Notes under the pieces: generated by a model
The model's database searches: none
Seen by the model: only the letters and a program-made list of their open reading frames with translations
What the model was told of the DNA's origin: nothing
Origin: Pyrinomonas methylaliphatogenes
GTDB taxonomy: Bacteria > Acidobacteriota > Blastocatellia > Pyrinomonadales > Pyrinomonadaceae
DNA length: 64,000 nucleotides
NCBI RefSeq assembly: GCF_000820845.2
Contig: NZ_CBXV010000007.1
Location: forward strand, 124,082-188,081
Direction: 5' to 3'
Program-made: the position numbers and the translations under genes
Shown here: positions 1 to 64,000 of the stretch, one piece after another
Position numbering within the stretch: the stretch's first letter is position 1
How the letters are laid out: each line of letters opens with the position of its first letter

Positions 1-492
1 GCCGCGCTCTTCGCGCGCGCGTTCGTAGAAGAATTTGAAGAAAGAGAGCGGTTCGATGGTCGTGCCCGATTTTGAAGAGACGACGAAGAGCGTGCTTTGT
101 GGCGAGATGCGCGAAGCGAAGTTCGCCACCGTATCCGGATCGGTCGAATCGAGCACGAGAAGTTCGGGCCAACCCTCGAGCGCCCCGAAAGTGCGGCGCA
201 AGACTTCCGGACAAAGGCTCGATCCTCCCATGCCGAGCAGCAGGATGCGTTCGATCCCATCATCGCGTATCGCGCGCGCGAACGCCTCTATTTCGCCCGC
301 GTGCGCGCGCATCTTCGCCACAACGTCGAGCCAACCGAGCGCATTTCGGATGATCTTCTGATGCTCTTCTTCTCGCTTCCACAAGGAAACGTCCTTGGTC
401 CAAATGCGCTCAACGACTCGCTCTTCTTCGATGCGGCTCAACTCCTCATCGATGAATGAAGCTTTCTCGCCAAGGTTTCCGTTGATTCCCAT
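1..492 (-). CDS. pgi: Phosphoglucose isomerase, N-terminal part (cut by window edge)
   Basis: The minus-strand frame stays open from an ATG at 492 to the window edge, about 164 residues. AAGGAG lies at 501-506, eight bases before the start. Residues about 87-98 read GMGGSSLCPEVL and about 138-146 read SSKSGTTIE. These are the sugar-phosphate-binding segments of the SIS fold in phosphoglucose isomerases, close to the isomerase half of transaldolase-isomerase fusions. The enzyme would interconvert glucose-6-phosphate and fructose-6-phosphate in the cytosol. Because this frame begins at a ribosome-site-backed Met with no transaldolase domain before it, it looks like a stand-alone enzyme. A fusion to a downstream domain outside the window cannot be excluded. 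Confidence 0.75.
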   Translation of the reverse strand, partial: MGINGNLGEKASFIDEELSRIEEERVVERIWTKDVSLWKREEEHQKIIRNALGWLDVVAKMRAHAGEIEAFARAIRDDGIERILLLGMGGSSLCPEVLRRTFGALEGWPELLVLDSTDPDTVANFASRISPQSTLFVVSSKSGTTIEPLSFFKFFYERAREERG

Positions 493-884
493 TCAACAAG
501 CTCCTTCCAAATTCTCTCGCGTCGAGTTGCCTTTACGATGGGACAAAACGCGCGTCGGATCCGGTCCAGTCGCGCGAACGCTTCGTCGAACCGGCACGCC
601 TGCTCATCGAACAGAAGCTCATCTCAGCTGGGGTCGTAGATCGTCGTCGAGCGGAAGCGCAATTCCGTTGAACGATCGCGAGCGCTCGTCGAAAGCGCAT
701 CCGTGCGCGGCGAGAACTCTCTCGATCCGCCCCGGCAGAAACCCCATCCCTGAGGCTGAGGTTGGGCGCTCTCTTCGCCCCCAGCCTTCTCGCTTGTCCC
801 TCGAGCGCTGGCATCGTCATCACGGCCCCTTGCAGCGCAAGAGAAGCATAGCACGGAGCAGAAAGGTTGGCTAACGCGCGGATT
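493..884. other. Gene-poor spacer between arsR and pgi
   Basis: I see no convincing gene in this stretch. Short frames on both strands lack ribosome sites and recognisable motifs. An interrupted hairpin at 754-786 (arms GGCT and GGGCG pairing with CGCCC and AGCC) could end the arsR transcript, but it has no clear U-tract. Confidence 0.4.
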
Positions 885-1283
885 CTAGCCTCGACCGAGC
901 GATTTTCGCCCCGCCGTGAGCGGAATCGGACGCGGAGCGTCGCGTAAAAGCGCACAGCACTTCGATAAACGGGCGCGGTCGCGCGCCATCTGGCGGTCCT
1001 CGCGCAAACACGCGCGCACTTCGCGCAAGATCCGCGCCGCATGTTCGTCTTCGGGCTCGACGATGCGATAGTAGATCCATTTGCCTTTGCGGCGCGCTGC
1101 GGTGACTCCGGCGCGCCGCAGATAGGCGAGGTGGCGCGAGATCTTCGGCTGAGGCATCTGCAGGGCTTCGACTAGGTAACAGACGCAGATCTCCGAATCG
1201 TCCAGCAGATTGAGCAACCGCAGGCGCGTGCGATCGGCCAGCGCGCGGAACAGGCGCTCTAGATCGAATTCGTTTTTGGTCAT
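885..1283 (-). CDS. arsR: ArsR/SmtB-family metal(loid)-responsive repressor
   Basis: This is a winged-helix repressor of about 132 residues. The N-terminus has the typical LFRALADRTRLRLLNLL segment. Next comes ICVCYLVEALQMPQPKISRH, where the two Cys match the As(III)/metal site at the start of the recognition region and the rest is the DNA-reading helix. A wing follows (GKWIYYRIV), and a Cys pair occurs in the C-terminal tail (KCC). I chose the ATG at 1283. A TATAAT box at 1294-1299 lies so close that the message would be nearly leaderless. It is divergent from arsI-arsC, the standard layout for a repressor released by arsenite. The ligand is inferred from the family and neighbours. Confidence 0.88.
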   Translation of the reverse strand: MTKNEFDLERLFRALADRTRLRLLNLLDDSEICVCYLVEALQMPQPKISRHLAYLRRAGVTAARRKGKWIYYRIVEPEDEHAARILREVRACLREDRQMARDRARLSKCCALLRDAPRPIPLTAGRKSLGRG

Positions 1284-1327
1284 GGCGATGGCGATTATAC
1301 CATGCGGGGGAAGATTACACATACGGC

Positions 1328-1356
1328 TTGACATATATGTCGTGGATCGGTATAGT
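1328..1356 (+). promoter_or_regulatory. Sigma-70-type promoter of arsI-arsC
   Basis: TTGACA (1328-1333) is followed by a 17-base spacer and TATAGT (1351-1356), a near-consensus promoter pointing at arsI. A perfect 10-base palindrome, ACATATATGT (1331-1340), overlaps the -35 box. Confidence 0.8.
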
Positions 1357-1386
1357 ATCCATTCATTCGCTTAGGCGAATATGAAT
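1331..1386. promoter_or_regulatory. Candidate ArsR operators
   Basis: Two dyads lie in the arsR/arsI intergenic region. ACATATATGT (1331-1340) sits on the -35 box. ATTCGC (1365-1370) and GCGAAT (1375-1380) form a second dyad just past the -10 box, flanked by ATTC and GAAT. Binding at either would block the arsI promoter. Assignment to ArsR is inference from position. Confidence 0.5.
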
Positions 1387-1405
1387 CCACTGTTCGGAGG
1401 TTCGG

Positions 1406-1825
1406 ATGAAAGAGATCAAAATACTGAAGCCGCATGTCGCCATCAACGTGCGCGACGTGCAGCGAAGCGTAGATTTTTACCGGCGCATGTTCGGCGTCGA
1501 ACCGGTTCGCGTGCGGGCCGATTACGCCAAGTTCGATCTGGATGATCCGCCGCTCAACTTCGCGCTCAACCGGCGTGCAAATGTTGGCGACGGCGCGCTC
1601 TCTCATCTAGGCATTCAAGTCGCTTCGACGGAAGATGTCCTGAAGATGCGTGCGCGATGGGAGGCTGCCGGCCTTCTGACGCGCGATGAGATGCAGACCG
1701 TTTGTTGTTATGCGTTGCAGGACAAGGTTTGGGTGACCGATCCCGACGGAAACGAATGGGAGGTGTTCGTCGTGCTCGAGGGCGATCTGCCGGAGAGAGG
1801 CGGAACGGTGGGATGTTGTGCCTGA
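1406..1825 (+). CDS. arsI: ArsI/CadI-type VOC metalloenzyme (C-As lyase family)
   Basis: This is a VOC/glyoxalase-fold protein of 139 residues. It opens with HVAINVRDVQRSVDFYRRMF and closes with KVWVTDPDGNEWEVF, the two ends of the bleomycin-resistance/dioxygenase fold with a metal-binding His and Glu. A Cys pair in TVCCYAL is the ArsI arsenical-binding signature, and the tail ends GCCA. Characterised ArsI enzymes use Fe(II) and oxygen to cleave the carbon-arsenic bond of methyl or aromatic arsenite; CadI homologues are cadmium-induced. A GGAGG ribosome site precedes the ATG. The gene is probably co-transcribed with arsC from the promoter at 1328-1356. The exact substrate cannot be read from the sequence. 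Confidence 0.85.
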   Translation: MKEIKILKPHVAINVRDVQRSVDFYRRMFGVEPVRVRADYAKFDLDDPPLNFALNRRANVGDGALSHLGIQVASTEDVLKMRARWEAAGLLTRDEMQTVCCYALQDKVWVTDPDGNEWEVFVVLEGDLPERGGTVGCCA

Positions 1826-1841
1826 AGCTATGGAGCGTAGA

Positions 1842-2288
1842 ATGAGTGGCGAACGAACGAAGCGACGTGTGCTTTTCTTGTGCACCGGGAACAGCGCGCG
1901 TTCGCAGATGGCCGAAGGTTGGTTGCGCGCTTTGGGTGGCGACGCTTACGAAGTCGCGTCAGCCGGCACGCATCCCTCTTCCGTCCATCCATTGGCTATC
2001 GAGGTGATGCGCGAACGCGGGATCGATCTGAGCGCGCATCGTTCGAAATCGGTCGAAGATTTCGCGGATGCCGAATTCGATCTCGTGATCACCGTATGCG
2101 ATGTGGCCCGCGATTCGTGCCCGCTCTTTCCGGGGAAAAGAGGTCTACACTGGAACTTGACCGATCCCGCTGCCGTCGAGGGCGATGAGTCGACGCGGCT
2201 GGAAATCTTTCGGCAGGTGAGTGACGAAATCGAGCGCCGAGTGCGGGATCTGATCGCGCGAGAGGGGAAAGTCTATCCAGCTAGCTGA
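1842..2288 (+). CDS. arsC: Arsenate reductase, low-MW phosphatase (thioredoxin-coupled) type
   Basis: The frame contains the CTGNSARSQMAEG P-loop of LMW protein tyrosine phosphatases and thioredoxin-linked ArsC enzymes. Further on, VITVCDVARDSCPLFPG supplies the two relay cysteines, followed by HWNLTDPA. The enzyme reduces arsenate to arsenite in the cytosol, which fits ArsR control of this module. Possible starts are GTG 1818, ATG 1830 and ATG 1842. I chose 1842 because GGAG at 1831-1834 sits seven bases ahead. The gene follows arsI by 16 bases, so co-transcription is likely. No arsenite efflux gene (arsB/acr3) is visible nearby. Confidence 0.9.
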   Translation: MSGERTKRRVLFLCTGNSARSQMAEGWLRALGGDAYEVASAGTHPSSVHPLAIEVMRERGIDLSAHRSKSVEDFADAEFDLVITVCDVARDSCPLFPGKRGLHWNLTDPAAVEGDESTRLEIFRQVSDEIERRVRDLIAREGKVYPAS

Positions 2289-2320
2289 AGCGCTGAGCCG
2301 CGCGATCAAGCGATGACGCG

Positions 2321-2361
2321 GATGAGGAGCGGTCCTGCTCTCTGAGAGGCCGCTCCTCATC
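2321..2361. terminator. Strong hairpin between convergent arsC and spy-like genes
   Basis: GATGAGGAGCGG (2321-2332) pairs perfectly with CCGCTCCTCATC (2350-2361) around a 17-base loop. It lies between two convergent genes and can serve both directions. The U-tract is weak. Confidence 0.65.
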
Positions 2362-2407
2362 CTTTGCGACGCGCGAGTGGGCTAGCGCTTTCCTCCCGTC
2401 GCGCCCT

Positions 2408-2884
2408 TCAATTCGAAGGCGCATTGCTGCGTTTCTTACGCCATTCCTCGCGCTTCGCTTTAGCCTGCTGTTCAAGTTGTTCAAATTGCGTGCGCTGCTC
2501 TGGCGTCAGGACGTTGAGTATATCGGCGCGCATTTGCTGTGCGCTCGCGTCCAAAGCCGCGCGCAATTGCTCAACGCGCGCCTGTTGATCAGCCGTGAGC
2601 GAGCCGTTGGTGCGCCGCTGCTCGAAGAGCTGCCTCAGTTCGTCGCGTTGAGGTTTGGTCGAAGCGGCGTAATTTTGCATGATGGTGCGTATCTGCTGAT
2701 GCTGTTGCTCGGTCAGGTTGAGCTGGCGAAGGAGGCGCATATCGATGACTCCTCCGCCCATACGGTGTGGCACCATCTTGCCCCAGCGGGGTTGGGCGCC
2801 GCTCGGCGGAGTCGTCTGTTGCGCCATCGCCACGGAAGCGAAGAAGACGAGCAACCCCAAAGTGATCCCGATAGCTCTTCTCAT
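2408..2884 (-). CDS. Spy/CpxP-like periplasmic LTXXQ-motif protein
   Basis: This exported protein of about 158 residues has an N-terminal signal sequence (RRAIGITLGLLVFFASVAMA, cleavage near AMA/QQ). The mature part is a Gln/Arg-rich helical region. LNLTEQQHQQI and LTPEQRTQFEQLEQQAK are two LTxxQ motifs, and a third degenerate one is LTADQQ. The Spy/CpxP family comprises periplasmic chaperones or stress sensors, often tied to metal or envelope stress. I chose the ATG at 2884, which places the signal peptide at the N-terminus and has AGGAG upstream; an ATG at 2908 is possible. It is convergent with the arsenic operon, with no clear functional link. Confidence 0.75.
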   Translation of the reverse strand: MRRAIGITLGLLVFFASVAMAQQTTPPSGAQPRWGKMVPHRMGGGVIDMRLLRQLNLTEQQHQQIRTIMQNYAASTKPQRDELRQLFEQRRTNGSLTADQQARVEQLRAALDASAQQMRADILNVLTPEQRTQFEQLEQQAKAKREEWRKKRSNAPSN

Positions 2885-3067
2885 CCTTATCCGATCTCCT
2901 TTTCCCATAAGTTTATTCGGCTCAGCAGACTGAATCTGCAGTCTCTTCTGACACGCTACCCTTTTTGACGCTTCAGCGGCGCCTTTGGTTTGAATTTAAA
3001 ATTTCCTTTCTAAGGCGAACGATCTTGGTTTTTGCTGCGTGCCGGAGGTTGGTAAAATACGCGCGCG

Positions 3068-5008
3068 ATGGAACTCTTACAGACGATCAACTCCCCCGAG
3101 GATCTACGCCGGTTGCCGCTTGACCTGTTGCCGAAAGTGGCGCAGGAGGTGCGGCAGTACATCATCGAGACGATGTCGCGCATCGGCGGTCACACTGGCG
3201 CGTCGCTCGGCGCGGTGGAACTTGCGGTCGCGCTCCACTACGCCTTCGATACGCCGCGCGACCGGTTGGTTTGGGACGTAGGTCATCAAGCCTACGCGCA
3301 CAAGATTCTGACCGGAAGGCGCGATCAATTTCCGACCATCCGCCAGTATGGCGGGTTAAGCGGCTTTTTGCGGCGCGATGAATCCGAGTACGACACGTTC
3401 GGCGCGGGCCACGCTTCGACATCGATCTCGGCGGCGCTCGGCATGGCGATCGCGCGCGATCGCAAGGGCGAGAACTACCATGTCTGCGCGATCATCGGCG
3501 ACGCGAGCTTGCCGGGCGGCATGGCGATGGAGGCGATCAACCAGGCGGGCCATCTTAAAACCCGTTTGATCGTGCTTTTGAACGACAATGAGATGTCGAT
3601 CGCCCCATCCGTCGGAGCCTTGACCGGTTACCTGAACCGCATACGCGAAGCGCAGGGTTACCACCGGTTCAAAGACGAGATCGGCGAGACGCTCCGTTCG
3701 ATTCCGGGCGTTGGCGAACGCCTCCACCAGGCGGCCAAGACGGTCAAGGATGCGATTGCGGCTGCCGTTTTGCCAGGCGCGCTCGTCAACGAGCTCGGTT
3801 TCAAATACATCGGTTACATCGATGGCCATGACACGACGGCGCTGGTGCGTGCGTTGCGCGAAGCGCAGCAGATCAAGGATGGGCCGGTGATCGTTCATGC
3901 CCTGACGGTCAAAGGCAAGGGCTATCCGCCAGCGGAGAAGAACCGGTATAAGTGGCACGCTTCTGGTCCGTTCGATATTTCGACGGGCGCCGCGATCAAA
4001 TCAGCGAAGCCTTCGCCTCCCACATACACCTCGGTCTTCAGCAATGCGCTCTGTGAGCTGATGGCGAAGGACGAGCGCATCGTGGCGATCACGGCAGCGA
4101 TGCCAGATGGGACGGGGGTCGATCAGGCGCTGGAGAAGTTCCCCGGGCGCGCCTTCGATGTCGGCATCGCCGAACAGCACGCTGTAACGTTCGCTGCTGG
4201 TTTGGCGTGCGAAGGTTTGCGTCCGGTGGCGGCCATCTACTCGACCTTTTTGCAACGCGCGTTCGATCAGATCGTACACGACGTTTGCATCCAAAATCTG
4301 CATGTCGTCTTTGCAATGGACCGCGCCGGGATCGTCGGCGCCGATGGGCCGACGCATCATGGCCTGCTCGATATCGCCTACATGCGCATCGTTCCGAACA
4401 TGGTCGTGATGGCGCCCAAAGACGAGGCCGAATTGCGCGACATGCTGTTGACGGCCATCGAACACACCGGCCCGATCTGTTTCCGCTATCCGCGCGGCGC
4501 TGGCGTCGGCGTCCCGCTCGATCGCGAACCTCAACTGTTGGAGATAGGCAAGGCTGAGATCTTACGCGACGGCGGCGAAGTGGCGCTGCTCGCTTACGGT
4601 TCAATGGTCCATCCATCGCTTCGCGCCGCAGAACAACTGGCCAAAGAAGGGATCGAAACGACAGTCGTCAATGCGCGTTTCGCCAAGCCGCTCGATGCCG
4701 AATTGATCTTGGCGTTGGCGCGAACGAAGCGCCTGATCGTCACGGTTGAGGAGGCGTATCTGGCGGGCGGATTCGGCTCCGCCGTGATGGAGCTCCTCGA
4801 AGAGAACGGTCTGCTCGGTCGCGTTCGTCTCGTGCGCATGGGCGTACCGGATCGGTGGGTGACGCACGGGGATCAAAAGCTGCTTCTTGCCAAATACGGG
4901 CTCGACGCCGACGGCATCTATTCGCGCGTCAAAGAGTCGTGGGAGGTGATCGAAGAGCGGCGCGTGCGCAGGAAGCGGTTCGAGGTCGATTCGATAGGCG
5001 GCGGTTGA
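3068..5008 (+). CDS. dxs: 1-deoxy-D-xylulose-5-phosphate synthase
   Basis: At 646 residues this is full length for DXS, the thiamine-diphosphate enzyme joining pyruvate and glyceraldehyde-3-phosphate at the entry to the MEP isoprenoid pathway. Visible signatures are RIGGHTGASLGAVELAVALH near the N-terminus, VWDVGHQAYAHKILTGR, the ThDP/Mg region IGDASLPGGMAMEAIN followed by LNDNEMSI, and the transketolase-like DVGIAEQHAVTFAAGLA. The usual GDG of the ThDP motif reads GDA, a variant I recall from other DXS lineages, so activity is not in doubt. The start is supported by homology. GGAGG lies about 20 bases upstream and a TAAAAT box nearer still, so transcription may begin close to the ATG. Confidence 0.95.
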   Translation: MELLQTINSPEDLRRLPLDLLPKVAQEVRQYIIETMSRIGGHTGASLGAVELAVALHYAFDTPRDRLVWDVGHQAYAHKILTGRRDQFPTIRQYGGLSGFLRRDESEYDTFGAGHASTSISAALGMAIARDRKGENYHVCAIIGDASLPGGMAMEAINQAGHLKTRLIVLLNDNEMSIAPSVGALTGYLNRIREAQGYHRFKDEIGETLRSIPGVGERLHQAAKTVKDAIAAAVLPGALVNELGFKYIGYIDGHDTTALVRALREAQQIKDGPVIVHALTVKGKGYPPAEKNRYKWHASGPFDISTGAAIKSAKPSPPTYTSVFSNALCELMAKDERIVAITAAMPDGTGVDQALEKFPGRAFDVGIAEQHAVTFAAGLACEGLRPVAAIYSTFLQRAFDQIVHDVCIQNLHVVFAMDRAGIVGADGPTHHGLLDIAYMRIVPNMVVMAPKDEAELRDMLLTAIEHTGPICFRYPRGAGVGVPLDREPQLLEIGKAEILRDGGEVALLAYGSMVHPSLRAAEQLAKEGIETTVVNARFAKPLDAELILALARTKRLIVTVEEAYLAGGFGSAVMELLEENGLLGRVRLVRMGVPDRWVTHGDQKLLLAKYGLDADGIYSRVKESWEVIEERRVRRKRFEVDSIGGG

Positions 5009-5012
5009 TTCG

Positions 5013-5072
5013 CTTCCGCTGTGGCGAGTTAGGTTCACAACGGTCCGCTCACCTAGCTCGTCACAGCGGAAG
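5013..5072. terminator. Large hairpin after dxs
   Basis: CTTCCGCTGTG and a following CGAG/TAGG segment pair with CCTAGCTCG and CACAGCGGAAG on the other arm, with one mismatch or bulge. It begins five bases past the dxs stop. There is no U-run, so it may stabilise the 3' end rather than terminate alone. Confidence 0.5.
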
Positions 5073-5178
5073 GGGCCGGGCGTGCTCGCGCGACTCTTTC
5101 GCCGGTCCGACCGAATAATCTGCGACGAGGCTCCGTCACCTTGAGGGCGGTCATCTTTGCTCGGTGACCCTTCAGCCG

Positions 5179-5871
5179 CTAAGAGATAGCGCCCGCCTCT
5201 ACACGTCCTTCATGTAGATCGACGAGACTAAACTCGCCGTCGGCCAATGATCCGGGCACGATCACCCAAGAGTCGCCGAGCCTCTCCTGTTTGCGCTCTT
5301 TCCCGGAAACGAACGCGGCTTTCGGATTGTGCGTTTTGATCAATTCGGCCACGGTCTGGCTTCCGCCTTCGCCCAATCCTTTGTGGGCCGGCGGCGTCGC
5401 AAAGAGCAGGAGCTTCGGATAATCCTTGAGCTCCCAGAGGATTTTGAGGCGATACTCCGCTTCCCAGCCCGGATAGCGCAGTTGCTCGCGCTCTTCGCGT
5501 GTGGCGTCAGGGTCATCGGCGATCTCGCCGCCCAATCCGGCGACTAGCAGGTGGCCTGGGGCGAAAGCGTAGCTTCCGTGTACGCTGTGCATTTGCGGGT
5601 GGACCACTTCGATGTTGGCCGCTTCCCGCAAGTATTCTTCGATGGGCGCATCCTCCGGTCCGGGAAGGTAAAAGGTCGGCAACTCTATCTGGGCCAACAA
5701 GCGAAAGATCCGCGCGTAATCGCGCGTTTTGGCTTGACGCGGTGCGAGATTGCCCAAAATGATCAATGCGTCAGCATCCGCGTCGGGAATTAGTTTCGTG
5801 AAGCGTTCGAGCTTATCGAGCTCGTTTCGCGGATTCGAAGTGGCGATTATCCTTCTCGTCGTCTTGCGCAT
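5179..5871 (-). CDS. Metallophosphoesterase-like protein with degenerate metal site
   Basis: The 230-residue protein follows the layout of a small calcineurin-like phosphoesterase: LIILGNLAP where GDxxD is expected, YLPGPEDAP for GNHD, GLGGEI mid-domain, LLLFATPPAHKGLGEGG for the HxPP/Gly loop, VSGKERKQERLG for the GHxH segment, and VIVPGSLADGEFSLVDL at the end. Nearly every canonical metal ligand is replaced: no DxH at the N-terminus, GN for GD, GPED for GNHD. The fold is probably kept and catalysis lost or changed. The ribosome site AGGAGG...GGAGG directly before ATG 5871 is strong, so the gene is probably translated. The role is unknown. Confidence 0.6.
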   Translation of the reverse strand: MRKTTRRIIATSNPRNELDKLERFTKLIPDADADALIILGNLAPRQAKTRDYARIFRLLAQIELPTFYLPGPEDAPIEEYLREAANIEVVHPQMHSVHGSYAFAPGHLLVAGLGGEIADDPDATREEREQLRYPGWEAEYRLKILWELKDYPKLLLFATPPAHKGLGEGGSQTVAELIKTHNPKAAFVSGKERKQERLGDSWVIVPGSLADGEFSLVDLHEGRVEAGAIS

Positions 5872-5993
5872 GGTACCTCCCCCTCCTCGCTTGTTTTCTC
5901 GCTTGAGTTAGAGAGTACTCGCTACGACGCGGAAGATCAACCCGATTGTGGTCCGTGTGGCGAAGCGGCTTCTGCTTTGTCTATACTTAAAAG

Positions 5994-6845
5994 ATGAAGT
6001 TTACGGGCGATTCCGTTGTCGATGCTGAACAGTCGCGCGGCGAGGTGATGAGGGCAGGCGTGATGGCGAAGCGTGAACGCATCGATCTACTCCTCGTCGA
6101 ACGCGGATTGGTCGAATCGCGCACGCGCGCACAGGCGCTCATCATGGCTGGGCGCGTTTTCGTCAACGGCCAGCGAGTGATGAAGGCTTCGGAAAGTTTC
6201 GCGCGTGATGCGCGAGTTGAGATCAAGGGCGCGGACGATCCGCTCACACGGTACGTCAGCCGCGGCGGGGCGAAACTCGAGGCCGCGCTCGATCGCTTTC
6301 AACTAGACGTGCGCGATCTCCTTTGTCTCGATGTGGGCGCTTCGACCGGCGGGTTCACCGATTGTCTGTTGCGACATGGCGCGCGCCGCGTCGTCGCGCT
6401 CGATGTCGGGCGAGGTCAATTGGATTGGCAGTTGCGCAACGACCCGCGCGTCGAAGTGCGCGAAGGCATCAACGCTCGCCACTTGCGACCGGAAGATTTT
6501 CCCGAAAGATTCGATCTCATCACGGTCGATGTCTCGTTCATCTCCGTGACTAAAATCCTGCCTGCGCTCGTCCCATTGCTCAAAGACGATGGGCGCATGG
6601 TTGTGCTCATCAAACCGCAATTCGAGGTCGGGCGCGGAGAAGTCGGTCGCGGCGGCATCGTCCGTGACGCGGCGAAGCGCGAGCGGGCCGCCGCGATGGT
6701 CAACGAAGCGGCGCAAGCGCTGGGCCTGAAGGTTCGTGACATGATCGAATCTCCCGTCCGCGGCGCGGAAGGTAACGTCGAATTCCTCGCGCTCTACGAG
6801 AAAGAGGATGGAGAGGTGCGAGGCGAGTTAGACGATGGCGAGTGA
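5994..6845 (+). CDS. tlyA: TlyA-family rRNA 2'-O-methyltransferase (S4 plus FtsJ-like domains)
   Basis: An S4 RNA-binding domain comes first (RIDLLLVERGLVESRTRAQA, then AGRVFVNGQ). A Rossmann methyltransferase follows: LCLDVGASTGGFTDCLLRHG is the SAM loop, VVALDVGRGQLDW the second strand, and DVSFIS and IKPQFEVGRG are typical TlyA/FtsJ motifs. TlyA enzymes methylate cytidine 2'-O positions in 16S and 23S rRNA; older names call them haemolysins. The core protein could start at ATG 6063. The ATG at 5994 is also credible because a TATACT -10 box (5982-5987) lies seven bases upstream, which would give a leaderless message. I kept the long form. Confidence 0.85.
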   Translation: MKFTGDSVVDAEQSRGEVMRAGVMAKRERIDLLLVERGLVESRTRAQALIMAGRVFVNGQRVMKASESFARDARVEIKGADDPLTRYVSRGGAKLEAALDRFQLDVRDLLCLDVGASTGGFTDCLLRHGARRVVALDVGRGQLDWQLRNDPRVEVREGINARHLRPEDFPERFDLITVDVSFISVTKILPALVPLLKDDGRMVVLIKPQFEVGRGEVGRGGIVRDAAKRERAAAMVNEAAQALGLKVRDMIESPVRGAEGNVEFLALYEKEDGEVRGELDDGE

Positions 6846-7310
6846 GCAGCGAGTTTCATAGGTCGAGTGTCGATCCGAAGCGCGCTCCGGTCGCCTCTCT
6901 CGCCCTAGGTCCTTGCGCAGAGGAAGCGCGATTTAGAGCGTGGGAAGATGAGGAAACTCGCGGCTCAATCAGACGAACGGCTTCTTGGGGCGATCGCGGC
7001 GCTCGAAACTTTAATCCGAATTGAGGCCACCGTATTTGCTCAAAACGGCGATTGCTAGTGAGCAGTCGTTATAGCCTTCGCTCATCGGGGGCGCCATCTG
7101 CTGAATTGAGCGCCTGTGTTGGGCTCAGTCTATCAGCTGTGTAGCTCGCTTGAACGTCCATGTGAAATTTGCCGTCGCGGCGACTCGCGCATGCGGCTCG
7201 CTTGAACGTCTGTGTGAAATTTGTCGGGTCAACTCTTCGCCGCGTAAGATACGCGAAGAGCGCTTAAGAAAGATCATTGGGAGCCGGTCGGTCTCCGCTC
7301 TCCGAAGTTT
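6846..7310. other. Gene-free interval with direct repeats
   Basis: A 60-codon frame at 6842-7024 overlaps the end of tlyA but has no homology I recognise and an atypical composition; I do not call it a gene. The rest holds the 52-base-period direct repeat at 7144-7226 and no other obvious element. Confidence 0.4.
7144..7226. repeat. Two-copy 31-bp direct repeat
   Basis: A unit beginning GCTCGCTTGAACGTC and containing TGTGAAATTTG occurs at 7144-7174 and again at 7196-7226, differing at only a few positions. Its position 85 bases or more upstream of the YkgJ-like gene would suit a regulator site or a local slippage duplication. Confidence 0.7.
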
Positions 7311-7973
7311 ATGAGACGATCGACAGAACAAGAAGCTCTCGTGCGGTTGCAGCGTTTGAAACGCGCCTATCAACGCCACATGCGCGTCAATTACGAACAC
7401 GCGGCGCGCCCATGTCGCCTATGTCCGACGAAGGGCATATGTTGTACTGACGCGCATTTCGTCAACGTGCAGATCACGCGGCTTGAAGCCGTGGCGATTC
7501 GCGAGACCTTGCTGCGCACGCCGCGCTTGACGGATGAGGAGAGGCGCGCGGTGTTCCATCGCGCGCAACTCGCGGTCGAGCGCCATGGATTGGCGGTGGC
7601 TAGCGATGCGCACGCGCAGACCTTCTCCTGTCCGCTCTTCGATGCGAAGTTCGGATGTTTGGTCCACCGGCGCGCCAAACCCGCGCCGTGCATTCAACAT
7701 GCTTGTTATGAGAACTGGGAAGATGTGCCGCCCATTGAACTTCAGTGGCGCGTCGAGCGGCGTATTGAACGCCTCAACCGCGAAGTTTACGGCGCGGCGT
7801 GGGCGTGGCTCCCTTTGCCGGTGTGGTTGACTCTGGTTGATCCCTCATCGGACGGCGCGCAACTCAAACGATTGGAACGCGAATGGGGCGCGCGAAGCGA
7901 TGTACGCCGGAGCGCTTTCCTCTATCGCGAATCGAACCATCGGAGGAGCCTACCTGTATTGCATCACCGTTGA
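7311..7973 (+). CDS. YkgJ-family cysteine-cluster (Zn/Fe-binding) protein
   Basis: The 220-residue protein has the cysteine pattern of the YkgJ/UPF0153 family. CRLCPTKGICCTD sits near residue 35, FSCPLFDAKFGCLVH near 105-120, and PAPCIQHAC about ten residues later. Eight or more Cys are arranged to bind a metal or cluster, and family members are annotated as zinc- or iron-chelating. No membrane segment is present, so it is probably cytosolic. The biochemical role is undefined in the family. No clear ribosome site precedes ATG 7311. The Arg/His-rich C-terminal tail after about residue 195 is not part of the domain. Confidence 0.7.
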   Translation: MRRSTEQEALVRLQRLKRAYQRHMRVNYEHAARPCRLCPTKGICCTDAHFVNVQITRLEAVAIRETLLRTPRLTDEERRAVFHRAQLAVERHGLAVASDAHAQTFSCPLFDAKFGCLVHRRAKPAPCIQHACYENWEDVPPIELQWRVERRIERLNREVYGAAWAWLPLPVWLTLVDPSSDGAQLKRLEREWGARSDVRRSAFLYRESNHRRSLPVLHHR

Positions 7974-8160
7974 TGCGTTTGAAGAGCGGTTAACTGCTCG
8001 CCTTCGCGCAAGGCCGACTAGAAGGCGTTCGAGCTTTGAAGCGATAGGATCGACGCAGCTTGTTCAAAAGCGTGCGTTGACACATATCAGTGAGCGCACG
8101 TATCATCCGGTTCATCGAATTCCATAGAGGATCGCTCTCAAGCGCACTCGGAAGTTTCAG

Positions 8161-9036
8161 ATGTTAAGACCTTCCGTCATCGGCGTCATCGTCAAACCGA
8201 ACCAACCGGAGGCGACGCGCACGGTCTGCCGTTTGGTCGAGTGGCTCGCCGCGCGAAACGTGCGGCTCATCGGTTGTCCCGAATTGGATCGCGCGAGCAT
8301 CGAAGCTGAAACCGGATGCGCGGTTGAAACGATGGAGCGCGAGCGGCTCGCTTCCGTTGCCGACCTGATCGTCGTGCTCGGCGGCGATGGCACGATGATT
8401 TCGACGGCTCGTCTCGTAGGCGAGCGGGAGATCCCGGTGCTCGGCGTCAACTATGGGAGTTTGGGTTATCTTGCCGATTTTCACACCGAAGAGATGATTC
8501 CGGCTTTGGAGGCGATCCTGCGCGGCGACTATCGCCTCGACCGGCGCGTGATGCTCGAAGCGGAGCTCGTGCGCGGCGAACGCGCGTTGACGAAAGATCG
8601 CGTCTTGAACGATGTGGTCATCAGCAAGGCGGCTTTGGCGCGCATCATCGAAATCGAAGCGCGCTTGGATGGGCAGTTCGTCAACTCGTTTCGCGCCGAT
8701 GGATTGATCGTTTCGACGCCGACGGGATCAACCGCCTATAACCTTTCGGCGGGTGGTCCGATCGTCTACCCTTCGATGGGTGCTGTGATCATCACACCGA
8801 TCTGTCCGCATACGCTCTCGAATCGCCCGATCGTCGTGCCGGATGAGGCGGTCATCGAGCTCCGTTTGAAGACGCGCGAAGAGGTCGCTTTGACGTTGGA
8901 TGGACAGATCGGATTCCCGCTCGAAGTCGAAGATGTCGTGCTCGTGCGAAAGAGCCGGACGACGTTCAATCTGATCCAGCCGACGAACAGGAATTACTTC
9001 GACGTGCTGCGCGACAAACTGCGCTGGGGAAGATAA
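8161..9036 (+). CDS. nadK: NAD kinase
   Basis: At 291 residues it is the normal length for bacterial NAD kinase, which makes NADP from NAD and ATP or polyphosphate in the cytosol. Diagnostic features are VVLGGDGTMISTARL (the GGDG motif with the catalytic Asp), GVNYGSLGYLADF, VLNDVVISK, and the conserved FRADGLIVSTPTGSTAYNLS followed by AGGPIV. TLDGQIGFPL near the C-terminus closes the all-beta domain. The start follows from homology; the ribosome site is weak. It stands between unrelated genes, as is common for nadK. Confidence 0.94.
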   Translation: MLRPSVIGVIVKPNQPEATRTVCRLVEWLAARNVRLIGCPELDRASIEAETGCAVETMERERLASVADLIVVLGGDGTMISTARLVGEREIPVLGVNYGSLGYLADFHTEEMIPALEAILRGDYRLDRRVMLEAELVRGERALTKDRVLNDVVISKAALARIIEIEARLDGQFVNSFRADGLIVSTPTGSTAYNLSAGGPIVYPSMGAVIITPICPHTLSNRPIVVPDEAVIELRLKTREEVALTLDGQIGFPLEVEDVVLVRKSRTTFNLIQPTNRNYFDVLRDKLRWGR

Positions 9037-9195
9037 AGGCGGCGGGAGGTGCCGAGTTCGCGAGATTTTGCGCATCGGGGCGTTTCAGAGCGGGATGGGG
9101 CGCGATGTTATCAATGCCATCGCCTCCGGCTAAAAGTTCGGTCATGGCTTTACCGCGATAATCTCCTTAGAGCTTTGTAGGAAAGGGCGACGTAG

Positions 9196-10635
9196 ATGAA
9201 CGAAAGATCGCCAAAGGGCGTTGCGCCTGACGCATTTGAGCGCGAGGTAATCACGGATCTCGATGAGAAGACTCCCGATCAGCCTAAGGGAATGCCGCTT
9301 CATCAACGCATCTTGATCGGGTTGTTGAGCGGAGCGGCTCTCGGCGTTGGCGTCAACCTCGCGTTCGGCGGGAACGATTCACGAGTGGTTTGGGTCGTCG
9401 CGAACGTCACTGAGCCGGTGGGGCAGTTGTTCCTGCGTCTGCTTTTGATGATCGTCGTCCCGCTCGTCTTCTCATCGCTGGTCGTGGGCGTCGCTGGGAT
9501 CGGCGATATTCGCAAACTGGGGCGCATCGGATTGAAATCCTTCGCCTATACTTTCGTGATCTCTGCCATCTCGGTCGCCATCGGGTTGACTCTGGCGAAC
9601 ACGATCAGGCCGGGCGAGCGCATTTCTGAGCAGACGGCGGCGGCGTTAGAGCAACGTTACGGTTCGGATGCCGTCAAGCGCGTCGAAGAGGCGAAGCGGG
9701 CCGAAACGGCGACCGATTCGGTGCCATTACAGGTGATCAAATCTATCGTCCCGACCAATCCGATCAGCGCGATCGCCAGCGAGACGCCGAACATGCTTCA
9801 TCTGATGTTCTTCGCTCTGATGCTCGGCATCGCCTTGACTTTGGTTACGGAGCAGACGGCGGCGCCGCTCATACATGTGCTGCAGAGCCTTTATGAAGTA
9901 TCGGCCAAGATCATCGACATCGTGATGAAGCTCGCCCCGTTCGCCGTCGCCTGTTTGCTCTTCAATAACGCGGCGCGATTCGGGCTCGATCTATTGGGCG
10001 CGCTCGCGTGGTTCGTCGTCACCGTGTTGGTCGGTTTGGCGATCCACATGTTCGGCGTCTACTCTTTGTCGGTCTATCTTTTGTCTCGCATATCGCCGTT
10101 AGAATTCTTCCGCCGCATCAAGACCGTGATGATCACGGCCTTTTCGACCAGTTCTTCCAACGCGACGTTGCCGACGGCGCTGCGCGTTTCTGAAGAGAAT
10201 CTCGGCGTACCGCGCGAGATCAATAGTTTCGTCTTGACCGTCGGCGCGACGGCCAATCAGAACGGCACGGCGCTCTATGAAGGGGTGACGGTGCTCTTCT
10301 TGGCGCAGCTGGCTGGTGTTGATCTTTCGCTCGGGCAACAGATCATGGTCGCTTATCTTGCGATCCTGGGCGGCATCGGTACAGCGGGCGTGCCTTCTGG
10401 CTCTATCCCGTTCATCGTTCTTGTGCTGGCGAACATCGGAGTCAATCCGGCGTTGATCGCCATCATCATCGGCGTAGACCGCATCTTGGACATGTGCCGC
10501 ACGACGCTCAACGTCACAGGCGATATTACGGCGGCGACCTACGTCGCCCGTTCGGAGGGCTATCGTTTGTTAGAAGAGAGCGGCGAGACCGGGCAGGAAC
10601 TTGAAGCCGTTGTCGCCGAGCGCGGAGCCGATTGA
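9196..10635 (+). CDS. Dicarboxylate/amino-acid:cation symporter (DAACS/SLC1 family)
   Basis: This 479-residue multi-pass transporter belongs to the GltP/DctA family. The N-terminal half has several hydrophobic segments (LFLRLLLMIVVPLVFSSLVV is characteristic). The transport core shows SSSNATLPTAL (re-entrant loop 1), NQNGTALYEGVTVLFLAQL (TM7 with the Na+ site), GTAGVPSGSIPF (loop 2) and DRILDMCRTTLNVTGD (TM8 with substrate-binding Asp, Arg and Asn). It would import dicarboxylates or acidic amino acids with Na+ or H+. A polar loop near residues 140-185 (QTAAALEQRYG...) is longer than in GltPh. Substrate choice cannot be decided from sequence. Confidence 0.9.
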   Translation: MNERSPKGVAPDAFEREVITDLDEKTPDQPKGMPLHQRILIGLLSGAALGVGVNLAFGGNDSRVVWVVANVTEPVGQLFLRLLLMIVVPLVFSSLVVGVAGIGDIRKLGRIGLKSFAYTFVISAISVAIGLTLANTIRPGERISEQTAAALEQRYGSDAVKRVEEAKRAETATDSVPLQVIKSIVPTNPISAIASETPNMLHLMFFALMLGIALTLVTEQTAAPLIHVLQSLYEVSAKIIDIVMKLAPFAVACLLFNNAARFGLDLLGALAWFVVTVLVGLAIHMFGVYSLSVYLLSRISPLEFFRRIKTVMITAFSTSSSNATLPTALRVSEENLGVPREINSFVLTVGATANQNGTALYEGVTVLFLAQLAGVDLSLGQQIMVAYLAILGGIGTAGVPSGSIPFIVLVLANIGVNPALIAIIIGVDRILDMCRTTLNVTGDITAATYVARSEGYRLLEESGETGQELEAVVAERGAD

Positions 10636-10648
10636 GGGCGCGAGGGGT

Positions 10649-10727
10649 AGCAGAGTCCGTGTTGATCGAGGTGGGCGGCTCAATGCGTCGCCAGGCTCCA
10701 AGTGCGAAGGGCAGCAGAGTCCGTGTT
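10649..10727. repeat. 15-bp direct repeat downstream of the symporter gene
   Basis: AGCAGAGTCCGTGTT occurs at 10649-10663 and 10713-10727, a 64-base period, just after the symporter stop codon. CCGTGTTAAGAT recurs before queF near 12781. The second copy runs into TTAAGAT, so the unit may carry a -10-like element. Confidence 0.6.
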
Positions 10728-10832
10728 AAGATTAGTTGCGCTGATGCCCGGTGGAAAGTACGAGCGTTCGCTTCGCGAGTTGTAAAGGCGCTGAAAGCTC
10801 GGGGAAAGCTTTGTGAGGATTAGGAGCGTTTC

Positions 10833-11564
10833 ATGATTCTACCGATCGGAGACGATAACACTGGACGCCGGAGCACGCCTTACGTCAATTATCTGATCAT
10901 CGCTTTGAACGTGCTCGTTTTCGTCTTCTTGCAAGGGCTCGGGACGAACGAGCGGTTCACCTATGCTTTCTCAACCGTGCCTCAAGAGATCATTTCCGGG
11001 CACGACATCGGGAGACCTGTCAGAATCGTTGACCCGATCAGCGGAGCGACGGCCATCATCAGACTCCAGCCTACGCCCGTCTCCGTCTATCTGACGCTGA
11101 TCACTTCGATGTTCATGCACGGCGGCATCGCGCACCTTTTGGGCAACATGCTATTTCTCTGGATCTTCGGCGATAACGTCGAGGATGATCTGGGACACGG
11201 GCGGTATCTCATCTTCTACTTGCTGTGCGGTGTGTTGGCTTCGTTGGCGCACGTCTTTTCGACCGTGGCTTTCGGCGGCAACCCCTATATCCCCAGTCTC
11301 GGCGCTTCGGGGGCGATCTCCGGCGTGCTCGGCGCATATCTGGTACTTCATCCGCAAAGGCGCGTGATGGTCATCATGTTGCGCGTGCTTACCGAAGTTC
11401 CGGCCATTGTGGCGATCGGTTTGTGGTTCCTGTTTCAGCTCATCAGCGGGCTTGGCATGCTCGGCGAGGGATCACAAGTCGGCGGCGTCGCCTATGCCGC
11501 GCACATCGGCGGATTCATTGCTGGTCTGATTCTGGTTAACGTCTTCGCGCGAAGAAGGCGCTAG
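10833..11564 (+). CDS. Rhomboid-family intramembrane serine protease
   Basis: This is a polytopic membrane protein of 243 residues. MFMHGGIAHLLGNMLFLWIF carries the conserved HxxxN, GASGAISGVLGAYL near residue 159 provides the catalytic Ser, and AAHIGGFIAGL near residue 224 provides the catalytic His. These form the rhomboid Ser-His dyad. An extended loop with a polar insertion (residues about 45-75) separates TM1 from TM2. The gene has AGGAGCG seven bases before the ATG. Rhomboids cut single-pass membrane proteins inside the bilayer; no substrate is suggested by the neighbours. Confidence 0.9.
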   Translation: MILPIGDDNTGRRSTPYVNYLIIALNVLVFVFLQGLGTNERFTYAFSTVPQEIISGHDIGRPVRIVDPISGATAIIRLQPTPVSVYLTLITSMFMHGGIAHLLGNMLFLWIFGDNVEDDLGHGRYLIFYLLCGVLASLAHVFSTVAFGGNPYIPSLGASGAISGVLGAYLVLHPQRRVMVIMLRVLTEVPAIVAIGLWFLFQLISGLGMLGEGSQVGGVAYAAHIGGFIAGLILVNVFARRRR

Positions 11565-11650
11565 TCTATGGGAAGGCCCAGCGCCCAAGCGGCGATCGGT
11601 TCGGAGTGGCGCTTTGGGGCGAGTGGATCGAGAGATTCCGCACAGGTCTT

Positions 11651-12715
11651 ATGTCTTCCGACGATCGTCTCACCGCCGCTCGAATTTTGGGCATGATTGG
11701 ATCATCGCTGCTCGCCTCGGTGTTAATCTTGACTCTTATGCCGAAAGCTCATCTGGGCCAGAGCGTCCAGAGCGCGAGGGGCGATTACGTCCATGATCCT
11801 TCGATGATCCGCGCGGGAGACACCTTTTACGTCTTCTCAACCGGCGATCCATCGGGGATCATCGGCGATGGCAACATTCAGATTCGCAGTTCGACGGATC
11901 TACGCCATTGGCGATATCTGGGCACCATCTTCGAGCGAAAACCCGCTTGGATCTCGCGGAAGGTGAGGAGTTTGTGGGCGCCCGATGTTTCCTACTATCG
12001 TGGAAGGTATCAGGTCTACTACTCAGCCTCGATCTTCGGCACGAACGATTCGGCCATCGGACTGGCGACGAATGAGACCTTGGACCCGAACAGCCCGCGC
12101 TATAGATGGGTGGATCGAGGTGTCGTCATTCGCTCGACGCCTGCCGATGATTGGAACGCGATCGATCCGAGCTTCACGGTCGATGCCGATGGACAGCCGT
12201 GGCTCGTGTTCGGATCGTTCTGGTCTGGGATCAAGATGGTCAAACTGAATCCTGAGACGGGAAAGCTCGCGGAGATGCCTCCGCGCCTTTACTCTCTCGC
12301 GTATCGTCCGGACCCGCCGCATGCCATCGAAGCGCCGAGTCTGATCTACCGCAAACCTTATTACTATCTGTTCGTTTCCTTCGATTTCTGCTGTCGGCGC
12401 ATGCGAAGCACATATAACATCCGCGTGGGGAGGGCGAAGAGCATCACCGGCCCATATCTCGATGGATCGGGCAAGCCGATGATGCAGGGCGGTGGTACGC
12501 TCATCTTGAGCAGCAGTGGCGAGATGATCGGTCCGGGCGGTCAAGCGATCTATCGCGATGGTGATACTTACTATTTGGTCCACCATTTCTACGACGCTTC
12601 CGACAGCGGAAGGGCGAAGCTGCAGATCCATCGGCTTCTGTGGACATCCGATGGTTGGCCGCGGGTCGGACCGGCCATTATCTCCTATGATGAACTGCGC
12701 CAATCGGAGCCTTAA
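11651..12715 (+). CDS. Secreted GH43 glycosidase (arabinan endo-1,5-alpha-arabinosidase-like)
   Basis: An N-terminal hydrophobic segment (LLASVLILTLMP) serves as signal or anchor, and a five-bladed beta-propeller domain of GH43 follows. The family's three acidic residues are visible: HDPSMI near residue 48 (base Asp), NAIDPSF near 171 (pKa-modulating Asp) and HAIEAPSL near 227 (acid Glu). LWAPDVSYYRGRYQVYYS is typical of the arabinanase/arabinofuranosidase clade. It would hydrolyse plant arabinan outside the cytoplasm. Two starts are possible. The GTG at 11606 gives 15 more residues without a ribosome site, so I chose ATG 11651, which leaves a cleaner signal sequence. Confidence 0.85.
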   Translation: MSSDDRLTAARILGMIGSSLLASVLILTLMPKAHLGQSVQSARGDYVHDPSMIRAGDTFYVFSTGDPSGIIGDGNIQIRSSTDLRHWRYLGTIFERKPAWISRKVRSLWAPDVSYYRGRYQVYYSASIFGTNDSAIGLATNETLDPNSPRYRWVDRGVVIRSTPADDWNAIDPSFTVDADGQPWLVFGSFWSGIKMVKLNPETGKLAEMPPRLYSLAYRPDPPHAIEAPSLIYRKPYYYLFVSFDFCCRRMRSTYNIRVGRAKSITGPYLDGSGKPMMQGGGTLILSSSGEMIGPGGQAIYRDGDTYYLVHHFYDASDSGRAKLQIHRLLWTSDGWPRVGPAIISYDELRQSEP

Positions 12716-12859
12716 AACCCGCGCGCTGAGCAGCGATCGAGGTGAAGTCCGGATGCGTTCTGTTCAAGTCCGCCCGCCGTCCGTGTTAAGATATGATCTC
12801 ATTCTAAAAGAAGAGCCAAGAGACAGCGTGAGTCCTGATCTCGAAAGGAGGGGAAGCCG

Positions 12860-13303
12860 ATGAAGGTGACGACGGAAGGAATGGTTCTACCGCCGCCAAA
12901 CTGGCAGGGCTTGGACATTCGTTCGACGCCGCGTGAAGAGATGAATCTTTACCCGCTCGACACTTTCCCTTACGAGTTCGTCGGGCGCGAGATACGCATT
13001 CATTTCGAGATCCCGGAATTCACTTGCATCTGTCCGTTCTCGGATTTCCCTGATTTTGCGACGATCCGCATTGAGTACGTGCCTAACGAGCGGTGCATCG
13101 AACTGAAGAGCTTGAAGCTTTACATCAATTCGTTCCGTCAGGTGAAGATCTTCCACGAACACGTCGTCAACGTGATTTTGGAGGATTTCGTGCGCGCCTG
13201 TGACCCTCTGCGGGTCGAGATCGAGGGCGACTTCAACGTGCGCGGCAACATCAAGACGATCGTGCGTGCTAGCTACCAACGGCCACAGCAAGCGGATAAA
13301 TAA
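12860..13303 (+). CDS. queF: NADPH-dependent 7-cyano-7-deazaguanine reductase (preQ0 to preQ1)
   Basis: This is a unimodular QueF of 147 residues, the T-fold enzyme reducing the nitrile of preQ0 to preQ1 in queuosine biosynthesis. [17 protein letters not shown] at about 53-69 holds the catalytic Cys (the second Cys of TCICP) and the conserved Asp. [15 protein letters not shown] then [10 protein letters not shown] contain the QueF NADPH and substrate motifs. AAAGGAGG stands eight bases before ATG 12860. No preQ1 riboswitch is recognisable in the leader, and no queC, queD or queE genes are in the window. Confidence 0.93.
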
Positions 13304-13414
13304 CAAATGGCGGAGTTGAGATGAGCAGCTGAATCCGAACCCTTCGTCTATCGCCCATCATCGGGAACGGTAGCGATTCAAAGGCCCTGTTAGAGATTTC
13401 AGCCTCTTCATCTA

Positions 13415-13645
13415 ATGTTATCGGATTATATGATCACGCTGATAATCGTTCTCATCTTGGCCATCGTTGCGATCGGTGCGTTGCTCGTATGGCGGGCGAT
13501 TCGCTTCGCCATACGGCTTGCGCTCATCGGTCTCATCCTGTTTGCGATGATCGTCGGCGCATTGGTCTGGTGGTACAACGTGAAAGATGCCGAGCCGACA
13601 AAGAAGAACACCTCGCCAGCGCAGCGGATGCGCTCAACTCATTAA
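13415..13645 (+). CDS. Small two-helix membrane protein, unknown
   Basis: The frame codes for 76 residues. Residues 5-28 (MITLIIVLILAIVAIGALLV) and about 33-53 (RLALIGLILFAMIVGALVWW) are two strong transmembrane helices, and a short polar Lys/Thr-rich tail follows. ATG 13415 and ATG 13430 are both usable, and neither has a clear ribosome site. The hydrophobic profile is too regular to be chance, which is the main reason to call it. It faces the minus-strand fluoride operon and has no known function. Confidence 0.5.
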   Translation: MLSDYMITLIIVLILAIVAIGALLVWRAIRFAIRLALIGLILFAMIVGALVWWYNVKDAEPTKKNTSPAQRMRSTH

Positions 13646-13757
13646 CCACGGGCGGCATGTTGCGCAAGGGGCAGTGGTGTCCGTCAGAGGATGAGCGATA
13701 GAGTGTCGTTTGCGAGTTTCGTCCGGTGCAACGACCCGACCCTTCCTGAATGATCCT

Positions 13758-14201
13758 TCAGGCCGATGAGGCGAGCGATCTGATCCGATCGACGATCTCG
13801 ATCAACGCTTCTATCTCTGAGTCGAGCGCGTGGATAAGCTCATCCGAAACTTCGCCGAACCCTTTGAGTCTAGCGGCGCGCGAGTTTTCCAGGATGGTCC
13901 ATAGGATACCGAAGTGTCCCGCCAAACGCTGTCTGAGATCCTCCTTTTGTACAGTCAACTCGAAGCGGTCGCGCAGTCGTTCGATGCAAGCCCGCGCTTC
14001 GGCGAAAAGAGCGAGGATCGCCTGCGTTCGCTCCGAAGAGAGATCATTTTCGATCCGGAACATCGCTCCATCCGGCATCCCCCTTACAAGCAACATCTCA
14101 GTTTCGGATAATTGCCGGTCGAGCGCGGCAAGCCGCGTAGAGAGCGCGCGCCGTTGATCGTCATTGAGAAGTCTGGAAAACCCTTTAGCCTGAGAGCCCA
14201 T
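13758..14201 (-). CDS. Helical protein of unknown function, last gene of the fluoride operon
   Basis: The 147-residue protein is almost wholly alpha-helical and charge-rich, with no Cys and no membrane segment. I do not recognise its family. Its start overlaps the end of the dynamin-like gene by 17 bases, so the two are probably translationally coupled. That suggests a partner or regulator of the GTPase. Central segments such as LFAEARACIERLRDRFEL and the C-terminal ELIHALDSEIEALIEIVDRI look suited to a helical bundle or coiled coil. Confidence 0.65.
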   Translation of the reverse strand: MGSQAKGFSRLLNDDQRRALSTRLAALDRQLSETEMLLVRGMPDGAMFRIENDLSSERTQAILALFAEARACIERLRDRFELTVQKEDLRQRLAGHFGILWTILENSRAARLKGFGEVSDELIHALDSEIEALIEIVDRIRSLASSA

Positions 14202-15894
14202 CCTTCTCCACCATCGTCAAAGAGATCGCATCATCGCCAGCTTGCGCGATTTGAAACTGAACGAGGGACGAATCTATGCGCTCGATATCGACCTTGATCT
14301 GTGGCGCTTCCGCGCTCTCGGTTGAAGCGAGGCGTTCGACGGTCGTTATGAGTTCATCTAATCGTCTCTCTGACTCGCGCTCGATCTGCATGAGCGCGGC
14401 GTTGATGCTGTCGGTCCATTGCGAAGCAAGCCGCGAAAGGTTCTTCTCGACCATGTAGGGTATTTTGCTCGCGAAATGGCGTTTTACGAACCCTTTCACT
14501 AAGCTCATCGGGATGATCGGCGAGAGCGTCTCCCAATTTCTGTCGAATATCTTGCCGATGTGTAGATCTGGCTCTTTCGGTTCCGCAAGCGTGGTCTCGA
14601 CCTCAGTCGTACGCAGAGGAACGCCATAGGCGCGCATCGTTTTCTCCGCGAGCCGGTCCCTGAACTCTTGCCTAAGGCGGAACATCTGCTTCTCGAACTT
14701 CTGGACGAAAGAGAGCAGCGCAGCGCGTTCTGATCCTGAAATCTCATACAGTTCTCGCCTGAGCGTTTGGCGTAACCAAGCGTTAAATGATCCGAGCGCG
14801 TGGCTCAAGCTTCTTGTCCAATGCGGGAATTCAGCTTCCAGCGCTTCGAGTAGCTGCGCCTCTAGCTTCGTTTTATATGCGTTTAATCTCGCAAATACCG
14901 TATCGCGCGTTGCGCGTGTAGCATGCTGCATCAACAATCGCATTTGGGTTCGCATCTCATCCGCCGCTTCTCGCCCACCGAGGATTTCACTCTTCAATTC
15001 CTCGCGCGTTGAATCGAGCGTTTCGGCGGCGGAGAGCGCAAGCGTCAGATAGCTGCGACACTCGCCGAGCAACGTCATGACCTTTTGCGCGAGCGCACGC
15101 GTACGTTTCCGTTCGAAATCATCGAGCGTTTCGCGCCGCAAGAACTCTGCGAACTCAGCTTTGAGTCTCTCATACCCGCAGCGCACCGAATAGGGAAGGA
15201 TAACTGGTGCCGAGCCGAAAGCGCGCGTAAGTCGCTCGCGCATAAAGGCGAGCACCTCATCCCGTTCCGCATCGTTTAGCAGATCTACCTTCGTCAACAA
15301 AATCGCGATGTGCGGCGTATATCGGCGCACGGTTTGAATGAGCGTAAGATCGTTCTGCGAGAGAGGGTGATCAGCGCTTATGGCGATGAGTGCAAGTCCG
15401 ACGTGTGGGAGCCACTTGAGCGTCTCTTCCGTATTATGCGAAAGCGCGCTTTCTAATCCTGGGGTATCGACAAAACGTAGTCCGCGGAATCTTTCGAGTC
15501 CGGGAAGTTCGAGGACGAGACGCGAAACGCGCTTCACATTGTCAGGATTCTCGCTTTCGGCGATGAAGCTGCGGATGGTTGCGATTGGGATATCTTCGCT
15601 TTGCCCGTCGAGAAAATGAACGGTCGCGCGTTCCTTCGGTCCGTCACGCATCTCTGTGACGATCGCCGTCACTGGGATCACGCCGACGGGAAGAAGATCG
15701 CGGCCAACGAGGTCGTTGAGAAGACTGCTCTTCCCAGCCTTGAACCGTCCGATGACGGCGACGCTGATCTCAGCCTGCGCTGCAATCATGCGACAGATCG
15801 CCAGAAGCGGAAGCAGTGAAGCGATCTGTCGCCGTTCGATGATCTCCGCCGCGACATCGAGCGTTTGCTTGATTCGTTCCCTCTCCATCGGCAT
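14185..15894 (-). CDS. Dynamin-like large GTPase
   Basis: The protein has about 569 residues. GRFKAGKSSLLNDLVG at 49-64 is the G1 P-loop, a Thr in PVTAIVTE is G2, FVDTPGLES is G3 and LLTKVDLLND is G4. This dynamin/DUF-type GTPase domain is followed by a long helical region with stretches suited to a bundle and stalk, as in bacterial dynamin-like proteins. A weakly hydrophobic segment (TLSPIIPMSLVKGFVKRHFA) near residue 450 may be the membrane-binding paddle. I used the ATG at 15894, 16 bases past the previous stop; longer frames overlap that gene. BDLPs remodel or repair membranes. Placement under a fluoride riboswitch suggests a membrane-stress function, which is inference. Confidence 0.85.
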   Translation of the reverse strand: MPMERERIKQTLDVAAEIIERRQIASLLPLLAICRMIAAQAEISVAVIGRFKAGKSSLLNDLVGRDLLPVGVIPVTAIVTEMRDGPKERATVHFLDGQSEDIPIATIRSFIAESENPDNVKRVSRLVLELPGLERFRGLRFVDTPGLESALSHNTEETLKWLPHVGLALIAISADHPLSQNDLTLIQTVRRYTPHIAILLTKVDLLNDAERDEVLAFMRERLTRAFGSAPVILPYSVRCGYERLKAEFAEFLRRETLDDFERKRTRALAQKVMTLLGECRSYLTLALSAAETLDSTREELKSEILGGREAADEMRTQMRLLMQHATRATRDTVFARLNAYKTKLEAQLLEALEAEFPHWTRSLSHALGSFNAWLRQTLRRELYEISGSERAALLSFVQKFEKQMFRLRQEFRDRLAEKTMRAYGVPLRTTEVETTLAEPKEPDLHIGKIFDRNWETLSPIIPMSLVKGFVKRHFASKIPYMVEKNLSRLASQWTDSINAALMQIERESERRLDELITTVERLASTESAEAPQIKVDIERIDSSLVQFQIAQAGDDAISLTMVEKDGLSG

Positions 15895-15910
15895 TCGACG
15901 CAAGATCGAG

Positions 15911-16630
15911 TCAATCTTTCGATCCGGCTTCGGGAGAGTGTGTGTATTTGATGATCTCGACGTCGGAGAGCACGACCAACCCTTCATCCACCATCTCATC
16001 GAGAATCGGCAAAATGCGGCGTATCTTCTCCTCCGTATCGACAACGGTGATCATGATCGGCAAATCTCTCGACAACCCGAGCCAACCTGAACGATGCACA
16101 CGTTGTGTCGCTCCGTAGCCCATCAATCCACGGTAAACGGTCGCGCCGGCGATATCCATCATGCGAAGCTTTTTGACGATCGCTTCATAGAGCGGTTCGC
16201 CTCCCCAGCGATCGTCTTCGCCGATGTAGATACGCACCATTTTGGCTTGGCCTTCGAGCTTTTCATGTTTCATCTTCTGCTGCTCCTTCGCCGATTTTTC
16301 CGCCATCGTGTGTTTGATGACTTCCGTATCTTGGACTTCGATCAATCCGTGCTCGACCATCTCGTAGATCCAAGGGAGGAGAGCCTCGATCTTCTGCGCC
16401 GAATCGACAGCTTCGATCCTCATCGGCACGTCGTCCGCGATGCCGAAAAGATGTGCTTCATGAAGCTTGCCGCTTGCGCCATAACCGGCGACGGCGCGCG
16501 TCACGGTCGCTCCGGCGCAACCGTGGCGATGAAGGAATCTGACGATCGCTTCGTAAGTCGGCTCGCCTTGATAATGTTGCGTGGCGTTGACGTAAACGAC
16601 GAGTTTCTTAGCTGGTCCCCTTTCAAGCAT
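15911..16630 (-). CDS. Tandem DUF190 protein
   Basis: The 239-residue protein contains two DUF190 domains in a row. The first is KKLVVYVNATQHYQGEPTYE with GCAGATVTRAVAGYGASGKLH; the second is KMVRIYIGEDDRWGGEPLYE with DIAGATVYRGLMGYGATQRVH. A charged linker lies between them. DUF190 is a small ferredoxin-like, PII-like domain that often sits next to crcB fluoride channel genes, though its biochemical role is unsettled. Its start overlaps the end of the upstream DUF190 gene by eight bases, so coupling is likely. With the neighbouring gene this makes three DUF190 domains in one operon. Confidence 0.85.
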   Translation of the reverse strand: MLERGPAKKLVVYVNATQHYQGEPTYEAIVRFLHRHGCAGATVTRAVAGYGASGKLHEAHLFGIADDVPMRIEAVDSAQKIEALLPWIYEMVEHGLIEVQDTEVIKHTMAEKSAKEQQKMKHEKLEGQAKMVRIYIGEDDRWGGEPLYEAIVKKLRMMDIAGATVYRGLMGYGATQRVHRSGWLGLSRDLPIMITVVDTEEKIRRILPILDEMVDEGLVVLSDVEIIKYTHSPEAGSKD

Positions 16631-17030
16631 CGGCGCGTTCCCCCTTTCTTTTCAGGATCACGGTCGTCGGTTGCAGTTGCACGAGCCCATGCTGGCCTAA
16701 AATCTCTGCGATGCGTTCGGCAGCGACTCGCAATCGTTCTCCATCATCGACCGCCTCGATGACGATCGGCAAATTCTCCATCGTCACCTCATTTAACGTC
16801 GAATGGATGGTCCGATTGATCCCGTATCCCATCACGCCTTTCTCTACGGTCGCGCCCGTGATGTTCATCTCGCGCAAAGTTTTGAGTGCGAGTTCGCAAA
16901 GCGTGTGATGTGCGCGCCGCTCGTCGCCTCCGATGAACACGGTCAGTTTCATCGCTTTCCGCCTTCGGCGCTCGACATCATCGCGTGTTGTCGATCTCGG
17001 TGCGACCTCGTTCTCACTCTTAAGTTTCAT
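16623..17030 (-). CDS. DUF190 protein
   Basis: A single DUF190 domain starts around residue 27 ([20 protein letters not shown]) and continues with [20 protein letters not shown] and the C-terminal [15 protein letters not shown]. The start at 17030 shares ATGA with the crcB stop, indicating translational coupling, and it adds a polar N-terminal extension. The internal ATG at 16952 would give the bare domain. DUF190 genes are frequent companions of crcB, so a role in fluoride or ion stress is likely, but no activity is established. Confidence 0.85.
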
Positions 17031-17548
17031 GATCGTTCTTTCGGTTCGACGCTTTCGCGCCCTCCATTCAAATTGGCCATTTCCAGCTCATCCATCACAG
17101 GCACGCCGCTTATCGCTTGGGTCGATCGCTCCGTTTCGATGATGCTGTTTAGCAGAGGCGCTTGCGCCATCCAGCGCGCTGCGAAGATGCCGCCCCAGAC
17201 GGCCATCAAGCCGACGGCGAAACTCAAGGTGACGTAGAAGAATGCGTGGAGAAAGTCTCGATCCTCGATCAATCGCGCCGTCTCATACTCGAACGTCGAA
17301 AAGGTCGTGTAGGCGCCGACGAAGCCGACGGCAATGAGCAATCGCAGATGTGGGTTGACTATGAAATGTTCAGTCACGAGCGTCAGAAAGAAACCGATGA
17401 TGAACGAGCCGCTGATGTTGATGATGAATGTTGCTGTCGGAAATGGGGCGGCGACGCGCGATAGGACCGAGCCGCTCAAGTAGTAACGTAAGATCGCTCC
17501 GAAAGCTCCACCGATAGCCACCATCAAATACTTCGTGAAGGTATCCAC
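17027..17548 (-). CDS. crcB: Fluoride channel Fluc/CrcB
   Basis: This is a four-helix membrane protein of about 173 residues. [17 protein letters not shown] opens TM1, [17 protein letters not shown] is TM2 with the conserved Asn and Gly, [16 protein letters not shown] is the TM3 break with the Phe-box residues, and [17 protein letters not shown] is TM4. Dual-topology Fluc dimers export fluoride passively. GTG 17548 has AGGAG six bases upstream and begins just before TM1; ATG 17572 is an alternative, and longer readings run into the riboswitch. A polar C-terminal extension of about 45 residues is unusual, since most CrcB proteins end near residue 125. The riboswitch and terminator at 17591-17671 control it. 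Confidence 0.93.
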
Positions 17549-17590
17549 TCGACTCTCTCCTAGAAATCGCATGATTCCAGAAATACGAAA

Positions 17591-17620
17591 ACTCCTTTTC
17601 AAGCGCGCTTGAAAAGGAGT
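17591..17620 (-). terminator. Intrinsic terminator of the crcB fluoride riboswitch
   Basis: A perfect 30-base palindrome (arm ACTCCTTTTCAAGCG) is followed on the minus strand by TTTTCGTATTT. Its first arm shares ACTCC with the 3' end of the aptamer, so ligand-bound aptamer folding competes with termination. Confidence 0.85.
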
Positions 17621-17671
17621 CATCAATCTCGATCTGGCGACCGAGATGGTTATACGGCGAACTCCATCGCC
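17615..17671 (-). ncRNA. Fluoride riboswitch 1 (crcB motif)
   Basis: On the minus strand the aptamer opens with GGCGATGGAGTTCGCC. ATAACC follows, then a P3 stem-loop (ATCTCG pairing with CGAGAT), and it closes with TGATGACTCC. The order GGnGATGG-stem, TAACC, stem, TGATGnCTCC is the fluoride (crcB) riboswitch signature. It lies between a promoter and crcB, the family's classic target gene. Confidence 0.92.
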
Positions 17672-17690
17672 CCGAATTTTCGCTCCATAA

Positions 17691-17718
17691 TTTTTAGACG
17701 GTGAGGCGGAAATGTCAA
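17691..17718 (-). promoter_or_regulatory. Promoter of the crcB operon
   Basis: Read on the minus strand, TTGACA (17713-17718) is followed by a 16-base spacer and TAAAAA (17691-17696). The predicted start near 17684 leaves room for the whole aptamer. The IS end at 17731 lies 13 bases beyond the -35 box. Confidence 0.7.
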
Positions 17719-17730
17719 TGGGAAGCGAAA

Positions 17731-17753
17731 CCTGACCGCTTATCAGTTTTGAG
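17731..17753 (+). repeat. IS left terminal inverted repeat
   Basis: This 23-bp sequence, starting CCTGACCGCTTATCAG, is repeated exactly in inverse orientation at 18989-19011. Confidence 0.92.
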
Positions 17754-17848
17754 AAGACATCAGCCACTTGAATAGCCTGATGCGCGGTGGCGGTAAGTGC
17801 TGGCGCACGAACTTCTCTGTGAGTCGCACCTTTGCAGTTACCTAATGC

Positions 17849-18790
17849 TCATTTCATCTGCCAATAGTAAGCGCCGATCCGCACCAGCGAGAGTCGTCCC
17901 CCTTTCTGCTTACACTTCAAGCGCACGGCGGGTTCTTCCCGTTCAACTGCACTGCCGACTGTTGTCCATAGCAAGATGGCGACGCCGACGAGCATAAACA
18001 TGCGTTCGACAAACTCCGCTTTTGTCGACTGTCTCTACTTCAACTTCAGCCTGAAACGCACGCCCTTCGTATCTCGGAACTGTTCTTCAATCTCCATGGT
18101 CATCAAGCCCGGCAATTCTATTGGTTAAGTTAAGTTCGTTGCCGACCATCCTCTCTTTTTTGCATGCCTGTTTCACACGCCAATGATTCGCACCTGCACA
18201 AACTCATCTACTCTAGACCACTCCAAAGTCACGATGAGAGCCGCGTTTGAGCTTGATGTGCTTGAGAATTTGTGCTCGCTCAGGCAGATGCACCGTCACA
18301 TCACCTTGCCGCCGGACAACAAAATCCTGCGCCAATGCAAGCAACTTCCCCAGCCATGCGACACGATGACAGCCTCTATCGCATAACCAGACTGCTCGCA
18401 CTTGCGCAAGGCGTAAGAACACATCGCCGCAGGAAGATCTCTTCCCATCTGTGACCGCGCCAGTTGTCACAGGCTGAGGCGGCAACGGGAGTAGCCCGTG
18501 TGCCGACACACACTGAGGCGCTGAGCACGGAAAACCGGTCTTGCCACGCCGTCCAGTCCAGCTGGAGTCAAGAGGCTGCCAGAGGTCCTTTCGTCTCTAC
18601 CAACCGTCAGACATCAGCATGTTCGCTCTCAAGGGATTACGTTTCCGCACATCAGCGCGGGTCGTGCCAGCAGGCGTCGCATCTGTTGCGGTCAACAGCC
18701 AGGTGTCGAACCGAGTGTGACGTCCAAAGCGGTAGAGGCGCGTTAATGCCGAGCCAAACTGCACTTGCGTTAAGCACACCGGCGAGCGGC
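17849..18790 (-). pseudogene. IS4-family (DDE) transposase, degraded
   Basis: Minus-strand translation gives pieces of an IS4 transposase in different frames. LDWTAWQDRFSVL with SVCVGTRATPVAASA is the first-Asp region near 18480-18570. VWLCDRGCHRVAWLGKLL followed by DFVVRRQGDVTVHL is the second-Asp region near 18300-18420. MEIEEQFRDTKGVRFRLKLK is the Glu region near 18040-18105 and runs into a stop, and the last piece ends AYYWQMK at 17849. At least one nonsense codon and frame changes separate the pieces, so no active enzyme is made from this copy. Confidence 0.8.
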
Positions 18791-18988
18791 GAAACTAGAG
18801 GCTTGAGCAGCCTGACAGAGAGCGGCAATCAGCGCGGCGCAGGTTGATGCAAGCGAGCGGCGGAAGGGTCTTCACAAAGAAGCAAGGATGGGGCAAGTTC
18901 GCAACGGGTTCATGGCTCTGTCTCCGGTAAAAGTAGTGGCTTGGCAACTTTACTTTTACCACAGACCTTGAAACCTTCTTATTCTTGC

Positions 18989-19011
18989 CTCAAAACTGAT
19001 AAGCGGTCAGG
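18989..19011 (-). repeat. IS right terminal inverted repeat
   Basis: Exact reverse complement of 17731-17753. Confidence 0.92.
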
Positions 19012-19259
19012 GTAAAGAACCTATTGACAGGAAGGGGGACCCGGAATAGAATCTGCGCCGTCGTTGCTAGCCTCACATTTCTGGAGAGTCGCTGGGAATA
19101 GGTAGCCTCCCTCGCGCGGATGGCGCAGGCTGGCAGGGACACAAGAGAAAAGAAGATCGCGCTTTGGCCGTGTGGTCGGCTACACGCGCGTTTGCAACGG
19201 TAGAGTTCTACGATTCTTCGGTTGTTCAAAGCAGCCGACCTCACCTAGCGGAGGATTCT

Positions 19260-19367
19260 ATGTTGCGAAAGTCAGTGCGTCGTTTCCTTGCGTGTTTGGT
19301 TAGTCTTTCCATGATCTTGCTTTCCGTCGGCGTTGGTCCAGTAACTTACGCCCCCCCCGCAAACTGA
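19260..19367 (+). CDS. Signal-peptide leader of the Rhs protein, out of frame by one base
   Basis: ATG 19260 has GGAGG six bases upstream. It encodes a textbook signal sequence (LRKSVRRFLACLVSLSMILL with a VTYA cleavage site), then stops after 35 residues. The stop follows a run of eight C at 19351-19358. One more C would put the leader in frame with the Rhs body. The frame between the tract and 19418 is then fully open (RKLSAKDKASASKRP...) and joins GAQQTTPEDQ of the Rhs frame. CCTCACCTAGC precedes the start and recurs before the 62-residue membrane-protein gene at 24510. The leader belongs to the Rhs gene; the break is either phase variation or a sequence error. Confidence 0.8.
   Translation: MLRKSVRRFLACLVSLSMILLSVGVGPVTYAPPAN
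19351..19358 (+). repeat. C8 homopolymer at the leader/Rhs junction
   Basis: Eight consecutive C lie directly after the signal-peptidase site region. A nine-C tract makes leader and Rhs body one continuous frame; eight C gives a stop eight bases later. Confidence 0.85.
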
Positions 19368-19417
19368 GTGCCAAAGATAAGGCAAGCGCTTCGAAAAGGC
19401 CGTGCTCGCCGTGTTCT

Positions 19418-21799
19418 TTGGGTGCACAGCAGACCACACCTGAAGATCAAACTCTTGCTTCGCTGGAAGCATTGGCGGTGTTGGGGCGGCGCACACAACC
19501 CGCTCCGTTGCTGACCACCGTCAGGACGGCGTTTGAAGGAGCACGAGTCAATTTTGTCAGCACGGCGCGCGGCGATCTGGCATTCTCGATCATCGATCTG
19601 CAAATTCAAGGGGCGATGCCGCTCTTCTTCCAACGGGTTTACACGAGCGACGGCGAAGATCGGGGGATGGGACTCGGTTGGTCGTTCGGTTTCGATGATC
19701 GAATCTCGGTTCAAGGCGATCGCGCCGTGATGAAGACCGGCGGCGGCGCGACGTTGAACTTCGTGCGACAAAACGGCGCCCGCTTCGTGCTCGAAAGACC
19801 GGAGCCAGGGCAGCATCAAGCTTTCGATCTGCTCGAGGGAAAGATCACTGAAGAGATCGCCGATTTGCCTGGCTTGGTGCGAACCTACCTTCCAGCAGGC
19901 GGCGAGTATCTTTTGACCGAGGTCGCCGATGCGAACGGCAATCGGATAACGATCAATCGGGACGCAAACGGTCGCATCCTCTCGCTTGAAACCGGAGGTG
20001 CGAGGATCGATTTCGAATGGTCTTGGGGGCTGACTGGGCATTTGATGTCGGTCAGAGACCACGCGGGAAGGCGGGTTTCATTCCGGTATAGCAACAGGCT
20101 TCTGAGCAGCGTCATCGATGCCGCCGGTGCAGAGTGGAGATACAAGTATCAGGCGAATCGTCTGACGCGAGTGGTCGATCCCGAAGGGCGAACAGTGTTG
20201 AAAGCAAGGTACGATGCCTTGTCGGGGCGCGTTCTGCAGACAAGCGATGCTGTGTCGGTCTACGATTACAAGTACGACAACAACGGTCCCGCTCCATCGC
20301 GGCGAACGTTGGTGACCGATCCGCTTGGCGTGCAGCAGGTTTACGAGCACACGGCGGATGGATTGCTCATCAGGGTGAGCGACGCGGATGGGGAGATCAT
20401 GCGCGTCGAGTACAGTCAAACCAACCGTCCGGTGCGATTGGTGGATAGCGCTGGGAACGAGACGCAAATCGCTTACGACGCGCAGAACAGGATCATCCGG
20501 CAGAGGATATCGGATGGAACCGAGAAAACTTTTTCCTACGATGCGCGCGGTCGCTTGGTGAGCAAGGCACAAGGATCCGTGCGCATCGACTACGTGCTAG
20601 ACGACAAAGCGAACGTCATCGAAACGCGCAGCACCGATGCGAGCGTGAACTACCGAGCGCGCTACGACGAGCGCGGGCGGCTCGTTTCGCTGACCGCCAG
20701 CAGTGGGCGAACCTACGGCTTTGAGTACGACTCGTTGGGCAACGAGCGGGCGTTCATCGACCCACAACTCGGACGCTTCACAACAGAGCGAGACGCGCTG
20801 GGCCGCATGGTGGCCGATCGTTTGCCATCCGGTTTAACGTTCAACTACGAATACGATGCGCGCGGCTGGTTGGTCAGGGAGCGCGATTCGCAAGGTCGTG
20901 CCGTGGCATTGGAACGAGATGCAAGCGGCATGGTGAAGAAGCTGACCACAGCGCAAGGAGCTTGGGTTGCTGCCGAGCGCGACGAAGCCGGGCGAATCAT
21001 CAAGCTGACTAACTCGGCAGGCATGACACGGCGGTTCCGCTACGATGGACGCGGTGCCTTGACCGAGTACGTGGATGCGCGCGGGAGGGTGAAGCGGATG
21101 GAGTATGATCGGCGAGGGCGGTTGAAAGCCATCTCGGACGATCAAGGAAACCGTGTGACGGTCGAACGCGATCAGAGCGGGAAGATCACGCGGCTTGCGA
21201 TGAACGATGGCCGTCGCTATCGAATCGAGCGCGGCGCTGATGGTCACGCTGTTGCGATCAAGCCGGAGGGCGGCGAGGTTAGGTTCGAGCGGGCGAGCTA
21301 CGCGAAGAGACCAACGCTGCAGGATCTCACATGGTGGGACTGCATGTTCTCCCCGTGGCAAGATGGCTGGAGCAGTTGGTACCAGCCGCTCTACGATATG
21401 GGATACGATTTCGTCTACGATTGTTCTGATCCATTCGGCTGGGGCCTGGGTGGCGACTACTTGGGCGATCCGTTCGCAGGTGGGCCCTGTGAGACTAGAG
21501 AGCAGTGTGAGCGGCGAAAACGAGATTACTGTAATCAAATGTATGAGTGTGGTTGGGACGCTGGAACGAGGATAGTCGGAGGCATGGCATTCGGTACAAC
21601 TGGGTGTGCGATAGCGGCTGGGTTTTCTGGGCCTGGAGCTCTCGGGGTATTGGGGACATGTGAACTGGGTGTGTTGTTTGGTTCAGCAGGCATGGCAGGC
21701 GTGGAATACGTGTTGTGCGTGCGGAGTCGCCAACTCTGTTTGAGCAGTGTAGGTGAAGAATGTATGGACAAGCCAGATGTGTGCCCACCGCGGCAGTAA
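19418..21799 (+). CDS. Rhs/YD-repeat protein with a cysteine-rich hydrophobic tip
   Basis: The 793-residue frame starts only at a TTG without a ribosome site, so its true start is probably the leader at 19260. Residues about 35-140 match the DUF6531-type N-terminal Rhs domain (GDLAFSIIDLQIQGAMPLFF, MGLGWSFGFDD). YD repeats fill about 150-625 (FNYEYDARGWLVRE, FRYDGRGALTEY and others). A Trp/Tyr-rich seam follows (WYQPLYDMGYDFVYDCSDPF), then a 110-residue tip with paired Cys and Gly/Ala-rich hydrophobic stretches (GTTGCAIAAGFSGPGALGVL), ending CMDKPDVCPPRQ. It is short for an Rhs shell and lacks a recognisable nuclease tip. A surface or secreted protein with a membrane-active effector is my inference. 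Confidence 0.8.
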   Translation: MGAQQTTPEDQTLASLEALAVLGRRTQPAPLLTTVRTAFEGARVNFVSTARGDLAFSIIDLQIQGAMPLFFQRVYTSDGEDRGMGLGWSFGFDDRISVQGDRAVMKTGGGATLNFVRQNGARFVLERPEPGQHQAFDLLEGKITEEIADLPGLVRTYLPAGGEYLLTEVADANGNRITINRDANGRILSLETGGARIDFEWSWGLTGHLMSVRDHAGRRVSFRYSNRLLSSVIDAAGAEWRYKYQANRLTRVVDPEGRTVLKARYDALSGRVLQTSDAVSVYDYKYDNNGPAPSRRTLVTDPLGVQQVYEHTADGLLIRVSDADGEIMRVEYSQTNRPVRLVDSAGNETQIAYDAQNRIIRQRISDGTEKTFSYDARGRLVSKAQGSVRIDYVLDDKANVIETRSTDASVNYRARYDERGRLVSLTASSGRTYGFEYDSLGNERAFIDPQLGRFTTERDALGRMVADRLPSGLTFNYEYDARGWLVRERDSQGRAVALERDASGMVKKLTTAQGAWVAAERDEAGRIIKLTNSAGMTRRFRYDGRGALTEYVDARGRVKRMEYDRRGRLKAISDDQGNRVTVERDQSGKITRLAMNDGRRYRIERGADGHAVAIKPEGGEVRFERASYAKRPTLQDLTWWDCMFSPWQDGWSSWYQPLYDMGYDFVYDCSDPFGWGLGGDYLGDPFAGGPCETREQCERRKRDYCNQMYECGWDAGTRIVGGMAFGTTGCAIAAGFSGPGALGVLGTCELGVLFGSAGMAGVEYVLCVRSRQLCLSSVGEECMDKPDVCPPRQ
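21369..21511 (+). repeat. Rhs tip seam, copy 1
   Basis: This DNA segment codes for the WYQPLYDMGY...CETREQC seam. It recurs at 22527-22696 and partly at 25861-25969, with long identical blocks. Sequence diverges immediately after it, so it marks the boundary where tips have been exchanged. Confidence 0.88.
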
Positions 21800-21809
21800 T
21801 TTCTTACAT

Positions 21810-21851
21810 GAGACCAGTCTCCAATCAAAAAGTTAACTGGAGACTGGTCTC
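21810..21851 (+). terminator. Perfect 14-bp hairpin after the Rhs gene
   Basis: GAGACCAGTCTCCA (21810-21823) pairs perfectly with TGGAGACTGGTCTC (21838-21851), 10 bases past the Rhs stop. There is no U-tract. A comparable perfect hairpin follows orphan tip 2. Confidence 0.6.
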
Positions 21852-21900
21852 TAACTCGAGCAAATTGCGGACCAAGGTAACTTAACGGAGGTAATTAACG

Positions 21901-22296
21901 ATGAGGATCTATTTCTTCGGACTTATGTTTGCTACTTCATTGTTAGCAATCGTGGCTGCCGTCAGTGCGCTCACGAAAAAGGATGAGCTCGGTCGAGCAA
22001 AAATCAAGTTTTTGTTGTCACTAGTCGCCGCTATCTTCATTAATTTTCTGTGGGCAGTTATACCAAAAAGGATGCCATTTCGCGAGATGGAAATAGATCC
22101 AACATTGGTTTCCTCGCCTAGGCTTCTCGAGCAATATTTGTACGAGACGCACAAGACTCTGGAGCGGACCCTCGAAGTGCTTGACCTTACCATGACGTGT
22201 CTCGCACTGTCGTCTATAGCGTTTTTCTCATACAAATTCGGTCTTTATTGGACGCTCAGAAAAGAGCGCAAAGCGAAGGAAAAGCTCAATGACTAA
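21901..22296 (+). CDS. Small membrane protein, candidate immunity protein A
   Basis: The 131-residue protein has TM segments at about 4-24 and 35-55 and a third near 98-116. Between them is a soluble loop with SSPRLLEQYLYETHKTLERT then LEVLDL. The loop resembles that of protein B (23175): an acidic Asp, then PxRLxExL, then a Thr-x-x-Val-Leu segment. GGAGG precedes ATG 21901. Its position directly after the Rhs tip is the usual place for a cognate immunity gene. A membrane immunity protein would fit a membrane-active tip. Function is inferred from layout only. Confidence 0.65.
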   Translation: MRIYFFGLMFATSLLAIVAAVSALTKKDELGRAKIKFLLSLVAAIFINFLWAVIPKRMPFREMEIDPTLVSSPRLLEQYLYETHKTLERTLEVLDLTMTCLALSSIAFFSYKFGLYWTLRKERKAKEKLND

Positions 22297-22468
22297 TGTG
22301 CTTGATGATTTGGTCGCTCAGCATAACTGTTCTTGGCAAGCCACGGTGTTTGAGGGGATGGAAGCTGAGGTTGAGAAGCAAATTGTCAATGATGAATTAG
22401 GGGAAAAGATTGAGATGCTTCTATCTCTTGGATGTATGTCGGAAAAAGAGGAGACCCCTTTGCTGTAG
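22289..22468 (+). CDS. 59-residue acidic protein overlapping gene A
   Basis: The start ATG overlaps the stop of the preceding gene (ATGACTAA). The product is soluble and acidic, with a Cys at each end (AQHNCSWQATVFEGMEAE and LLSLGCMSEKEE). I do not recognise it. The overlap and ordinary amino-acid make-up suggest it is a real coupled gene, possibly a second immunity component, but a chance frame is possible. Confidence 0.4.
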   Translation: MTNVLDDLVAQHNCSWQATVFEGMEAEVEKQIVNDELGEKIEMLLSLGCMSEKEETPLL

Positions 22469-22513
22469 CGGGAGATGCTATCAGTGGCATGTTGATGATG
22501 AGTATTTGCACCG

Positions 22514-22990
22514 TTGGTTGATGTGCGGAGCAATTGGTACCAGCCGCTCTACGATATGGGATACGATTTCGTCTACGATTGTTCCGATCCATTCGGCTGG
22601 GGCTTTGGTGGCGGCAGTTGGTGGGGAAGCGGCATCGGCGGCTACTGGGGCGATCCGTTCGCAGGTGGGCCCTGTGAGACTAGAGAGCAGTGTGAGAATC
22701 GAATCAGGGCAGAAGCGGATAGAGTGTACCAAAACTGTATAAATCAGATAGCCTTTAGCGGCGTAATGACCATAATCCAGTTCCAGGTTACTGCCTGTAG
22801 AGTAACCCTGGCGGCAGGGGCAGTAGGTGGTCCAGAGGCTAGGATCGGAGCCGGGCTATTACTCGATGTTGGTCTCACCTTGGGAGCCATACTTGATTGG
22901 TGCCGCCAAGTTGGAAACTGTATTGACCAGCAGGATCAAGTCTTAGCCCGATTGGTTGAGTGTCAAGGCAAACCGGAAAGATGCCCCTAG
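22514..22990 (+). pseudogene. Orphan Rhs C-terminal tip 2
   Basis: This 158-residue frame begins inside the Rhs seam with no ribosome site: the seam comes first (NWYQPLYDMGYDFVYDCSD, GWGFGGGSWWGSGIGGYWG, CETREQCENR), then a different tip. The tip parallels tip 1 in design: Cys-bearing N-terminal helix, hydrophobic Gly/Ala-rich middle (ACRVTLAAGAVGGPEARIG, GAGLLLDVGLTLGAIL), a closing Cys pair in CRQVGNC, and an end CQGKPERCP like CMDKPDVCP of tip 1. It is a displaced alternative C-terminus that could be expressed only after recombination into the Rhs gene. The intact frame argues it is preserved rather than debris. Confidence 0.75.
22527..22696 (+). repeat. Rhs tip seam, copy 2
   Basis: Near-identical to 21369-21511, but with an extra Gly/Trp-rich block (GGGSWWGSGIGGYW) that copy 1 lacks and copy 3 has. 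Confidence 0.88.
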
Positions 22991-23013
22991 ATAGATTTGG
23001 GAAGTTCAAAAGT

Positions 23014-23053
23014 AGACTCACGATTGGCGATATGAATCGCCAATCGTGAGTCT
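23014..23053 (+). terminator. Perfect 18-bp hairpin after orphan tip 2
   Basis: AGACTCACGATTGGCGAT (23014-23031) is followed by the loop ATGA and its exact complement (23036-23053), 23 bases past the tip stop. There is no U-run. It mirrors the hairpin after the Rhs gene. Confidence 0.65.
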
Positions 23054-23174
23054 CATAGCGAAAACTATGTGCTATGTATAGAGCTTCCAAAGCAAGAGCA
23101 ATCTTGTCGCTCTCGTGAAGCGGAGCATAGAATTCGATTTATGCAAGCCATTTCTTGGTAATTGAGGTGAAAGT

Positions 23175-23582
23175 ATGGGTTCCACTAAATGGATCTATGT
23201 TCCTCTCATCATTTCGCTCGTAGCCCACTTTGCTTTTTTTCTCTATACCGCTTCGAAGAAAGAGGTCGATCCCTTCCAAAGACGGATCAAGTGTAGCGAG
23301 ATTGCCGTCTCTTCCATCATGTTTGCTTGCCTTATCTTCTTGTTTTCGCTTCCGAGCGCGGCAGCTTTTGAGGCGTTTGGTAAGTATGCTTATGATGTTG
23401 AAACCGTGAGGGATCCGCAACGATTGGCGGAAATCCTACGAGAACATAATCTCTACATTGCTAGAACAATAGAGGTACTGCGTTTAATGATCTACTGCTT
23501 TGTTTTCCCGCTGTTAACCACTCTTCTCGCTTTGTTGAACATGATCGGGCTTCTTTATAGAAAGGGAAAAGGTGAAAAGTGA
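23175..23582 (+). CDS. Small membrane protein, candidate immunity protein B
   Basis: The protein has 135 residues with TM helices at about 6-25, 46-64 and 101-124. The loop between the last two contains AFGKYAYDVETVRDPQRLAE and then ARTIEVLRLM. The block SLPxA...FGK...DPQRLxExL...N...TIxVxR is shared with the decayed gene at 25351-25702, so the two are paralogues. GAGGTG precedes ATG 23175. It follows orphan tip 2 as expected for that tip's immunity protein. No known immunity family is recognised. Confidence 0.65.
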   Translation: MGSTKWIYVPLIISLVAHFAFFLYTASKKEVDPFQRRIKCSEIAVSSIMFACLIFLFSLPSAAAFEAFGKYAYDVETVRDPQRLAEILREHNLYIARTIEVLRLMIYCFVFPLLTTLLALLNMIGLLYRKGKGEK

Positions 23583-23704
23583 TTCTGAACGATCAATTCA
23601 AGATAGGAATCGCAGATGGAGTAATAACTTTGCAGTTTTGCGCGAATATAGCTGATATGAATCTGGACGGGCCGATAGGAGATATATGTAGATTCTCTGA
23701 TTAG
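23579..23704 (+). CDS. 41-residue frame coupled to gene B
   Basis: A GTG start overlaps the stop of gene B (GTGA). The product is short and soluble (NDQFKIGIADGVITLQFCAN near the start, DICRFSD at the end). The arrangement parallels the 59-residue gene after gene A. It could be real or a fragment; support is weak. Confidence 0.3.
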   Translation: MILNDQFKIGIADGVITLQFCANIADMNLDGPIGDICRFSD

Positions 23705-23716
23705 TGGAGGGCAATC

Positions 23717-24091
23717 GTGTTAGAAAAAGTTTTGATTGGCCTTACTGTTTCGTTGGTTCTTTATTCGGTCGGTATGATTCGCTATCTTATTCCCTACTTT
23801 TTCCAAACAGAGATCGTCAAGCCAAACCGATTAATGAAGCTTTTCAATGTCTCTTTGATTGTGGCGGTGATAAGCTTGGTGGTCCTTTGGGTCGCGATAA
23901 ATGTACTGCTAGGGAGACTAGAGGATTGCTTGGTTCTCAATCGGCCTGATTCCATTTCTGAAGTGGATTACTGGATCCGGGTGAAAATGATTTTCAATCT
24001 AGCAGTCTTCGCGTATCTCGATTTTATTGCCCTAACACTCTTTATGATCATCAGAGTTCTCAGGACATCGTGGACGGAAAAAATTAAATAA
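23717..24091 (+). CDS. Three-helix membrane protein D, unknown
   Basis: GTG 23717 has GGAGG six bases upstream. The 124-residue protein has TM segments at about 7-27, 45-65 and 98-117, the same plan as proteins A and B. A Cys-containing loop (LEDCLVLNRPDSISEVDYW) replaces the DPQRL motif. It may be a divergent member of the same group, or an unrelated small membrane protein carried in the array. Confidence 0.6.
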   Translation: MLEKVLIGLTVSLVLYSVGMIRYLIPYFFQTEIVKPNRLMKLFNVSLIVAVISLVVLWVAINVLLGRLEDCLVLNRPDSISEVDYWIRVKMIFNLAVFAYLDFIALTLFMIIRVLRTSWTEKIK

Positions 24092-24509
24092 TCTCTGTGA
24101 GATTGCATGCTTGAGATTGTACGTTCGATCCGTGTGAGAAGTGTACCTTCTCGCAACGCCTCAGCTTTAGCGACAGAGATCATGTCTTTAATATTGTTTT
24201 TCTTCAAGTTAAAGAGGATGGAAAAGATAAGGCAAGGAACGCCGAAGAGATTTGAGCACTGAGTCACTGTATACAAACATAAAAAAGAAGCGTTTCGAGC
24301 GCTAGTCTGTTTCTGCCAAAATGGAGACATTGCGTGACGCAAAACTAGCTATTTGTTGTTCCAACTCTTCGAAGGTTTCCTCGTGAAGGGAAGCAAGACA
24401 ATCGGTTAGCAAGTACTCAAAGAGCGTTGGATAAGTATTCACGACGCAATTAATCTTGGTTATGGTGAGGAGCCAAACTCTCCTCACCTAGCCAAAGGAG
24501 GATAGTTCT
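24092..24509. other. AT-richer gene-free stretch with hairpins
   Basis: No convincing gene is visible. GAGAAG/CTTCTC forms a small hairpin near 24138-24155. GGTGAGGAG (24464-24472) pairs with CTCCTCACC (24480-24488) just before the 24510 gene and its AAGGAGG site, so it may affect that gene's translation or end upstream transcripts. Confidence 0.4.
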
Positions 24510-24698
24510 ATGAAGAGTGACATTCAACCCTTCACCAGGATTCTTTGGGTCTGGGTGGGAGCTTTTATTGGATGGTTGTTAGGGGTCGGCTTTGACGGAA
24601 GCGCAGAAAAGATGCGGGATGTTATCTTCTTCATCAAACTCGCGTTACTTGCATGCATTCTGAATTATCTTTTCATAAGGTATAAAGGAAAGAGTTGA
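24510..24698 (+). CDS. 62-residue two-helix membrane protein
   Basis: ATG 24510 is preceded by AAGGAGG. The product has TM helices at about 11-29 (ILWVWVGAFIGWLLGVG) and 40-57 (FIKLALLACILNYLF) and a Lys-rich end. The leader shares CCTCACCTAGC with the Rhs gene leader, suggesting duplicated upstream DNA. Function is unknown; it sits among putative immunity genes. Confidence 0.5.
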   Translation: MKSDIQPFTRILWVWVGAFIGWLLGVGFDGSAEKMRDVIFFIKLALLACILNYLFIRYKGKS

Positions 24699-24862
24699 AT
24701 GGTTCAGGCTTGCTATTGTTTTAGAAACATCGAACTTTAGCTCTTACGCGCTACTGGATAAGGATCAGTCGTGTATAAATCGGAGTCTGGGAAATTAGGC
24801 GGCATGAACGCCTATGACAGATAAAGAGAAGCCATCTTAAAAAAACACGGGGTAGTTGCTAA

Positions 24863-24976
24863 GTGATCGGAAAAACCAAGGAGATTGTCTGCCCTGATGG
24901 CGTTGAGGTGGTTATTACGAGGTTAGGAAATAAGATCCCTCGTCTACTGAAGCATAACGATCAAACACATCGGTGA
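24863..24976 (+). CDS. 37-residue frame, doubtful
   Basis: A GTG-started frame codes for a short basic peptide (KEIVCPDGVEVVITRLGNK in the middle). It may be a remnant of a larger soluble protein. No ribosome site is evident. It is listed because its composition is protein-like, unlike nearby debris. Confidence 0.2.
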   Translation: MIGKTKEIVCPDGVEVVITRLGNKIPRLLKHNDQTHR

Positions 24977-25000
24977 GATAGAATAAAAAGGAGCGTAATT

Positions 25001-25258
25001 ATGAAGGATTGGATTATTTTCAACACCCTATCCATCAGAACTCTTCTGGGAATGACAGTTATCTTTTGGTTGGCGATGTTGGTGTTGATTAGTTTGCGTG
25101 GGAGAGAGCATAAATGGTTGAAGCGATTTTTGATCATCTTGTTATTCTTCAATTGGTTATCAGTAATGATTTCCCCCACGCTGCTCGGTGACAAGATCTT
25201 TGCTACGCTTCTACTGCTTACAACGATCATATTTGCAAAGCGCAGAGCTGAAGTTTGA
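25001..25258 (+). CDS. 85-residue membrane protein
   Basis: ATG 25001 follows AAGGAGCG at a good distance. Three hydrophobic segments are visible: LLGMTVIFWLAMLVLISL, FLIILLFFNWLSVMI and FATLLLLTTIIFA. Basic residues between the first two would favour cytoplasmic placement. The family is unknown. It is another small membrane protein of the Rhs-associated array. Confidence 0.5.
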   Translation: MKDWIIFNTLSIRTLLGMTVIFWLAMLVLISLRGREHKWLKRFLIILLFFNWLSVMISPTLLGDKIFATLLLLTTIIFAKRRAEV

Positions 25259-25350
25259 AAGTCATTTCTTTAGTCGTTAGGCATCGATGGGGCACCGTGT
25301 GCCTCGCTCTATAGACGGAAGCGATCGATGTGACATAGGAGACGACAGAG

Positions 25351-25702
25351 ATGGCTACAACATAGATCTTGCTACTCATCATCGGTACGGGTGAACTAAT
25401 ATGGGCTTTTCACATACGGGCCAAAGAAAAAGAACAAACTTAAAAGGGCTACCAAGGCGATATTGATGCTCACAAAGGGGCTGCAAGCCAGTTTCCTTGT
25501 TTTGTTCGCTTCGTTGCCGCAGGCTTCTATCCTAGGTAGCTTCGGGAAACCTCTATCGGCTTTTGATATGCAAGATCCGCAGAGGTTGTTGGAATATCTC
25601 CAATTGTACAACGAGTCGTTGGTTCAAACCATCAACGTAATGCGCATTTTGATCATTCTGCTGTTGTTCGGACTTGGAGGAGTGCTCGGTATATGCTACT
25701 GA
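25351..25702 (+). pseudogene. Decayed paralogue of immunity protein B
   Basis: Reading from ATG 25351 gives MATT, a TAG stop, then ILLLIIGTGELIWAFHIRAK. After a one-base frame change it continues KLKRATKAILMLTKGLQASF, ASLPQASILGSFGKP and MQDPQRLLEYLQLYN, and ends in a final TM segment with a stop at 25702. These parts align in order with protein B (23175-23582), including SLP, FGK and DPQRL. One nonsense codon and one frameshift have therefore disabled a second copy. An ATG at 25466 could still express the C-terminal two thirds, but nothing supports that. Confidence 0.65.
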
Positions 25703-25822
25703 GCGCTCAGAGATATGCAAGTCGTTCTGAAGGATGAGGCAGTGGAAAAGAAAACAGGTTGAGAGCGTCTCGACTAGACTGTCTCAAAAGATGCATGTCT
25801 CAATCAGATCCTCAGACTTGCG

Positions 25823-26014
25823 ATGCTAGATAGAATTCCGGCTACAGTTTACAATTGCACGGACCCATTCGGCTGGGGCTTTGGTGGCGGCAGTTGGTGG
25901 GGAAGCGGCATCGGCGGCTACTTGGGCGATCCATTCGCGGAAGGGCCCTGTGAGACTAGAGAGCAGTGTAGGAAGAGAGTTCTTCGAGGGAAGCGCAGCA
26001 GGCGCTGTTTATGA
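25823..26014 (+). pseudogene. Truncated orphan Rhs tip 3
   Basis: The frame carries only the second half of the seam (YNCTDPFGWGFGGGSWWG and CETREQCRKR) and then ends after a short basic tail. In another frame, 26007-26030 again encodes VYDCADPF, a further copy of the seam core. This is the decayed tail of the array: seam preserved, tip lost. Confidence 0.65.
25861..25969 (+). repeat. Rhs tip seam, copy 3
   Basis: The segment is almost identical to the 3' two thirds of copy 2, including the WWGSGIGGY block. The upstream part of the seam is missing. Confidence 0.85.
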
Positions 26015-26291
26015 TTGCGCTGATCCGTTCTTCCTTGGGCGGTGCCGCGCTTGAGTGAGGTGGGGGAACCGATCGCGAATTGGTTTACGCCATATTCAGC
26101 CGTGACATGACAACTAAGAATGCTGACACGCGCTTAACTGAAAGAGGGTTGACGTGAAGAGACGTGGCTGTTGAAAGACGGATGCGCGAACCAGGCGACG
26201 ACTCATCGATAGTAGAACCTAGAAGGCTTGAAGGGCTTTTCAAGAGACGCTTCGGCTGACGTTATCGTTGAAATGCTCGCAATGTTTACGT

Positions 26292-26389
26292 TATTTTGCT
26301 GATCGACGGTATGAGCTGAAACGCGGCGTCTACGATCGCAAGCTGTTGCGCCGTCTACTATTTTGCTGATCGACGGTATAGACTGAAAC
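26292..26389. CRISPR. Two-repeat CRISPR-like remnant
   Basis: A 31-base repeat starting TATTTTGCTGATCGACGGTA and ending CTGAAAC lies at 26292-26322 and 26359-26389, differing at two positions. The single spacer is 36 bases (26323-26358). Repeat length, spacer length and the GAAAC end fit CRISPR repeats. There are no cas genes in the window, and neighbouring sequence holds no further clear repeat, so this would be a relic or an isolated mini-array. Confidence 0.55.
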
Positions 26390-26410
26390 CCTAGATAGTT
26401 GGGGGCGACT

Positions 26411-26992
26411 ATGTCACGTCTCTTTCGATTTGGAGCGAAAGTTTTCAATATCAACTTCTGGAGTTTCCTTTTGGGCATCTGCGTAGGCGTGACGCTTTGC
26501 GTCGTCGGTTTCCTCAGCCTAGCTATTCTGGGCATGTTGTTGGCCGTTTACGCGCCGGGGCGGATTGCGCCTCCGACGGTGAGCAAGGTGACGCCGAGTC
26601 ATGATTCCTATCCGCCGCCCCGCTTGCCTATGATAAGGCGAGCTGACTACAGCTGGAAGGTCAGTTCGCTAGATGGGCGTGAGCTGGATTTAGCCGGATT
26701 TCGAGGTAAGGTCATTTTTCTCAACGTATGGGCGACGTGGTGTCCGCCTTGTGTCAATGAGATGCCGAGCATCGAGCGTTTGTACGAGCAGGTGAAGGAT
26801 GAAGGGATTGTTTTCATCTGCGCTTCTGCGGAGGATCGGGAAACGGTCCGTCGTTTCGTTTAGGAGCACGGTTACAAGCTGCCAATCTACACTTTCGCGG
26901 GGGAGCCGCCGGAAGTTTTTCGCGCCGAAGCAGTACCAACGACGTTCATCATCGCGCCAGATGGGACGATCAATCATGCGTTGAATTCCTAA
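26411..26992 (+). pseudogene. TlpA/ResA-like membrane thioredoxin with in-frame amber stop
   Basis: The frame opens with a TM segment (FLLGICVGVTLCVVGFLSLA). A thioredoxin-like domain follows: GRELDLAGFRGKVIFLNVWA, then ATWCPPCVNEMPSIERLY with the CxxC active site. At 26861-26863 a TAG interrupts RRFV and EHGYKLPIY. The same frame then continues through AVPTTFIIAPDGTI, with the cis-Pro, to a TAA at 26990. The end is also shorter than usual. It looks like a periplasm-facing thiol reductase inactivated by one nonsense change, unless the base is a sequence error. Confidence 0.75.
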
Positions 26993-27184
26993 CAAGGCTT
27001 TTGACTGAAGGTGGCGAGAAACACTAGGGTTCTGTTATTAACGATATCTTGTTCGTTCCCAGGCATTGTCACCTAAGGTTAGGGCATCCAGCGCTCTTGA
27101 TTGTTAACAATATCAGGCTCGCTCGTCTTATTGCTCTCTATGAAGTTACGCAGCGAGGCGGGAATGTCCATAAGGGCGCGGGTA
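26993..27184. other. Gene-free stretch before riboswitch 2
   Basis: No gene is seen. It is AT-richer than the flanks and contains near-repeats of TAACGATATC / TAACAATATC at about 27037 and 27106. Confidence 0.3.
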
Positions 27185-27214
27185 TTGACACGTTCACCAG
27201 TGACGCGAAATAAT
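27185..27214 (+). promoter_or_regulatory. Promoter of the antiporter operon
   Basis: TTGACA (27185-27190), an 18-base spacer and AATAAT (27209-27214) lie just upstream of the second fluoride aptamer. Confidence 0.7.
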
Positions 27215-27225
27215 AATCGCGAAAA

Positions 27226-27276
27226 GGCGATGGAGTTCGCCTAAGAAGCGTCCAAGAATTTGGACTGATGACTCCT
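27226..27276 (+). ncRNA. Fluoride riboswitch 2
   Basis: The aptamer has GGCGATGGAGTTCGCC, identical to riboswitch 1, then TAAGAA, a P3 hairpin (GTCCAA pairing with TTTGGAC) and TGATGACTCCT. The joining segment departs slightly from TAACC. It lies between promoter and terminator, ahead of an antiporter gene, a known target class for this riboswitch. Confidence 0.88.
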
Positions 27277-27309
27277 GCATCGTGAAAGCGGTGTGGGAGT
27301 TTTTATTTT
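27271..27309 (+). terminator. Intrinsic terminator of riboswitch 2
   Basis: ACTCCTGCATCG (27271-27282) pairs along its whole length, with G-U wobbles, to CGGTGTGGGAGT (27289-27300) and is followed by TTTTATTTT. The ACTCC arm belongs to the aptamer as well, giving the on/off switch. Confidence 0.88.
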
Positions 27310-27341
27310 GGGCCAGATGTCGATCGCAGGAGGTCTAGAAT

Positions 27342-28544
27342 ATGGCTCAAGTATGGTTTCTCGCCTCCATTTGGGTTGGGCTGGCTTTGATTGCCGTACT
27401 GCTTGCCATAAAGCTACGCATTTCGACGGCGCTTTCTGAAATCATCGTCGGCACGGTCGCACAGCTCGTCATCGGAGCGACGATCGGCGCGACCTTTCTT
27501 GGCGCGCAGCAACCGTGGATCACTTTTCTCGCTGGCGCGGGGGCCATCGTGCTGACGTTTTTGGCCGGAGCGGAATTGGATCCCGAAGTCATCACTTCGC
27601 GTTGGAAGGAGACGGCGATCATCGGGCTGGCGGGTTTCTTCGCTCCCTTTCTCGGGTGCGCAGCCATCGCGCGCTATCTCCTTCACTGGCCCACGAGGCC
27701 TTCATGGTTGGTCGGAGTCGCCCTCTCGACGACTTCCGTGGCCGTCGTTTATGCCGTCATGTTAGAGCTCGGATTGAATCACACTTCATTTGGCAAGACC
27801 ATCCTCGCGGCTTGTTTCGTGAACGATCTGGGCACGGTCATCGCGCTCGGTCTGATCTTCGCGCCATTCACGCTGAGGACAGCGATCTTTGTCATCATCT
27901 CCATCATCGTCTTCGCGATTTTGCCGTGGCTGACGCCGCGTTTCTTCCGCCGCTACAGCAATCGAGTTTCGGAGCTCGAGGCGAAATATCTGCTCTTTCT
28001 CCTCTTCGGCATGGGCGGATTAGCGGCGTGGGCGGAGAGCGAAGCGGTTCTACCGGCCTATCTGATCGGGATGGTGTTGGCGGGCACGGTAGGCAAGGAC
28101 CATGTTTTGATACGACGATTGCGGACTTTGACCTTCGGTCTATTGACGCCTTTCTACTTCATTCGCGCTGGTTCTTTCGTGTCGATCCCCGCCCTGCTCA
28201 GCGCGCCACTTACATTCATCATCCTGTTTCTGGCGAAATCTCTGACGAAGTTCATCGGAGTGTTTCCCACAACGAAGATCTATCGCTACGGTAAGGAGGA
28301 AGGGATTTACACGACGCTTCTGATGTCAACGGGACTGACTTTCGGAACGATCTCCGCGCTTTTCGGTCTTTCGCATGGCATCATAGATCAAGCGCAATAC
28401 TCCTACATCGTGGCGACGGTGATCGCCAGCGCTGTCGTGCCGACCATGATCGGCAACGCTTTCTTCCTTCCGAGACATCTTCTGCCGACGATGTCGGAAT
28501 CGGAGCGCGAACCGGAAGTCGTCGGTTCATCAACCACGCTTTGA
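27342..28544 (+). CDS. CPA2-type cation/proton antiporter under fluoride control
   Basis: This membrane protein of 400 residues has about 12 hydrophobic segments and no C-terminal nucleotide-binding domain. FLAGAELDPEVI (TM3-4) and LAACFVNDLGTVIALGLIF (TM5 with an Asn-Asp pair) are the ion-binding core motifs; GLTFGTISALFGLSHGIID lies near the C-terminus. Asn-Asp rather than Asp-Asp is usually linked to electroneutral exchange. AGGAGG precedes ATG 27342 and a fluoride riboswitch-terminator controls the leader. Antiporters are a recognised class in fluoride regulons, perhaps to restore internal pH or cation balance after HF entry. Stop and next gene are 11 bases apart. Confidence 0.9.
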   Translation: MAQVWFLASIWVGLALIAVLLAIKLRISTALSEIIVGTVAQLVIGATIGATFLGAQQPWITFLAGAGAIVLTFLAGAELDPEVITSRWKETAIIGLAGFFAPFLGCAAIARYLLHWPTRPSWLVGVALSTTSVAVVYAVMLELGLNHTSFGKTILAACFVNDLGTVIALGLIFAPFTLRTAIFVIISIIVFAILPWLTPRFFRRYSNRVSELEAKYLLFLLFGMGGLAAWAESEAVLPAYLIGMVLAGTVGKDHVLIRRLRTLTFGLLTPFYFIRAGSFVSIPALLSAPLTFIILFLAKSLTKFIGVFPTTKIYRYGKEEGIYTTLLMSTGLTFGTISALFGLSHGIIDQAQYSYIVATVIASAVVPTMIGNAFFLPRHLLPTMSESEREPEVVGSSTTL

Positions 28545-28555
28545 GGAGGTGCGAG

Positions 28556-28972
28556 ATGTTACAGCGAATTCTTGTCGCCTTTGATGGTTCGGAGCAATCA
28601 CGCAAAGCTTTCGATCTCGGGCTTGAGATCGCTGACAGGTTTCGGGCGAAGCTGCTGGTCGTCAGCGTCATTCAACTGCCTGAGCCAGCCACCTCAGTCG
28701 AGATCGCCGAGTTGCTGGATCGTGAACAAGAGCATCTGTTAGGCGAGATGGCCCATTTGCGGAAGCGAGCTGAAGAGTTCGGCATCGAGCTCGAAACGCA
28801 TATCGCTGCAGGGCACCCGGCTGAACAGATCATTCGCTATGCCGAAGATTGTCGGGCTGACATGATCATCATGGGACGACGCGGAAGGACGCGCGTTACG
28901 CGATGGATCTTAGGTTCGATTTCTGAAAGAGTTTTACGTTACGCGCATTGCCCTGTAACCGTCATCAAATAG
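28556..28972 (+). CDS. UspA-type universal stress protein
   Basis: This is a single Usp domain of 138 residues. It opens with LQRILVAFDGSEQSRKAFDL. The ATP-binding signature is MGRRGRTRVTRWILGSIS (GxxGx9GS), and it ends HCPVTVIK. GAGGAGG lies six bases before ATG 28556; the TTG at 28541 overlaps the antiporter stop and is less likely. Co-transcription with the antiporter puts it under fluoride control. Usp proteins are cytosolic ATP-binding stress factors, and pairing with a transporter is common. Confidence 0.92.
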   Translation: MLQRILVAFDGSEQSRKAFDLGLEIADRFRAKLLVVSVIQLPEPATSVEIAELLDREQEHLLGEMAHLRKRAEEFGIELETHIAAGHPAEQIIRYAEDCRADMIIMGRRGRTRVTRWILGSISERVLRYAHCPVTVIK

Positions 28973-29022
28973 AGAGCAAGATCGCGCCGCATGGGGAACG
29001 ATCGGGGGCGAAGGAATATGGA

Positions 29023-29052
29023 TTGCGTCGCTCGGATCGAGCGATTTAAAAT
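29023..29052 (+). promoter_or_regulatory. Promoter of the VWA operon
   Basis: TTGCGT (29023-29028), an 18-base spacer and TAAAAT (29047-29052) lie upstream of the third aptamer. Confidence 0.55.
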
Positions 29053-29068
29053 GAAGGTAAAAGTTCAG

Positions 29069-29117
29069 GGTGATGGAGTCCACCATCAACCACTGCGATC
29101 GGCAGTTGATGACTCCT
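29069..29117 (+). ncRNA. Fluoride riboswitch 3
   Basis: GGTGATGGAGTCCACC (P2 with compensating GGTG/CACC changes) is followed by ATCAACC, a P3 hairpin (ACTGC pairing with GCAGT) and TGATGACTCCT. The arrangement is the same as in riboswitches 1 and 2. Paired-base changes that keep the helix argue for a functional RNA rather than a recent copy. Confidence 0.88.
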
Positions 29118-29160
29118 ATTTCGAAGCTTAACTGGGTTTCGGAAAGGAGTTCTTCTTTTG
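29112..29160 (+). terminator. Terminator / ribosome-site hairpin of riboswitch 3
   Basis: ACTCCT plus TTTCGAA (after one bulged A) pairs with TTCGGAA plus AGGAGT (29138-29150), then TCTTCTTTT. The 3' arm is also the AAGGAG ribosome site of the next gene, so the hairpin could block transcription and translation together. Confidence 0.75.
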
Positions 29161-32100
29161 CGTCAATCGGAAAGAGCACAAAGACTCGATCCTCCGCGCG
29201 AAACTGTTCCGCCTCAGAACTTCGCTGTGAAAGAGTGGTTCGCGCACATCGCCGCCAAACGTGAGCGGATAGAATGTTGGCAACGTGCAGCGTGCGGTTG
29301 GTCGCAGATTTCATTCCATTCGTTCGATTCGGCCTTGGATTTCCTCCGCGCTTTTCGGCGCATCTTGCTCCGGCTCAATCCGGCAGATTCCATCCGTTGG
29401 ATTGACTGTAGCGTCAGACTAGCGCGTGTCGATGCCTCGTTGGCCGCGGAATTCTTCCGCATGGGCACGGACGTCATCCTTCACGCGCCATCTTCGCTGC
29501 GTTCTCACCTTCTCGCGCTATGCATCAACGTGACGCAGATCTATGGCCGCGATGCGATGCTCGATTGCCTGCGCGCGGCCATGGCCATTACGGAAGGGTC
29601 GAGCGATCAGGATGTGAGTGCGCGATTGATCGAAGTGGCGCTCAAACTCAGCTACGGGTCGCTCGGCTACTGTTGCGCGTTCCTGCAACAGGCAACGAGA
29701 ACTATTCGGCAATGGGAGGCGAAAGGTGAAGCTCACAAAAGCTTCTCGCTTCATTTGCTCGACTTCGTCGGGCGATTGCCAGTAAAGCTCGCCGTGGATC
29801 TGTTTGAGGCTTCCTTACCATTGCTCGAGCGTGCGGAGACTGGAAGCCCGCTCGCGGTGACGCTCGGCGAACGGTTGATACAACACACGGAAAGATTCAT
29901 CGCCGTTGATGATGACGGTGCGGTTCGCTTCTTCATCTGTGGCGCGAAGCTTGCTCGGCTCGAAGATGTAACTTTGATCGATAAGTGGGCGGCGCTTTGC
30001 GATCGATTCGCCAATGTCGAAGGCGCGGCTTTCCACAATTTCACGACGCTGGCTGAAGGAGCGACCGAAAACTTAGTTGCGCTCGCTTTGACGCATGGTA
30101 GCGAGGGGAAGGCGGCGGTTATGGCTGCGCTCGACAGCGCCCAGCTTGTCGCCGAGCGCAGCATAGTTGCGGCGAGCAAGTGTTACGAGATGAGTTCGGC
30201 TTTGCTCGCGCGGCTGTCAATTGACGCTTATCGTGATTGGGTGAAGCGCGGACTCGCCTCATTTGCCGAAAGCAACAAGCTCATCGCTTATTTCGCTGCG
30301 GAATCGCGCGCCAGTCAGAAGGCGATCGCCGAGACCTCCGATACGTTACGGTTAGAAGATGTGCTGCCTGTGCTCAAGCGGTATATCAGTATGTTAACCG
30401 GAAAAGAACTCCCTCTCATTGCGAGACCGCAGAAGTGCGATTTGCTCGAACCGGAGTCGGATGAAACGATCGGTTTGCCACCGACAATCGTCGGCTTAGG
30501 GAGCGCAGAAGAGCGATTTAGATACTACAAGGTGCTCGCCGCGCAGCGAGCTGGCCAGATCGAATTCGGCACCCATGAGATGGAAACGGAGCGGTTGCGC
30601 GCGCTTGGTTTGGAACTGTGCCGTAGATTCGCTCATCGCCCGCCTGCTTCTTTGAATGGTGAGACGGATTGGCGCACGCTCATCAATATCTTTCCGCAAA
30701 CAGCGCTTGCGCGGCGCCTCTTCATAATCCTCGAGAATGCACGCATCGAGCATCTCCTGCGTGTGCGCTATCGCGGGTTGCGTCGTGATTTGGATTGGGC
30801 ACAAACGCTTCCGAAGCGTGCACGTCCGCTGGACCAATACATTTTGAAATATGAGCCGTTTCTCGAACTGCTTTTCGTCGAGGCGCTCGGCTCGGGAGCG
30901 AGAGGCGTTCTCGATGAAGAGAAGCGCGCATGGACGGAGAAAGTAAGGGCAGTGCTAGCCGCTTATGTGCGCAAGGATGGGGCGAACGTCGCCGACACGA
31001 TCCGCGCTTGCTTGGAGCTTTACGAATATCTCGATCCCGAAGATCCAGAAAATGCTCTGCACTGGGAGAACGAGCGGCGTCGAGACGTATCGCCGAGGTC
31101 CGAAAAAGGGAAGGGAATGGAAGATGTAGAAGGACAAGATGGCATCGGAGAAATGCTGAGATTTGAAGGTCGGAGAGGAGATGCTGGGCAGATTCGCGCA
31201 CGACCGTTAGCTCAGGCTGCTTGGGGCGCACCAGCCACAGACTTGCAGGTCGGCGCTGCGATGGGAGGCGTCGCTCAGCCGCTCGACGATGTGCGTTTGC
31301 CTAACGCCTTTTACTACGACGAATGGGATGCGCGTATTGGCGATTACCGCCCACGTTGGTGTCGTGTGATCGAGCGCGAATGGCGAGCGGATGACCGCAA
31401 TTTCGTGAAGCGCGCGCGTGCCGAGTACGCGGGATTAATCAAACAAGTGCGCAACCGTTTTCAACTCCTACGGCCCGTCGGGTTAAGGCGCGTGCGCGGG
31501 CAGGTTGATGGAGACGAGATCGATCTTGAAGCGGCGATTGAATATGTCGTCGACCATCGCGCGCATCGCACCCCATCGGATCGAATCTATGTCGAACGGC
31601 AGCGCCGCGAACGCGAAACGGCGGTCTGTTTCCTCCTCGATATGTCCGGTTCGACGAGCGCGCGCATCGCGGCAAACAAGCGCGTACTCGACGTGGAGAA
31701 GGAGGCTTTGCTGCTGATGAGCGAAGCGCTCGAGGCACTCGGCGACGCTTATGCCATCTACGGCTTTTCGAGCAATGGGCGGACTAGCATCTCCTTTTAC
31801 CGGTTCAAGGATTTCGATGAGCCCTACAGTGAATTGATAGCCGATCGCATTGGCGGAGCGAAGTGGCTAGCCAACACGCGGCTCGGCGCTGCGATTCGGC
31901 ATGCGACGCGGCGATTAAACGAACAATCTGTGGCGACGCGTTTGCTCATCATTTTGAGCGACGCGCAGCCGACCGATGACGAATATAGCGATGCGCACTA
32001 CGCGCGCGAAGATACGCGCGTCGCTTTGACGGAGGCACGTGCTAGCGGCGTCTTCCCTTTTTGCATCGCCTTTGATCTCAGGGGCGATACGCAACTTGAT

Positions 32101-32196
32101 GAAATGTTCGGAAGGAACGGTTACTCGATCATTCAAGATACCCTTCGGTTGCCGGAGAAGATGCCGGATATTTATCGTCGTTTGACAACGCGATGA
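29158..32196 (+). CDS. NorD/CbbO-like large VWA-domain protein in a fluoride operon
   Basis: TTG 29158 is set by AAGGAG eight bases upstream; the product has 1012 residues. About 650 helical residues resemble the N-terminal part of NorD/CbbO-type proteins, including LIARPQKCDLL and the His/Arg-rich middle. A variable acidic linker comes near 640-690. A C-terminal VWA domain carries the MIDAS: FLLDMSGSTSARIAANK near 825-841, the Thr in ANTRLGAAIRHA near 905, and LSDAQPTDDEY near 935. NorD-type proteins normally work with a MoxR/NorQ AAA+ ATPase in metallo-enzyme activation. No such ATPase is in the window. Fluoride-riboswitch control is unexpected, and the client is unknown. Confidence 0.82.
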   Translation: MRQSERAQRLDPPRETVPPQNFAVKEWFAHIAAKRERIECWQRAACGWSQISFHSFDSALDFLRAFRRILLRLNPADSIRWIDCSVRLARVDASLAAEFFRMGTDVILHAPSSLRSHLLALCINVTQIYGRDAMLDCLRAAMAITEGSSDQDVSARLIEVALKLSYGSLGYCCAFLQQATRTIRQWEAKGEAHKSFSLHLLDFVGRLPVKLAVDLFEASLPLLERAETGSPLAVTLGERLIQHTERFIAVDDDGAVRFFICGAKLARLEDVTLIDKWAALCDRFANVEGAAFHNFTTLAEGATENLVALALTHGSEGKAAVMAALDSAQLVAERSIVAASKCYEMSSALLARLSIDAYRDWVKRGLASFAESNKLIAYFAAESRASQKAIAETSDTLRLEDVLPVLKRYISMLTGKELPLIARPQKCDLLEPESDETIGLPPTIVGLGSAEERFRYYKVLAAQRAGQIEFGTHEMETERLRALGLELCRRFAHRPPASLNGETDWRTLINIFPQTALARRLFIILENARIEHLLRVRYRGLRRDLDWAQTLPKRARPLDQYILKYEPFLELLFVEALGSGARGVLDEEKRAWTEKVRAVLAAYVRKDGANVADTIRACLELYEYLDPEDPENALHWENERRRDVSPRSEKGKGMEDVEGQDGIGEMLRFEGRRGDAGQIRARPLAQAAWGAPATDLQVGAAMGGVAQPLDDVRLPNAFYYDEWDARIGDYRPRWCRVIEREWRADDRNFVKRARAEYAGLIKQVRNRFQLLRPVGLRRVRGQVDGDEIDLEAAIEYVVDHRAHRTPSDRIYVERQRRERETAVCFLLDMSGSTSARIAANKRVLDVEKEALLLMSEALEALGDAYAIYGFSSNGRTSISFYRFKDFDEPYSELIADRIGGAKWLANTRLGAAIRHATRRLNEQSVATRLLIILSDAQPTDDEYSDAHYAREDTRVALTEARASGVFPFCIAFDLRGDTQLDEMFGRNGYSIIQDTLRLPEKMPDIYRRLTTR

Positions 32197-32248
32197 AATC
32201 GAGAGGATTGAGCAAGGTCGCACACGCCGCGGTCTCCGAGGGAAGCTG

Positions 32249-33130
32249 ATGGTTAAAGTCGATCAATTCGCGTTGCGGATCCGCGAGCCAAAAGATGTGC
32301 CCGCGCCGCTTCTGGCCTTCTATGAAAAGGCGCGCGCGGATGATCTTGATGGCTATGTCGTCTATGCCCCACCCATCACCGATCCACCCGCGCGCCATCG
32401 CCAGGTGCCCGCTGGACATCTGCTCATGATAGGCGATGATCGTTTGCGCATCGCCATTGATCGTGGTGTGGTGGAAGAAGTCGAGATACCGTTTGCCGAC
32501 CTGATCTTCGCCGAGATCGGAGAAGCTTTGCTCTTTTCGTGGATGAGGCTCGGTTTCGGGCGGCATACGAGTCGTGAAATCAAAATACCTTTCAATACGG
32601 TCGGCATCGAACTCTTCAGGCAGGCGCTGTTTTCGATACGAAAAGCGCTCGATGTGAGCCCCGATAGAGCACGTGATTCGCACGCCGATCCGTCAAGGCT
32701 GCCGTTCAAATTTCAAAGCGAGCTTCGCCGCTGGTTGCTCGAAGGCGAGCAGATATTCGAGCTGGCGTTTCAACCGGAGATCCGCACACATCGTTTCATC
32801 GTCTTCGCGCGACAATTGGCGCCGCCGACTCTTCTTGCCCTGACAGATCGCCAGTTCTTCTGCGTCACAGAGGAGCCGCCGGTAGCGCGCGAGCGACTGA
32901 GCAAATATTCATCCGTTTATGTCTATTGCCCGCTTCCGCGTTTGGAATCATTGGCACTCGAAGCGGACGGAGCGCGAAGGGAGTTGCCCGAAGTTCGAAT
33001 CGGTCTCGTCAACGATCGAGCGCGTGTTCGGTTCACTGTGAAGGTCGGCAGCGATTGCTTGGCGCAATTTGCGCTCTTCTGTCGAAACGTCATGGGATCT
33101 GTGGAGAAAAGCGCGTGCGAAAGGCGTTGA
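32249..33130 (+). CDS. Two-module protein, PH-like fold suspected
   Basis: I do not recognise this 293-residue protein. The first half has a pattern like bacterial PH-type domains: LLMIGDDRLRIAIDRG, then VEIPFADLIFAEIGEALLFS and IPFNTVGIELFRQALFSI. The second half repeats the theme more weakly (LLALTDRQFFCVTEE, YSSVYVYCPLPRLESLAL, VRFTVKVGSDCL). No membrane segment or catalytic motif is obvious. It starts 52 bases after the VWA gene and is probably co-transcribed. A membrane- or protein-binding adaptor is a guess from the fold pattern. Confidence 0.7.
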   Translation: MVKVDQFALRIREPKDVPAPLLAFYEKARADDLDGYVVYAPPITDPPARHRQVPAGHLLMIGDDRLRIAIDRGVVEEVEIPFADLIFAEIGEALLFSWMRLGFGRHTSREIKIPFNTVGIELFRQALFSIRKALDVSPDRARDSHADPSRLPFKFQSELRRWLLEGEQIFELAFQPEIRTHRFIVFARQLAPPTLLALTDRQFFCVTEEPPVARERLSKYSSVYVYCPLPRLESLALEADGARRELPEVRIGLVNDRARVRFTVKVGSDCLAQFALFCRNVMGSVEKSACERR

Positions 33131-33159
33131 AGCGGCGCATGGCTCGATCAAGCTGAGCG

Positions 33160-33588
33160 ATGGAGATAAGCGAGGCACATAAGCTGCATATCGGCGTCAT
33201 CCTGCGGAACCTCGAACGAGATCTGATCGCTTTCGAGAAGGACGCGGGGAAAGAGGCTTTTCCGGCGCGTTTGACGGTTTACATCGATCGAATTCCGCCA
33301 GTCGCGGAGATTTTTGAGCTTGTAGCTTCGATGCGGCGCGAGATCGAAAACGTCGCGGATGAGTTTGAGTTGCCGCCGTACGCGGAAAGCACCATTCGCG
33401 CGTTCTTGGGGCGTTTGCACGTGAGGGTTGTCAGCATCGGCGAACTGAGGCCTTGTGCATTGCGCGCCGCTGGCGAACTGGAACCAGAGTTCGCCAAATA
33501 TATCGAAGCGAAGGCGGATCGCCTCGAAACGCTTTTGCGGCGGTTGATCGCGCTTTTGGAAGAACAAGCCCGGAAAAATCGTGCGTAG
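33160..33588 (+). CDS. Helical protein of unknown function
   Basis: The 142-residue protein is helical and charged. It begins with a hydrophilic helix (AHKLHIGVILRNLERDLIAF) and ends in a coiled-coil-like helix (YIEAKADRLETLLRRLIALL). No family is recognised. It lies 29 bases after the previous gene and two bases before the next, so it belongs to the VWA operon. Confidence 0.65.
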   Translation: MEISEAHKLHIGVILRNLERDLIAFEKDAGKEAFPARLTVYIDRIPPVAEIFELVASMRREIENVADEFELPPYAESTIRAFLGRLHVRVVSIGELRPCALRAAGELEPEFAKYIEAKADRLETLLRRLIALLEEQARKNRA

Positions 33589-33590
33589 AG

Positions 33591-34034
33591 ATGAGTCTCG
33601 TTAGCGAGCGGAGGACGGTGGTGGCGAGAAGACGAAGGGCGCGTGGTTTTGAGCATAACCAACTCGGCGTTACGTTCTATCGGAGCGGAGCGCTCGATTT
33701 GGCCATCGAGCGGTTCGAGCTTGCGACGCGCCGCGCGCCGTGGGTCTCTTCGTACTGGCTCAATCTCGGCGTTGCATTTCTCGACAAAGGGATTTTGGGT
33801 AAAGCTGAAGCGGCGATCAAGCGCGCGCTCGAACTCGATAACAAAAGCCAGTCGGCATACTTTCACTTGGCTAAACTTCATGAAAAGCGTGAGGATGAGG
33901 CCGCCGCGCGTGAGGCTTATGAGAAGGCGATTGAACTTGATCCGCGCACTCATCTGGCCCAACGCGCGCGGGAGCGGCTCGAGGAGTGGCATCCTCGTCT
34001 GCTTGGAATGCCGAATTCAGGCGAAAGGTCTTGA
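33591..34034 (+). CDS. TPR-repeat protein, end of the VWA operon
   Basis: ATG 33591 stands two bases after the preceding stop. The 147-residue product has a basic N-terminus and about three tetratricopeptide repeats: NQLGVTFYRSGALDLAIERF, LNLGVAFLDKGILGKAEAAI and FHLAKLHEKREDEAAAREAY with AIELDPRTH. TPR proteins act as protein-binding scaffolds. In this operon it could hold together the VWA protein and its partners, which is inference. Confidence 0.8.
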   Translation: MSLVSERRTVVARRRRARGFEHNQLGVTFYRSGALDLAIERFELATRRAPWVSSYWLNLGVAFLDKGILGKAEAAIKRALELDNKSQSAYFHLAKLHEKREDEAAAREAYEKAIELDPRTHLAQRARERLEEWHPRLLGMPNSGERS

Positions 34035-34163
34035 ATTGAAGCTTTCGTGACCGCATCGAGCGAATCAGCCAGCCTCTCGTACCAATCGAGGGTTGGCTGT
34101 CCCGGTTCTGAACTCGTATCATTAGCTTTCATAGACGGTCTTCCAGAATGGCGAGGTGGTCTT

Positions 34164-34463
34164 ATGCGGGTCGAGCGATGGAGCGGAACGGGTAAGCCAG
34201 ATGCGCGAGAGCTGAAGCGTAGGATGGAAGCGGAGGGGTACAGCGTTTTCGAGTGGAGCGATCCGCCCGGCAGAGTCTATGCGCCGCACGCGCATCCGGA
34301 AGATCAATCGCACTGGGTCATCAGCGGCGCCATCGCGCTCGAAGTCGGCGGCGAAGAGTACATCTTGCGCGCAGGCGATAGGGACTTCTTGCCAGCCGGA
34401 ACGGTTCATGCGGCGCGCGTCGTCGGCGATGAACCGGTCGTCTACTTGATCGGCGCAAAGTGA
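34164..34463 (+). CDS. Small cupin-domain protein
   Basis: The single-domain cupin has about 99 residues. HAHPEDQSHWVISGAIALEV is motif 1, with His residues and a Gln in place of the usual Glu, and DRDFLPAGTVHAARVVGD is motif 2 with the conserved His. Such proteins bind a metal and often sense or modify small molecules. ATG 34164 has GAGG seven bases upstream. The longer frame from 34047 lacks support. It lies 129 bases after the TPR gene, so membership in the fluoride operon is uncertain, and four bases before the polymerase gene. Confidence 0.8.
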   Translation: MRVERWSGTGKPDARELKRRMEAEGYSVFEWSDPPGRVYAPHAHPEDQSHWVISGAIALEVGGEEYILRAGDRDFLPAGTVHAARVVGDEPVVYLIGAK

Positions 34464-34467
34464 TGCG

Positions 34468-36237
34468 ATGTCAAACGAGTACAAGCTCATCACGGATGAA
34501 GAGGAGCTGCGACGTGCGGTTGAGCGGCTGCAAACTCAACCGGCGATAGGATTCGATACGGAGACGACCGATCTCGATCCATATCGCGGGCGTTTGCGGT
34601 TGGTCCAGCTTGCGACGCTGGAGGAGGTCTATGTCATCGATCTGGACAAGTTCGGCGAACATCCCGCCGAGCGCGCGGACCTCGAGCCGCTGCGGCAGTT
34701 GCTCGCCTCGGATCGCCCAGTCAAGATCGCGCACAACGCCAAGTTCGACATCAAGTGGGTGCGGCGCCATCTCGGCGTCGAGCCCGGAACGGTCTTTGAT
34801 ACATACTTGGCAAGTCAGTTGCTCTCCGCCGGGGTCGAGGAAAGGCACAACCTTGACGCCGTGATGATGCGCTATCTCGGCGAGAATGTGGACAAGACCG
34901 AGCGCGGAAGCGATTGGAGCGGGGAGTTGAGCGAAGCGCAGCTTCTCTATGCCGCGCGCGATGTGGCATTGCTTGTTCGCCTGCGCGAGAGGATGATCGA
35001 GCGGTTGAAGGCCGATGGGCTCGTTCAATGTGCGCGGCTCGAGTTCGAGTGCGTGCCCGTCACGGCGGCGATCGAGCTTGCCGGTTTCTATCTCGACAAA
35101 GAGCGTTGGCGCGAACAGATGGTTAACGTCGAGCAGGAACGGGCGCGTATCGCGGCTGAGTTACAAGAGATGCTCGCCGCAGGATCGTCTCAAGGGATGC
35201 TCTTTGCTGGCGCGCGCGCGGAGGTGAATCTCGACTCGCACGCGCAATTGACCGAAGCTCTCCGTCGCTTGGGAATCCCCATGCCCGATTCGACGCGCAA
35301 CTGGCGTTTGCAGCCGCTCGCGGCGAAATATCCGGTCATCGCCAAACTGCTCGAATACCGCACGGTGCAAAAGGCGATCACCAGCTATGGGCAGAACATA
35401 CTCGACTCGATCCATCCGGTGACGGGCCGGATCCACGCCGATTTTCATCAGATCGGCGCGCCCACTGGACGTTACGCCTGTACTTCGCCGAACATTCAAC
35501 AGATCCCGCACACGACCGCATATCGGCGATGTTTCCGCGCGCCCGAAGGCAGAAAGTTGATCACATGCGACTTTTCGCAAATAGAGTTGCGCATCTTAGC
35601 CGAGTATTCGCAGGATCGGAACTTCATCGCCGCTTTCCAGTCCGGAGCCGATCTACATCGTGCGACTGCCGCGCAGGTCTTCGGCATCGCGCCGGAAGAG
35701 GTCAGCGCCGAACAACGCTCTTTCGCCAAACGTTTGAACTTCGGCGTCGTTTACGGCATCGGTGCGCCGCGTTTCGCGTTGATGACTGGTTTATCGGAAA
35801 AAGAGGCGGAGGAGGCGATGCGACGGTATTTTGCCGCTTACCCAGCTCTTGACGCTTGGCTCAAAGAAGCTGGGCGGCGCGCCGTGCGCGAACGCGAGGC
35901 GCGCACGATGATTGGCAGGCGCGCGCGTTTCAACTTCGATCCCGAAGATCGGCGCGCTGTGGCGCTCATCGAGCGTAACGGCAAGAACATGCCCGTTCAA
36001 GGATCGAGCGCCGACATATTGAAACGCGCATTGCGCTTGCTGCATGAGGATCTAAGCGCGACGACGGCGAAGATCGTCAACATCGTTCATGACGAGATCG
36101 TCGTCGAAGCCGATGTGGAGCAAGCGGAAGAGATCTCCATTCGCGTGCAGCGAGCCATGCAGAAAGCCGGGGAAGAGTTCATCAAGTCGGTTCCCGTCGT
36201 CGTCGAATCGCATATCTCCGATGAGTGGTTGAAGTAA
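34468..36237 (+). CDS. Short family-A DNA polymerase with 3'-5' exonuclease, no 5' nuclease
   Basis: The 589-residue protein has two parts. Residues 1-185 form a DnaQ/RNase D-type exonuclease: IGFDTETTDLDPYRG holds the first acidic pair, AHNAKFDIKWV motif II, and YAARDVALLVRL motif III. Residues about 200-589 are a PolA palm: GAPTGRYACTSPNIQQIP, DFSQIELRILAEYS (motif A), RSFAKRLNFGVVYGIG (motif B) and NIVHDEIVVEA (motif C). Classical PolA has over 850 residues with an N-terminal FEN domain, absent here. This exo-pol form might serve repair or replace PolA with a separate FEN protein. The start is tied to the upstream cupin stop. Confidence 0.92.
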   Translation: MSNEYKLITDEEELRRAVERLQTQPAIGFDTETTDLDPYRGRLRLVQLATLEEVYVIDLDKFGEHPAERADLEPLRQLLASDRPVKIAHNAKFDIKWVRRHLGVEPGTVFDTYLASQLLSAGVEERHNLDAVMMRYLGENVDKTERGSDWSGELSEAQLLYAARDVALLVRLRERMIERLKADGLVQCARLEFECVPVTAAIELAGFYLDKERWREQMVNVEQERARIAAELQEMLAAGSSQGMLFAGARAEVNLDSHAQLTEALRRLGIPMPDSTRNWRLQPLAAKYPVIAKLLEYRTVQKAITSYGQNILDSIHPVTGRIHADFHQIGAPTGRYACTSPNIQQIPHTTAYRRCFRAPEGRKLITCDFSQIELRILAEYSQDRNFIAAFQSGADLHRATAAQVFGIAPEEVSAEQRSFAKRLNFGVVYGIGAPRFALMTGLSEKEAEEAMRRYFAAYPALDAWLKEAGRRAVREREARTMIGRRARFNFDPEDRRAVALIERNGKNMPVQGSSADILKRALRLLHEDLSATTAKIVNIVHDEIVVEADVEQAEEISIRVQRAMQKAGEEFIKSVPVVVESHISDEWLK

Positions 36238-36346
36238 CTGCCCCGGATCGTTCCAGAAGATTTCGGCGCGTTGTGGTTCGGATTCTGGTAAAATCACGAT
36301 CAAAGGATCGGTTAATTTAAGCTTGCGTTCAAACGAGGGGCGGGCG

Positions 36347-36793
36347 ATGCGAAAGCGCGAAGCGAAGAGACGGCTCAAAGAGTTGCTCCTTTTCTTTCCC
36401 AATCTGGTGCGTCTATCGGGCGAACTGATGGCGGATCGGCGCGTGCCGAAAGCGGAACGGGCGCTTTTCGCCGCAGCCTTCATCTACGCGATCACGCCGC
36501 TCGATTTTTTGCCGGACTTCATCCCGTTTCTCGGTCAAGTAGACGATGCTTACCTGATCGCTCTGACGCTGCTGCGTTTGCTCACCAAGACGGACGAACG
36601 GGTGATTCGCGAACACTGGCATGGGCGCGGAGATGTGATCCCGCTCGTGCGCGCTTTGGCGAAAGCCGCGCCGGTGGTCCTGCCCGAAAAGGTGGCGCGC
36701 GTCTTATCTGAGGGGATCGCGCCGGGAACGGAGATGAGCCGGAAGCTGTGGCGCAAACTCCAGCGGCGAAAGGAAGTCACGGCGCGCGGGTGA
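36347..36793 (+). CDS. DUF1232 (YkvA-like) protein
   Basis: ATG 36347 has GAGGGG seven bases upstream; the product has 148 residues. Residues about 30-75 contain the DUF1232 core: RRVPKAERALFAAAFIYAIT followed by PLDFLPDFIPFLGQVDDAY. It is a short amphipathic/membrane-associated segment with conserved Pro and Asp residues. The function of the family is unknown. A basic tail follows. Confidence 0.82.
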   Translation: MRKREAKRRLKELLLFFPNLVRLSGELMADRRVPKAERALFAAAFIYAITPLDFLPDFIPFLGQVDDAYLIALTLLRLLTKTDERVIREHWHGRGDVIPLVRALAKAAPVVLPEKVARVLSEGIAPGTEMSRKLWRKLQRRKEVTARG

Positions 36794-36879
36794 TCGCCTA
36801 GCTTGAGTTCAATCGTAGCTATCCAGCGCTGCATCGCGCGAGCGTAGCGAGTGATCGCCTGCCGAGCTTGAGTTCAATC
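36791..36879. repeat. Direct repeat starting at the DUF1232 stop codon
   Basis: TGATCGCCTAGCTTGAGTTC followed by AATC (36791-36814) recurs at 36852-36879 with a four-base insertion, a 61-base period. The first copy begins with the gene's stop codon. Confidence 0.75.
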
Positions 36880-36926
36880 TGCCTCGACCTCTTTTCCCGA
36901 GGATGTTCGAACGAACGTTCGATTGA

Positions 36927-38342
36927 TCAATCGCGATGATCGCGCAATGCCTTTAAGAGCCGATCATGGATGCCGCCGAATCCGCCATTCGACATGATGG
37001 CGACCACGTCACCCTCCTTCAACTCCGGCAGGATGTGGCGGATGATTTCGTCAACGCCTGAGATGCAGAAAGCGGGTTTGCCGCGCTCGGTGATCTTTCT
37101 GGCCAGTTCATGCGTATCGAGCGGTTGTCCCAATTGAGCGACTCTGTCCGCGTCGAAGATGTTCGCGATGATGACGTAATCGGCTGCGGAGAAGGCCTCT
37201 TCATACTCGTGCTGAAAGACCGCAAGTCGCGATGACCATGACCGCGGTTCGAAGATCGCGACGAGTCGGCGATCCGGATATTTGGCGCGCAGCGCGGCCA
37301 GCGTTTCGCGCACCGCCGTTGGGTGATGGGCGAAATCGTCAATCACGGTTACGCCGCGCTCCGTGCCGCGCACTTGCATGCGGCGTGCGACGCTTTTGAA
37401 GGTGGCCAGAGCTTCGGCGATCGCCTCGCGCTCAATGCCCCACGCATCGGCGGCGATGATCACGGCCAAGCAGTTGCGCACGTTGAACGCGCCGACGAGC
37501 GGCGTGCGAAATTGCGCCCATTCGCGCCCATCGCGGAAGACGCGGAAAATCGTCCCTTCGCCATCGAACCGGATATCGCGCGCTTGCCAGCGCGCATCGT
37601 CGCTGGTGCCGAATGTCTCAAGTTGCGTAAAAAGCTTGCCGCCGAAGCTTCGGACCACTTCGCGCACGTGTGGACTGTCCCATCCTGCGATCAACCGCCC
37701 GTTACCCGGGACCAGATTCATCAAACGGCGGAAGGCGAGTTTGACGGCGTCCAAGTTGGGATAGATGTCGGCGTGATCGTACTCGATGTTCCCGACGATG
37801 GCGAGTTCGGGCAAATAGTGCATGAACTTCGGCCCTTTGTCGAAGAAGGCCGTATCGTATTCATCGCCTTCGATGATGAAGTAAGGGCTATCTGTGACGC
37901 GAAAACTCGACCCGAAATTCTGCGCGATGCCGCCGATCAGAAAACTCGGGGCGAGCCCGCCGCACTCCATGACCCAAGCCGCAAGGCTCGTCGTCGTCGT
38001 TTTGCCGTGCGTGCCGGCGACGACAAGAGAGCGACGTCCGCGGATGAACTCCTCTTTGACCGTTTCCGCTTGCGAACGGTAGAAGAGTTTGCGGTTCAGA
38101 GTCTCTTCGACTTCCGGGTTGCCGCGCGAGAGCGCGTTGCCGATGACCACACAATCCGGCGTCGGTTCGAGATTGGCTGCGTCGTAGCCTTGTTTGATCT
38201 CGATCCCCAGACTCTCCAGCATGGTGGACATCGGGGGATAAACGTTCTGGTCCGATCCCGTGACGCGATGGCCGCGCGCGTGAAGCATGCCGGCGAGCGA
38301 GGCCATCGCCGTGCCGCAAATCCCGATCAAGTGATAGTGCAT
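36927..38342 (-). CDS. mpl: UDP-MurNAc:L-Ala-gamma-D-Glu-meso-DAP ligase (murein recycling)
   Basis: At 471 residues it is full length for Mpl. HLIGICGTAMASLAGMLHAR is the UDP-binding N-terminal loop, VVAGTHGKTTTTSLAAWVME the ATP P-loop, and FIIEGDEYDTAFFDKGPKF the Mur-ligase centre that separates Mpl from MurC. VIDDFAHHPTAVRETL and FEPRSWSSR complete the C-terminal domain. The cytosolic enzyme attaches recovered tripeptide to UDP-MurNAc. Its presence implies meso-DAP peptidoglycan recycling, although no amidase or permease for that route is in the window. Confidence 0.94.
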   Translation of the reverse strand: MHYHLIGICGTAMASLAGMLHARGHRVTGSDQNVYPPMSTMLESLGIEIKQGYDAANLEPTPDCVVIGNALSRGNPEVEETLNRKLFYRSQAETVKEEFIRGRRSLVVAGTHGKTTTTSLAAWVMECGGLAPSFLIGGIAQNFGSSFRVTDSPYFIIEGDEYDTAFFDKGPKFMHYLPELAIVGNIEYDHADIYPNLDAVKLAFRRLMNLVPGNGRLIAGWDSPHVREVVRSFGGKLFTQLETFGTSDDARWQARDIRFDGEGTIFRVFRDGREWAQFRTPLVGAFNVRNCLAVIIAADAWGIEREAIAEALATFKSVARRMQVRGTERGVTVIDDFAHHPTAVRETLAALRAKYPDRRLVAIFEPRSWSSRLAVFQHEYEEAFSAADYVIIANIFDADRVAQLGQPLDTHELARKITERGKPAFCISGVDEIIRHILPELKEGDVVAIMSNGGFGGIHDRLLKALRDHRD

Positions 38343-38416
38343 TGGTTGCTTTCCGACAAGAAGAGTCTAAGTTGTCAAAGGCTCCGGCGCCATCTTCCCG
38401 CCGTCTCGTGATGCGA

Positions 38417-40096
38417 TCAAACGTCTAGACCTCGGATCTTCAGTCTATTGGTAGAAGGTTTGACGAGGATCGCCTCTTCCTCTTCGCGCGCGCGTTGAGC
38501 CGAATCTGTGTAATAGTTGGCCCATTCGGCTGGAGCGTCAAACGTCTCGCCGCCGTGTTGCGTGTAGCGGGTGCGCACGCGGCATATGACCGGAGTGTTG
38601 ACGCTGACGCCGCTGATTACCGCTTGTCCCTTGCTGAGGGCCGGAAGCTCGGCGAGAAGTTGTCTCCCTGCGCTTTCAACCGATTCCGCCACCGTATCTT
38701 GATCGAACGGATTGACGATGCGCATAATGATCTGCGTCATGCATTGCGATAGGACGTCTTGATCGAGCTTGCAGGGACGTTGGGTGATCAGCCCTATCCC
38801 GACGCCGAACTTGCGCCCTTCAGAGAGTATCTCCTGAAGGATCTTCGTCGAAACGACGGCTCTGCCAGCTGGCGCGAAGCGGTGAGCCTCTTCGAGCAGC
38901 GTGAAGACCGGATAGGGAAGGTAATTGTCGCTTTGGCGATCAGTCACCTCGCCGCGCACGGTCATCATGCGCGCCTTATTTACGCGGCGCAGCAAGGTGG
39001 CGACGATCACCTGTTGTTCTTGCTGCTCGATATCGGAAAGCTGCAACACGGTGCACTGTCCGGGGCGGAAAAGCTCGCGCAGCGGAATATGATCCGTATC
39101 GGAGAAGATGCAACGCGGTTTATCGAAACGCGAATCCAAGCGCCACAGCAGGCCATCGATCGAATTCGCATTGCTCGATTCGCTGCGTTCGTTGCCCTCA
39201 TATTTCTGGGCCAGAACGGCGTCGCGCAGATCGTGATACCCCCACAGCCTGTTTCGGCCCTGCGGGCTGTTGACGAGCTGGCGATAGGCTTGCGATAGAA
39301 AATGGAGCATCTTATCCGAAGCGCCTTCAGGCAGGAGATATTGAATATCGGCTTCGGTGAGCGTCGAGAAACGAACCTTTATCCGGTCGTGAGTGTATAT
39401 CTTGACTTCCGGCTGGTATCCGTCCTCGCCGCGAAAGCGCGGGTCTTGAGCGATCGAACGAAGCGTATCATATTCGCCGTGGGGATCGACGATCAGGACG
39501 GCAGCGCGATTATAGGGCATCATCAGCTCTTCGATGAGCACGCCCGCCGTGTAGGACTTCCCGGCGCCGGTCGAAGCGAGGACGGCCAAGTGAGTCGAAA
39601 CGAGGTCTTTGACCGAAAGGATGATCGGCACGTCGCCCACTTCGCGCGTCAGCAGACTCCCGATATAGGCCGAGCCGCGTTCGCCCCTCTTCCGCGGCGA
39701 AAGGACCGCCGCGAGCATTTCAGAGGAAGCGAGGAAGACGGGATCGCCAGGATTGGGTGGAATGCGCGGATTGACGAAATCGCCCAAACGCTCGTTGAAG
39801 TAGCCGATCGTTTCGACCGTGATCTCGTAGATCTCGCAGCCCTCTTCATCCAAACCGATGAGTGAGGAGACGATGAGCGGCGAGATCTCTGGATCGGAGA
39901 GAAACGAGTCGGGAAGATTGCGCACGAGCCGACGCGCCGTGATGTGCCCGAGGATGCGCCGCTCCTCGCTGCCCTCGCGCGCAAGGTAATAGACGAATTC
40001 GCCTATCCGCGCCCGCGCATTGTCAGTCGTAATGAACAGGTATTCGTGCGGCTTTTCGCCCGGTCCTTTGATCGTTCCCAACAGTTCCTCTTGCAT
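38417..40096 (-). CDS. HerA/DUF87-type hexameric ATPase
   Basis: The protein has about 559 residues. An N-terminal HAS-barrel-like beta domain (TIKGPGEKPHEYLFITTDNA) precedes a RecA/FtsK-type motor. LAVLASTGAGKSYTAGVLIE is Walker A, AAVLIVDPHGEYD Walker B-like, YPVFTLLEEAHRFAP the second acidic motif, and GIGLITQRPCKLDQDVLSQC the sensor region. HerA proteins pump or open DNA, often with the NurA nuclease. NurA is absent here, so the substrate is open. I chose ATG 40096; the frame extends upstream without support, and a TAGGAT box lies close to this start. Confidence 0.88.
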   Translation of the reverse strand: MQEELLGTIKGPGEKPHEYLFITTDNARARIGEFVYYLAREGSEERRILGHITARRLVRNLPDSFLSDPEISPLIVSSLIGLDEEGCEIYEITVETIGYFNERLGDFVNPRIPPNPGDPVFLASSEMLAAVLSPRKRGERGSAYIGSLLTREVGDVPIILSVKDLVSTHLAVLASTGAGKSYTAGVLIEELMMPYNRAAVLIVDPHGEYDTLRSIAQDPRFRGEDGYQPEVKIYTHDRIKVRFSTLTEADIQYLLPEGASDKMLHFLSQAYRQLVNSPQGRNRLWGYHDLRDAVLAQKYEGNERSESSNANSIDGLLWRLDSRFDKPRCIFSDTDHIPLRELFRPGQCTVLQLSDIEQQEQQVIVATLLRRVNKARMMTVRGEVTDRQSDNYLPYPVFTLLEEAHRFAPAGRAVVSTKILQEILSEGRKFGVGIGLITQRPCKLDQDVLSQCMTQIIMRIVNPFDQDTVAESVESAGRQLLAELPALSKGQAVISGVSVNTPVICRVRTRYTQHGGETFDAPAEWANYYTDSAQRAREEEEAILVKPSTNRLKIRGLDV

Positions 40097-40169
40097 GGTT
40101 ACTATCCTAGCCACATTCGTTCTTCGCTTCAATAGGATTTGTAATCGGAAGCCATTGGAAAACGCGCTT

Positions 40170-40198
40170 TTGCCAGTTCCGACATTGCCCGCTATACT
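40170..40198 (+). promoter_or_regulatory. Promoter of the rfbB-rfbD pair
   Basis: TTGCCA (40170-40175), a 17-base spacer and TATACT (40193-40198) lie 42 bases before rfbB. Confidence 0.7.
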
Positions 40199-40240
40199 CA
40201 AACGCCGAGAGTTTGGATCCTCATCGAAGGGTTTGGAAGA

Positions 40241-41266
40241 ATGAAGAAGCTTTTTGTAACGGGTGGCGCCGGGTTCATCGGTTCCGCCTTCATCAGGGTG
40301 GCGCTCGAAGAGCTGCCCGAATGCGAGATCGTCAATTTCGACGCGCTCACCTATGCGGGCAATCCCGACAATCTCATCGGCCTAGACGGGCGGCGACACC
40401 GTTTCATTCGCGGCGATATAGCCGATCGCGCAGCGGTCATCGGAGCGCTCGAGCCTGATACCGACGCCATCGTCAATTTCGCGGCGGAATCGCACGTCGA
40501 TCGAAGCATCGCCTCGGCGGATGAGTTCTTGCGGACCAACGTCATCGGCACGCAGGTGCTGCTCGACGCGGCGCGCGCGCGCGGCGTGCAGAGGTTCTTG
40601 CAGGTCAGCACGGACGAGGTCATGGGCAGTTTGCCGGAGGATGAGCGGGCCTTCTTCACCGAAGCGTCGCCTTACGCGCCGAATAGCCCATACGCCGCAT
40701 CGAAGGCCGCCGCCGAGCATCTCGTGCGCGCAGCGCACCACACCTTCGGTCTCGATACGGTCATCACACGTTGCGGCAATAACTACGGTCCGCGGCAGTT
40801 CCCCGAAAAGCTCATCCCGCTTGCCATCGCCAACGCGATGAGCGATGAGCCGATACCGGTTTACGGTGATGGGCAGAACGTGCGCGATTGGATCTACGTT
40901 GACGATCACTGCCGCGCCATCTTGCGAGTTCTGCAACGGGGACGTTCTGGAGAGATCTACAACATCGGGGCGCGCAACGAGCGGCGCAATCTCGAAGTGG
41001 TCGAAGCGATCCTCGAGGCTTTGGGGAAACCTCGTTCGCTGATCAAATTCGTCAAAGACCGGCCCGGTCATGATCGCCGCTACGCAATTGATCCGACCAA
41101 GGTCGAAACTGAACTGGCGTGGCGGCCTCGTGAGACTTGGGAGAGCGGGCTCGAAAAGACGATTCGTTGGTATGTGGAGAATCAAGAATGGGTCGAGCGC
41201 GCGCGTAGCGGCGCGTATCGTGAATACTACGCGCGCCAGTATGGCATGGAGATCAAAGCCGGTTGA
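40241..41266 (+). CDS. rfbB: dTDP-glucose 4,6-dehydratase
   Basis: This is an extended SDR enzyme of 341 residues. FVTGGAGFIGSAFIR is the NAD-binding loop, FAAESHVDRSI the dehydratase signature, QVSTDEVMGSLP carries the catalytic Thr-Asp-Glu, and SPYAASKAAAEHLV the Tyr/Lys pair. NNYGPRQFPEKLIPL and YVDDHCRAI complete the family pattern. It converts dTDP-glucose to dTDP-4-keto-6-deoxyglucose, the step before rhamnose formation. rfbD follows 18 bases downstream; rfbA and rfbC are not in the window. Confidence 0.94.
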   Translation: MKKLFVTGGAGFIGSAFIRVALEELPECEIVNFDALTYAGNPDNLIGLDGRRHRFIRGDIADRAAVIGALEPDTDAIVNFAAESHVDRSIASADEFLRTNVIGTQVLLDAARARGVQRFLQVSTDEVMGSLPEDERAFFTEASPYAPNSPYAASKAAAEHLVRAAHHTFGLDTVITRCGNNYGPRQFPEKLIPLAIANAMSDEPIPVYGDGQNVRDWIYVDDHCRAILRVLQRGRSGEIYNIGARNERRNLEVVEAILEALGKPRSLIKFVKDRPGHDRRYAIDPTKVETELAWRPRETWESGLEKTIRWYVENQEWVERARSGAYREYYARQYGMEIKAG

Positions 41267-41284
41267 GATTTACGGAGGGACGCC

Positions 41285-42136
41285 TTGAAGGTCTTGATCA
41301 CCGGGGCTGGCGGGATGGTCGGGCGCGCGGTCGTGGACCACTGCCGGGCGCTTGGCGATGAACTGGTGGCGTTCGAACGACGGGGACTCGATATTTCGGA
41401 CGAAAACGCAGTCGCCCGATGTTTGGCTAGCGTGCGCCCCGAAGCGGTGATCAACTGCGCGGCTTGGACCGATGTCGACGGTTGCGAGTTCGATCCTGAC
41501 CGCGCTTTCCGCGTCAACGCTTGGGGACCGGAGATCCTTGCGCGCCAATGTCGCAAAGTGGGCGCGCTTCTGGTGACGATCTCGACCGATTACGTCTTCG
41601 ACGGCGAGAAGGACGGATTCTACACGCAGCGGGATGATCCGAACCCTTTAAGCGTATATGCACGCGCCAAGCTCGAAGGTGAACGGCGTGCGATGCAAGC
41701 GTGCGCGCGAACGATCGTCGTCCGCACGGGTTGGATCTTCGGCGTGGGCGGCAGGAATTTTTTGAGCAGAATCGTGGGGTCTGCCGCGTGCGGCGCGACC
41801 CTTAAAACCATCCGGGATTCTTGGGGGACGCCGACCTATGCGCGCGATCTAGCCCAACGTTTGCGCCAGTTGGCGGCGCTCGATCTGCCGGGGATCTACC
41901 ACGTCGTGAACGCTGGTGGGGGAGCGAATTATGAAGAGTTCGCGCGCGCGGCTCTCGAATTGGCCGGGATCGAAGCGAAGATCGAGAGCGTCAGTTTCGC
42001 CGAGTTACATCGTCCGGCGGCTCGCCCGCGCAACTCGCGTTTGCGTTGTTTGCTTTCAGAGGCGATCGGACTCGAGCCTTTGCCGGAATGGCACGACGCG
42101 CTCAGAAGGTTCATCCGTGAAACGATCAGCCGATAG
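41285..42136 (+). CDS. rfbD: dTDP-4-dehydrorhamnose reductase
   Basis: TTG 41285 is the start, with GGAGG at 41275 and no closer ATG. The 283-residue SDR shows LITGAGGMVGRAVVDHCRAL for NADPH binding, CAAWTDVDGCEFD, TISTDYVFDGEKDGFY and PLSVYARAKLEGER (catalytic Tyr and Lys). It makes dTDP-L-rhamnose. It forms a unit with rfbB. Confidence 0.93.
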   Translation: MKVLITGAGGMVGRAVVDHCRALGDELVAFERRGLDISDENAVARCLASVRPEAVINCAAWTDVDGCEFDPDRAFRVNAWGPEILARQCRKVGALLVTISTDYVFDGEKDGFYTQRDDPNPLSVYARAKLEGERRAMQACARTIVVRTGWIFGVGGRNFLSRIVGSAACGATLKTIRDSWGTPTYARDLAQRLRQLAALDLPGIYHVVNAGGGANYEEFARAALELAGIEAKIESVSFAELHRPAARPRNSRLRCLLSEAIGLEPLPEWHDALRRFIRETISR

Positions 42137-42197
42137 GGAGGTCATCGACCTCTTAGGGCTGATCCGCTCCGGCGTGAAAAATTCATCCGGCGAAAGC

Positions 42198-42225
42198 TTG
42201 TCCTTCCGTTCGTCTTTGATATCAT
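42198..42225 (+). promoter_or_regulatory. Promoter of the polysaccharide export cluster
   Basis: TTGTCC (42198-42203), a 16-base spacer and TATCAT (42220-42225) lie 56 bases before the Wzc-like gene. Confidence 0.55.
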
Positions 42226-42281
42226 TTTCAGCTTGTGCCCCGACCGTGGAGATTCGTCTCGATCAAAAGAGGTGAGGAGTC

Positions 42282-44642
42282 ATGCAAGATAACAGATTGC
42301 TTCCCCTTTCGCAGACGGAGCAGCAGCTCGATCGCCCGCTGCATGACCTGACTTTGGGGCAGCCCGCGACCTTCATCGAACAGGCTCACCTGCGCGAGTA
42401 TTGGGCCATCGTTTACAAACGCCGCTGGTTGATCTTGAGCCTCGCGCTCGCCGTCACCTCGCTCGTCGCGATCTACATGTACCGCCAACCGAACGTCTAC
42501 GAAGCGATGGTGACGATCGACATCGAGCCGCGGCGAAGCGTGCTGCAGACCAAGGGCGATGTGCAGGTCGTCTCCGTGCCGAACGATCCGAATTACTGGA
42601 GCACGCAGATAAAGCTGCTTCAGAACCCGCAGCTTGCGCGGCAAGTGGCGCTCACGCTCGATCTGCCGAACAATCCGGCGTTCTTGAGCGGGCAAGCGGG
42701 CCCCAGCCTCACCTCATCCTTAAGGCGCATCCTCTCCCGCCGGAAGAAGGAGGAGAACGAACAAGGGAAGCTCCAAGTCGTGACCGATAGTGAGGTCGAT
42801 GCGGAGAATCTGACTCCGGAGCAGCTCGCCAAACTCGAGCCTTACGAAGAGGCGATATTGGCCGGGATCACGGTCGAACCGGTCGAAAAGACGAACCTCG
42901 TCAACATCAAGTTCCAACACTCCGACCCGGAGATGGCGGCCAAGGTCGCCAATACCATCGCCGATGTCTTCATCTATAACAACCTCGAACGCGAAACGCA
43001 GGGCGCGCAGCGAGCTTCCGTCCTGCTCGCCAAACAGATCGCTGAACTGCAACTGAAGATCCGTCAGGGCGAGGAGGCGCGCATCAACTACCTGCGCAGT
43101 CACAATCTGCCGCTCGGCCAAGCCAAGGGACAGAACCTGACGCTCGAGCGTTTGGCGACTTTGAGCGGCCAGCTTCTCGAAGCCGAAAACGAGCGCAAGA
43201 ATCTGCAATCGGCCTATGAGGCGGCTCAAAGGGAGACGGATATCTGGTCGGTGCCGGAAGTTCAGAGCGATCAGCGCATCCAGAAGTTGCGCGATCGGAT
43301 AGGCGAACTCGAAGAGAAACGGGCTGCGCTCTTGGTCCAGTACACGCCCGAGTGGCCCGAAGTCAAGAAAGTCGATGAGCAGATCAAGCGCCTCAAACAA
43401 GATCTCGACAAAGCGCCGTATGAAGTGATCAAGGCGATGAGATCGCGGTATGAGGCGGCGCTCGCGCGCGAGAACAAATTGAAACAAGCCTACTATCAGG
43501 AAGCGGCCGCGGCCAACGAGCAGAACCAAGCCGAAATCGAGTTGAGCCGCATCACGCAAGAGCTCGAAACGAACAAGCAGTTCTACAACACGCTCTTTCA
43601 GCGCCAGAAGGAGCTGGAGATCACTTCCAATGACCGCGCAAACAACATCACAGTCGCAACTCCAGCGCGCGTGCCGCGCGAACCTGTGGGACCGAAGCGT
43701 TTGCGCAACATCCTGATCGCGTTGTTGGTTGCGCTCGGAGCGGGCATCGGCCTGGCCTTCCTGCTCGATTATCTGGACGATACTTTGAAGTCCGCCGAGG
43801 ATGTCGAGCGTTATCTGCATCTGCCGACGCTCGCCTTGATCCCGGCGCCGCGGACCGAGCGATTGCTTTTGAAGGGCAAGGCGTCGGAACCGGAAGGGGT
43901 TGCGGAGAAGACCGCGCTCGCCCTCATCTCCGATGTGCGCTCGCCGATCACGGAGGCGTATCGCCATCTGCGGACGCAGCTTCTGCTCTCCACCGCGGGA
44001 CAACCGCCGCGCACCGTGTTGCTCACCTCGAGCCAACCTTCCGAAGGCAAGACGACGACCGCTGTGAATATGGCGATGATGCTGGCCCAGATGGGAGCCG
44101 AAGTGCTTCTGCTGGATTGCGATCTGCGTCGTCCGCGCGTTCACGTGCACTTCAATCTGGCCAACGCGAAAGGGGTGGCGAACTATCTTGCCGGGGAGCG
44201 CAATCTCGATGCGCTCATGCAGACATACGCGCCGTTGCCGAATTTGAAGATCATGACCTCTGGACCGGTCCCGCCGAGTCCGGCTGAACTCCTCAGTTCG
44301 GAAGAGATGCGACGCCTCATCGATGAGGCGAGCGCGCGTTTCGCTCACGTCATCATCGATTCGCCGCCAGCGGTGTCGTTCACCGATGCGGCCATCCTTT
44401 CGACGATGGTCGATGGCGTGGTGCTCGTCGTGCATGGTGGGCACAGTTCGCGGGCGATCGTGCGGCGCGCTAAGAAACTGCTGCAGGATGTCGGCGCGCA
44501 CATCATCGGCGTAGTGCTCAATAACGTCAAACTCGATGCCCACGATTATCAGTATTACGCCAATTACTACGCCGCCTACTACGATGAGGAAGAGGATGAA
44601 CGCGATCTGCCGGAAGGGGCGGCGGAACGCGGAGCGCACTGA
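42282..44642 (+). CDS. Wzc/GumC-type polysaccharide co-polymerase with BY-kinase domain
   Basis: The inner-membrane protein has 786 residues. A Wzz domain starts near 35 ([20 protein letters not shown] is TM1). A long periplasmic coiled-coil region spans about 170-440, TM2 is near 478-500 ([17 protein letters not shown]), and a cytosolic tyrosine kinase domain follows. Its Walker A is [17 protein letters not shown], Walker A' [12 protein letters not shown], and Walker [15 protein letters not shown]. The C-terminal cluster [13 protein letters not shown] is the autophosphorylation site. Such proteins control chain length and export of capsule or exopolysaccharide. AGGTGAGGAG precedes the start, and the stop overlaps the next start. 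Confidence 0.92.
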
Positions 44643-45139
44643 TGCGGGGAGAGTTCTGCTGTATCGCTGACGATGTGCGATTAGGGCGCGATGTGCGCAT
44701 CTACAACTTCGTCAACCTCTACGGTTGCGAGATCGGCGATGAGACGCGCATCGGCTCGTTCGTCGAAATCCAAAAGAACGCGCGCGTCGGGCGGCGTTGT
44801 AAAATCTCCAGCCACAGTTTCATCTGTGAGGGCGTGACGATCGAAGACGAAGTCTTCATCGGGCACGGCGTCATCTTCATCAATGACATCTATCCGCGGG
44901 CGACACGCGCCGACGGACGATTGCAGACCGAAGCGGATTGGACCGTTGTGCCAACAATAGTGCGACGCGGGGCTTCGATCGGGAGCGGGGCGACGATCCT
45001 CGCCGGAATTGAGATAGGCGCTCGCGCGATCATCGGCGCGGGCGCGGTGGTGACGAAAGACGTTCCCGCCGGAGCGATCGTGGCAGGCGTGCCGGCGCGG
45101 CTGCTCCGCTTCCTCGAGGATGAAATAGAAGGCTCATAA
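44642..45139 (+). CDS. WbpD-like left-handed beta-helix N-acetyltransferase
   Basis: The ATG overlaps the preceding stop (TGATG). The 165-residue protein consists of hexapeptide repeats: [53 protein letters not shown] and [20 protein letters not shown], ending [11 protein letters not shown]. The FINDIYPRA segment matches WbpD/WlbB enzymes, which acetylate the 3-amino group of UDP-2-acetamido-3-amino-glucuronate. Aminotransferase and dehydrogenase partners lie directly downstream, which supports this reading. Confidence 0.85.
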
Positions 45140-45197
45140 TAAGGTGGATCGTGGGGGCGATCGGCACAGAGCGAGAGGAACGCTGACGCGGACGATT

Positions 45198-46361
45198 ATG
45201 AATATCCCGTTCGTCGATTTGCGCGCGCAGCATCTGGCGCTCAAAAGCGAGATAGATGAGGCGATCGCGCGGGTGATCGAAAACTCGTCGTTCATCCTGG
45301 GCCGCGAGGTCGAAAGGTTCGAGCGTGAATTCGCCGCGTATATCGGCGCGCGATTCTGCGTCGGGGTGAGCAGCGGAACGGCTGCCTTGCAGCTTGCGCT
45401 GATCGCACTGGGGATCGGACCGGGCGATGAGGTCATCGTCCCGGCAAACACTTTCTTTGCGACCGCCGAAGCCGTCTCAAACGTCGGCGCGCGCCCCGTC
45501 TTCGTCGATGCCGACCCCGCCGCATACACGATCGACGTCGGAAAGATCGAAGCGGCCATCAATGCGCGCACGCGCGCCATCATCCCGGTCCATCTTTACG
45601 GTCAACCGGCTGATCTCGATCCAATTTTGGAGTTGGGGAAGCGATACGGTCTTCTGGTCATCGAAGATGCGGCGCAAGCTCATGGCGCGCGTTACCGGGG
45701 AAAGAAGGTCGGTTCGTTCGGCGTCGTCAGTTGTTTCAGTTTCTATCCGGGAAAGAATCTCGGCGCTTTCGGCGAAGGCGGAGCTGTGTTGACCGATGAT
45801 GCTGAAATCGCCCGGCGAGTCGCGATGTTACGCGATCACGGATCGGAGCGAAAGTACCATCACGAACTGATCGGTTACAACCTTCGCATGGAAGGAATTC
45901 AAGGCGCCGTCCTCTCCGTCAAACTTCGCTATCTGGACCAGTGGAATGAACTGAGGCGCGCGCACGCGGCTTTGTATGGAGAACTTTTACAAGGCACGCC
46001 GCTCATCCTGCCGAAAGAGATGCCCTATGCTTATCACGTCTATCATCTTTACGTGGTGCAATCGGAAGCGCGTGACGCGCTGCGCGCGGCGTTGACTGAA
46101 GCCGGCGTGCAGACCGGCATCCACTATCCGGTGCCGATCCATCTTCAGCCCGCATATCGTTCTCTTGGTCACCGCCGCGGCGATTTCCCCGAGGCGGAAA
46201 GACAGGCCGAAAGGGTCCTCTCGTTGCCGATCTATCCCGAGTTGACCGCGGAGCAGATCGCGCGCGTGGCCGAAGTCTGCCGCGAATTTTTCGCGATGAC
46301 GGAGCGCCATCGCCTCTCTTCCGCGTGTGGGGCGAATGCTGATGGAAGGAGAAGACCTTGA
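45198..46361 (+). CDS. DegT/DnrJ/EryC1 sugar aminotransferase 1 (WbpE-like)
   Basis: The PLP enzyme has about 387 residues. IPFVDLRAQHLALKSEIDEA is the usual start, GVSSGTAALQLALIALGIG the cofactor loop, [19 protein letters not shown] the Asp region and FSFYPGKNLGAFGEGG the PLP-binding Lys. It would transfer an amino group from glutamate to the 3-keto sugar nucleotide made by the downstream dehydrogenase. I chose ATG 45198; the frame is open from 45144 but without a start signal. A Cys/Arg-rich tail (SSACGANADGRRRP) is outside the fold. Confidence 0.9.
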   Translation: MNIPFVDLRAQHLALKSEIDEAIARVIENSSFILGREVERFEREFAAYIGARFCVGVSSGTAALQLALIALGIGPGDEVIVPANTFFATAEAVSNVGARPVFVDADPAAYTIDVGKIEAAINARTRAIIPVHLYGQPADLDPILELGKRYGLLVIEDAAQAHGARYRGKKVGSFGVVSCFSFYPGKNLGAFGEGGAVLTDDAEIARRVAMLRDHGSERKYHHELIGYNLRMEGIQGAVLSVKLRYLDQWNELRRAHAALYGELLQGTPLILPKEMPYAYHVYHLYVVQSEARDALRAALTEAGVQTGIHYPVPIHLQPAYRSLGHRRGDFPEAERQAERVLSLPIYPELTAEQIARVAEVCREFFAMTERHRLSSACGANADGRRRP

Positions 46362-47383
46362 GTCGCAGGATCACAGTCGGCGTCATCGGATGCGGTTACT
46401 GGGGGCCGAATCTGATTCGCAACTTCGTTGAGAACGAGGCGGCGGAGCTAAGTTGGATTTGCGACCGCGATGCGCGCCGTTTGGAGATGGTCGGGCGTCG
46501 CTATCCGTTCGCTCGCCGGACGCGAGATTATGGCGAGTTGCTGGCCGATGCGCGACTCGATGCCGTAGCCATCGCGACGCCCGTCGCCACGCATTACGAG
46601 TTCGCGCGTGCGGCTTTGCGCGCCGGGAAGCACGTCCTCGTCGAGAAACCTTTCACCACGAGCGTGCGCGAAGCCGAAGATCTAATCGGGCTAGCTGAGC
46701 GCGGCGGTTTGGTCCTGATGGTGGACCACACTTTCGTTTACACGGGCGCGGTCCGTAAGATCAAAGAGATCGTCGAACGCGGCGAACTCGGCGAGTTGCT
46801 TTATTTCGATTCGGTGCGCATCAATCTCGGCATCTTTCAGACCGATGTCAACGTCGTTTGGGATCTTGCGCCGCACGATCTTTCGATCATGGATTACGTC
46901 GTCGGGCGCGATCCGCTCGCCGTCGTCGCCAACGGCAGCTGCCATATCGAACAGGGTATCGAGAATATAGCTTACGTCATGCTCCGTTTCGACGATTCGT
47001 TCATCGCTCATTTCCATTTCAATTGGCTGTCGCCGGTGAAGATCCGTCGGACGCTGATCGCCGGAAGCCGCCGCATGATCGTCTATGACGATATCGAACC
47101 GACCGAGAAGGTCCGCGTTTATGACAAAGGCGTCACGCGCGAAGTGAACGGGGATAAGGAGACGGCCTACCAAACGCTAGTCAGCTATCGCACGGGCGAC
47201 GTATGGGTGCCGAAACTCGATTCGACCGAGGCGCTGAAACACGTCTGCGCGGAGTTCTTGAGCGCGATCGGCGAAAAGCGGCGCCCGCTGACCGATGGCG
47301 AAGCTGGTCTGCGCGTTGTGCGTTTGCTGGAGGCGGCGCAGACCTCCATCGCTTCGGGCGGCCAACCGGTGAGGCTCCGTTAA
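46358..47383 (+). CDS. Gfo/Idh/MocA-family sugar dehydrogenase (WbpB-like)
   Basis: TTG 46358 overlaps the preceding stop (TTGA) and has AAGGAGAA upstream. The 341-residue oxidoreductase has VGVIGCGYWGPNLIRNFVE for NAD binding, ATPVATHYEFARAALRAGKH, then VLVEKPFTTSVREAEDLI with the catalytic Lys, and WDLAPHDLSIMDYVVG. WbpB-type enzymes oxidise UDP-GlcNAcA at C3 and recycle NADH with 2-oxoglutarate. The WbpD- and WbpE-like neighbours favour that reaction. Confidence 0.87.
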   Translation: MSRRITVGVIGCGYWGPNLIRNFVENEAAELSWICDRDARRLEMVGRRYPFARRTRDYGELLADARLDAVAIATPVATHYEFARAALRAGKHVLVEKPFTTSVREAEDLIGLAERGGLVLMVDHTFVYTGAVRKIKEIVERGELGELLYFDSVRINLGIFQTDVNVVWDLAPHDLSIMDYVVGRDPLAVVANGSCHIEQGIENIAYVMLRFDDSFIAHFHFNWLSPVKIRRTLIAGSRRMIVYDDIEPTEKVRVYDKGVTREVNGDKETAYQTLVSYRTGDVWVPKLDSTEALKHVCAEFLSAIGEKRRPLTDGEAGLRVVRLLEAAQTSIASGGQPVRLR

Positions 47384-47392
47384 GGTGCATTC

Positions 47393-48538
47393 ATGATGGC
47401 GAAGATCGGTAGGAAGGTCGCTGTCCCATTGCTCGATCTCGCGGCGCAACATGAGCCTCTGCGCGAGGAATTGCTCGTTGCGATCGAGCGGGTTATCTCT
47501 TCGCAACGTTTCATCCTCGGACCGGAAGTCAGCGCGCTCGAGGGCGAGATCGCCCAGCGACTCGGCGTCGCTCATGCGATAGGTTGCGCTTCGGGATCGG
47601 ATGCGCTTCTGCTAGCGTTGATGGCGCTCGAGATCGGGCCAGGCGACGAGGTCATCACGACGCCTTACACGTTCTTTGCGACGGCAAGCGCGATCGTCCG
47701 GTTGGGCGCGCGCCCCGTCTTCGTTGATATAGACCCGCTCACTTACAACATCGATCCGGGAGCAATCGAAGCGGCTATCACCAAGAGGACGCGCGCGATC
47801 ATCCCCGTGCATTTATTCGGTCAATGCGCGGAGATGGAACCGATCCTGAAGATCTGTGCGCGTTATGGTCTTCATGTCATCGAAGATGCGGCGCAGGCGA
47901 TCGGGGCTGAGGACCGGGGGCGAAGGGCTGGGGCGATCGGATCGATTGGCTGTTTCAGTTTCTATCCGACGAAGAATTTGGGTGGGATGGGCGATGGCGG
48001 GATGGTCGTGACCGACGATGAAGCGCTCGCGCGACGTCTGCGTATGCTGCGCGCGCATGGGGCGGAAGATAAGTACCGCCACAAGTACGTTGGGATCAAC
48101 AGCCGACTCGATGAATTGCAGGCGGCCATTTTGCGCGTGAAGCTGAAGCATCTGGATGAGTGGACGGCGAAGCGGCGCCGTAACGCCGAACGTTACCGGG
48201 AGTTGTTCAGCGAAGCCGAGTTGCTCGATCGAATCGGCCTTCCCTATGTGCGTGAGGGGGCGTATCACGTCTTCAATCAATATGTGATTCGCGTGCCGGG
48301 CGGAAGAGATGCGGTGGTGGCTGCGCTGAGAAACCATGACGTGGGTGTGGAAATCTATTATCCCGTGCCGTTGCATTTGCAGGAATGTTTCGGAGCTTTG
48401 CGGTATCACGAGGGCGCGTTCCCGGAAGCGGAAAAGGCCGCGCGCGAGACTCTGGCCTTGCCCATCTACGCCGAATTGACCGCAGAACAGCAAGCTTATG
48501 TGGTCCAGCAAATCCGCGCTGCGCTCGCCGATGATTGA
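47393..48538 (+). CDS. DegT/DnrJ/EryC1 sugar aminotransferase 2
   Basis: This is a second PLP aminotransferase, 381 residues, parallel to the one at 45198. It shows [59 protein letters not shown] and the Lys motif [16 protein letters not shown]. The divergence from copy 1 suggests a different sugar rather than a recent duplicate. Its 3' end overlaps the 3' end of mtgA on the other strand by 43 bases. Confidence 0.9.
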
Positions 48539-49374
48539 GGGATGAGATTGCGCGCGGCGCACATCAGCGGCCCGAACGCTGTCGGTCGCGACGCGCTTCT
48601 CTCCTCTCGCTCAGCGGGAAGTTTCACGCTCGACATGTAGCGCAAAATGATCCTTTGCCTTCGCGCGACGCGGCGCGGATTCTTCTGCGGATTGAAGACC
48701 GTGATCGGGTTCGGAATGATGGCCGCGAGGAATGCCGCTTCGCGCGGAGTCAGATCCGCCGCCGACTTTTTGAAATAGTATTGCGAAGCCGCCTCTGCGC
48801 CGTAGATGCCGTCGCCCCATTCGATCACGTTCAGGTAGAGTTCGAGGATGCGTCGTTTTGATAGCTCGTGCTCGAGGAGGATCGTGATGAAGGCTTCGCG
48901 CGCTTTACGCAAGAAGGAGCGTTCCGTCGAAAGGAAGAGGTTCTTGGCGAGCTGTTGCGTGATGGTCGAAGCCCCGCGCTTGAAAGCGGGCAAAGGCGGG
49001 ATCCAATCCGTCGGGTCCTGATCGCCTTCGGCGCGCGCTTCACGTTCGGCCTCGCGTTGCGCCTCTTCCCACGCCCGGCGAATCGCCTCGTAGTCGAACC
49101 CGTTATGGGTGGCAAAGTTGTGATCCTCGCCGGCGATCACCGCGCGTTGCAGGTTGACGGAGATGCGGCTGAGCGGAACCCATTGTTGAAAGCGTTTCGG
49201 TTCCTCGCCGCGGGCGCGCGCTTCGCGCGCGCGCTGCTCGATGAGCGCGGTCGTCTGCGGATTGTGGTCGCGCAATTGCCGGACCCAATAGTAGTAAAGC
49301 GAAGCCTCAGCCGCGATCCAAAGAAGGATCGCCAGCAGCGAAAAGATGAGGATGCGTTTGAGCCATTTGAACAT
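48496..49374 (-). CDS. mtgA: Monofunctional peptidoglycan transglycosylase
   Basis: ATG 49374 starts a protein of about 292 residues with an N-terminal anchor ([20 protein letters not shown]). The GT51 domain shows [20 protein letters not shown] (catalytic Glu), [37 protein letters not shown] and then [16 protein letters not shown]. An insertion rich in Glu/Ala ([18 protein letters not shown]) lies between the first two motifs. It polymerises lipid II glycans on the outer face of the inner membrane. It follows the HDAC-like gene by 11 bases. The C-terminal 25 residues are read in the convergent overlap. Confidence 0.9.
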
Positions 49375-49385
49375 CGCCAAGTGAC

Positions 49386-50354
49386 CTATCGCTCCGACGG
49401 CATATGCTCTGAATCCGCTACAGAGCGGTCCGTGGGTTGCGCAACGGGAGCGTTCATCGTCTCGAATATAGCGCGAACCGCGCGGATCGTGTTGCAATGT
49501 ATCTCGACCGTATCGCCAAGCTCTTTCGCATAACCTCCGGCCATCACCGTCACGATAGGTATCTTCCGCTGTCGGCATTCCCTTAACACGATCTCATCGC
49601 GCGCGCGCAACCCTTCAATGGTCAGGGCGAGTCGCCCCAGTTTGTCATCGCGATATGGATCGGCCCCCGCCAAATAGAAGACGATATCGGGGGCGTGGGC
49701 GAAGACTTGCGGCAAACTCTCCTGCAGCGTGTCGAGATATTCCGCATCGCGCACGCCATCAGACAATGCGATATCGAGCGTCGAGTGCGCCTTGAAGAGC
49801 GGATAGTTCTTCGCCCCATGGATCGAGAAGGTGAAGACGCGCGGGTCGTCGGCGAAGATCGTCGCCGTCCCGTTGCCTTGATGAACGTCCAAGTCGATCA
49901 CTGCGGCGCGTTCGATGAGGCGCTCGCGCTGCAGCGCGCGGATCGCGATCGCCACATCGTTCAGGACGCAAAATCCTTCGCCGCGATCGGCAAAGGCGTG
50001 GTGCGTGCCGCCCGCTAAGTTCGAACCGACGCCGTGTGCTAGCGCCCAGCGCGCAGCGGATAATGTGCCCCCAGCGGCAAGCAGCGAGCGGCGCACCAAG
50101 GCCTTCGACCAGGGTAACCCGAGGCGGCGAAGCTCGCGTTCGGTCAAAGTGCCAGCGCGAAGGCGCGTGATGTAATCCTCTGTATGCACCAGAAGGACAT
50201 CTTCCAGTGCGACCGGTCGGGATTCGGCGATCTCTTCCAAATGTAGCGTGCCTTCGCGCAACAGGCGCTCGCGCACGAGCGCGAATTTGCGCATTGGAAA
50301 GACATGGTTTTCGCCGATGTTCGCGTAGTAGTGTGGACTGTACCAAACGCGCAT
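49386..50354 (-). CDS. HDAC-family (AcuC/AphA-like) deacetylase
   Basis: The protein has 322 residues with an arginase/deacetylase fold. SNLAGGTHHAFADRGEGFCV holds the catalytic His pair, AAVIDLDVHQGNGTATIF the Zn-binding Asp and His, IVFYLAGADPYRDDKLG the third Zn Asp, and VTVMAGGYAKELGDTVEIH the closing Gly-Gly-Tyr loop. Bacterial members act on acetylpolyamines, acetoin-pathway proteins or other acyl-lysine targets; the substrate is not evident. The gene is followed by mtgA and probably shares its transcript. Confidence 0.88.
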   Translation of the reverse strand: MRVWYSPHYYANIGENHVFPMRKFALVRERLLREGTLHLEEIAESRPVALEDVLLVHTEDYITRLRAGTLTERELRRLGLPWSKALVRRSLLAAGGTLSAARWALAHGVGSNLAGGTHHAFADRGEGFCVLNDVAIAIRALQRERLIERAAVIDLDVHQGNGTATIFADDPRVFTFSIHGAKNYPLFKAHSTLDIALSDGVRDAEYLDTLQESLPQVFAHAPDIVFYLAGADPYRDDKLGRLALTIEGLRARDEIVLRECRQRKIPIVTVMAGGYAKELGDTVEIHCNTIRAVRAIFETMNAPVAQPTDRSVADSEHMPSER

Positions 50355-50483
50355 GTGTCGTCGAGATTATAACCCGATGTCGCCGCTATTGTTGAAGTCC
50401 GGGCCCATCACGGATTCTTCGATGTTTCATCCTAAAATCACGAATAGTCACCTTCAACTTGCTTGTGACCCATCGTGGCGGCG

Positions 50484-50489
50484 TATAAT
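50484..50489 (+). promoter_or_regulatory. -10 box upstream of the thiolase gene
   Basis: A consensus TATAAT sits 68 bases before the thiolase start. The best -35 matches are TTGTGA at 15 bases or TTGCTT at 19 bases, neither ideal. Confidence 0.5.
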
Positions 50490-50557
50490 CTGTCCTGAGC
50501 GGTTGAAAGATTCTGGCGAATCGTCGCTTTGGGGAATAAAGTTTCAAGGAGAGGAAG

Positions 50558-51745
50558 ATGCTTGAGGGAAACGAGGCGGTCATCATCAGTGCTGTGCGCA
50601 CGCCAACGGGGAAGTTCTTGGGGGCGCTGAAAGATTTCTCGGCGACCGATCTCGGGGCGATGGTCGTGCGCGAAGCCGTGCGACGTGCGGGCGTTAAGCC
50701 TGAAGATATCGACGAAGTGATCATGGGGTGTGTCATTCAAGCCGGTCTGGGCCAGAATCCGGCGCGCCAAGCCGCGCTCAAAGGCGGCTTGCCGCACACT
50801 GTTTCGGCCTTCACGGTCAACAAGGTTTGCGGGTCGGGGCTGAAGGCCGTGATGTTGGCGGCGCAGAGCATCAGGTCGGGCGATGCCGCGGTGATCGTCG
50901 CTGGTGGGATGGAGTCGATGTCGAACGCGCCGTATCTTCTGCCGAAAGCGCGCGAAGGGTATCGCATGGGGCACGGGACGCTCATTGACGCGATGATCCA
51001 CGATGGATTGTGGTGTGCATTTGAAAACTACCACATGGGGAACACGGGCGAAGTCGTCGCCGAGCTTTATCGGATCAGTCGTCAGGAGCAGGATGAATAC
51101 GCGCTCAATTCGCATCGCAAAGCGGTCGCCGCGATCAGAGCCGGAAAATTCAAGGACGAAATTCTCCCCATCGAAATTCCGCAAAAGAAGGGCGCGCCCA
51201 TCATCTTCGATACGGATGAGCCGGTGCGCGAAGATACTTCGCTCGAAGCTTTGGCCAAGCTCAAGCCGGCATTCAAAGAGGGCGGCACGGTGACGGCGGG
51301 CAATGCGCCCGGCGTCAACGACGGCGCTTCGGCTCTGGTCGTCACTTCGTTCGAACGGGCGCGTGCGCTTGGCGTGGAGCCGATGGCGCGCATCGTCGCT
51401 TACGCTTCGTCCGGAGTCGAGCCGAAGATGGTGATGATGGCCCCGGTCGAGGCGATTCGGCGCGTGTTGCAGAAGGCCGGTTGGGCTTTGAGCGAAGTCG
51501 ATCTGTTTGAAATCAACGAGGCTTTCTCCGTACAGCTAGTCGCCATCATGCGCGAGTTGGGACTCGATCCGAAGCGCGTCAACGTCAACGGCGGAGCGGT
51601 CGCGCTGGGCCACGCGATCGGTAATTCGGGAGCGCGCGTGCTCACCACACTGCTTTACGAGATGCGACGAAGCGGCGCGCGGCGCGGCATCGCGGCCCTG
51701 TGTTTGGGCGGAGGCAACGCCGTGGCGATGGCCGTCGAAAGGTGA
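50558..51745 (+). CDS. Acetyl-CoA acetyltransferase (thiolase)
   Basis: This biosynthetic/degradative thiolase has 395 residues. [20 protein letters not shown] carries the nucleophilic Cys, [20 protein letters not shown] the catalytic His, and [16 protein letters not shown] the second Cys. [12 protein letters not shown] and [15 protein letters not shown] are further thiolase motifs. It condenses or cleaves acetoacetyl-CoA. AAGGAGAGG precedes the ATG. With the dehydrogenase at 52420 and the electron-transfer flavoprotein genes further on, it suggests a C4 acyl-CoA or fatty-acid oxidation route. Confidence 0.93.
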
Positions 51746-51832
51746 CAAAGTCTCTCAATTGCTGGACCAGGAAACAGTCGATTGGTTTCAAGAGTCAGGT
51801 CGAAAGGTGACAAATGATCTCTCAACTGGGCC
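51734..51832. repeat. Duplicated tail of the thiolase gene
   Basis: GTCGAAAGGTGACAAA, which spans the thiolase stop codon (51734-51749), recurs at 51799-51814. Similar sequence follows both (TCTCTCAA then a GGnCCAG element). Confidence 0.75.
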
Positions 51833-51916
51833 AGAAGCGGCAAAGTCGAGCTTTCCGTTGATCCATCGATTCGCGAGCGAGGCCTTATCGAAAGATGTTC
51901 GCAGAGGAGCTGGCTT

Positions 51917-52387
51917 ATGACGGCACAGGAACACAACAGATTGCTCGGGATCGCGCATACAGTTTACGGCGGCGTGAGCTTCGTGCTTTTGAGCCTTGTC
52001 GCATTCTACTTTGCGCTCGTCCTCGGCTTGATCAGTCATGATCCGGAGGCTCCAGCGGTCGCCTGGCTCCTCTTCGCCTTAATGGCGTTCGTCGTTTTGC
52101 TCGGCCTATCGGTTACGGGATTGTCGCTTGCCGCTGGGATCGGGTTGTTGAAGAGGAAGGGATGGGCGCGCACGATTGCGCTCATCGCCGGAGCGGTGGC
52201 GGCGCTGAATATCCCTTTCGGCACGGCTCTGGCCATCTACACCTTTTGGTTCCTCCTCGGCGAAGAGGGCAGGGCGCTTTACTCGCAAAATAGCGCACAA
52301 CGCTTGAATTTGAGGCCGCCGGCGCAATCCCTATGGCAAGAGGAGCAGAGGCTGGAGGAGCAAAGGCCGCCCGATTGGCGAAGCTGA
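51917..52387 (+). CDS. Membrane protein with four predicted helices, unknown
   Basis: The 156-residue protein has hydrophobic stretches at about 17-39 (YGGVSFVLLSLVAFYFAL), 46-64, 70-85 and 93-115 (IALIAGAVAALNIPFGTAL). A polar Glu/Arg-rich tail of 35 residues follows. The pattern resembles small membrane proteins annotated only as hypothetical. It lies between thiolase and hydroxyacyl-CoA dehydrogenase genes with 32 bases to the next start, so it may be co-transcribed. Confidence 0.65.
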   Translation: MTAQEHNRLLGIAHTVYGGVSFVLLSLVAFYFALVLGLISHDPEAPAVAWLLFALMAFVVLLGLSVTGLSLAAGIGLLKRKGWARTIALIAGAVAALNIPFGTALAIYTFWFLLGEEGRALYSQNSAQRLNLRPPAQSLWQEEQRLEEQRPPDWRS

Positions 52388-52419
52388 GCCGAATCTCGAT
52401 CACGAGCGGGAGAGATTAA

Positions 52420-53274
52420 ATGGAAGAGAAGATCGAAACGATCGGCGTCGTCGGAGCCGGGACGATGGGCAGTGGGATCGCGCAAGTGGCGGCGCGCGCC
52501 GGTTACCGTGTCCGTTTGCGCGATGTGAAAGAGGAGCATCTCGAGCGCGGCCTAGCTGCGATCGAGCAGAACTTGCAGCGTGATGTTGATAAAGGGCGTT
52601 TGAGCGTGGACGAGAAGCGCGCGATCATCGGACGCATCGAGCGGGCGATCGAATGGAGCGCGTTCGCCGAGGCCGATTTCGTCATCGAGGCTGTCAGCGA
52701 AGATGCTGAGGTCAAAGCGGAAGTCTTCCGCACATTGGATCAAGTGGTGCGACCTGAAGCGATCCTCGCTTCGAACACCTCTTCGATCCCGATCACCAAA
52801 TTGGGCGCGGCGACGCGCCGTTCGGACAGGGTCGTCGGGATGCATTTCATGAATCCCGTCCCCGTGATGAAGCTAGTCGAGATCGTGCGCGGCTTGGCGA
52901 CTTCCGATGAGACCGTCGAGCGCACGCGCCTGTTGGCCGAAAGGCTGGGCAAGACGCCGCTCGAATGTCGCGATTCGCCCGGTTTCGTGTCGAATCGCGT
53001 CCTGATGCCGATGATCAACGAGGCGATCTTCGCCTTGCAAGAGGGCGTCGCGACGCGCGAGGCGATCGATGGCATCATGAAGCTCGGCATGAACCATCCG
53101 ATGGGCCCACTCGCGTTGGCCGATCTGATCGGTTTGGATGTCTGTTTGGCGATCCTCAACGTTCTATACGAGGAGTTTGGCGATCCGAAGTATCGCCCCT
53201 GTCCATTGCTCAAACGTTATGTAGATGCGGGATGGTTAGGCCGTAAGACCGGGCGCGGCTTTTACGAGTACTGA
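52420..53274 (+). CDS. 3-hydroxybutyryl-CoA dehydrogenase
   Basis: The 284-residue enzyme is a typical short 3-hydroxyacyl-CoA dehydrogenase. IGVVGAGTMGSGIAQVAARA is the NAD loop, ADFVIEAVSEDAEVKAEVF carries the conserved Glu, LASNTSSIPITKL and VGMHFMNPVPVMKLVEI hold the catalytic His and Asn, and DSPGFVSNRVLMPMINEAI opens the C-terminal domain. It interconverts acetoacetyl-CoA and 3-hydroxybutyryl-CoA. Together with the upstream thiolase it forms a two-step C4 module. GGGAGAG stands upstream of ATG 52420. Confidence 0.93.
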   Translation: MEEKIETIGVVGAGTMGSGIAQVAARAGYRVRLRDVKEEHLERGLAAIEQNLQRDVDKGRLSVDEKRAIIGRIERAIEWSAFAEADFVIEAVSEDAEVKAEVFRTLDQVVRPEAILASNTSSIPITKLGAATRRSDRVVGMHFMNPVPVMKLVEIVRGLATSDETVERTRLLAERLGKTPLECRDSPGFVSNRVLMPMINEAIFALQEGVATREAIDGIMKLGMNHPMGPLALADLIGLDVCLAILNVLYEEFGDPKYRPCPLLKRYVDAGWLGRKTGRGFYEY

Positions 53275-53355
53275 GAGCCGGTCTCGCGGGCGCCGAATGG
53301 CGCTGAATCTCTTTTTTCCACCTGATGGGGACGCTTTCTATGGTTCTCTAGTGCC

Positions 53356-53616
53356 ATGCTGACGACGGAGAAAATCTACTGCCAGCTATGTTTGGCGCGG
53401 AACCCTTCGGGCGAGGAGTACTGCTCAAGATGCGGGATGCGTCTGATGCTCATCTCGCGTCCGGCGGCTCTCCGCTTTGAGGAAGAGGAACTGGCTGCGC
53501 GTGACGAATATCTCTTAGCTCGTCTCTCGGTTTTGGAGAGCAGGGTGGAAGCTCTCTCGAAAGAAGTCGCGCGTTTGCGGGCGGAGTTGAGCGCTCTTCT
53601 CACCAAAAGATCGTAA
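53356..53616 (+). CDS. Zinc-ribbon plus coiled-coil small protein
   Basis: The frame codes for 86 residues. CQLCLARNPSGEEYCSRCGM at 9-28 is a four-Cys zinc ribbon. The C-terminal half (LSVLESRVEALSKEVARLRA) is a clear coiled coil. Such proteins are common and uncharacterised. The ribosome site is weak, but the conserved pattern supports coding. Confidence 0.65.
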   Translation: MLTTEKIYCQLCLARNPSGEEYCSRCGMRLMLISRPAALRFEEEELAARDEYLLARLSVLESRVEALSKEVARLRAELSALLTKRS

Positions 53617-53644
53617 ACTTTGCGCGCGTTTGTCAGAAGCCAAA

Positions 53645-53658
53645 AGGGGCTGGCCCCT
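53645..53658. terminator. GC-rich hairpin before the fatty-acid operon
   Basis: AGGGGC pairs with GCCCCT around a two-base loop. It lies between the zinc-ribbon gene and the next promoter, so it may help end the first transcript. No U-run is present. Confidence 0.4.
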
Positions 53659-53670
53659 CCGCGTCCAAGA

Positions 53671-53698
53671 TTGACACTCTCGCGGTGACCATTATAAT
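53671..53698 (+). promoter_or_regulatory. Consensus promoter of the DUF177-rpmF-plsX-fab operon
   Basis: TTGACA (53671-53676), a 16-base spacer and TATAAT (53693-53698): both boxes match the sigma-70 consensus exactly. Confidence 0.85.
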
Positions 53699-53749
53699 TG
53701 CTCCTTTTGTGCCTCTGGTGAATGTTCTGCGATTAAGGTGAGCGGAAAG

Positions 53750-54286
53750 ATGAGGTTCGAGGTCGAGAGACTCACCATCGAGGGCACATCTTTTCGGCAG
53801 GATTATGCGCCAGAAGCGCTCTCGTTCGAGGCTGAGCGCATACGGTTGATCGCGCCGGCGACGGTACACGGTAGGATTTGGCGCAAAGGTCGCGAGGTGC
53901 TCCTCCAGGGTCGGTTGACGGCGCGCGTCGCCGCGCTGTGCGATCGTTGTTTGCGCGAGTTCGAGACGCTCGTCGAAACCGAGATCGACGTCTCGTATGT
54001 ACCTGAAGAGGATGATGCCACGGCGGAGGATCTCGAACTGAGCGCCGATGAGATGGCGCAATCGGTCTTTAGCGGCGGCGAGGTCGATTTGGATGAACTG
54101 GTCCGCGAGCAGTTCTTGCTCGCGCTCCCCATGCGTCGCCTGTGTCGCGAGGAGTGTCGTGGCCTGTGTCCGCGGTGCGGCGCGGATCTTAATCTCGGCG
54201 ATTGTCAGTGTGAAGCGGCGGAGATCGATCCGCGCTGGGCCGCGCTCGCCGCATGGAAGAGGAAGAAGGAGGCGGACGGGGAGTAA
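53750..54286 (+). CDS. DUF177 (YceD) protein
   Basis: The protein has about 178 residues. The DUF177 hallmarks are a middle segment [20 protein letters not shown], the acidic [12 protein letters not shown], then [20 protein letters not shown] and a C-terminal Cys cluster ([21 protein letters not shown]). YceD proteins are linked to 23S rRNA accumulation and L32. The placement directly before rpmF is the conserved arrangement. I used ATG 53750; the GTG at 53738 is possible. Confidence 0.88.
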
Positions 54287-54405
54287 GCCTCGACGGCGGT
54301 GCCGGATCTTCAAAGCCAAATTCGCGTGCGATTTCGAGCAGTCGCGGGTTCGCGGCTGCTTCGGTTAAAATCCAAGGCTATTTTACTCGTAGTAGTGGAG
54401 GGCTT

Positions 54406-54591
54406 ATGCCGAATCCGAAACGACGCCATTCGAAATCGAGGCGCAACAAACGGCGGGCGCACGACGCCCTTCGGGCGCCCAATCTCTCGCTCTGTCCGAA
54501 CTGTCAAGAGCCGCGCTTACCGCATCGCGTGTGTTTGAAGTGTGGCTACTATAAGGGGCGAGTGGTCCTGCGCGTCGGGCAAGAGTTTTAG
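54406..54591 (+). CDS. rpmF: 50S ribosomal protein L32
   Basis: The 61-residue protein begins [19 protein letters not shown] and contains CPNC and [10 protein letters not shown], the zinc-binding form of L32. GGAGG lies five bases before ATG 54406. Frames extending upstream are not needed. It sits between DUF177 and plsX in the common order. Confidence 0.96.
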
Positions 54592-54615
54592 CCCAGCGCG
54601 GGCTGAAACGCGATA

Positions 54616-55662
54616 ATGGTTCGAATTGCGTTGGATGCGATGGGTGGCGATCACGCGCCGCAAGCGGAGATCGACGGCGCGCTGGCCGCCGCGCGCGACC
54701 TCGGCGTGAGGATCGCTCTCGTCGGGCAGCCCGACAAACTCGAACCGGAGTTGAGGCGTTGCGGGTGGCATCATCAAGGCGATCGCGGCATCGAGATCGT
54801 CGAGGCGCCGGAAGTCGTGCGCATGGATGAGCCCGCGGCGATCGCGGTGAGGCGCAAAAAGAGGAGTTCTCTGCGGGTCGCCATCAAACTTGTCGCTGAA
54901 GGTCACGCCGACGGATTCGTGACGGCGGGAAATACGGGCGCGGCGATGGCGACGGCCATGATGGTTCTGGGAACGTTGCCCGGAGTGGACCGCCCGGCTC
55001 TGGCAGCTTTGATCCCGACGCGGGCCGGTCGCCCGACCTTGTTGTTGGACGTTGGCGCAAACTCCGACTGCAAGCCCACGCACCTCGCGCAATTTGCCAT
55101 CATGGGGGATGCCTATGCGCGTGCCGTGCTCGGGATCGAACGCCCAACAGTGGGGCTGATGAGCATCGGCGAGGAAGAGGTCAAGGGCAACGAACTGACC
55201 AAAGAGGCTTTCGCGCTCTTGCGCGAGCTCGAACAGATCAACTTCGTCGGTAACGTCGAAGGGCGCGACGTGTTCACTGGCGCGGTCGATATCATCATCA
55301 CGGATGGTTTCACCGGCAACGTGATGTTGAAACTCTCCGAGGGCCTCTCTGAGATGATGATCGCGCTGATTCGGCGCGAACTGAGCGCTTCGGTCATCAC
55401 GCGGACGGGCGCGATGCTGGCGCGTCCGGCATTCCGTCGGATCAAGCGCCAATTGGATTATGCTGAGATCGGCGGCGCGCCGCTTCTTGGCGTGCGCGGA
55501 GTGGTGATGATCGCACACGGGAGTTCCAGCGCCCGCGCCATCCGTAACGCTATCCGCAACGCGCGCGACTTCGTCTTGAATGCCGCCAACGAGAAGATCG
55601 AACGAAACATCGCGACCGCCTTGTTGGACCGGAAAGAGGTATCGGGCGCAGCGGTCGAGTGA
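54616..55662 (+). CDS. plsX: Phosphate acyltransferase PlsX
   Basis: The 348-residue protein opens with RIALDAMGGDHAPQAEIDGA. TAGNTGAAMATAMMVLG, LLDVGANSDCKPTHLAQFA, LMSIGEEEVKGNELT and DGFTGNVMLKLSEGL follow. PlsX makes acyl-phosphate from acyl-ACP for phospholipid synthesis. It stands between rpmF and fabH, which starts at or just after its stop codon. Confidence 0.95.
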   Translation: MVRIALDAMGGDHAPQAEIDGALAAARDLGVRIALVGQPDKLEPELRRCGWHHQGDRGIEIVEAPEVVRMDEPAAIAVRRKKRSSLRVAIKLVAEGHADGFVTAGNTGAAMATAMMVLGTLPGVDRPALAALIPTRAGRPTLLLDVGANSDCKPTHLAQFAIMGDAYARAVLGIERPTVGLMSIGEEEVKGNELTKEAFALLRELEQINFVGNVEGRDVFTGAVDIIITDGFTGNVMLKLSEGLSEMMIALIRRELSASVITRTGAMLARPAFRRIKRQLDYAEIGGAPLLGVRGVVMIAHGSSSARAIRNAIRNARDFVLNAANEKIERNIATALLDRKEVSGAAVE

Positions 55663-55676
55663 GGATCGAAGAGACG

Positions 55677-56663
55677 ATGGGCAATGTGAATGCAGGCATT
55701 TTAGGCACGGGGCGTTCGTATCCGGAAGGCGTTTTGACCAATGCCGATCTGGAGAAGATGGTCGATACTTCCGATGAGTGGATAACCACACGCACGGGCA
55801 TCAAGCAGCGGCATAAGGCCGCGCCTGATGAATACACCTCGCTCTTTGCGGTGCGCGCCGGACGGCAAGCGATCGAAAGCGCGCGGATCGATCCGCTCGA
55901 CATAGACCTGCTGATCTGCGCGACGGTCACGCCGGACCAGATCCTCCCCTCCACAGGGTGTTTAGTGCAGGCTGAACTCGGCGCGCATCGCGCTGCCGCG
56001 TTCGATCTCGCGGCAGCTTGCTCCGGCTTCATCTATGGATTGGCGCTCGCTCGGGAGATGATTCGCGGCGGGCGGATTCGCTATGCGCTCGTCATCGGGG
56101 CCGAAGTCCTGACCCGGTACGTCGATTACACGGATCGTTCGACCTGCGTGCTGTTCGGCGATGGCGCCGGGGCTGCCGTGCTGGGGCCGGTCGAGCCCGA
56201 GCGTGGGATATTGGCGACGCGCATACGTTCGGACGGGCGATACGCCGAGCATCTTTATGCGCCGGGCGGCGGGACGCGTTTAGGGACGACGCCGGAGACG
56301 CTGGCCTGCGGCTTGCACTACTACAAGATGCGCGGCAACGAGCTCTTCAAAGTGGCCGTGCGCGCCATGGCCGAAGTGGCGCTCGAAGTGTTGCAAGAGG
56401 CGGGAAAAGAGGCGCGCGATGTCGATCTCTTCATCCCGCATCAGGCGAATCAACGCATAACGGATGCCGTCGCCGAAAAACTCGGCGTCGATCCTTCGAA
56501 GGTTTACTCGAACATCGCATGGCATGGGAATACTTCAGCCGCGTCGATCCCGATCGCGCTTGACGAATGCGTCGAACAGGAGCGCGTGCGTCCGGGTGAT
56601 CTCGTGCTGATGGCCTCCTTTGGCGGCGGGGTGACATGGGGCGGAGCGCTGTTGCGCTGGTAG
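55677..56663 (+). CDS. fabH: Beta-ketoacyl-ACP synthase III
   Basis: The enzyme has about 328 residues. FDLAAACSGFIYGLALA holds the catalytic Cys, FIPHQANQRITDAVAEKLGV the His, and NIAWHGNTSAASIPIAL the Asn. WITTRTGIKQRH near the N-terminus is typical. It starts fatty-acid synthesis by condensing acetyl-CoA with malonyl-ACP. GTG 55659 overlaps the plsX stop; I preferred ATG 55677, with GAGG a little far upstream, but the longer form is possible. Confidence 0.94.
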   Translation: MGNVNAGILGTGRSYPEGVLTNADLEKMVDTSDEWITTRTGIKQRHKAAPDEYTSLFAVRAGRQAIESARIDPLDIDLLICATVTPDQILPSTGCLVQAELGAHRAAAFDLAAACSGFIYGLALAREMIRGGRIRYALVIGAEVLTRYVDYTDRSTCVLFGDGAGAAVLGPVEPERGILATRIRSDGRYAEHLYAPGGGTRLGTTPETLACGLHYYKMRGNELFKVAVRAMAEVALEVLQEAGKEARDVDLFIPHQANQRITDAVAEKLGVDPSKVYSNIAWHGNTSAASIPIALDECVEQERVRPGDLVLMASFGGGVTWGGALLRW

Positions 56664-56712
56664 AGGCCTGAGTCGAGCCTTGCTTTTTGCACGAAGCGTG
56701 TTGTAGAACCGA

Positions 56713-57687
56713 ATGGCGATGGGGCGTTTAGCTTACGTCTTCCCCGGTCAAGGGTCGCAGAGCGTTGGGATGGGGCGCGACCTTGCGGATAATTTCGCGG
56801 TCGCGCGTCAGGTCTTCGAAGAGGCCGATGACGTGCTCGGCTTTGCGCTCTCGCGCCTGTGCTTTGAAGGGCCGGCGGAGGCGTTGCAGTTGACGGAGAA
56901 TACGCAACCGGCGATTCTGACCGTTTCGATCGCCGCTTTACGGACGCTCGAGGCCGAAGGGGCGCCAGCACCGGCCTTCGTCGCCGGGCACAGTCTGGGC
57001 GAGTATTCGGCGCTCGTCGCCGCGGGCGCGATGGATTTCGCCTCTGCGCTGCGGATCGTGCGCGCGCGCGGGCGGTATATGCAAGAGGCAGTGCCCGTCG
57101 GGGTCGGCGCGATGGCCGCGATCCTCGGCGCGAGTCTGGAGACGGTCGAAGAAGCGTGTCGCGAAGTTTCCGAAGACGGCGTCTGCGCGCCAGCGAACAT
57201 CAATTCCCCATCGCAAATCGTGATCGCCGGCCACGCCAAAGCGGTCGAACGCGCGATCGAAGTCTTGCGCGCCCGCGGCGCCAAACGGGCGGTGCGCCTT
57301 CCAGTAAGCGCGCCCTTCCACTGTGAGTTGATGCGCCCGGCGGCAGAGAGATTGGCGCGCGACCTAGAGGCCGTCAAGTTCAACGATCTCGCCACGCCGC
57401 TCGTTACGAACGTCGATGCGGCGATCGTTCGGCGCGGGGCGGAGGCGCGCGAAGCGCTCGTGCGACAAGTGGCGGCGCCCGTCCGCTGGCGGGAATCGGT
57501 CGCGCTTCTGGAGCGCGAAGGGGTTGAGGTTTTCGTCGAGATAGGTCCGGGAAAGGTCCTCTCTGGGCTTATTCGACAGACGATCGAGCGCGCGCGCACG
57601 TTGAACGCGGAGGACGCTCGAAGTTTGCGTGCGACGCTCGATGGACTCATCGGAAGCGGTTCGCTGACGACCGCTCACCCGCATTAA
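56713..57687 (+). CDS. fabD: Malonyl-CoA:ACP transacylase
   Basis: The 324-residue protein begins with AYVFPGQGSQSVGMGRDLAD. FVAGHSLGEYSALVAAGAM provides the nucleophilic Ser in GHSLG, and LPVSAPFHCELMRPA the catalytic His. VEIGPGKVLSGLI ends the domain. It loads malonate onto ACP. It follows fabH by 49 bases. Confidence 0.95.
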   Translation: MAMGRLAYVFPGQGSQSVGMGRDLADNFAVARQVFEEADDVLGFALSRLCFEGPAEALQLTENTQPAILTVSIAALRTLEAEGAPAPAFVAGHSLGEYSALVAAGAMDFASALRIVRARGRYMQEAVPVGVGAMAAILGASLETVEEACREVSEDGVCAPANINSPSQIVIAGHAKAVERAIEVLRARGAKRAVRLPVSAPFHCELMRPAAERLARDLEAVKFNDLATPLVTNVDAAIVRRGAEAREALVRQVAAPVRWRESVALLEREGVEVFVEIGPGKVLSGLIRQTIERARTLNAEDARSLRATLDGLIGSGSLTTAHPH

Positions 57688-57735
57688 TCCTTTAAGTGTG
57701 AGGTTCCATCATTTCGATTAGGAGGAGCAAGCGCA

Positions 57736-57981
57736 ATGCCCGATCCGGAGATCGAAGCTAAAGTCAAACAGATAATCGTTGATGAACTTGGAGTAGATGA
57801 GAACGAAGTGACACCTAACGCGCGTTTCATCGACGATCTCGGCGCGGATTCGTTGGATACCGTGGAGCTCGTCATGCGGTTCGAAGAAGAGTTCGGCATA
57901 GAGATTCCAGATGAGGATGCCGAGAAGATCCAAAGCGTGCGGGATGCTTACAACTACATCGACCAGCATCTGAAGAAATGA
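57736..57981 (+). CDS. acpP: Acyl carrier protein
   Basis: The 81-residue acidic protein has the phosphopantetheine site [20 protein letters not shown] with Ser in DSLD. AGGAGGAGC precedes the ATG. It is the carrier for the surrounding fab enzymes. Confidence 0.97.
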
Positions 57982-58095
57982 TGGTTGCGGCGGAGTGGCG
58001 CTTCTTGAGCGCGCTTCGCCGCGATCGGTTCCTTGAATCTCGAAAACGCGCCGATGGTGTCAGGCTTTTGGGATAAAGAATTCGAGCATTGAGGG

Positions 58096-59349
58096 ATGGA
58101 CCTTGTGAAACGTCGCGTCGTAGTTACTGGGCTCGGTCTGGTCACTCCGATCGGCAATTCGGTCGAGGCGACCTGGGCCGGTTTGATGGCGGGGCGAAGT
58201 GGCGTCGATTACATAAAGAAGTTCGACGCTTCGGATTTCCCCGTCCGCATCGCTGCTGAGGTGAAGGATTTCGATCCGCTCGACTATGTCGAGAAGAAAG
58301 AGGCGCGCAAGATGGGATCCTTCATCCATTACGCCATCGCCGCTTCGGATGAAGCCTTGCGCGACAGCGGCTTGCGGATCACGCCCGAGATAGCCGAGCG
58401 CGTCGGCACGTATATCAGCAGCGGGATCGGCGATTTCTGGGCCATCGAGCGCGAACATTCGAAGCTGCTGAAAGAGGGGCCCGGTCGCGTCTCGCCTTTC
58501 TTCATCCCATCCGCTATCGTCAATCTGGCCGCCGGGCAGGTTTCGATTCGCACCGGAGCGAAGGGACCAAACTCCGCGACGGCGACCGCGTGTTCAGCGG
58601 GCGCGCACGCGATCGGCGATTCTTTCAAGATCATCCAGCGCGGCGACGCCGATGTGATGATCTGCGGCGGCGCGGAATCGGCGATCACGCCGATGAGCGT
58701 TGCCGGATTCGCCGCAATGCGCGCTCTTTCGACGCGGAACGATGATCCGCCGCGCGCTTCACGCCCCTTCGACGCGGAACGCGACGGATTCGTCATCGGC
58801 GAGGGGGCCGGGATCATGATCCTCGAAGAGCTCGAATTTGCGCGGCGGCGCGGCGCGCGCATCTACGCCGAGATCGCCGGTTACGGCATGACCGCCGACG
58901 CTTACCACATCACGCAGCCGGATGAGACGGCTTCGGGCGCGGTGCGCGTCATGCAGATGGCGATGCGCGATGCGGGCGTGCGCCCTGAGCAGGTCGGATA
59001 TATCAACGCACATGGGACTTCAACCCCTTACAACGATCGGCTCGAGACTCTGGCGATCAAAAAGGCGTTCGGCGAGCATGCCTACAGATTGGCCGTCAGT
59101 TCGACTAAATCGATGACCGGGCATCTGCTCGGCGCGGCGGGTGGGATCGAAGCCGTCTTCTCCGTGCTCGCCATCGCGCGCAAGATGATCCCGCCGACGA
59201 TCAATTACACGACGCCGGATCCAGATTGCGATCTCGATTATGTGCCGAACGAACCGCGCGAAGCGCAGATCGAATGCGCCCTGTCGAATTCCTTCGGTTT
59301 CGGCGGGACGAACGCCGCCTTGCTCTTTCGAAGATACGAGGAGGAGTAG
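58096..59349 (+). CDS. fabF: Beta-ketoacyl-ACP synthase II
   Basis: The enzyme has 417 residues. [19 protein letters not shown] opens the thiolase fold. [20 protein letters not shown] carries the nucleophilic Cys, [16 protein letters not shown] the first His and [20 protein letters not shown] the Lys/His pair, with [15 protein letters not shown] at the end. It elongates acyl-ACP. It is the last gene of the fab block, before the electron-transfer genes. Confidence 0.95.
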
Positions 59350-59424
59350 ATTGGCGACCGCGAACGTCTTCCGCTTCGGAAAAAGTTGAACGGGAGAACA
59401 AACGGCGGGCCAGCTCAGCGCGCT

Positions 59425-60198
59425 ATGAAGACGATCGTCTTGATGAAACAGGTGCCGAACAGAGATGCCGTGTTGCGTATCAATCGCGAAGGCACATGGA
59501 TCGAAGAAGGCGACTTATCCTACGAGGCGAACGAATCCGATGCTTATGCCCTCGAAGAGGCGCTTCGCTTGAAGGAGAAACACGGCGGCGAAGTCGTCAT
59601 CTGTTCGATGGGGCCGCAGCGCGTCAAGAGCATGATCAAAGATGGGTTGGCGCGCGGCGCCGATCGGGCGGTCCACATCGTCGGCGATGACTTGGCGCAC
59701 CTTCCGCCGCTGGCGAGCGCCTCGCTCATCGCCGAAGCGATCCGCGATGAGCGTCCCGATCTGATCTTGGCTGGGCTACAATCGGACGATTATGGTTATG
59801 CGCAGACGGGCGTGATACTCGCGGAGCTTCTCGGCCTACCTCATGCGACGATCGTCATCGAAATCGAGAAGACCGGCGACGCGTTGCGCGTCAAACGCGA
59901 GCTTGAGAGCGGCTGGTATCAGTGGTCCAGTATTCCTCTCCCGGCTTTGCTGACGATTCAATCTGGGATCAATCAGATCCGCTACGCGACGCTCAAAGGC
60001 ATCATGGCGGCCAAGAAGAAGGAGATTCGAGAGGTGAAGCCTTCAATCCAAAACCTCGGTGAACTGGTGCATCAGCGCGTCGAGAGGGTGTACGCTCCGC
60101 AGAAGAGCAAGCAGACGCAGTTTCTCGGTAACGGCGATGCTAAGGCGGCTGCGGCGCAGCTTGCCGAGAAACTGCACGCCGAAGTGCGGGTCATTTGA
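59425..60198 (+). CDS. etfB: Electron transfer flavoprotein, beta subunit
   Basis: The protein has about 257 residues. It begins KTIVLMKQVPNRDAVLRINR. NESDAYALEEALRLKEKHGG, DLILAGLQSDDYGYAQTGVI and VKRELESGWYQWSSIPLPAL are ETF-beta features. The C-terminal arm is longer than in the mitochondrial type. With etfA it passes electrons from acyl-CoA dehydrogenases to the quinone pool. ATG 59425 is chosen by homology. Confidence 0.93.
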   Translation: MKTIVLMKQVPNRDAVLRINREGTWIEEGDLSYEANESDAYALEEALRLKEKHGGEVVICSMGPQRVKSMIKDGLARGADRAVHIVGDDLAHLPPLASASLIAEAIRDERPDLILAGLQSDDYGYAQTGVILAELLGLPHATIVIEIEKTGDALRVKRELESGWYQWSSIPLPALLTIQSGINQIRYATLKGIMAAKKKEIREVKPSIQNLGELVHQRVERVYAPQKSKQTQFLGNGDAKAAAAQLAEKLHAEVRVI

Positions 60199-60285
60199 GG
60201 GGGAGCGTTCTCGCCGCAGCTAAGGCTCCCCGATCACATCGATCGAATTCAGATTTCGAGAGGGATCAAAGGAACGGTTCCGTTT

Positions 60286-61266
60286 ATGGCCAACGGCATC
60301 CTGGTCTTCGCTGAACAGCGCGGTGGAAGCCTAAATCGAGCGACATTCGAGACGATCGCGGCGGCTCAAACGTTGGGCCGAACGTTAGGACAAGCGATCG
60401 AAGCGGTCCTGCTAGGATACGGCGTCGCCGAGCTGGCAGCGCAACTGGCTGGTTACGATCTAAGCCGTGTCATTCAGATCGATCATGAGCGGCTCGCCGA
60501 GTACACGCCGGACGCTTATGCGCAGGCGATGGAACATGTTGTGCGGATGGTGAACCCTAAATATGTCATCATGCCGCATACCTATCTTGTGCGCGATTTC
60601 GCTCCGAAATTGGCCGCGAGATTCAAACGCGATCTCATAAGCGATTGCGTGCGCGTGAACGTGGTCGAAGGGAGACCGATCTTCACTCGTCGGGTCTTCC
60701 TCGGGAAGATGGATGCGGATGTCGCGTCAGATGATGACCCGCCGATCTTCGTCACTTTTCAATCTGGCGCTTATCGCGCGGAGCAAGCGGCCAAGGGCGC
60801 TGGAGCGAACATCTCGCAGATCGATCTCGAAATAAACGAACCGCGCACCAAGCCGGAACCGGCCTTTCAGGAAGTCAAGCAAGCGGTCGATCTTTCCAAG
60901 GCGGAGATCATCGTGGCTGTCGGGCGCGGCATCAAAAGCCAAGAGAACCTCGCGCTCGCGCAACAACTCGCCGATTTGCTCGGCGGCGAATTGGCCGCTT
61001 CCCGCCCCATCTGCGATGCCGGATGGTTGCCGATCGATCGGCAGATCGGTTCATCTGGACAAACGGTCGCGCCGAAGCTCTATATCGCGCTGGGAATCAG
61101 CGGCGCCATTCAACATCTCGTCGGCATGAAGAACGCCGGGACCATCGTCGCCATCAACAAAGATCCCGAAGCGCCAATTTTCGATGTCGCCGATTACGGC
61201 ATCGTCGGCGATCTGTTCGAAGTCGTTCCGGCTTTGATCGAGGAGTTGAAGAAGTTCCGAACGTGA
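60286..61266 (+). CDS. etfA: Electron transfer flavoprotein, alpha subunit
   Basis: The 326-residue protein ends with the FAD domain: AEIIVAVGRGIKSQENLALA, ASRPICDAGWLPIDRQIGSS, VAPKLYIALGISGAIQHLVG and the closing DYGIVGDLFEVVPALIEEL. ETF-alpha holds most of the FAD site. It pairs with etfB 87 bases upstream. Confidence 0.95.
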   Translation: MANGILVFAEQRGGSLNRATFETIAAAQTLGRTLGQAIEAVLLGYGVAELAAQLAGYDLSRVIQIDHERLAEYTPDAYAQAMEHVVRMVNPKYVIMPHTYLVRDFAPKLAARFKRDLISDCVRVNVVEGRPIFTRRVFLGKMDADVASDDDPPIFVTFQSGAYRAEQAAKGAGANISQIDLEINEPRTKPEPAFQEVKQAVDLSKAEIIVAVGRGIKSQENLALAQQLADLLGGELAASRPICDAGWLPIDRQIGSSGQTVAPKLYIALGISGAIQHLVGMKNAGTIVAINKDPEAPIFDVADYGIVGDLFEVVPALIEELKKFRT

Positions 61267-61336
61267 CATCTCTCGCGGGTATGCGCCGCGGAGAAGTTCC
61301 TCCAGATGGGCGTTGAAGAAGTTCCGAACCTGACAT
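61245..61336. repeat. Duplicated tail of etfA
   Basis: GTTGAAGAAGTTCCGAAC, spanning the etfA end (61245-61262), recurs at 61312-61329. Both are followed by (G/C)TGACAT, a 67-base period. Confidence 0.8.
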
Positions 61337-61525
61337 TCTCCCCATCGCTCAAGCTGGGGGCGCGCCCCTCTTCACCGAAAGAAGATTATCTCTCGCTTCA
61401 TCTGAAGATCACCTGGATTGGCGGAAGTTGACCCAAACGGCGTCGAACGAACTCTCTGCCGCAGGCATGACGCGCAACGGCGGCGCCTCCTCTTGTAAAT
61501 TCACGGCGTGCTGAACGATTCGGCT

Positions 61526-62434
61526 TTAATGTTGAGTGTGCAAATGCTGAGTGTGCGCATCGGACTCTTTCAGTAGACCGCGCAGGTCGCTTATAACGTC
61601 ATCCGGTTTCCAATCGTTGCCACGGTAGATTTTGACGAGCCTCCCATCGGGCGCGATGAGGGCGGTGCGCAGGTTGTGAATGATCTGATCGCTTTCGGGG
61701 AAATAGTCGAGGCCGAAGAAACGGGCCGCTTGGCGGATCTCTTCCTCCGAGCCTGTGAGGAATTCCCAATCCTTGAAATCTAGCAATCCGGCCCGCTCTC
61801 TCCCATAGGTGCGCAAGACCGCCGGCGTATCATGGCTTGGATCTACCGTGATGCTCAATAGATGCACGCGGTGCGCTAGCTCAGGGATGGATTCCATCTG
61901 CCGATGAATGGTTGCGAAGTTAGAGGTCATTAGCGGGCAGTAGTCCGGAAGCGGACACCGCGTATAGATGAAGGTCACCACCAACGCGCGGCCACGATAC
62001 TGGACCAGCCGAACGCGCGCGCCATCCTGATTGATGAACGTGAAAGGGGGGACTTCTGTGCCGGGAGGGGCTTCGGTTGAAGACGGCGGGGGTTGAGCTG
62101 CCGCTTCGCCTCGCACGATGACTGGGTTTTCTAGCCAAGAGCGATCGCCGTCGACGACGAGCGTCGCCTGTATCTGGTCGCCGGGAGCGAGCGTGTCGAA
62201 AGCCCAATCGCTATAGAGCGTAAATGGCATGGTCATCGCATCCATGAGACCGGGGATCGATTCGTGCGCGATGATAACCTGTTTGTGCGAGCGATCGACC
62301 GAAACGACTGTCCCTCTTAAATCGTAGCGCTTGGCGTTCGGCGAAGCATGTGGTGCCTCTTGATTAGAGGTGCAGGCGCTTAATGGCGCATAGGAGAGCA
62401 AAAGTAATATAAGCAAATTCCTGCTCATGATCAT
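61526..62434 (-). CDS. CusF-like copper-binding domain fused to SCO1/SenC lipoprotein
   Basis: The 302-residue protein starts with a lipoprotein signal (LLILLLLSYAPLSAC, Cys lipidation). Residues about 35-110 match the CusF fold used by copper chaperones: YDLRGTVVSVDRSHKQVIIA and IPGLMDAMTMPFTLYSD, with the Met/Trp-type copper site. Residues about 125-290 are a SCO/SenC thioredoxin domain: FIYTRCPLPDYCPLMTSNFA with CxxxxxC, and SDQIIHNLRTALIAPDG with the conserved His. SCO proteins deliver copper to the CuA centre of cytochrome oxidase. The fusion joins copper capture and insertion in one anchored protein. Confidence 0.9.
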   Translation of the reverse strand: MIMSRNLLILLLLSYAPLSACTSNQEAPHASPNAKRYDLRGTVVSVDRSHKQVIIAHESIPGLMDAMTMPFTLYSDWAFDTLAPGDQIQATLVVDGDRSWLENPVIVRGEAAAQPPPSSTEAPPGTEVPPFTFINQDGARVRLVQYRGRALVVTFIYTRCPLPDYCPLMTSNFATIHRQMESIPELAHRVHLLSITVDPSHDTPAVLRTYGRERAGLLDFKDWEFLTGSEEEIRQAARFFGLDYFPESDQIIHNLRTALIAPDGRLVKIYRGNDWKPDDVISDLRGLLKESDAHTQHLHTQH

Positions 62435-62756
62435 CTTTTTCTAAGGCATAAATTTTCGGTCTTTGGCAAAGTATAGCATCTCTTTAGAAGCAAGTTCATT
62501 AAGGGATTCGAATTCGGGCCTAGCGGAATCATTATCCTTGTAATTGCAAGTGGAGAGAGAATAAAATTGCTTCGCTGTCTTTCGGCAGCGAGATCTTTAA
62601 AAAAGAGTGGAGATGAGTGAGAAGGTACAAGTGTTGATTGAGAAAGAGCACGCTAAAGATATACCAACACCGCTTCGCCACGAATGGCGAAGAAAGATTG
62701 CGCACCAACTTTGCCCTAACCCTTAAGCTCTCACGGGAGCCTATAGTTTAAGGGCC
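62435..62756. other. AT-rich gene-poor stretch
   Basis: No firm gene. A plus-strand 37-codon frame at 62613-62726 has GGAG too close to its ATG and is doubtful. TCGCTG/CAGCGA makes a hairpin near 62577-62592. CCTATAG/CTATAGG (62740-62763) forms a hairpin at the end of the peptide gene, and CCCTTAA/TTTAAGGG overlaps it. Confidence 0.35.
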
Positions 62757-62987
62757 CTATAGGCGCGGCAATACTCCCTGTAGCGTTAGCAGGAAGATCT
62801 GGACGAAAGAGCTGGAAGTCTGAGCTGATCCGGTACCCATTTCTCCAGTATATCCCGTCCCCATCTCTCCTGCGGCAGTGGTTGTGGGAGAGGATGTATA
62901 GCCTGTGCCCATTTCGCCTGCGAAAGTAGAGAGGGTGAAAGCACAGGCGAGAAGGGCGATGGCGAAAAGTTGACGCAAAAATCTCAT
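62757..62987 (-). CDS. Secreted 76-residue peptide with GEMGTGYT repeats
   Basis: ATG 62987 has AGGAGA seven bases upstream. A strong signal peptide (RFLRQLFAIALLACAFTLST, cleavage near TFA/GEMG) is followed by the repeat GEMGTGYT at about 24-31 and 40-47 and GEMGTG at 48-53. The C-terminal end is hydrophobic (SSFVQIFLLTLQGVLPRL). Three near-identical units after a Sec signal look like a processed signal or antimicrobial peptide precursor, or a small surface protein. It is divergent from the TPR gene, with a long palindrome between them. Confidence 0.6.
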   Translation of the reverse strand: MRFLRQLFAIALLACAFTLSTFAGEMGTGYTSSPTTTAAGEMGTGYTGEMGTGSAQTSSSFVQIFLLTLQGVLPRL

Positions 62988-63017
62988 TTCCAATCTCCTG
63001 AAACTTATAAAGTTATA

Positions 63018-63053
63018 GTCAAACAGCCGAACCGATCGGTTGGACAGTTTGAC
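63018..63053. promoter_or_regulatory. 36-bp imperfect palindrome between peptide and TPR genes
   Basis: GTCAAAC at one end is matched by GTTTGAC at the other, with AACCGATCGGTT (63030-63041) at the centre. The dyad axis falls between 63035 and 63036. Position and symmetry fit an operator for a dimeric regulator acting on both divergent genes. Confidence 0.65.
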
Positions 63054-63132
63054 CTATGTTGCTGGGATGTAAGCATGATAGCATCTGTGTTAGAAGGTTG
63101 TACAAGAAAATTTTGATAGGGAACCTCATCTT

Positions 63133-64000
63133 ATGTTGAAGACGAAAGCCGTGAGAGGGAACAGTGCAGCGGGTAGTTCAGATGCCCAAATCCTTCTACG
63201 GTGTGCGCGGGCAAAGGAGCTTGAAGAGATAGGTAATTACGAAGCGGCTGCGCGGGTGCTCGGTGAGATATGGCCTGGTTTTGATGAAGATCTTGCGCTT
63301 GATGGATTGAACCAGATAACAATAGGAGAAGTATTGCTTCGCGTCGGCAGCTTGACTGGATGGTTGGGCAGCGCGCGTCGCATTAAAGGAGCGCAGGAAA
63401 GGGCAAAAGATCTAATAACCAGAGGATTACTATGCTTTGATTGCCTCGGTGATGCAGAGAAGATCTTCGAGGCTCAGCTTGAACTAGCTTGGTGTTATTG
63501 GCGGGAAGGCTCGTTCAATGAAGCGCGCACAATATTGCAAGCAGCTCTTAGCTCGATTGAGTCTGTGGGTAATCATGAGTTAAAAGCGGTTGCTCTCATC
63601 CGTAGTGCCGAGGTTGAACGTTCTGCTGGTTCTTATTTGGCCGCCCTTGAATTTTTGAATAGAGCGAAACATCTGGTTGATTGTTGCAGCGATTTGGTTA
63701 AAGGGAGATTCCATAATACGTTTGCTATCGTTCTGCGTAACTTGGGTGATCTTGAGCGGAGATCTGACTATGTAGATCGAGCTCTGATAGAGTACGCCGC
63801 AGCTAGCTACTATTTCGAGCGAGCCGGACATCTGCGCTACTGTGCGCGCGTTGAGAACAACATCGGTTTCCTGCTCTTCAAGCTCAAGCGATTTGAGGAG
63901 TCAAGCTTGCACTTGGAGCGGGCGCGCCGTCTATTCAAGAGTCTGCGCGATATCGGCAGTTTGGCTCAAGTCGATGAGACGCGCGCGCGCGCGTTGCTGG
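63133..64000 (+). CDS. TPR protein, N-terminal part (cut by window edge)
   Basis: The frame is open from ATG 63133 to the window end, 289 residues. Helical repeats of TPR type run through it: CARAKELEEIGNYEAAARVL, ELAWCYWREGSFNEARTILQ, RSAEVERSAGSYLAALEFLN, NTFAIVLRNLGDLERRSDYV and NNIGFLLFKLKRFEESSLHL. No N-terminal DNA-binding or kinase domain is present. Such long TPR arrays in related bacteria are often sensor parts of transcription regulators with a C-terminal HTH, but that end is outside the window. Codon use is less GC-rich at the start than toward the edge. Confidence 0.75.
   Translation, partial: MLKTKAVRGNSAAGSSDAQILLRCARAKELEEIGNYEAAARVLGEIWPGFDEDLALDGLNQITIGEVLLRVGSLTGWLGSARRIKGAQERAKDLITRGLLCFDCLGDAEKIFEAQLELAWCYWREGSFNEARTILQAALSSIESVGNHELKAVALIRSAEVERSAGSYLAALEFLNRAKHLVDCCSDLVKGRFHNTFAIVLRNLGDLERRSDYVDRALIEYAAASYYFERAGHLRYCARVENNIGFLLFKLKRFEESSLHLERARRLFKSLRDIGSLAQVDETRARALL

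Follow-up and report, generated by a model that had tools for sequence, protein, structure and literature searches.

The stretch of DNA analysed here (64 kb; hereafter the window) belongs to Pyrinomonas methylaliphatogenes K22, a heat-loving soil bacterium, and carries an Rhs gene followed by an array of repeated seams, tips and small ORFs with hydrophobic segments (Table 1). In the Rhs body, PF05593 (YD repeats) matched nine stretches (181.6 bits), TIGR01643 was also matched, and PF20148, the DUF6531 N-terminal plug, scored 44.3 bits against a cut-off of 24.1. The open frame of the gene spans 831 residues. We found the RHS repeat-associated core (TIGR03696) in none of the five short Rhs proteins tested, whereas the same library recovered it in all three other Rhs proteins or fragments of the same genome; two Rhs pieces elsewhere in this genome have wall-acting domains at their ends. 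No PAAR domain was matched in the Pfam scan of the ORF beginning at 19418, the 5' part before the frame change being judged by eye. That change occurs at a C8 tract (19351-19358) in the present assembly, whereas the orthologues have signal-like starts and then CxxC, all in one frame. Given the frame change, the gene may be off or dead in this assembly; the tract may reflect a wrong length call in the 454 data, or may act as a switch. The body is broken in two relatives (G013 and G140) as well. Its GC content is 58-60%, against 41-53% in the array.

Table 1. Features of the Rhs gene and the array behind it (positions within the window).
Feature	Position	Strand	Basis
Rhs gene 5' ORF; ATG start, ribosome site, signal-peptide-like start	19260..19367	+	sequence; signal peptide assessed by eye
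Rhs body; roughly half of a canonical Rhs shell, with DUF6531 and YD repeats	19418..21368	+	Pfam
Seam 1 (WYQPLYDMGYDFVYDCSDPFGWG...CETREQC), inside the Rhs ORF	21369..21518	+	repeat comparison
Tip 1; joined to the Rhs body in the window, an orphan in L017	21509..21799	+	sequence comparison
imm1; small membrane protein with 3 hydrophobic segments that may confer immunity to tip 1	21901..22296	+	hydropathy
Seam 2; start of orphan cassette 2	22514..22703 (repeat match 22527-22703)	+	repeat comparison
Tip 2; orphan in an open frame that has no ribosome site	22694..22990	+	ORF and ribosome-site scoring
imm2; small membrane protein related to L017 immA that may confer immunity to tip 2	23175..23582	+	
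ORF C; candidate orphan immunity gene with a strong ribosome site and 4 hydrophobic segments	23717..24091	+	
ORF D; candidate orphan immunity gene (62 aa) with a strong ribosome site and 2 hydrophobic segments	24510..24698	+	
ORF E; candidate orphan immunity gene (85 aa) with a strong ribosome site and 3 hydrophobic segments	25001..25258	+	
immA relic; frame disrupted, whereas its L017 counterpart, which follows the fused tip there, is intact	25352..25774	+	
Seam 3; before collapsed tip	25821..25979 (repeat match 25847-25974)	+	repeat comparison
Seam core 4 (VYDCADPF); relic, frame other than that of seam 3	26007..26030	+	motif scan

The initial annotation had placed downstream copies of the seam at 22527-22696 and 25861-25969, and a blastn search of the full window with seam 1 as query confirmed both, returning copy 2 (E = 2e-47) and, in two pieces, copy 3 (E = 5e-18 and 1e-6), with no further significant match in the 64 kb (next E = 0.31). 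The third copy begins some 14-40 bases earlier than had been given (at 25821 or 25847) and its version of the core reads VYNCTDPF, while the fourth core lies where it had been reported, in another frame. A scan for VYDCADPF at seven of eight residues hit the window exactly four times, whereas 20 mononucleotide shuffles gave no hit, so the fourth core is not attributable to chance. What follows the seams differs, in agreement with the earlier description: tip 1, tip 2 and, after seam 3, a collapsed remnant leading directly into core 4. The boundary (DPFGWG) was rightly called unusual, and the loss extends to the whole Rhs-associated core. The seam at the boundary is aromatic and rich in glycine and contains two DPF motifs. 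Compared by eye with the self-cleavage boundary DPxG-X18/19-DPxG, these are arranged as DPFG-X18-DPFA in seam 2 and in the fused seam of the related contig L017, with a spacing of X9 in seam 1 and X3 in G026; the second motif of seam 1, seam 2 and the L017 fused seam lacks the final G. Seam plus tip 2 matched the whole genome at three places only, all in the present locus.

The small membrane-protein genes behind the tips had gone unmentioned in the initial annotation. Wherever the sequence behind a tip can be read (ten of ten copies), a small ORF with two to four hydrophobic segments comes next, membrane character here meaning hydropathy segments and not the output of a topology predictor. 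In the window, the partner ORFs with intact frames all have strong ribosome sites (5/5, -9.4 to -11.8 kcal/mol, imm1 at -10.9; background 5th percentile -8.3), compared with +0.5 to -2.2 for orphan tips and seam ORFs; in some relatives the partners' sites are weaker (G013 -5.9, G077 -7.4). Tip 2 had been described as intact in frame but lacking a start, which is right in substance: it is open from a TTG (22514) that has no ribosome site. The immA relic retains 77% DNA identity to L017 1546-2076, is recovered by tblastn as two pieces in different frames, and has a ribosome-site energy of -4.3 at its TTG. No relatives of ORFs C, D and E were found in the compared loci.

The tips are hydrophobic, glycine-rich and Cys-patterned, with at least six Cys; tips 1, 2 and A have Cys positions in common, and imm1, imm2 and immA align as one family. 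Tip similarity and partner similarity are correlated over eight pairs (r = 0.76, reached in 157 of 40320 permutations), a value owed to two close pairs, as the rank correlation is weak (Spearman 0.24, P = 0.21). Searches of Pfam, NCBIfam, PADLOC and PDB sequences matched the tips to no known toxin and yielded no known pore-forming toxin or immunity family above cut-off. The structure model of the tip is of low confidence (pLDDT 54.7), and that of the partner is all helical (mean pLDDT 70.1). We regard the tips as an unclassified Cys-rich hydrophobic family, probably membrane-acting, and the partner as a membrane protein that probably protects the cell.

Support for the earlier proposal of Rhs tip replacement by recombination comes from L017. 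This metagenome contig of 3.4 kb is listed under an unrelated phylum, and its Rhs body is 92% identical in DNA to that of the window (91-100 per 100 nt up to 21290). The order in L017 is body-seam-tipA-immA-seam-tip1-imm1-seam-tipX, against body-seam-tip1-imm1-seam-tip2-imm2-...-immA relic-seam3 in the window. L017 is thus a mirror case: its body bears tipA, and the tip fused in the window is a downstream orphan there, together with the same partner gene, imm1. At each of the three homologous seam positions (after the body, imm1 and immA), the tip has been exchanged between window and L017 (3/3). Because the related contig has the same parts in a different order, the comparison is, at the level of sequence, decisive: tips really do get swapped. 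The expected fusion of a displaced tip to the body in a relative is thus seen in mirror image, for tip 1; tip 2 was found fused nowhere. In six more relatives of the locus the tips are different ones, so the same tip does not recur in every homologue.

The seams themselves are homogenised within each genome. Over the 87 nt of the left half, window seams 1 and 2 agree at 83/87 and L017 seams 1 and 3 at 84/87, compared with 72/87 for the first seams of window and L017 (95-97% within a genome versus 83% between genomes), and 12 of the 17 variable sites group by genome and none by position, as expected if recombination passes through the seam. Seam 3 is closer to L017 seams 1 and 3 (85.5-88.7%) than to window seams 1 and 2 (74-77%), and is apparently a stranded copy of an older allele. 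For L017 a caveat is that seams so nearly identical can lead an assembler astray.

We therefore read the locus as a polymorphic-toxin array that diversifies by C-terminal displacement, with a probability of roughly three in four. One Rhs gene would supply an exported body whose 3' end is the conserved seam, and a cassette behind a seam would consist of a toxin tip and its immunity gene. A new tip would be loaded together with its immunity gene when the gene's seam recombines homologously with that of another cassette, and the old pair would be left downstream, where the displaced tip would be silent (no start, no ribosome site) and the membrane protein could still be made. In this scheme the tips would act as toxins and the partners as immunity proteins, with retained partners protecting against siblings that bear other tips; the hydrophobic, Gly-rich, Cys-patterned tips and the integral-membrane-like partners point to the membrane as the probable target. 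Export would presumably proceed by the signal peptide and not by a type VI system: delivery by the latter was rejected on a search of the genome for the sheath gene VipB/TssC alone, which gave no match (the E. coli control was positive).

Of the other readings, decay deserves attention, although we consider it unlikely: the Rhs gene and its array would be a graveyard with no present function in K22. The 5' frame change, the broken immA, the collapsed tip 3 and core 4 all suit such a locus, as does the absence of the whole 16.5 kb stretch from a congener. Against this, dN/dS between window and L017 (simple counts) amounts to 0.20 in the body and 0.26 in imm1 (tip 1, 0.51 on 31 differences), the 831-residue frame is open, and the C8 tract may have either of the explanations given above. 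Assembly error, in which repeated seams were mis-joined, is very improbable. The seams are near-identical over 87 nt, and the available text of the genome's own report (PMC4644332) blames Rhs repeats, among others, for scaffold ends. Against an error, the same text gives an average 454 read of 492 bases, which exceeds the seam in length; both independent assemblies contain the immA-seam and imm1-seam junctions, and orphan seams are found in G026 and G066 as well.

Tandem duplication followed by divergence, in which a tip-partner pair was copied in place and drifted with no incoming cassette replacing the fused tip, could account for the common Cys positions and the single partner family by one ancestral pair. 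It seems improbable, being largely refuted by L017, where the tip fused in one genome is an orphan in the other; tips differ at all three common junctions, the array is much poorer in GC than the body, and ORFs C, D and E lack relatives in the compared loci. About as improbable is a store of silent cassettes for surface variation, in which the tips would be variable ends of an adhesin or anchor, and the small membrane proteins would help in export and not confer immunity. A signal-like start, a repeat body and silent downstream copies would suit antigenic-variation loci too, and the tips match no toxin family. Helpers would however be expected to be shared, whereas each readable tip has its own partner, unlike the others in sequence; partner-like orphan ORFs with good ribosome sites stand without tips, and the wall-acting ends of two Rhs pieces elsewhere in the genome also argue against this reading.

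C-terminal displacement of toxin-immunity cassettes is already known from enterobacteria. According to the available text of Jackson et al. 2009 (PMC2935791), Rhs displacement arrays there likewise lie in GC-poor DNA downstream of a single Rhs gene and consist of detached tips that each retain part of the body; most orphans have no start, and a tip fused in one strain may be an orphan in another. Core pieces are alike within a locus in that account, so homogeneous seams are not new in kind. The enterobacterial body has a full core and a hyperconserved boundary domain, whereas the present body is half-length, has the two-DPF seam as its boundary and belongs to an acidobacterium. Orphan cdiA-CT/cdiI and rhs-CT/rhsI modules, as presented in the part of Poole et al. 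2011 (PMC3150448) available, have toxin pieces without initiation signals, immunity genes with a start and Shine-Dalgarno, and a motif at the junction. In our array, too, a body-derived junction opens each orphan, different sequence follows, and the orphan tips lack the initiation signals that the putative orphan immunity genes possess; the junction motif is neither VENN nor PxxxxDPxGL, and the tips are putative toxins. A membrane-acting C-terminal domain, probable here, would recall the ionophoric CDI toxins (PMC11630599) and the Rhs pore former Tse5 (PMC10684867). In the text available, the former are helical, very diverse in sequence and paired with a hydrophobic immunity protein, and the latter is T6SS cargo with a full shell and an aspartyl protease motif. 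We found no sequence relation of the tips to either, and the tips differ from both in their six or more Cys. Old immunity genes are likewise kept downstream in T6SS immunity-gene arrays (PMC5361080, as far as its available text goes), where T6SS effector genes are replaced; here it is the tip of one Rhs gene, with no sheath gene found.

The locus thus extends tip displacement to a thermophilic acidobacterium in which no type VI sheath gene was detected, with a seam homogenised within each genome beside an apparent stranded older allele, and with an unclassified family of small Cys-rich tips that have matched membrane partners. It differs from known arrays in its unclassified tips, in the missing sheath gene and in its half-length body without the Rhs-associated core that the genome's other Rhs genes have, which raises the question of how such a body presents a hydrophobic tip. 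It is possible, though doubtful, that these features define a distinct polymorphic toxin class, with a half-shell body, signal-peptide export without a type VI system, a possible C8 switch in the signal region, a new disulphide-patterned membrane-inserting tip family, and gene conversion that keeps the seam similar to those of the spare cassettes and thereby continues to allow reloading.

Tip profile A5 matched 7 of the 162 genomes of the class, all seven with a short body; six of them had given rows to the profile, leaving G077 as the one independent match. The sample of 396 genomes of the phylum gave the present genome as the only match, with 12 candidates scored per genome and hence limited sensitivity; tip 2 matched none of 72,556 plasmid records and the seam-tip alignment A6 nothing in IMG/VR. 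A second tip exchange in genus g26 (G026 versus G077) was rejected: the tips are 67.7% identical in DNA against 82% for the bodies, and since they are of the same type this indicates faster tip divergence, not a swap. An unrelated mobile element as source of the seam was likewise rejected, as no ORF in the array of the window was seen to be a transposase, and the combination of seam and tip 2 is confined to this locus. The G066 array has a transposase-like ORF pair (L052 2929-4088), away from the seam, which we take to be IS3-like.

The seam, which lies in the 3' part of the Rhs gene, was recovered twice further downstream by self-comparison of the window. Its core, VYDC[SA]DPF, is present four times and no more across the six frames of the 64 kb, once as the variant VYNCTDPF, and was absent from 20 shuffles; the initial annotation had already pointed to a fourth core. 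No two seams share the same downstream sequence: the first is followed by tip 1, the second by tip 2 and the third by a remnant, some 15 residues long, leading directly into core 4. The order in the window is body (the short Rhs gene), seam, tip 1, imm1, seam, tip 2, imm2, ORFs C, D and E, immA relic, seam 3 and core 4, where imm1, imm2, immA and the three ORFs stand for predicted small membrane proteins. This anatomy is that of C-terminal displacement, in the excerpts of PMC2935791, and also that of orphan toxin-immunity modules, in those of PMC3150448. We put the probability that the locus diversified by displacement at about 0.9.

Positions of the array, its surroundings and related loci
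Feature	Position	Remarks
Rhs ORF	window 19418-21799	holds seam 1 in its 3' part
Seam 1	window 21369-21518	within the Rhs ORF
Seam 2	window 22527-22703	E=2e-47
Seam 3	window 25847-25974	E=5e-18 plus 1e-6
Core 4	window 26007	
imm1-seam 2 interval	window 22318-22515	~198 bases, incl. part of a short open frame; absent from the equivalent L017 junction
C8 tract	window 19351-19358	
Segment with Rhs array	window 17,682-34,163	~16.5 kb
Same interval in G001	L067 2563-2693	130 bases between flanks
Fluoride riboswitches (RF01734)	window 17607-17680 (-), 27217-27284 (+)	flank the array, facing outward
31-base repeat, two copies	window 26292-26322, 26359-26389	end in CTGAAAC, spaced 36 bases
TlpA/thioredoxin-like ORF	window 26399-26863	stops at TAG; coding-like sequence goes on in the same frame
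Orphan seam, G026	L037 5014-5082	
Degenerate second Rhs 5' end, G026	L037 5136-5741	behind the orphan seam; 75% to 1929-2540
Orphan seam, G066	L052 2836-2880	
Transposase-like ORFs, G066	L052 2929-4088	between orphan seam and second partner fragment
Truncated canonical Rhs pieces, own genome	L034 8740-9750, L036 3156-4190 (-)	common core
Subtilase domain joined to RHS repeats	L035 1154-7885	2243 residues

For tip exchange, the decisive relative is L017, a 3,367-base contig from a metagenome bin named Ardenticatenia, the body of which has 92% DNA identity to that of the window over 1,154 bases. Its order is body, seam, tipA, immA, seam, tip1, imm1, seam, tipX. Tip 1, accompanied by imm1, is fused to the body in the window and stands as an orphan in L017 (seam plus tip share 80% protein identity, the imm1 proteins 79%), and immA, which stands behind the fused tip in L017, is a frame-broken relic in the window (77% DNA identity). 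Tips are unlike at all three comparable junctions (after the body, imm1 and immA). If the near-identical L017 seams 1 and 3 were mis-joined in assembly, tipA and tipX might trade places; such an error could not place tip1 on the body, because the seam preceding tip1 differs (71-73%).

Over the left 87 bases of the seam, 83 agree between window seams 1 and 2 and 84 between L017 seams 1 and 3, and 72 agree between the two first seams, as they do between window seam 2 and L017 seam 3, each behind imm1. Among the 17 variable sites of these four seams, 12 group by genome and none by position. Upstream of the seam, the two bodies have 91-100% identity per 100 bases to 21290, followed by 67 of 79. 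Seams have therefore been homogenised inside each genome. The third window seam, left behind the immA relic, shares 85.5-88.7% identity with L017 seams 1 and 3, against 74-77% with the first two window seams, as though an older allele had been retained there.

All ten tip copies having readable downstream sequence (the window and L017 contribute two apiece, genomes G026, G011, G013, G140, G066 and G077 one each) are followed by a short ORF in which two to four segments are hydrophobic; the eleventh, tipX, reaches nearly to the contig end and lies outside this count. Ribosome-site energies of imm1, imm2, C, D and E are -9.4 to -11.8 kcal/mol (five ORFs), against a 5th percentile of -8.3 kcal/mol at random positions, and those of orphan tips and seam ORFs are +0.5 to -2.2 kcal/mol (4/4, two each in the window and L017). 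Partner sites vary among relatives, from G011 (-13.3), G140 (-13.2), L017 immA (-11.6) and L017 imm1 (-10.7) to the weaker G066 (-8.1), G077 (-7.4) and G013 (-5.9); G026 has 0.0 at the listed TTG and -9.3 at an inner ATG. Across eight pairs, tip and partner similarity gave a Pearson value of 0.76 (157 of 40,320 permutations), driven by the pairs tip2/tipA and G026/G011; ranks did not correlate (0.24, P = 0.21). Comparison of the window with L017 gave dN/dS values of 0.20 (body), 0.51 (tip1), 0.26 (imm1) and 0.18 (the immA relic, over its open stretch of 79 residues), all point values without a significance test. Tips and partners probably form toxin-immunity pairs, and excerpts of PMC3482391 describe cassettes travelling as such pairs. 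Action of the tips on membranes is slightly favoured, in view of their hydrophobicity, of the membrane-protein partners and of parallel cases, among them the ionophoric CDI toxins in excerpts of PMC11630599. The tip model, of low confidence (pLDDT 54.7), is a helical hairpin.

The body carries YD repeats and DUF6531, and its profile spans about half of solved Rhs cores (e.g. residues 23-569 of 1077 in 8qjb). TIGR03696 matches none of five short Rhs proteins; in the own genome it matches three out of three further Rhs sequences (proteins or fragments). By eye, the junction has the form DPFG-X18-DPFA both in seam 2 and in the fused L017 seam, with X9 in seam 1 and X3 in G026; it is possibly related to the canonical protease motif DPxG-X18-DPxG (excerpts of PMC10684867). 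Relatives' starts, also judged by eye, resemble signal peptides followed by CxxC. In the window a C8 tract, the only homopolymer of at least eight bases across the 64 kb, marks a frame change between a signal-like start and the Rhs body; it may reflect a 454 error, a phase switch or a broken gene, and the strain K22 was sequenced by 454 plus Illumina (excerpts of PMC4644332). VipB was not found in the own genome; the genome paper reports a type II system (excerpts of PMC4644332). The locus departs from known displacement arrays in its half-length body, its boundary and its tip family, which is unclassified, and in that no type VI sheath gene was found. Literature retrieved on Pyrinomonas with Rhs comprised the genome paper alone, where the locus is undescribed, as it is in the passages retrieved for Rhs with Acidobacteria and polymorphic toxin.

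The body profile matched nine of 119 family genomes at E <= 1e-30, seven with a short body and the array's tip family and two (G007, G023) with long Rhs. The tip profile (A5) matched the same seven among 162 class genomes, a partly circular result, as six had supplied rows and only G077 is independent. Further orphan seams lie downstream of the Rhs gene in G026 and in G066, the latter accompanied by a second partner fragment. The two truncated Rhs pieces elsewhere in the own genome carry unlike wall-acting domains at their ends, SLT-like (slightly below cut-off) and glycosyl hydrolase 19, and are perhaps a second displaced-tip set; a contig break lies nearby.

The window corresponds to G000:C7:124082-188081 in a genome of 3,788,560 bases and 16 contigs; K22, the type strain, is a thermophilic acidobacterium with a genome in 16 scaffolds (excerpts of PMC4644332). 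The body has a GC content of 58-60%, the array a lower one of 41-53%. The 16.5 kb are replaced by 130 bases in the congener G001, which places the array within a segment differing between species of one genus; judged from these sequences, either gain in K22 or loss in G001 is possible. The 31-base repeat pair looks like a one-spacer CRISPR remnant, and further copies are absent from the genome at up to two mismatches. One of the two fluoride riboswitches precedes crcB and the other an antiporter-like gene.

Follow-up and report, generated by a model that had tools for sequence, protein, structure and literature searches.

What role could a NorD-like VWA protein play in the bacterial response to fluoride? 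Fluoride resistance, as known so far, works through export, control of pH and additional copies of the enzymes that fluoride inhibits. The question is raised by a 64,000-nucleotide stretch of the Pyrinomonas methylaliphatogenes genome (hereafter the window), in which a gene for such a protein is the first of an operon preceded by a fluoride riboswitch.

A whole-assembly search (3.79 Mb, 99.5% complete) revealed three fluoride aptamers and none beyond these. All three are located within a single 12 kb stretch of the window and precede three operons, i.e. crcB-DUF190-dynamin-D147, CPA2-UspA and VWA-PH-HEL-TPR. The features of these operons are summarized in Table 1; the coordinates given for the VWA operon in a preliminary description of this DNA were correct. 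The listed crcB open reading frame (17027-17767) reads upstream across its aptamer, and the true start of the gene is downstream of the aptamer. In a genome of the same genus (G001) the crcB switch directly adjoins the cupin gene and polA, which flank the VWA operon in the window, and the whole 17.7-34.0 kb insert is absent. This stretch, which includes the RHS-like genes and both plus-strand fluoride operons, was therefore either gained here or lost in G001. Screening with anti-phage defence models gave no match for VWA, PH or HEL, and a weak LeoA-type match for the dynamin-like GTPase.

Table 1. Features of the fluoride-linked operons, with positions numbered from the first nucleotide of the window.
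Feature	Position	Strand	Basis
Promoter candidate TTGCGT-18-TAAAAT	29023-29052	+	read from sequence
Fluoride riboswitch aptamer RF01734 (VWA operon)	29060-29125	+	cmscan, 51.0 bits, E 3.4e-11
Alternative (OFF) hairpin: aptamer 3′ arm and ribosome site, then U-rich tract	29111-29151	+	fold
Ribosome-binding site AAAGGAG in hairpin 3′ arm	29143-29149	+	sequence and fold
NorD-like VWA protein, 1012 aa, TTG start	29158-32196	+	Pfam VWA, PDB NorD chains, tree
Double-PH protein, 293 aa, new family	32249-33130	+	4 members, all in fluoride islands; model
HEL, four-helix protein, 142 aa	33160-33588	+	hhalign to D147; profile search; model
TPR protein, start 33591 (ATG) or 33618/33621 (GTG)	33591-34034	+	TPR Pfam matches; G131 orthologue
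Second fluoride riboswitch (before CPA2)	27217-27284	+	50.4 bits
CPA2 cation/proton antiporter	27342-28544	+	Pfam Na_H_Exchanger 2.1e-35
Universal stress protein (UspA)	28541-28972	+	Pfam Usp 1.2e-36
Third fluoride riboswitch (before crcB)	17607-17680	-	40.6 bits
crcB fluoride channel gene	17027-17606	-	Pfam CRCB 3e-30
Two DUF190 genes (16623-17030 and 15911-16630)	15911-17030	-	Pfam DUF190
Dynamin-like GTPase	14185-16044	-	Pfam Dynamin_N 3.8e-22
D147, a small helical paralogue of HEL	13758-14201	-	fluoride-linked family

The full fluoride aptamer that had been recognized from the sequence alone in the VWA leader was recovered by the RF01734 covariance model, with a score well above the cut-off (51.0 versus 34 bits). 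The match covers the full-length model, all base pairs are standard and a GGAGU/ACUCC pseudoknot is possible. A single base of the aptamer is unusual (GTC in place of GTT in the P1 loop), but 10 of the 28 patterns read from relatives share it, which makes it a common variant. The GACTCCT arm of the aptamer can build a long alternative hairpin in all three leaders of this genome. The hairpin of the VWA leader has 18 bp (-21.3 kcal/mol, z = -3.65), which none of 200 shuffled sequences equalled, and carries in its 3′ arm the motif AAAGGAG, placed 8 nt before the TTG start codon. The ribosome-site hairpin thus competes with the aptamer for the 3′ arm of the latter, and the same hairpin (z = -3.25) is present in a genome of the same family but another genus (G131).

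The preliminary description had interpreted this structure as a terminator-like hairpin whose 3′ arm is the ribosome site of the gene itself. Both the hairpin and the embedded ribosome site stand, while intrinsic termination is less clear: a consensus terminator scan did not list the hairpin, though a U-rich tract follows it. It follows that masking of the ribosome site is no less likely than termination, and the expression platform may act on translation, on transcription or on both. The promoter candidate agrees with the consensus at only 8 of 12 positions and so was not listed by the promoter scan; the G131 leader preserves TTGC at the start of the -35 element, the spacer length of 18 nt and TAAAAT, although the spacer sequence has diverged. 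The predicted control of the VWA operon by fluoride has strong support. When fluoride is absent, the aptamer 3′ arm would pair with the ribosome site, possibly with termination of transcription. Binding of fluoride and Mg would hold this arm (ACTCC) in the aptamer pseudoknot and free the ribosome site.

The assignment of the first gene product to NorD was borne out by its last 300 residues, which match the NorD chains of solved NorQD complexes (3e-54 and 9e-46); Pfam VWA matches span residues 823-988 (1.5e-8). Residues 705-1010 align nearly without gaps with NorD 9qhd, and alignment with the NorD family shows that the MIDAS residues are present (DMSGS, the T of NTRLGA and the D of LSDAQ). A NorD-like gene occurs in every near-complete genome among 60 relatives searched, and this genome encodes a second, housekeeping NorD on contig C8. 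Comparison of the two proteins revealed 58% identity across the VWA domain, 54% across the preceding segment that holds the presumed docking region (721-815) and a near-identical C-terminus (LPEKMPDIYRRLTT), but only 20-31% identity in the N-terminal parts. According to cryo-EM work on NorQD, NorD touches NorQ at two places, through a finger that extends from its VWA domain and through its C-terminus (PMC13036017). Both appear to be kept in the window protein, the position of the finger within region 721-815 being our own assignment rather than one taken from a structure. In a phylogenetic tree the protein groups with NorD of the class, and not with the CbbO-like set (100/100). It is located outside the housekeeping NorD clade (97/98) on a long branch (1.99), a placement in which long-branch effects are possible. 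Judged by sequence, it is a divergent NorD paralogue with a changed N-terminal half.

According to the preliminary description, NorD-type proteins normally remodel metalloenzymes together with a MoxR ATPase. No MoxR/NorQ partner gene was found in the VWA operon, and the only strong NorQ-type AAA_5 gene of the genome (123 bits) is on contig C8, near the housekeeping NorD gene. The VWA protein must therefore borrow this NorQ or act alone; its use of NorQ is likely. Conserved docking parts joined to a changed cargo half would be expected of a swapped adaptor.

A matching island was distinguished in G131, where crcB and DUF190 genes are followed by aptamer-CPA2-Usp-Usp and then by aptamer-PH-enolase-TPR. 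The PH and TPR proteins of this island are 46% and 61% identical to those of the window, and among 32 genomes the G131 protein is the clear TPR orthologue (174 bits versus 46 for the next best match). The third leader of G131 is orthologous to the VWA leader, with which it aligns closely across the aptamer and the hairpin. The TTG equivalent to the VWA start opens a frame of 28 codons (LQRKLVSIIDNVIDLLERMPRIYRRLTT), the end of which matches the VWA C-terminus and the stop of which overlaps the PH start. This relic scores 66 against the window VWA, while the best of 5000 shuffled peptides reached 48, and the NorD C-terminal end motif was found at no other fluoride riboswitch locus read. From the shared leader and the relic we conclude that VWA stood between the switch and PH in the ancestor of both islands and was deleted in G131. 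Homologous operons are not devoid of the riboswitch motif, as that of G131 carries the motif, the leader and the VWA relic. An intact VWA was present at none of the 42 other aptamer loci read in the class, and among the matches listed from 396 genomes of the phylum, this genome alone has VWA and an aptamer on one contig. A late insertion of VWA before PH had also been considered; this idea was dropped once the relic had been found. The relic resembles the ends of both the window VWA and the housekeeping NorD, so it may descend from either copy, while its place and frame are settled.

The second gene had been described as encoding a two-module PH-like protein. The structural model (pLDDT 76, a prediction only) indeed contains two seven-stranded modules, each closed by a C-terminal helix. 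The second module resembles 3hsa (Z 8.5), a Foldseek comparison matched the Spt16 double PH (probability 0.99), and the folds nearest to the predicted model are those of Spt16/SSRP1 and bacterial PH proteins. No Pfam or PDB match was obtained with the sequence, in which an internal duplication is not significant, the two modules being seen in the model alone. Among 162 genomes of the class, PH was recovered from this one and from G131 alone; searching 396 genomes of the phylum with a profile added two distant members, in G291 and G381; a search for plasmid carriage gave no match. In all four genomes the PH gene is part of a fluoride-switch island, with the order aptamer-enolase-crcB-DUF190-PH-MFS in G291 and aptamer-enolase-CPA2-DUF190-MFS-PH in G381. 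G131, G291 and G381 each possess an extra fluoride-linked enolase, while this genome has the housekeeping enolase only. The G131 enolase gene is located between PH and TPR, at the place that HEL occupies in the window operon.

The last two genes were likewise described correctly, the product of the third being modelled as a four-helix protein and that of the fourth having TPR Pfam matches. HEL and D147 are distantly homologous (hhalign E 1.4e-6), and a blind D147 profile search of the genome recovered HEL as the only other match (E 1.6e-4). Over 158 genomes of the class this profile gave 12 strong matches in 12 genomes, none of them farther than about 3.5 kb from a fluoride aptamer; the remaining weak match contains two stops. 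The HEL fold has no significant PDB match. Three D147 members show weak GvpK similarity (best 0.0016), which is near noise. PH, HEL and TPR are themselves fluoride-linked, and the operon neighbours of VWA are not random. By their location, the PH and D147/HEL families appear to be dedicated to fluoride.

We give a probability of about one half to the reading in which a fluoride ON-switch controls a re-targeted NorD that recruits NorQ to a fluoride-blocked client, with dedicated accessories. The first product of the operon would be a duplicated NorD that keeps the parts docking with the NorQ AAA+ ring and differs in its N-terminal, cargo-binding half. With fluoride present, it would probably bring the one housekeeping NorQ motor of the cell to a different client. 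The most plausible client is a metalloenzyme that fluoride has blocked or mis-metallated and that would then be remodelled or reactivated. The double-PH, HEL and TPR proteins would serve as fluoride-dedicated accessories (scaffold or membrane partners). We infer the response to fluoride in vivo, the client and its repair. Fluoride, a weak acid in this respect, accumulates in cells and attaches to active sites that have a metal centre, enolase and pyrophosphatase being known targets (PMC11139923), and other organisms raise enolase production against it (PMC5533749). The presence of a single housekeeping enolase here and of extra switch-linked enolases in the other PH-carrying genomes makes a fluoride-induced NorQ adaptor that reopens blocked enzymes attractive, and CbbQO and NorQD provide an attractive analogy for such reopening. 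By this analogy, the VWA protein may repair or reactivate fluoride-blocked metalloenzymes. Against the adaptor model, the operon has no NorQ gene, the other genomes and loci searched yielded no further intact VWA behind a fluoride switch, the loss of VWA in G131 indicates that it is dispensable, and its long branch could reflect relaxed constraint. The fuller version, in which the cell swaps its NorQ adaptor to open and reactivate enzymes that metal-fluoride complexes have locked, the double-PH and HEL proteins acting as dedicated partners, is tentative and rather doubtful.

Alternatively, the PH, HEL and dynamin proteins might form a membrane-stress system that guards against weak-acid (HF) entry, with VWA-NorQ assembling or remodelling this membrane complex instead of repairing metalloenzymes. 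PH folds are frequently membrane-binding or protein-binding, a HEL-related domain is fused to the N-terminus of the dynamin-like GTPases of G291 and G381 (hhalign 9e-9), a HEL family gene lies directly 3′ of the dynamin gene both here and in G089, and the neighbouring CPA2 antiporter operon fits pH stress. However, the family has other partners than dynamin, since a D147 member follows a switch-controlled pyrophosphatase in G110 and a HEL relative is paired with a HEAT protein in G047. For PH, no sign of a transmembrane segment or of membrane targeting was obtained, and the predicted double-PH model best matches the soluble chaperone modules of Spt16/SSRP1. We consider this explanation unlikely. 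It is similarly improbable that VWA is a lineage-specific passenger, which chance or history placed under the switch and whose induction by fluoride has no specific role. The VWA reading frame is complete, its MIDAS and docking sites are intact, the tail of the riboswitch hairpin includes the start codon, and the shared leader implies that VWA has stayed behind this switch from the time of the ancestor in common with G131, or from that of a shared transfer. A passenger would nevertheless fit the recovery of intact VWA from one genome only, its deletion in G131, its long branch and the lack of the whole insert in G001.

Another proposal is that VWA-NorQ specifically reactivates fluoride-inhibited enolase and stands in for the additional enolase that other islands carry. 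That fluoride targets enolase is well known (PMC11139923), the extra enzyme is missing here but present in each of the three other genomes with PH, and G131, from which VWA was deleted, has it in the operon; the CbbQ/CbbO pair is reported to repair inhibited Rubisco (PMC4660213, PMC5437159). We nonetheless regard it as very improbable, as one lineage against three carries no statistical weight and the G131 enolase gene occupies the place of HEL and not of VWA.

If the adaptor reading is true, fluoride-induced repair would be a third strategy beside export of fluoride and overproduction of the inhibited enzyme. The VWA island suggests that cells may repair fluoride damage, beyond pumping fluoride out or replacing what it inhibits. 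Repair of fluoride-blocked metalloenzymes by an AAA+ system becomes a testable question, and many uncharacterized genes behind fluoride riboswitches now have named candidates. The NorD-type adaptor, double-PH, HEL/D147 and TPR proteins are not named in the fluoride literature searched, and no publication joining fluoride riboswitches with VWA, MoxR or DUF190 was found there (the original 2012 gene list lies outside this comparison).

The fluoride switch, crcB, DUF190, CPA2 and UspA are ordinary, and what is new is the NorD-type adaptor, double-PH and HEL/D147 proteins as effectors. As in other fluoride riboswitch regulons, an RF01734 aptamer precedes a multi-gene operon, and crcB, UspA and an antiporter are gathered in one island; the FRM operon of Enterobacter cloacae, for example, has the order ppaC-uspA-eno-gpmA-crcB (PMC5533749). 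Unlike them, the window adds the NorD-like VWA, double-PH, HEL and TPR genes. The fold predicted for the double-PH protein is that of the Spt16, SSRP1 and Rtt106 chaperone domains and of bacterial PH proteins (DUF1696), to which it has no sequence relation. The CbbQ/CbbO rubisco activases share 38% identity in the VWA half and, as a motor-adaptor pair freeing an inhibited enzyme, offer a working analogy, although they form a separate clade and the window VWA has no rubisco link. Closest are the NorQ/NorD metal-insertion chaperones (MoxR AAA+/VWA), with which the window protein shares the docking region, MIDAS and C-terminus, and from which it differs in its divergent N-terminal half, its fluoride switch, its operon without NorQ and its separation from the housekeeping NorD.

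The crcB operon (13758-17767, minus strand) runs from crcB through two DUF190 genes and a dynamin-like GTPase gene to the gene for D147, a small helical protein. The longest open reading frame of crcB extends upstream, over 17607-17767, across the riboswitch; its start codon could be wrongly placed by automatic annotation. Between the crcB and CPA2 operons, an RHS-repeat-type protein is encoded together with several small membrane proteins on an insert (19418-26863) that is absent from the matching fluoride island of the same-family genome G131. The promoter spacer of the VWA operon contains a perfect inverted repeat (CGCTCG-GAT-CGAGCG, 29029-29043), possibly an operator or a terminator of the UspA operon; it is not conserved in G131.

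Within the class, the D147 family is strictly fluoride-linked; the switch operons of L071, L078 and L083 listed below also come from this class. In each of the GTPase pairs listed below, the N-terminal domain of one GTPase is D147-like. The NorD relic at L052 may at present serve as a leader peptide, with coupling to the double-PH protein gene (PH) via TGATG.

Features of fluoride-switch loci in other genomes (own coordinates)
Locus	Coordinates	Strand	Feature
L052	14448-14534		NorD gene relic, 28 codons, in frame; fluoride riboswitch upstream, PH downstream
L067	10777-14636		Dynamin-like GTPase pair, adjacent genes, next to fluoride operon
L068	11240-15725		Dynamin-like GTPase pair, adjacent genes, next to fluoride operon
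L068	10800-10865 and 11025-11090	-	Two tandem fluoride aptamers adjoining dynamin-like GTPases
L071	9061-10242		Fluoride-switch operon: pyrophosphatase and D147
L078	8429-9258		Fluoride-switch operon: D147 and HEAT-repeat protein with zinc ribbon
L083	9493-10350		Fluoride-switch operon: PP2C phosphatase

Follow-up and report, generated by a model that had tools for sequence, protein, structure and literature searches.

Does a short gene for a secreted repeat peptide, lying head-to-head with the gene for a TPR protein, encode a signal that this protein reads? The locus stands at the end of the window (the whole stretch of 64,000 nucleotides that was analyzed), which is part of contig 7 of the genome of Pyrinomonas methylaliphatogenes K22 (3,788,560 bp in 16 contigs), a thermophilic soil acidobacterium (PMC4644332). 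A first-pass annotation had described a secreted peptide with three GEMGTG units divergent from a TPR protein, and the ORFs and units were found again in the sequence. The stretch given there includes the peptide gene and a palindrome between the genes, but it ends within the TPR gene. We consider it likely that the locus is the precursor-receptor pair of a peptide sensing system, and the two genes are named in that sense below. The hexapeptide copies, the private words of each pair, the conserved pairing, the predicted TPR fold, and the output domains all support this reading.

The proposed precursor and receptor genes of K22

The features of the locus are as follows, in window positions.

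62757-62987, minus strand: precursor peptide gene, 76 aa from the ATG, stop codon included in the coordinates
62919-62987, minus strand: predicted Sec-type signal peptide, residues 1 to 23 (cut between ..TFA and G), with a basic N-terminus, a hydrophobic core, and an AxA-like site, by rule of thumb
62901-62918, minus strand: hexapeptide copy 1, GEMGTG, at the predicted new N-terminus
62853-62870, minus strand: hexapeptide copy 2, GEMGTG
62829-62846, minus strand: hexapeptide copy 3, GEMGTG
62760-62810, minus strand: hydrophobic C-terminal segment, SFVQIFLLTLQGVLPRL, a counterpart of which ends nearly every relative's precursor
62994-62999, minus strand: precursor ribosome binding site, AGGAGA (across the intergenic regions, no 7-mer is commoner than AGGAGAA)
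63018-63053, no strand: 36-bp palindrome (15 of 18 pairs match) within the precursor's predicted 5' UTR
63075-63080, minus strand: likely precursor -10, TGCTATCAT (TGc TATCAT, extended -10)
63096-63106, no strand: CTTGTACAACC, site of the TGCAAG..CTTGCA element, a weak, degenerate match assigned by position only
63133-64000, plus strand: TPR receptor/regulator gene (777 aa), which runs off the window to the equivalent of position 65466

The precursor start lies 145 bp from that of the receptor, and a TTG two codons upstream of the ATG is a possible alternative start. In the precursor, MRFLRQLFAIALLACAFTLSTFA is followed at the predicted cleavage point by GEMGTGYT and further on by GEMGTGYTGEMGTGSA; its three GEMGTG units use differing synonymous codons.

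A search for an HTH in the unseen part of the TPR protein had been suggested, and the complete receptor was found to contain both an AAA+ domain and a Fis-type HTH. By Pfam, TPRs occupy residues 20 to 400 approximately, the AAA+ domain residues 421 to 656 (Sigma54_activat, with its lid; E value, 1.6e-58), and the HTH residues 688 to 713 (HTH_8; E value, 2.5e-8).

Conservation of the pair and of its peptide words

Homologues of the N-terminal TPR region were found in 64 of 119 genomes of the order, with at most 10 per genome and one in that of K22. We fetched 80 relatives' loci and read their complete regulators, and 81 loci enter the count. A small divergent gene encoding a signal peptide lies beside 76 of the 81 regulators, compared with 6 of 147 other ORFs at the same loci; the pairing rule called for a short ORF on the opposite strand, starting at most 300 bp upstream, with a signal peptide recognized by hydrophobicity and the AxA rule. 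The idea that the peptide gene is kept beside the TPR gene in relatives is thus borne out, and, with output domains present in the receptors, so is that of peptide plus TPR receptor as a module. Apart from the precursor gene, no neighbor is common to more than seven loci. The precursor is the only widely conserved neighbor, and therefore the precursor and receptor form a unit. Five receptors of family 1 (L114, L119, L128, L132, and L133) have no recognizable divergent precursor; possibly they are orphans or eavesdroppers, or their precursors were missed by the rule.

The receptor homologues are located in chromosomes of one bacterial family. A profile of both receptor families gave E values of 1e-43 to 1e-166 within that family, whereas outside it the same profile found just long or generic TPR proteins, mostly of 1,000 aa or more (E value, 1e-33 or weaker), in a scoring that took four first-look candidates per genome and may miss rare members. 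In one genome, a single contig (G107:C53; L212:3809-18230 and L213:7689-9528) carries four complete pairs in about 26 kb, each with its own word and with unrelated genes between them.

Within family 1, about 15 receptors have AAA+ plus HTH, about 28 have a receiver domain after the HTH, and nearly all the rest have the HTH alone, a split that was made by pattern and is approximate. The TPR domain of receptor family 2 (L139, L147, and L159 to L172) is 24 to 29% identical to that of family 1 and is joined to another C-terminal domain, which has no match in Pfam or the PDB. Judged by their domain content, the outputs of the TPR receptors are exchangeable. The family 2 domain (L139:1441-2964 and L159 to L172) is conserved over about 115 aa (..GSLAIV..RGDLAAI..GFYD.DFGIVCLE..ILGKIVGV) and looks, to the eye, S24/LexA-like. 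Family 2 precursors are also divergent and mostly carry DG(D/N/T/S)MG(A/G/N/S)GG, three of them standing beside one receptor. A third receptor group (L209 to L211) has divergent precursors of the GDG type (GDGxxPxGG), up to four per receptor. At L210:448-4258 (G042:C4), a 576-aa TPR receptor lies amid four precursors with the words GDGTIPTGG, GDGSIPTGG, GDGTTHTGG, and GDGTTHSGG; these near-identical words for one receptor possibly represent diversification in progress.

Precursors share a common plan of a signal peptide, a hexapeptide, a linker rich in Pro, Ser, and Thr, often one to three more copies, and a conserved hydrophobic C-terminal segment that ends near the stop codon. Their lengths are 51 to 97 aa in nearly all relatives, with one of 108 aa. 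In the relatives, the first hexapeptide starts with G, at or a few residues from the predicted cleavage site, and the consensus of 74 precursors is G - E/D/I - I/M - x - T/S - P/G, position 4 varying most. Exact internal repeats of at least 6 aa occur in 26 of 75 precursors (0.015 expected on shuffling). A majority of the precursors, however, lack a second copy identical over six residues, a point against peptide sensing. Identical first and second copies are seen in 6 of 9 and 7 of 12 precursors of the two largest clades, compared with 0.65 and 0.60 when partners are shuffled. The words differ among paralogues, such as GIIWTG, GIIHTE, GVIYTD, and GIMHTD in one of these clades and GETSTPPC, GETQSPPC, and GEIPSPPC in the other large clade, and copies are more alike within than between precursors (identity, 0.87 versus 0.605 and 0.854 versus 0.728; p, 5e-5). 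Exact copies diverge at 89 of 202 third codon positions versus 4 of 404 first and second positions; because these copies were picked for amino acid identity, the telling figure is the high third-position divergence. Since third positions have diverged and first and second positions hardly at all, the copies are old and have been kept alike as peptides, by selection on the peptide. Between precursor genes of related pairs, dN/dS is 0.17 to 0.49. The pattern of copies, codons, and dN/dS in these genes agrees with expectation for a hexapeptide that is itself the active product.

The same pattern bears on another explanation, in which the peptide serves, once secreted, as an effector such as a small antimicrobial or surface peptide, and the TPR protein does no more than regulate it, with some other ligand. 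Divergent regulator-target pairs are common, and the hydrophobic C-terminal segment could act on membranes. We nevertheless regard this as improbable because the copies within a precursor change together while the linkers drift and synonymous codons differ, because the precursor has no conserved neighbor for immunity, export, or modification, and because the TPR fold and its groove are conserved.

The intergenic region

The 36-bp dyad reported between the genes in the first-pass annotation exists. Four dyads of its kind occur in the 64 kb of the window and none per shuffled 64 kb, and therefore it is not a product of chance. Two other 36-bp dyads, at 17588-17623 and 23016-23051, have 16 of 18 pairs and are stronger. 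The proposed role of the palindrome as a shared operator did not stand, because it is absent in relatives: in the same-genus orthologue, in L058, and elsewhere in the set. It lies downstream of the likely precursor -10 and, as RNA, is able to form a hairpin (z, -2.0). The palindrome is probably not the shared operator but may be an RNA hairpin or a local operator.

What recurs instead are TGCAAG..CTTGCA elements and an extended -10, and some clades have dyads of their own. TGCAAN2-8TTGCA is present in 16 of 75 intergenic regions (0.2 expected) and TGnTA(T/A)nAT in 29 of 75 (1.1 expected). With the regions in peptide orientation, the TGCAAG/CTTGCA elements lie about 20 to 36 bp from the receptor start codon and in many cases form an inverted pair; they are followed by the extended -10 (TGcTATgATG) at about 50 to 80 bp from that codon. 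Furthermore, AAACCAG-N6-CTGGTTT occurs about 30 bp before the precursor start codon at 8 of 75 loci (L092, L100, L106, L113, and others), with none expected, and is a candidate clade-specific operator. Sigma-54 control of the K22 precursor was considered and set aside as improbable, as no -24/-12 site was found in the K22 intergenic region; the whole set contains two weak matches.

A hairpin in the 5' UTR, together with the poly-Pro runs of many precursors, would also suit a regulatory leader, that is, a short ORF acting on a downstream gene as an arrest peptide with Pro stretches or through an RNA hairpin. A leader for a conserved downstream gene was rejected since no widely conserved neighbor was found. 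We find a leader very hard to credit: the next downstream gene is not conserved, the hairpin is not conserved either, the repeats and the C-terminus are conserved right up to the stop codon, and the K22 precursor has no Pro runs, although many relatives' precursors do.

Receptor fold, proposed peptide sensing, and known systems

An AlphaFold2 model of the TPR domain of L057, the same-genus orthologue, built from a two-sequence alignment, has a mean pLDDT of 84. In VIA-align comparisons, its best match is LGN (Z, 30.6), the closest bacterial proteins are RapI (Z, 25.6 over 352 residues) and NprR (Z, 25.0), and the Rap-Phr and NprR-NprX peptide complexes score 22 to 24; such values indicate a shared fold rather than function because helical repeats reach high Z easily. 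The helices ahead of the TPRs superpose on RapI. Foldseek likewise placed LGN first, and Rap was not among the best 50 matches listed. In an alignment of 35 sequences of families 1 and 2, W47, G72, G79, Q88, R124, and A297 are invariant; Y122, N242, and N243 are nearly so, and W123 is strongly conserved across subfamilies. Counting from the canonical Gly8 and Gly15, we take W123/R124 to be TPR positions 12/13 and N242/N243 to be positions 5/6. In known TPRs, these positions face the ligand groove. Distances between hexapeptides correlate with those at predicted groove positions (r, 0.33; random TPR positions gave a mean of 0.25, with 2% as high), an apparent effect that is modest and confounded by co-inheritance.

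Peptide sensing at this locus would run as follows, each step of the mature peptide, from processing and import to binding and action between cells, being inferred. (i) Sec would export the precursor, and cleavage by signal peptidase would leave the first GEMGTG free at the newly made N-terminus. (ii) Proteases in the periplasm or outside would free the remaining copies. (iii) At about 550 Da, the hexapeptide could cross the outer membrane through pores and re-enter the cell by way of an oligopeptide ABC importer, for which the K22 genome encodes four candidate binding proteins (SBP_bac_5). (iv) In the cytoplasm it would bind the concave TPR groove, as suggested by the fold and by the conservation of groove residues among receptors whose outputs differ. 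(v) Binding would alter the DNA binding or ATPase state of the Fis HTH/AAA+ part, which would then act on transcription of the divergent precursor gene and of other targets.

Some points stand against peptide sensing. TPR arrays bind many partners, and LGN, the protein that the model matches best, is no receptor for pheromones. Simple processing of a pheromone leaves the conserved hydrophobic C-terminus unaccounted for, and in a cell with two membranes the peptide might be confined to the periplasm. The same pair could then act within one cell, where returning periplasmic fragments would let the TPR regulator read secretion or periplasmic proteolysis, as a self-monitor and not as communication. 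In a diderm, Sec delivers its substrates to the periplasm; the pairs have no linked gene for a dedicated outer-membrane exporter, and the conserved hydrophobic C-terminus could keep the precursor membrane-bound. However, the many private words per genome (up to 10 receptors) suit exclusive channels better, and hexapeptides are small enough for pores; we consider such self-monitoring unlikely, if less so than the effector.

The pairs look like an undescribed peptide signaling system across one large family. In the literature searched, with subscription journals and preprints largely outside it, no description of peptide signaling in Acidobacteriota was found. Sensing of genetically encoded, linear peptide pheromones by TPR receptors in the cytoplasm is attributed to Gram-positive bacteria (e.g., PMC7564271; PMC10075063). 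We lean slightly toward a wider proposal, that the family has a “language” of dozens of orthogonal pairs, each with its own hexapeptide word and with exchangeable outputs (Fis HTH, AAA+, receiver, and other), which evolved independently of the RRNPP systems of Firmicutes. If true, peptide-pheromone communication would extend to an abundant, poorly understood soil phylum, one would have to ask how peptides get out through two membranes and back again, and a stock of peptide switches, possibly orthogonal ones, would be available ready-made. Because the words are short and explicit, the hypothesis is testable with synthetic peptides.

Three known systems invite comparison. Sigma-54 activators (NtrC/NifA; Sigma54_activat plus HTH_8) share the AAA+ domain, lid, and Fis HTH with the K22 receptor, and rpoN is in the genome, but the K22 sensor is a TPR domain and its loop reads GSFTDA instead of GAFTGA. 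No AAA-type member has an intact GAFTGA loop, all having variants. Given this loop and the lack of AAA+ in most relatives, sigma-54 activation by the K22 receptor is doubtful, though rpoN is present. LGN/Pins and kinesin light chain, the top fold match and a weak sequence match, respectively, share the peptide-binding TPR superhelix, but they are eukaryotic scaffold and motor adaptors without DNA-binding output.

The RRNPP/RRNPPA systems of Firmicutes (Rap-Phr, NprR-NprX, PlcR-PapR, AloR-AloP, and AimR-AimP) also pair a small Sec precursor with an adjacent gene for a cytoplasmic TPR protein, and multicopy pheromone precursors are known among them (PMC9765709, PMC11343458), as in our pairs; the bacterial structures closest to our TPR model are Rap and NprR. 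Their five-point signature was applied in a scan that covered Firmicutes and viruses only (PMC10075063). The K22 precursor falls within its range of 10 to 100 aa beside the receptor gene, and the pair has the Sec signal peptide (rule based) and the TPR receptor (Pfam and model). In contrast, the 777-aa receptor exceeds the 250 to 500 aa of RRNPP_detector (PMC10075063), which only relatives with TPR and HTH alone approach (about 456 to 590 aa), and it has a C-terminal Fis HTH in place of an N-terminal HTH or the Rap three-helix bundle (phosphatase/anti-activator). Our pairs also differ in belonging to a diderm phylum, Acidobacteriota, in having a Fis HTH with or without AAA+ or a receiver domain, and in placing the hexapeptide at the signal-peptidase site, not at the C-terminus, which is a hydrophobic tail. 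No RRNPP chain was among PDB sequence matches up to an E value of 1, the matches being of fold alone. The likeness to Rap/Phr and Rgg/PlcR drawn in the first-pass annotation therefore holds for peptide plus TPR protein but not for the build of the receptors, with their C-terminal Fis-type HTH and, in some, AAA+ or receiver domains. Because size and domain order do not fit and no sequence relation was detected, we do not file the K22 receptor as RRNPP. In its mode of action the K22 pair most likely resembles peptide sensing by Rap/Phr or PlcR/PapR, though it does not appear to belong to that family.
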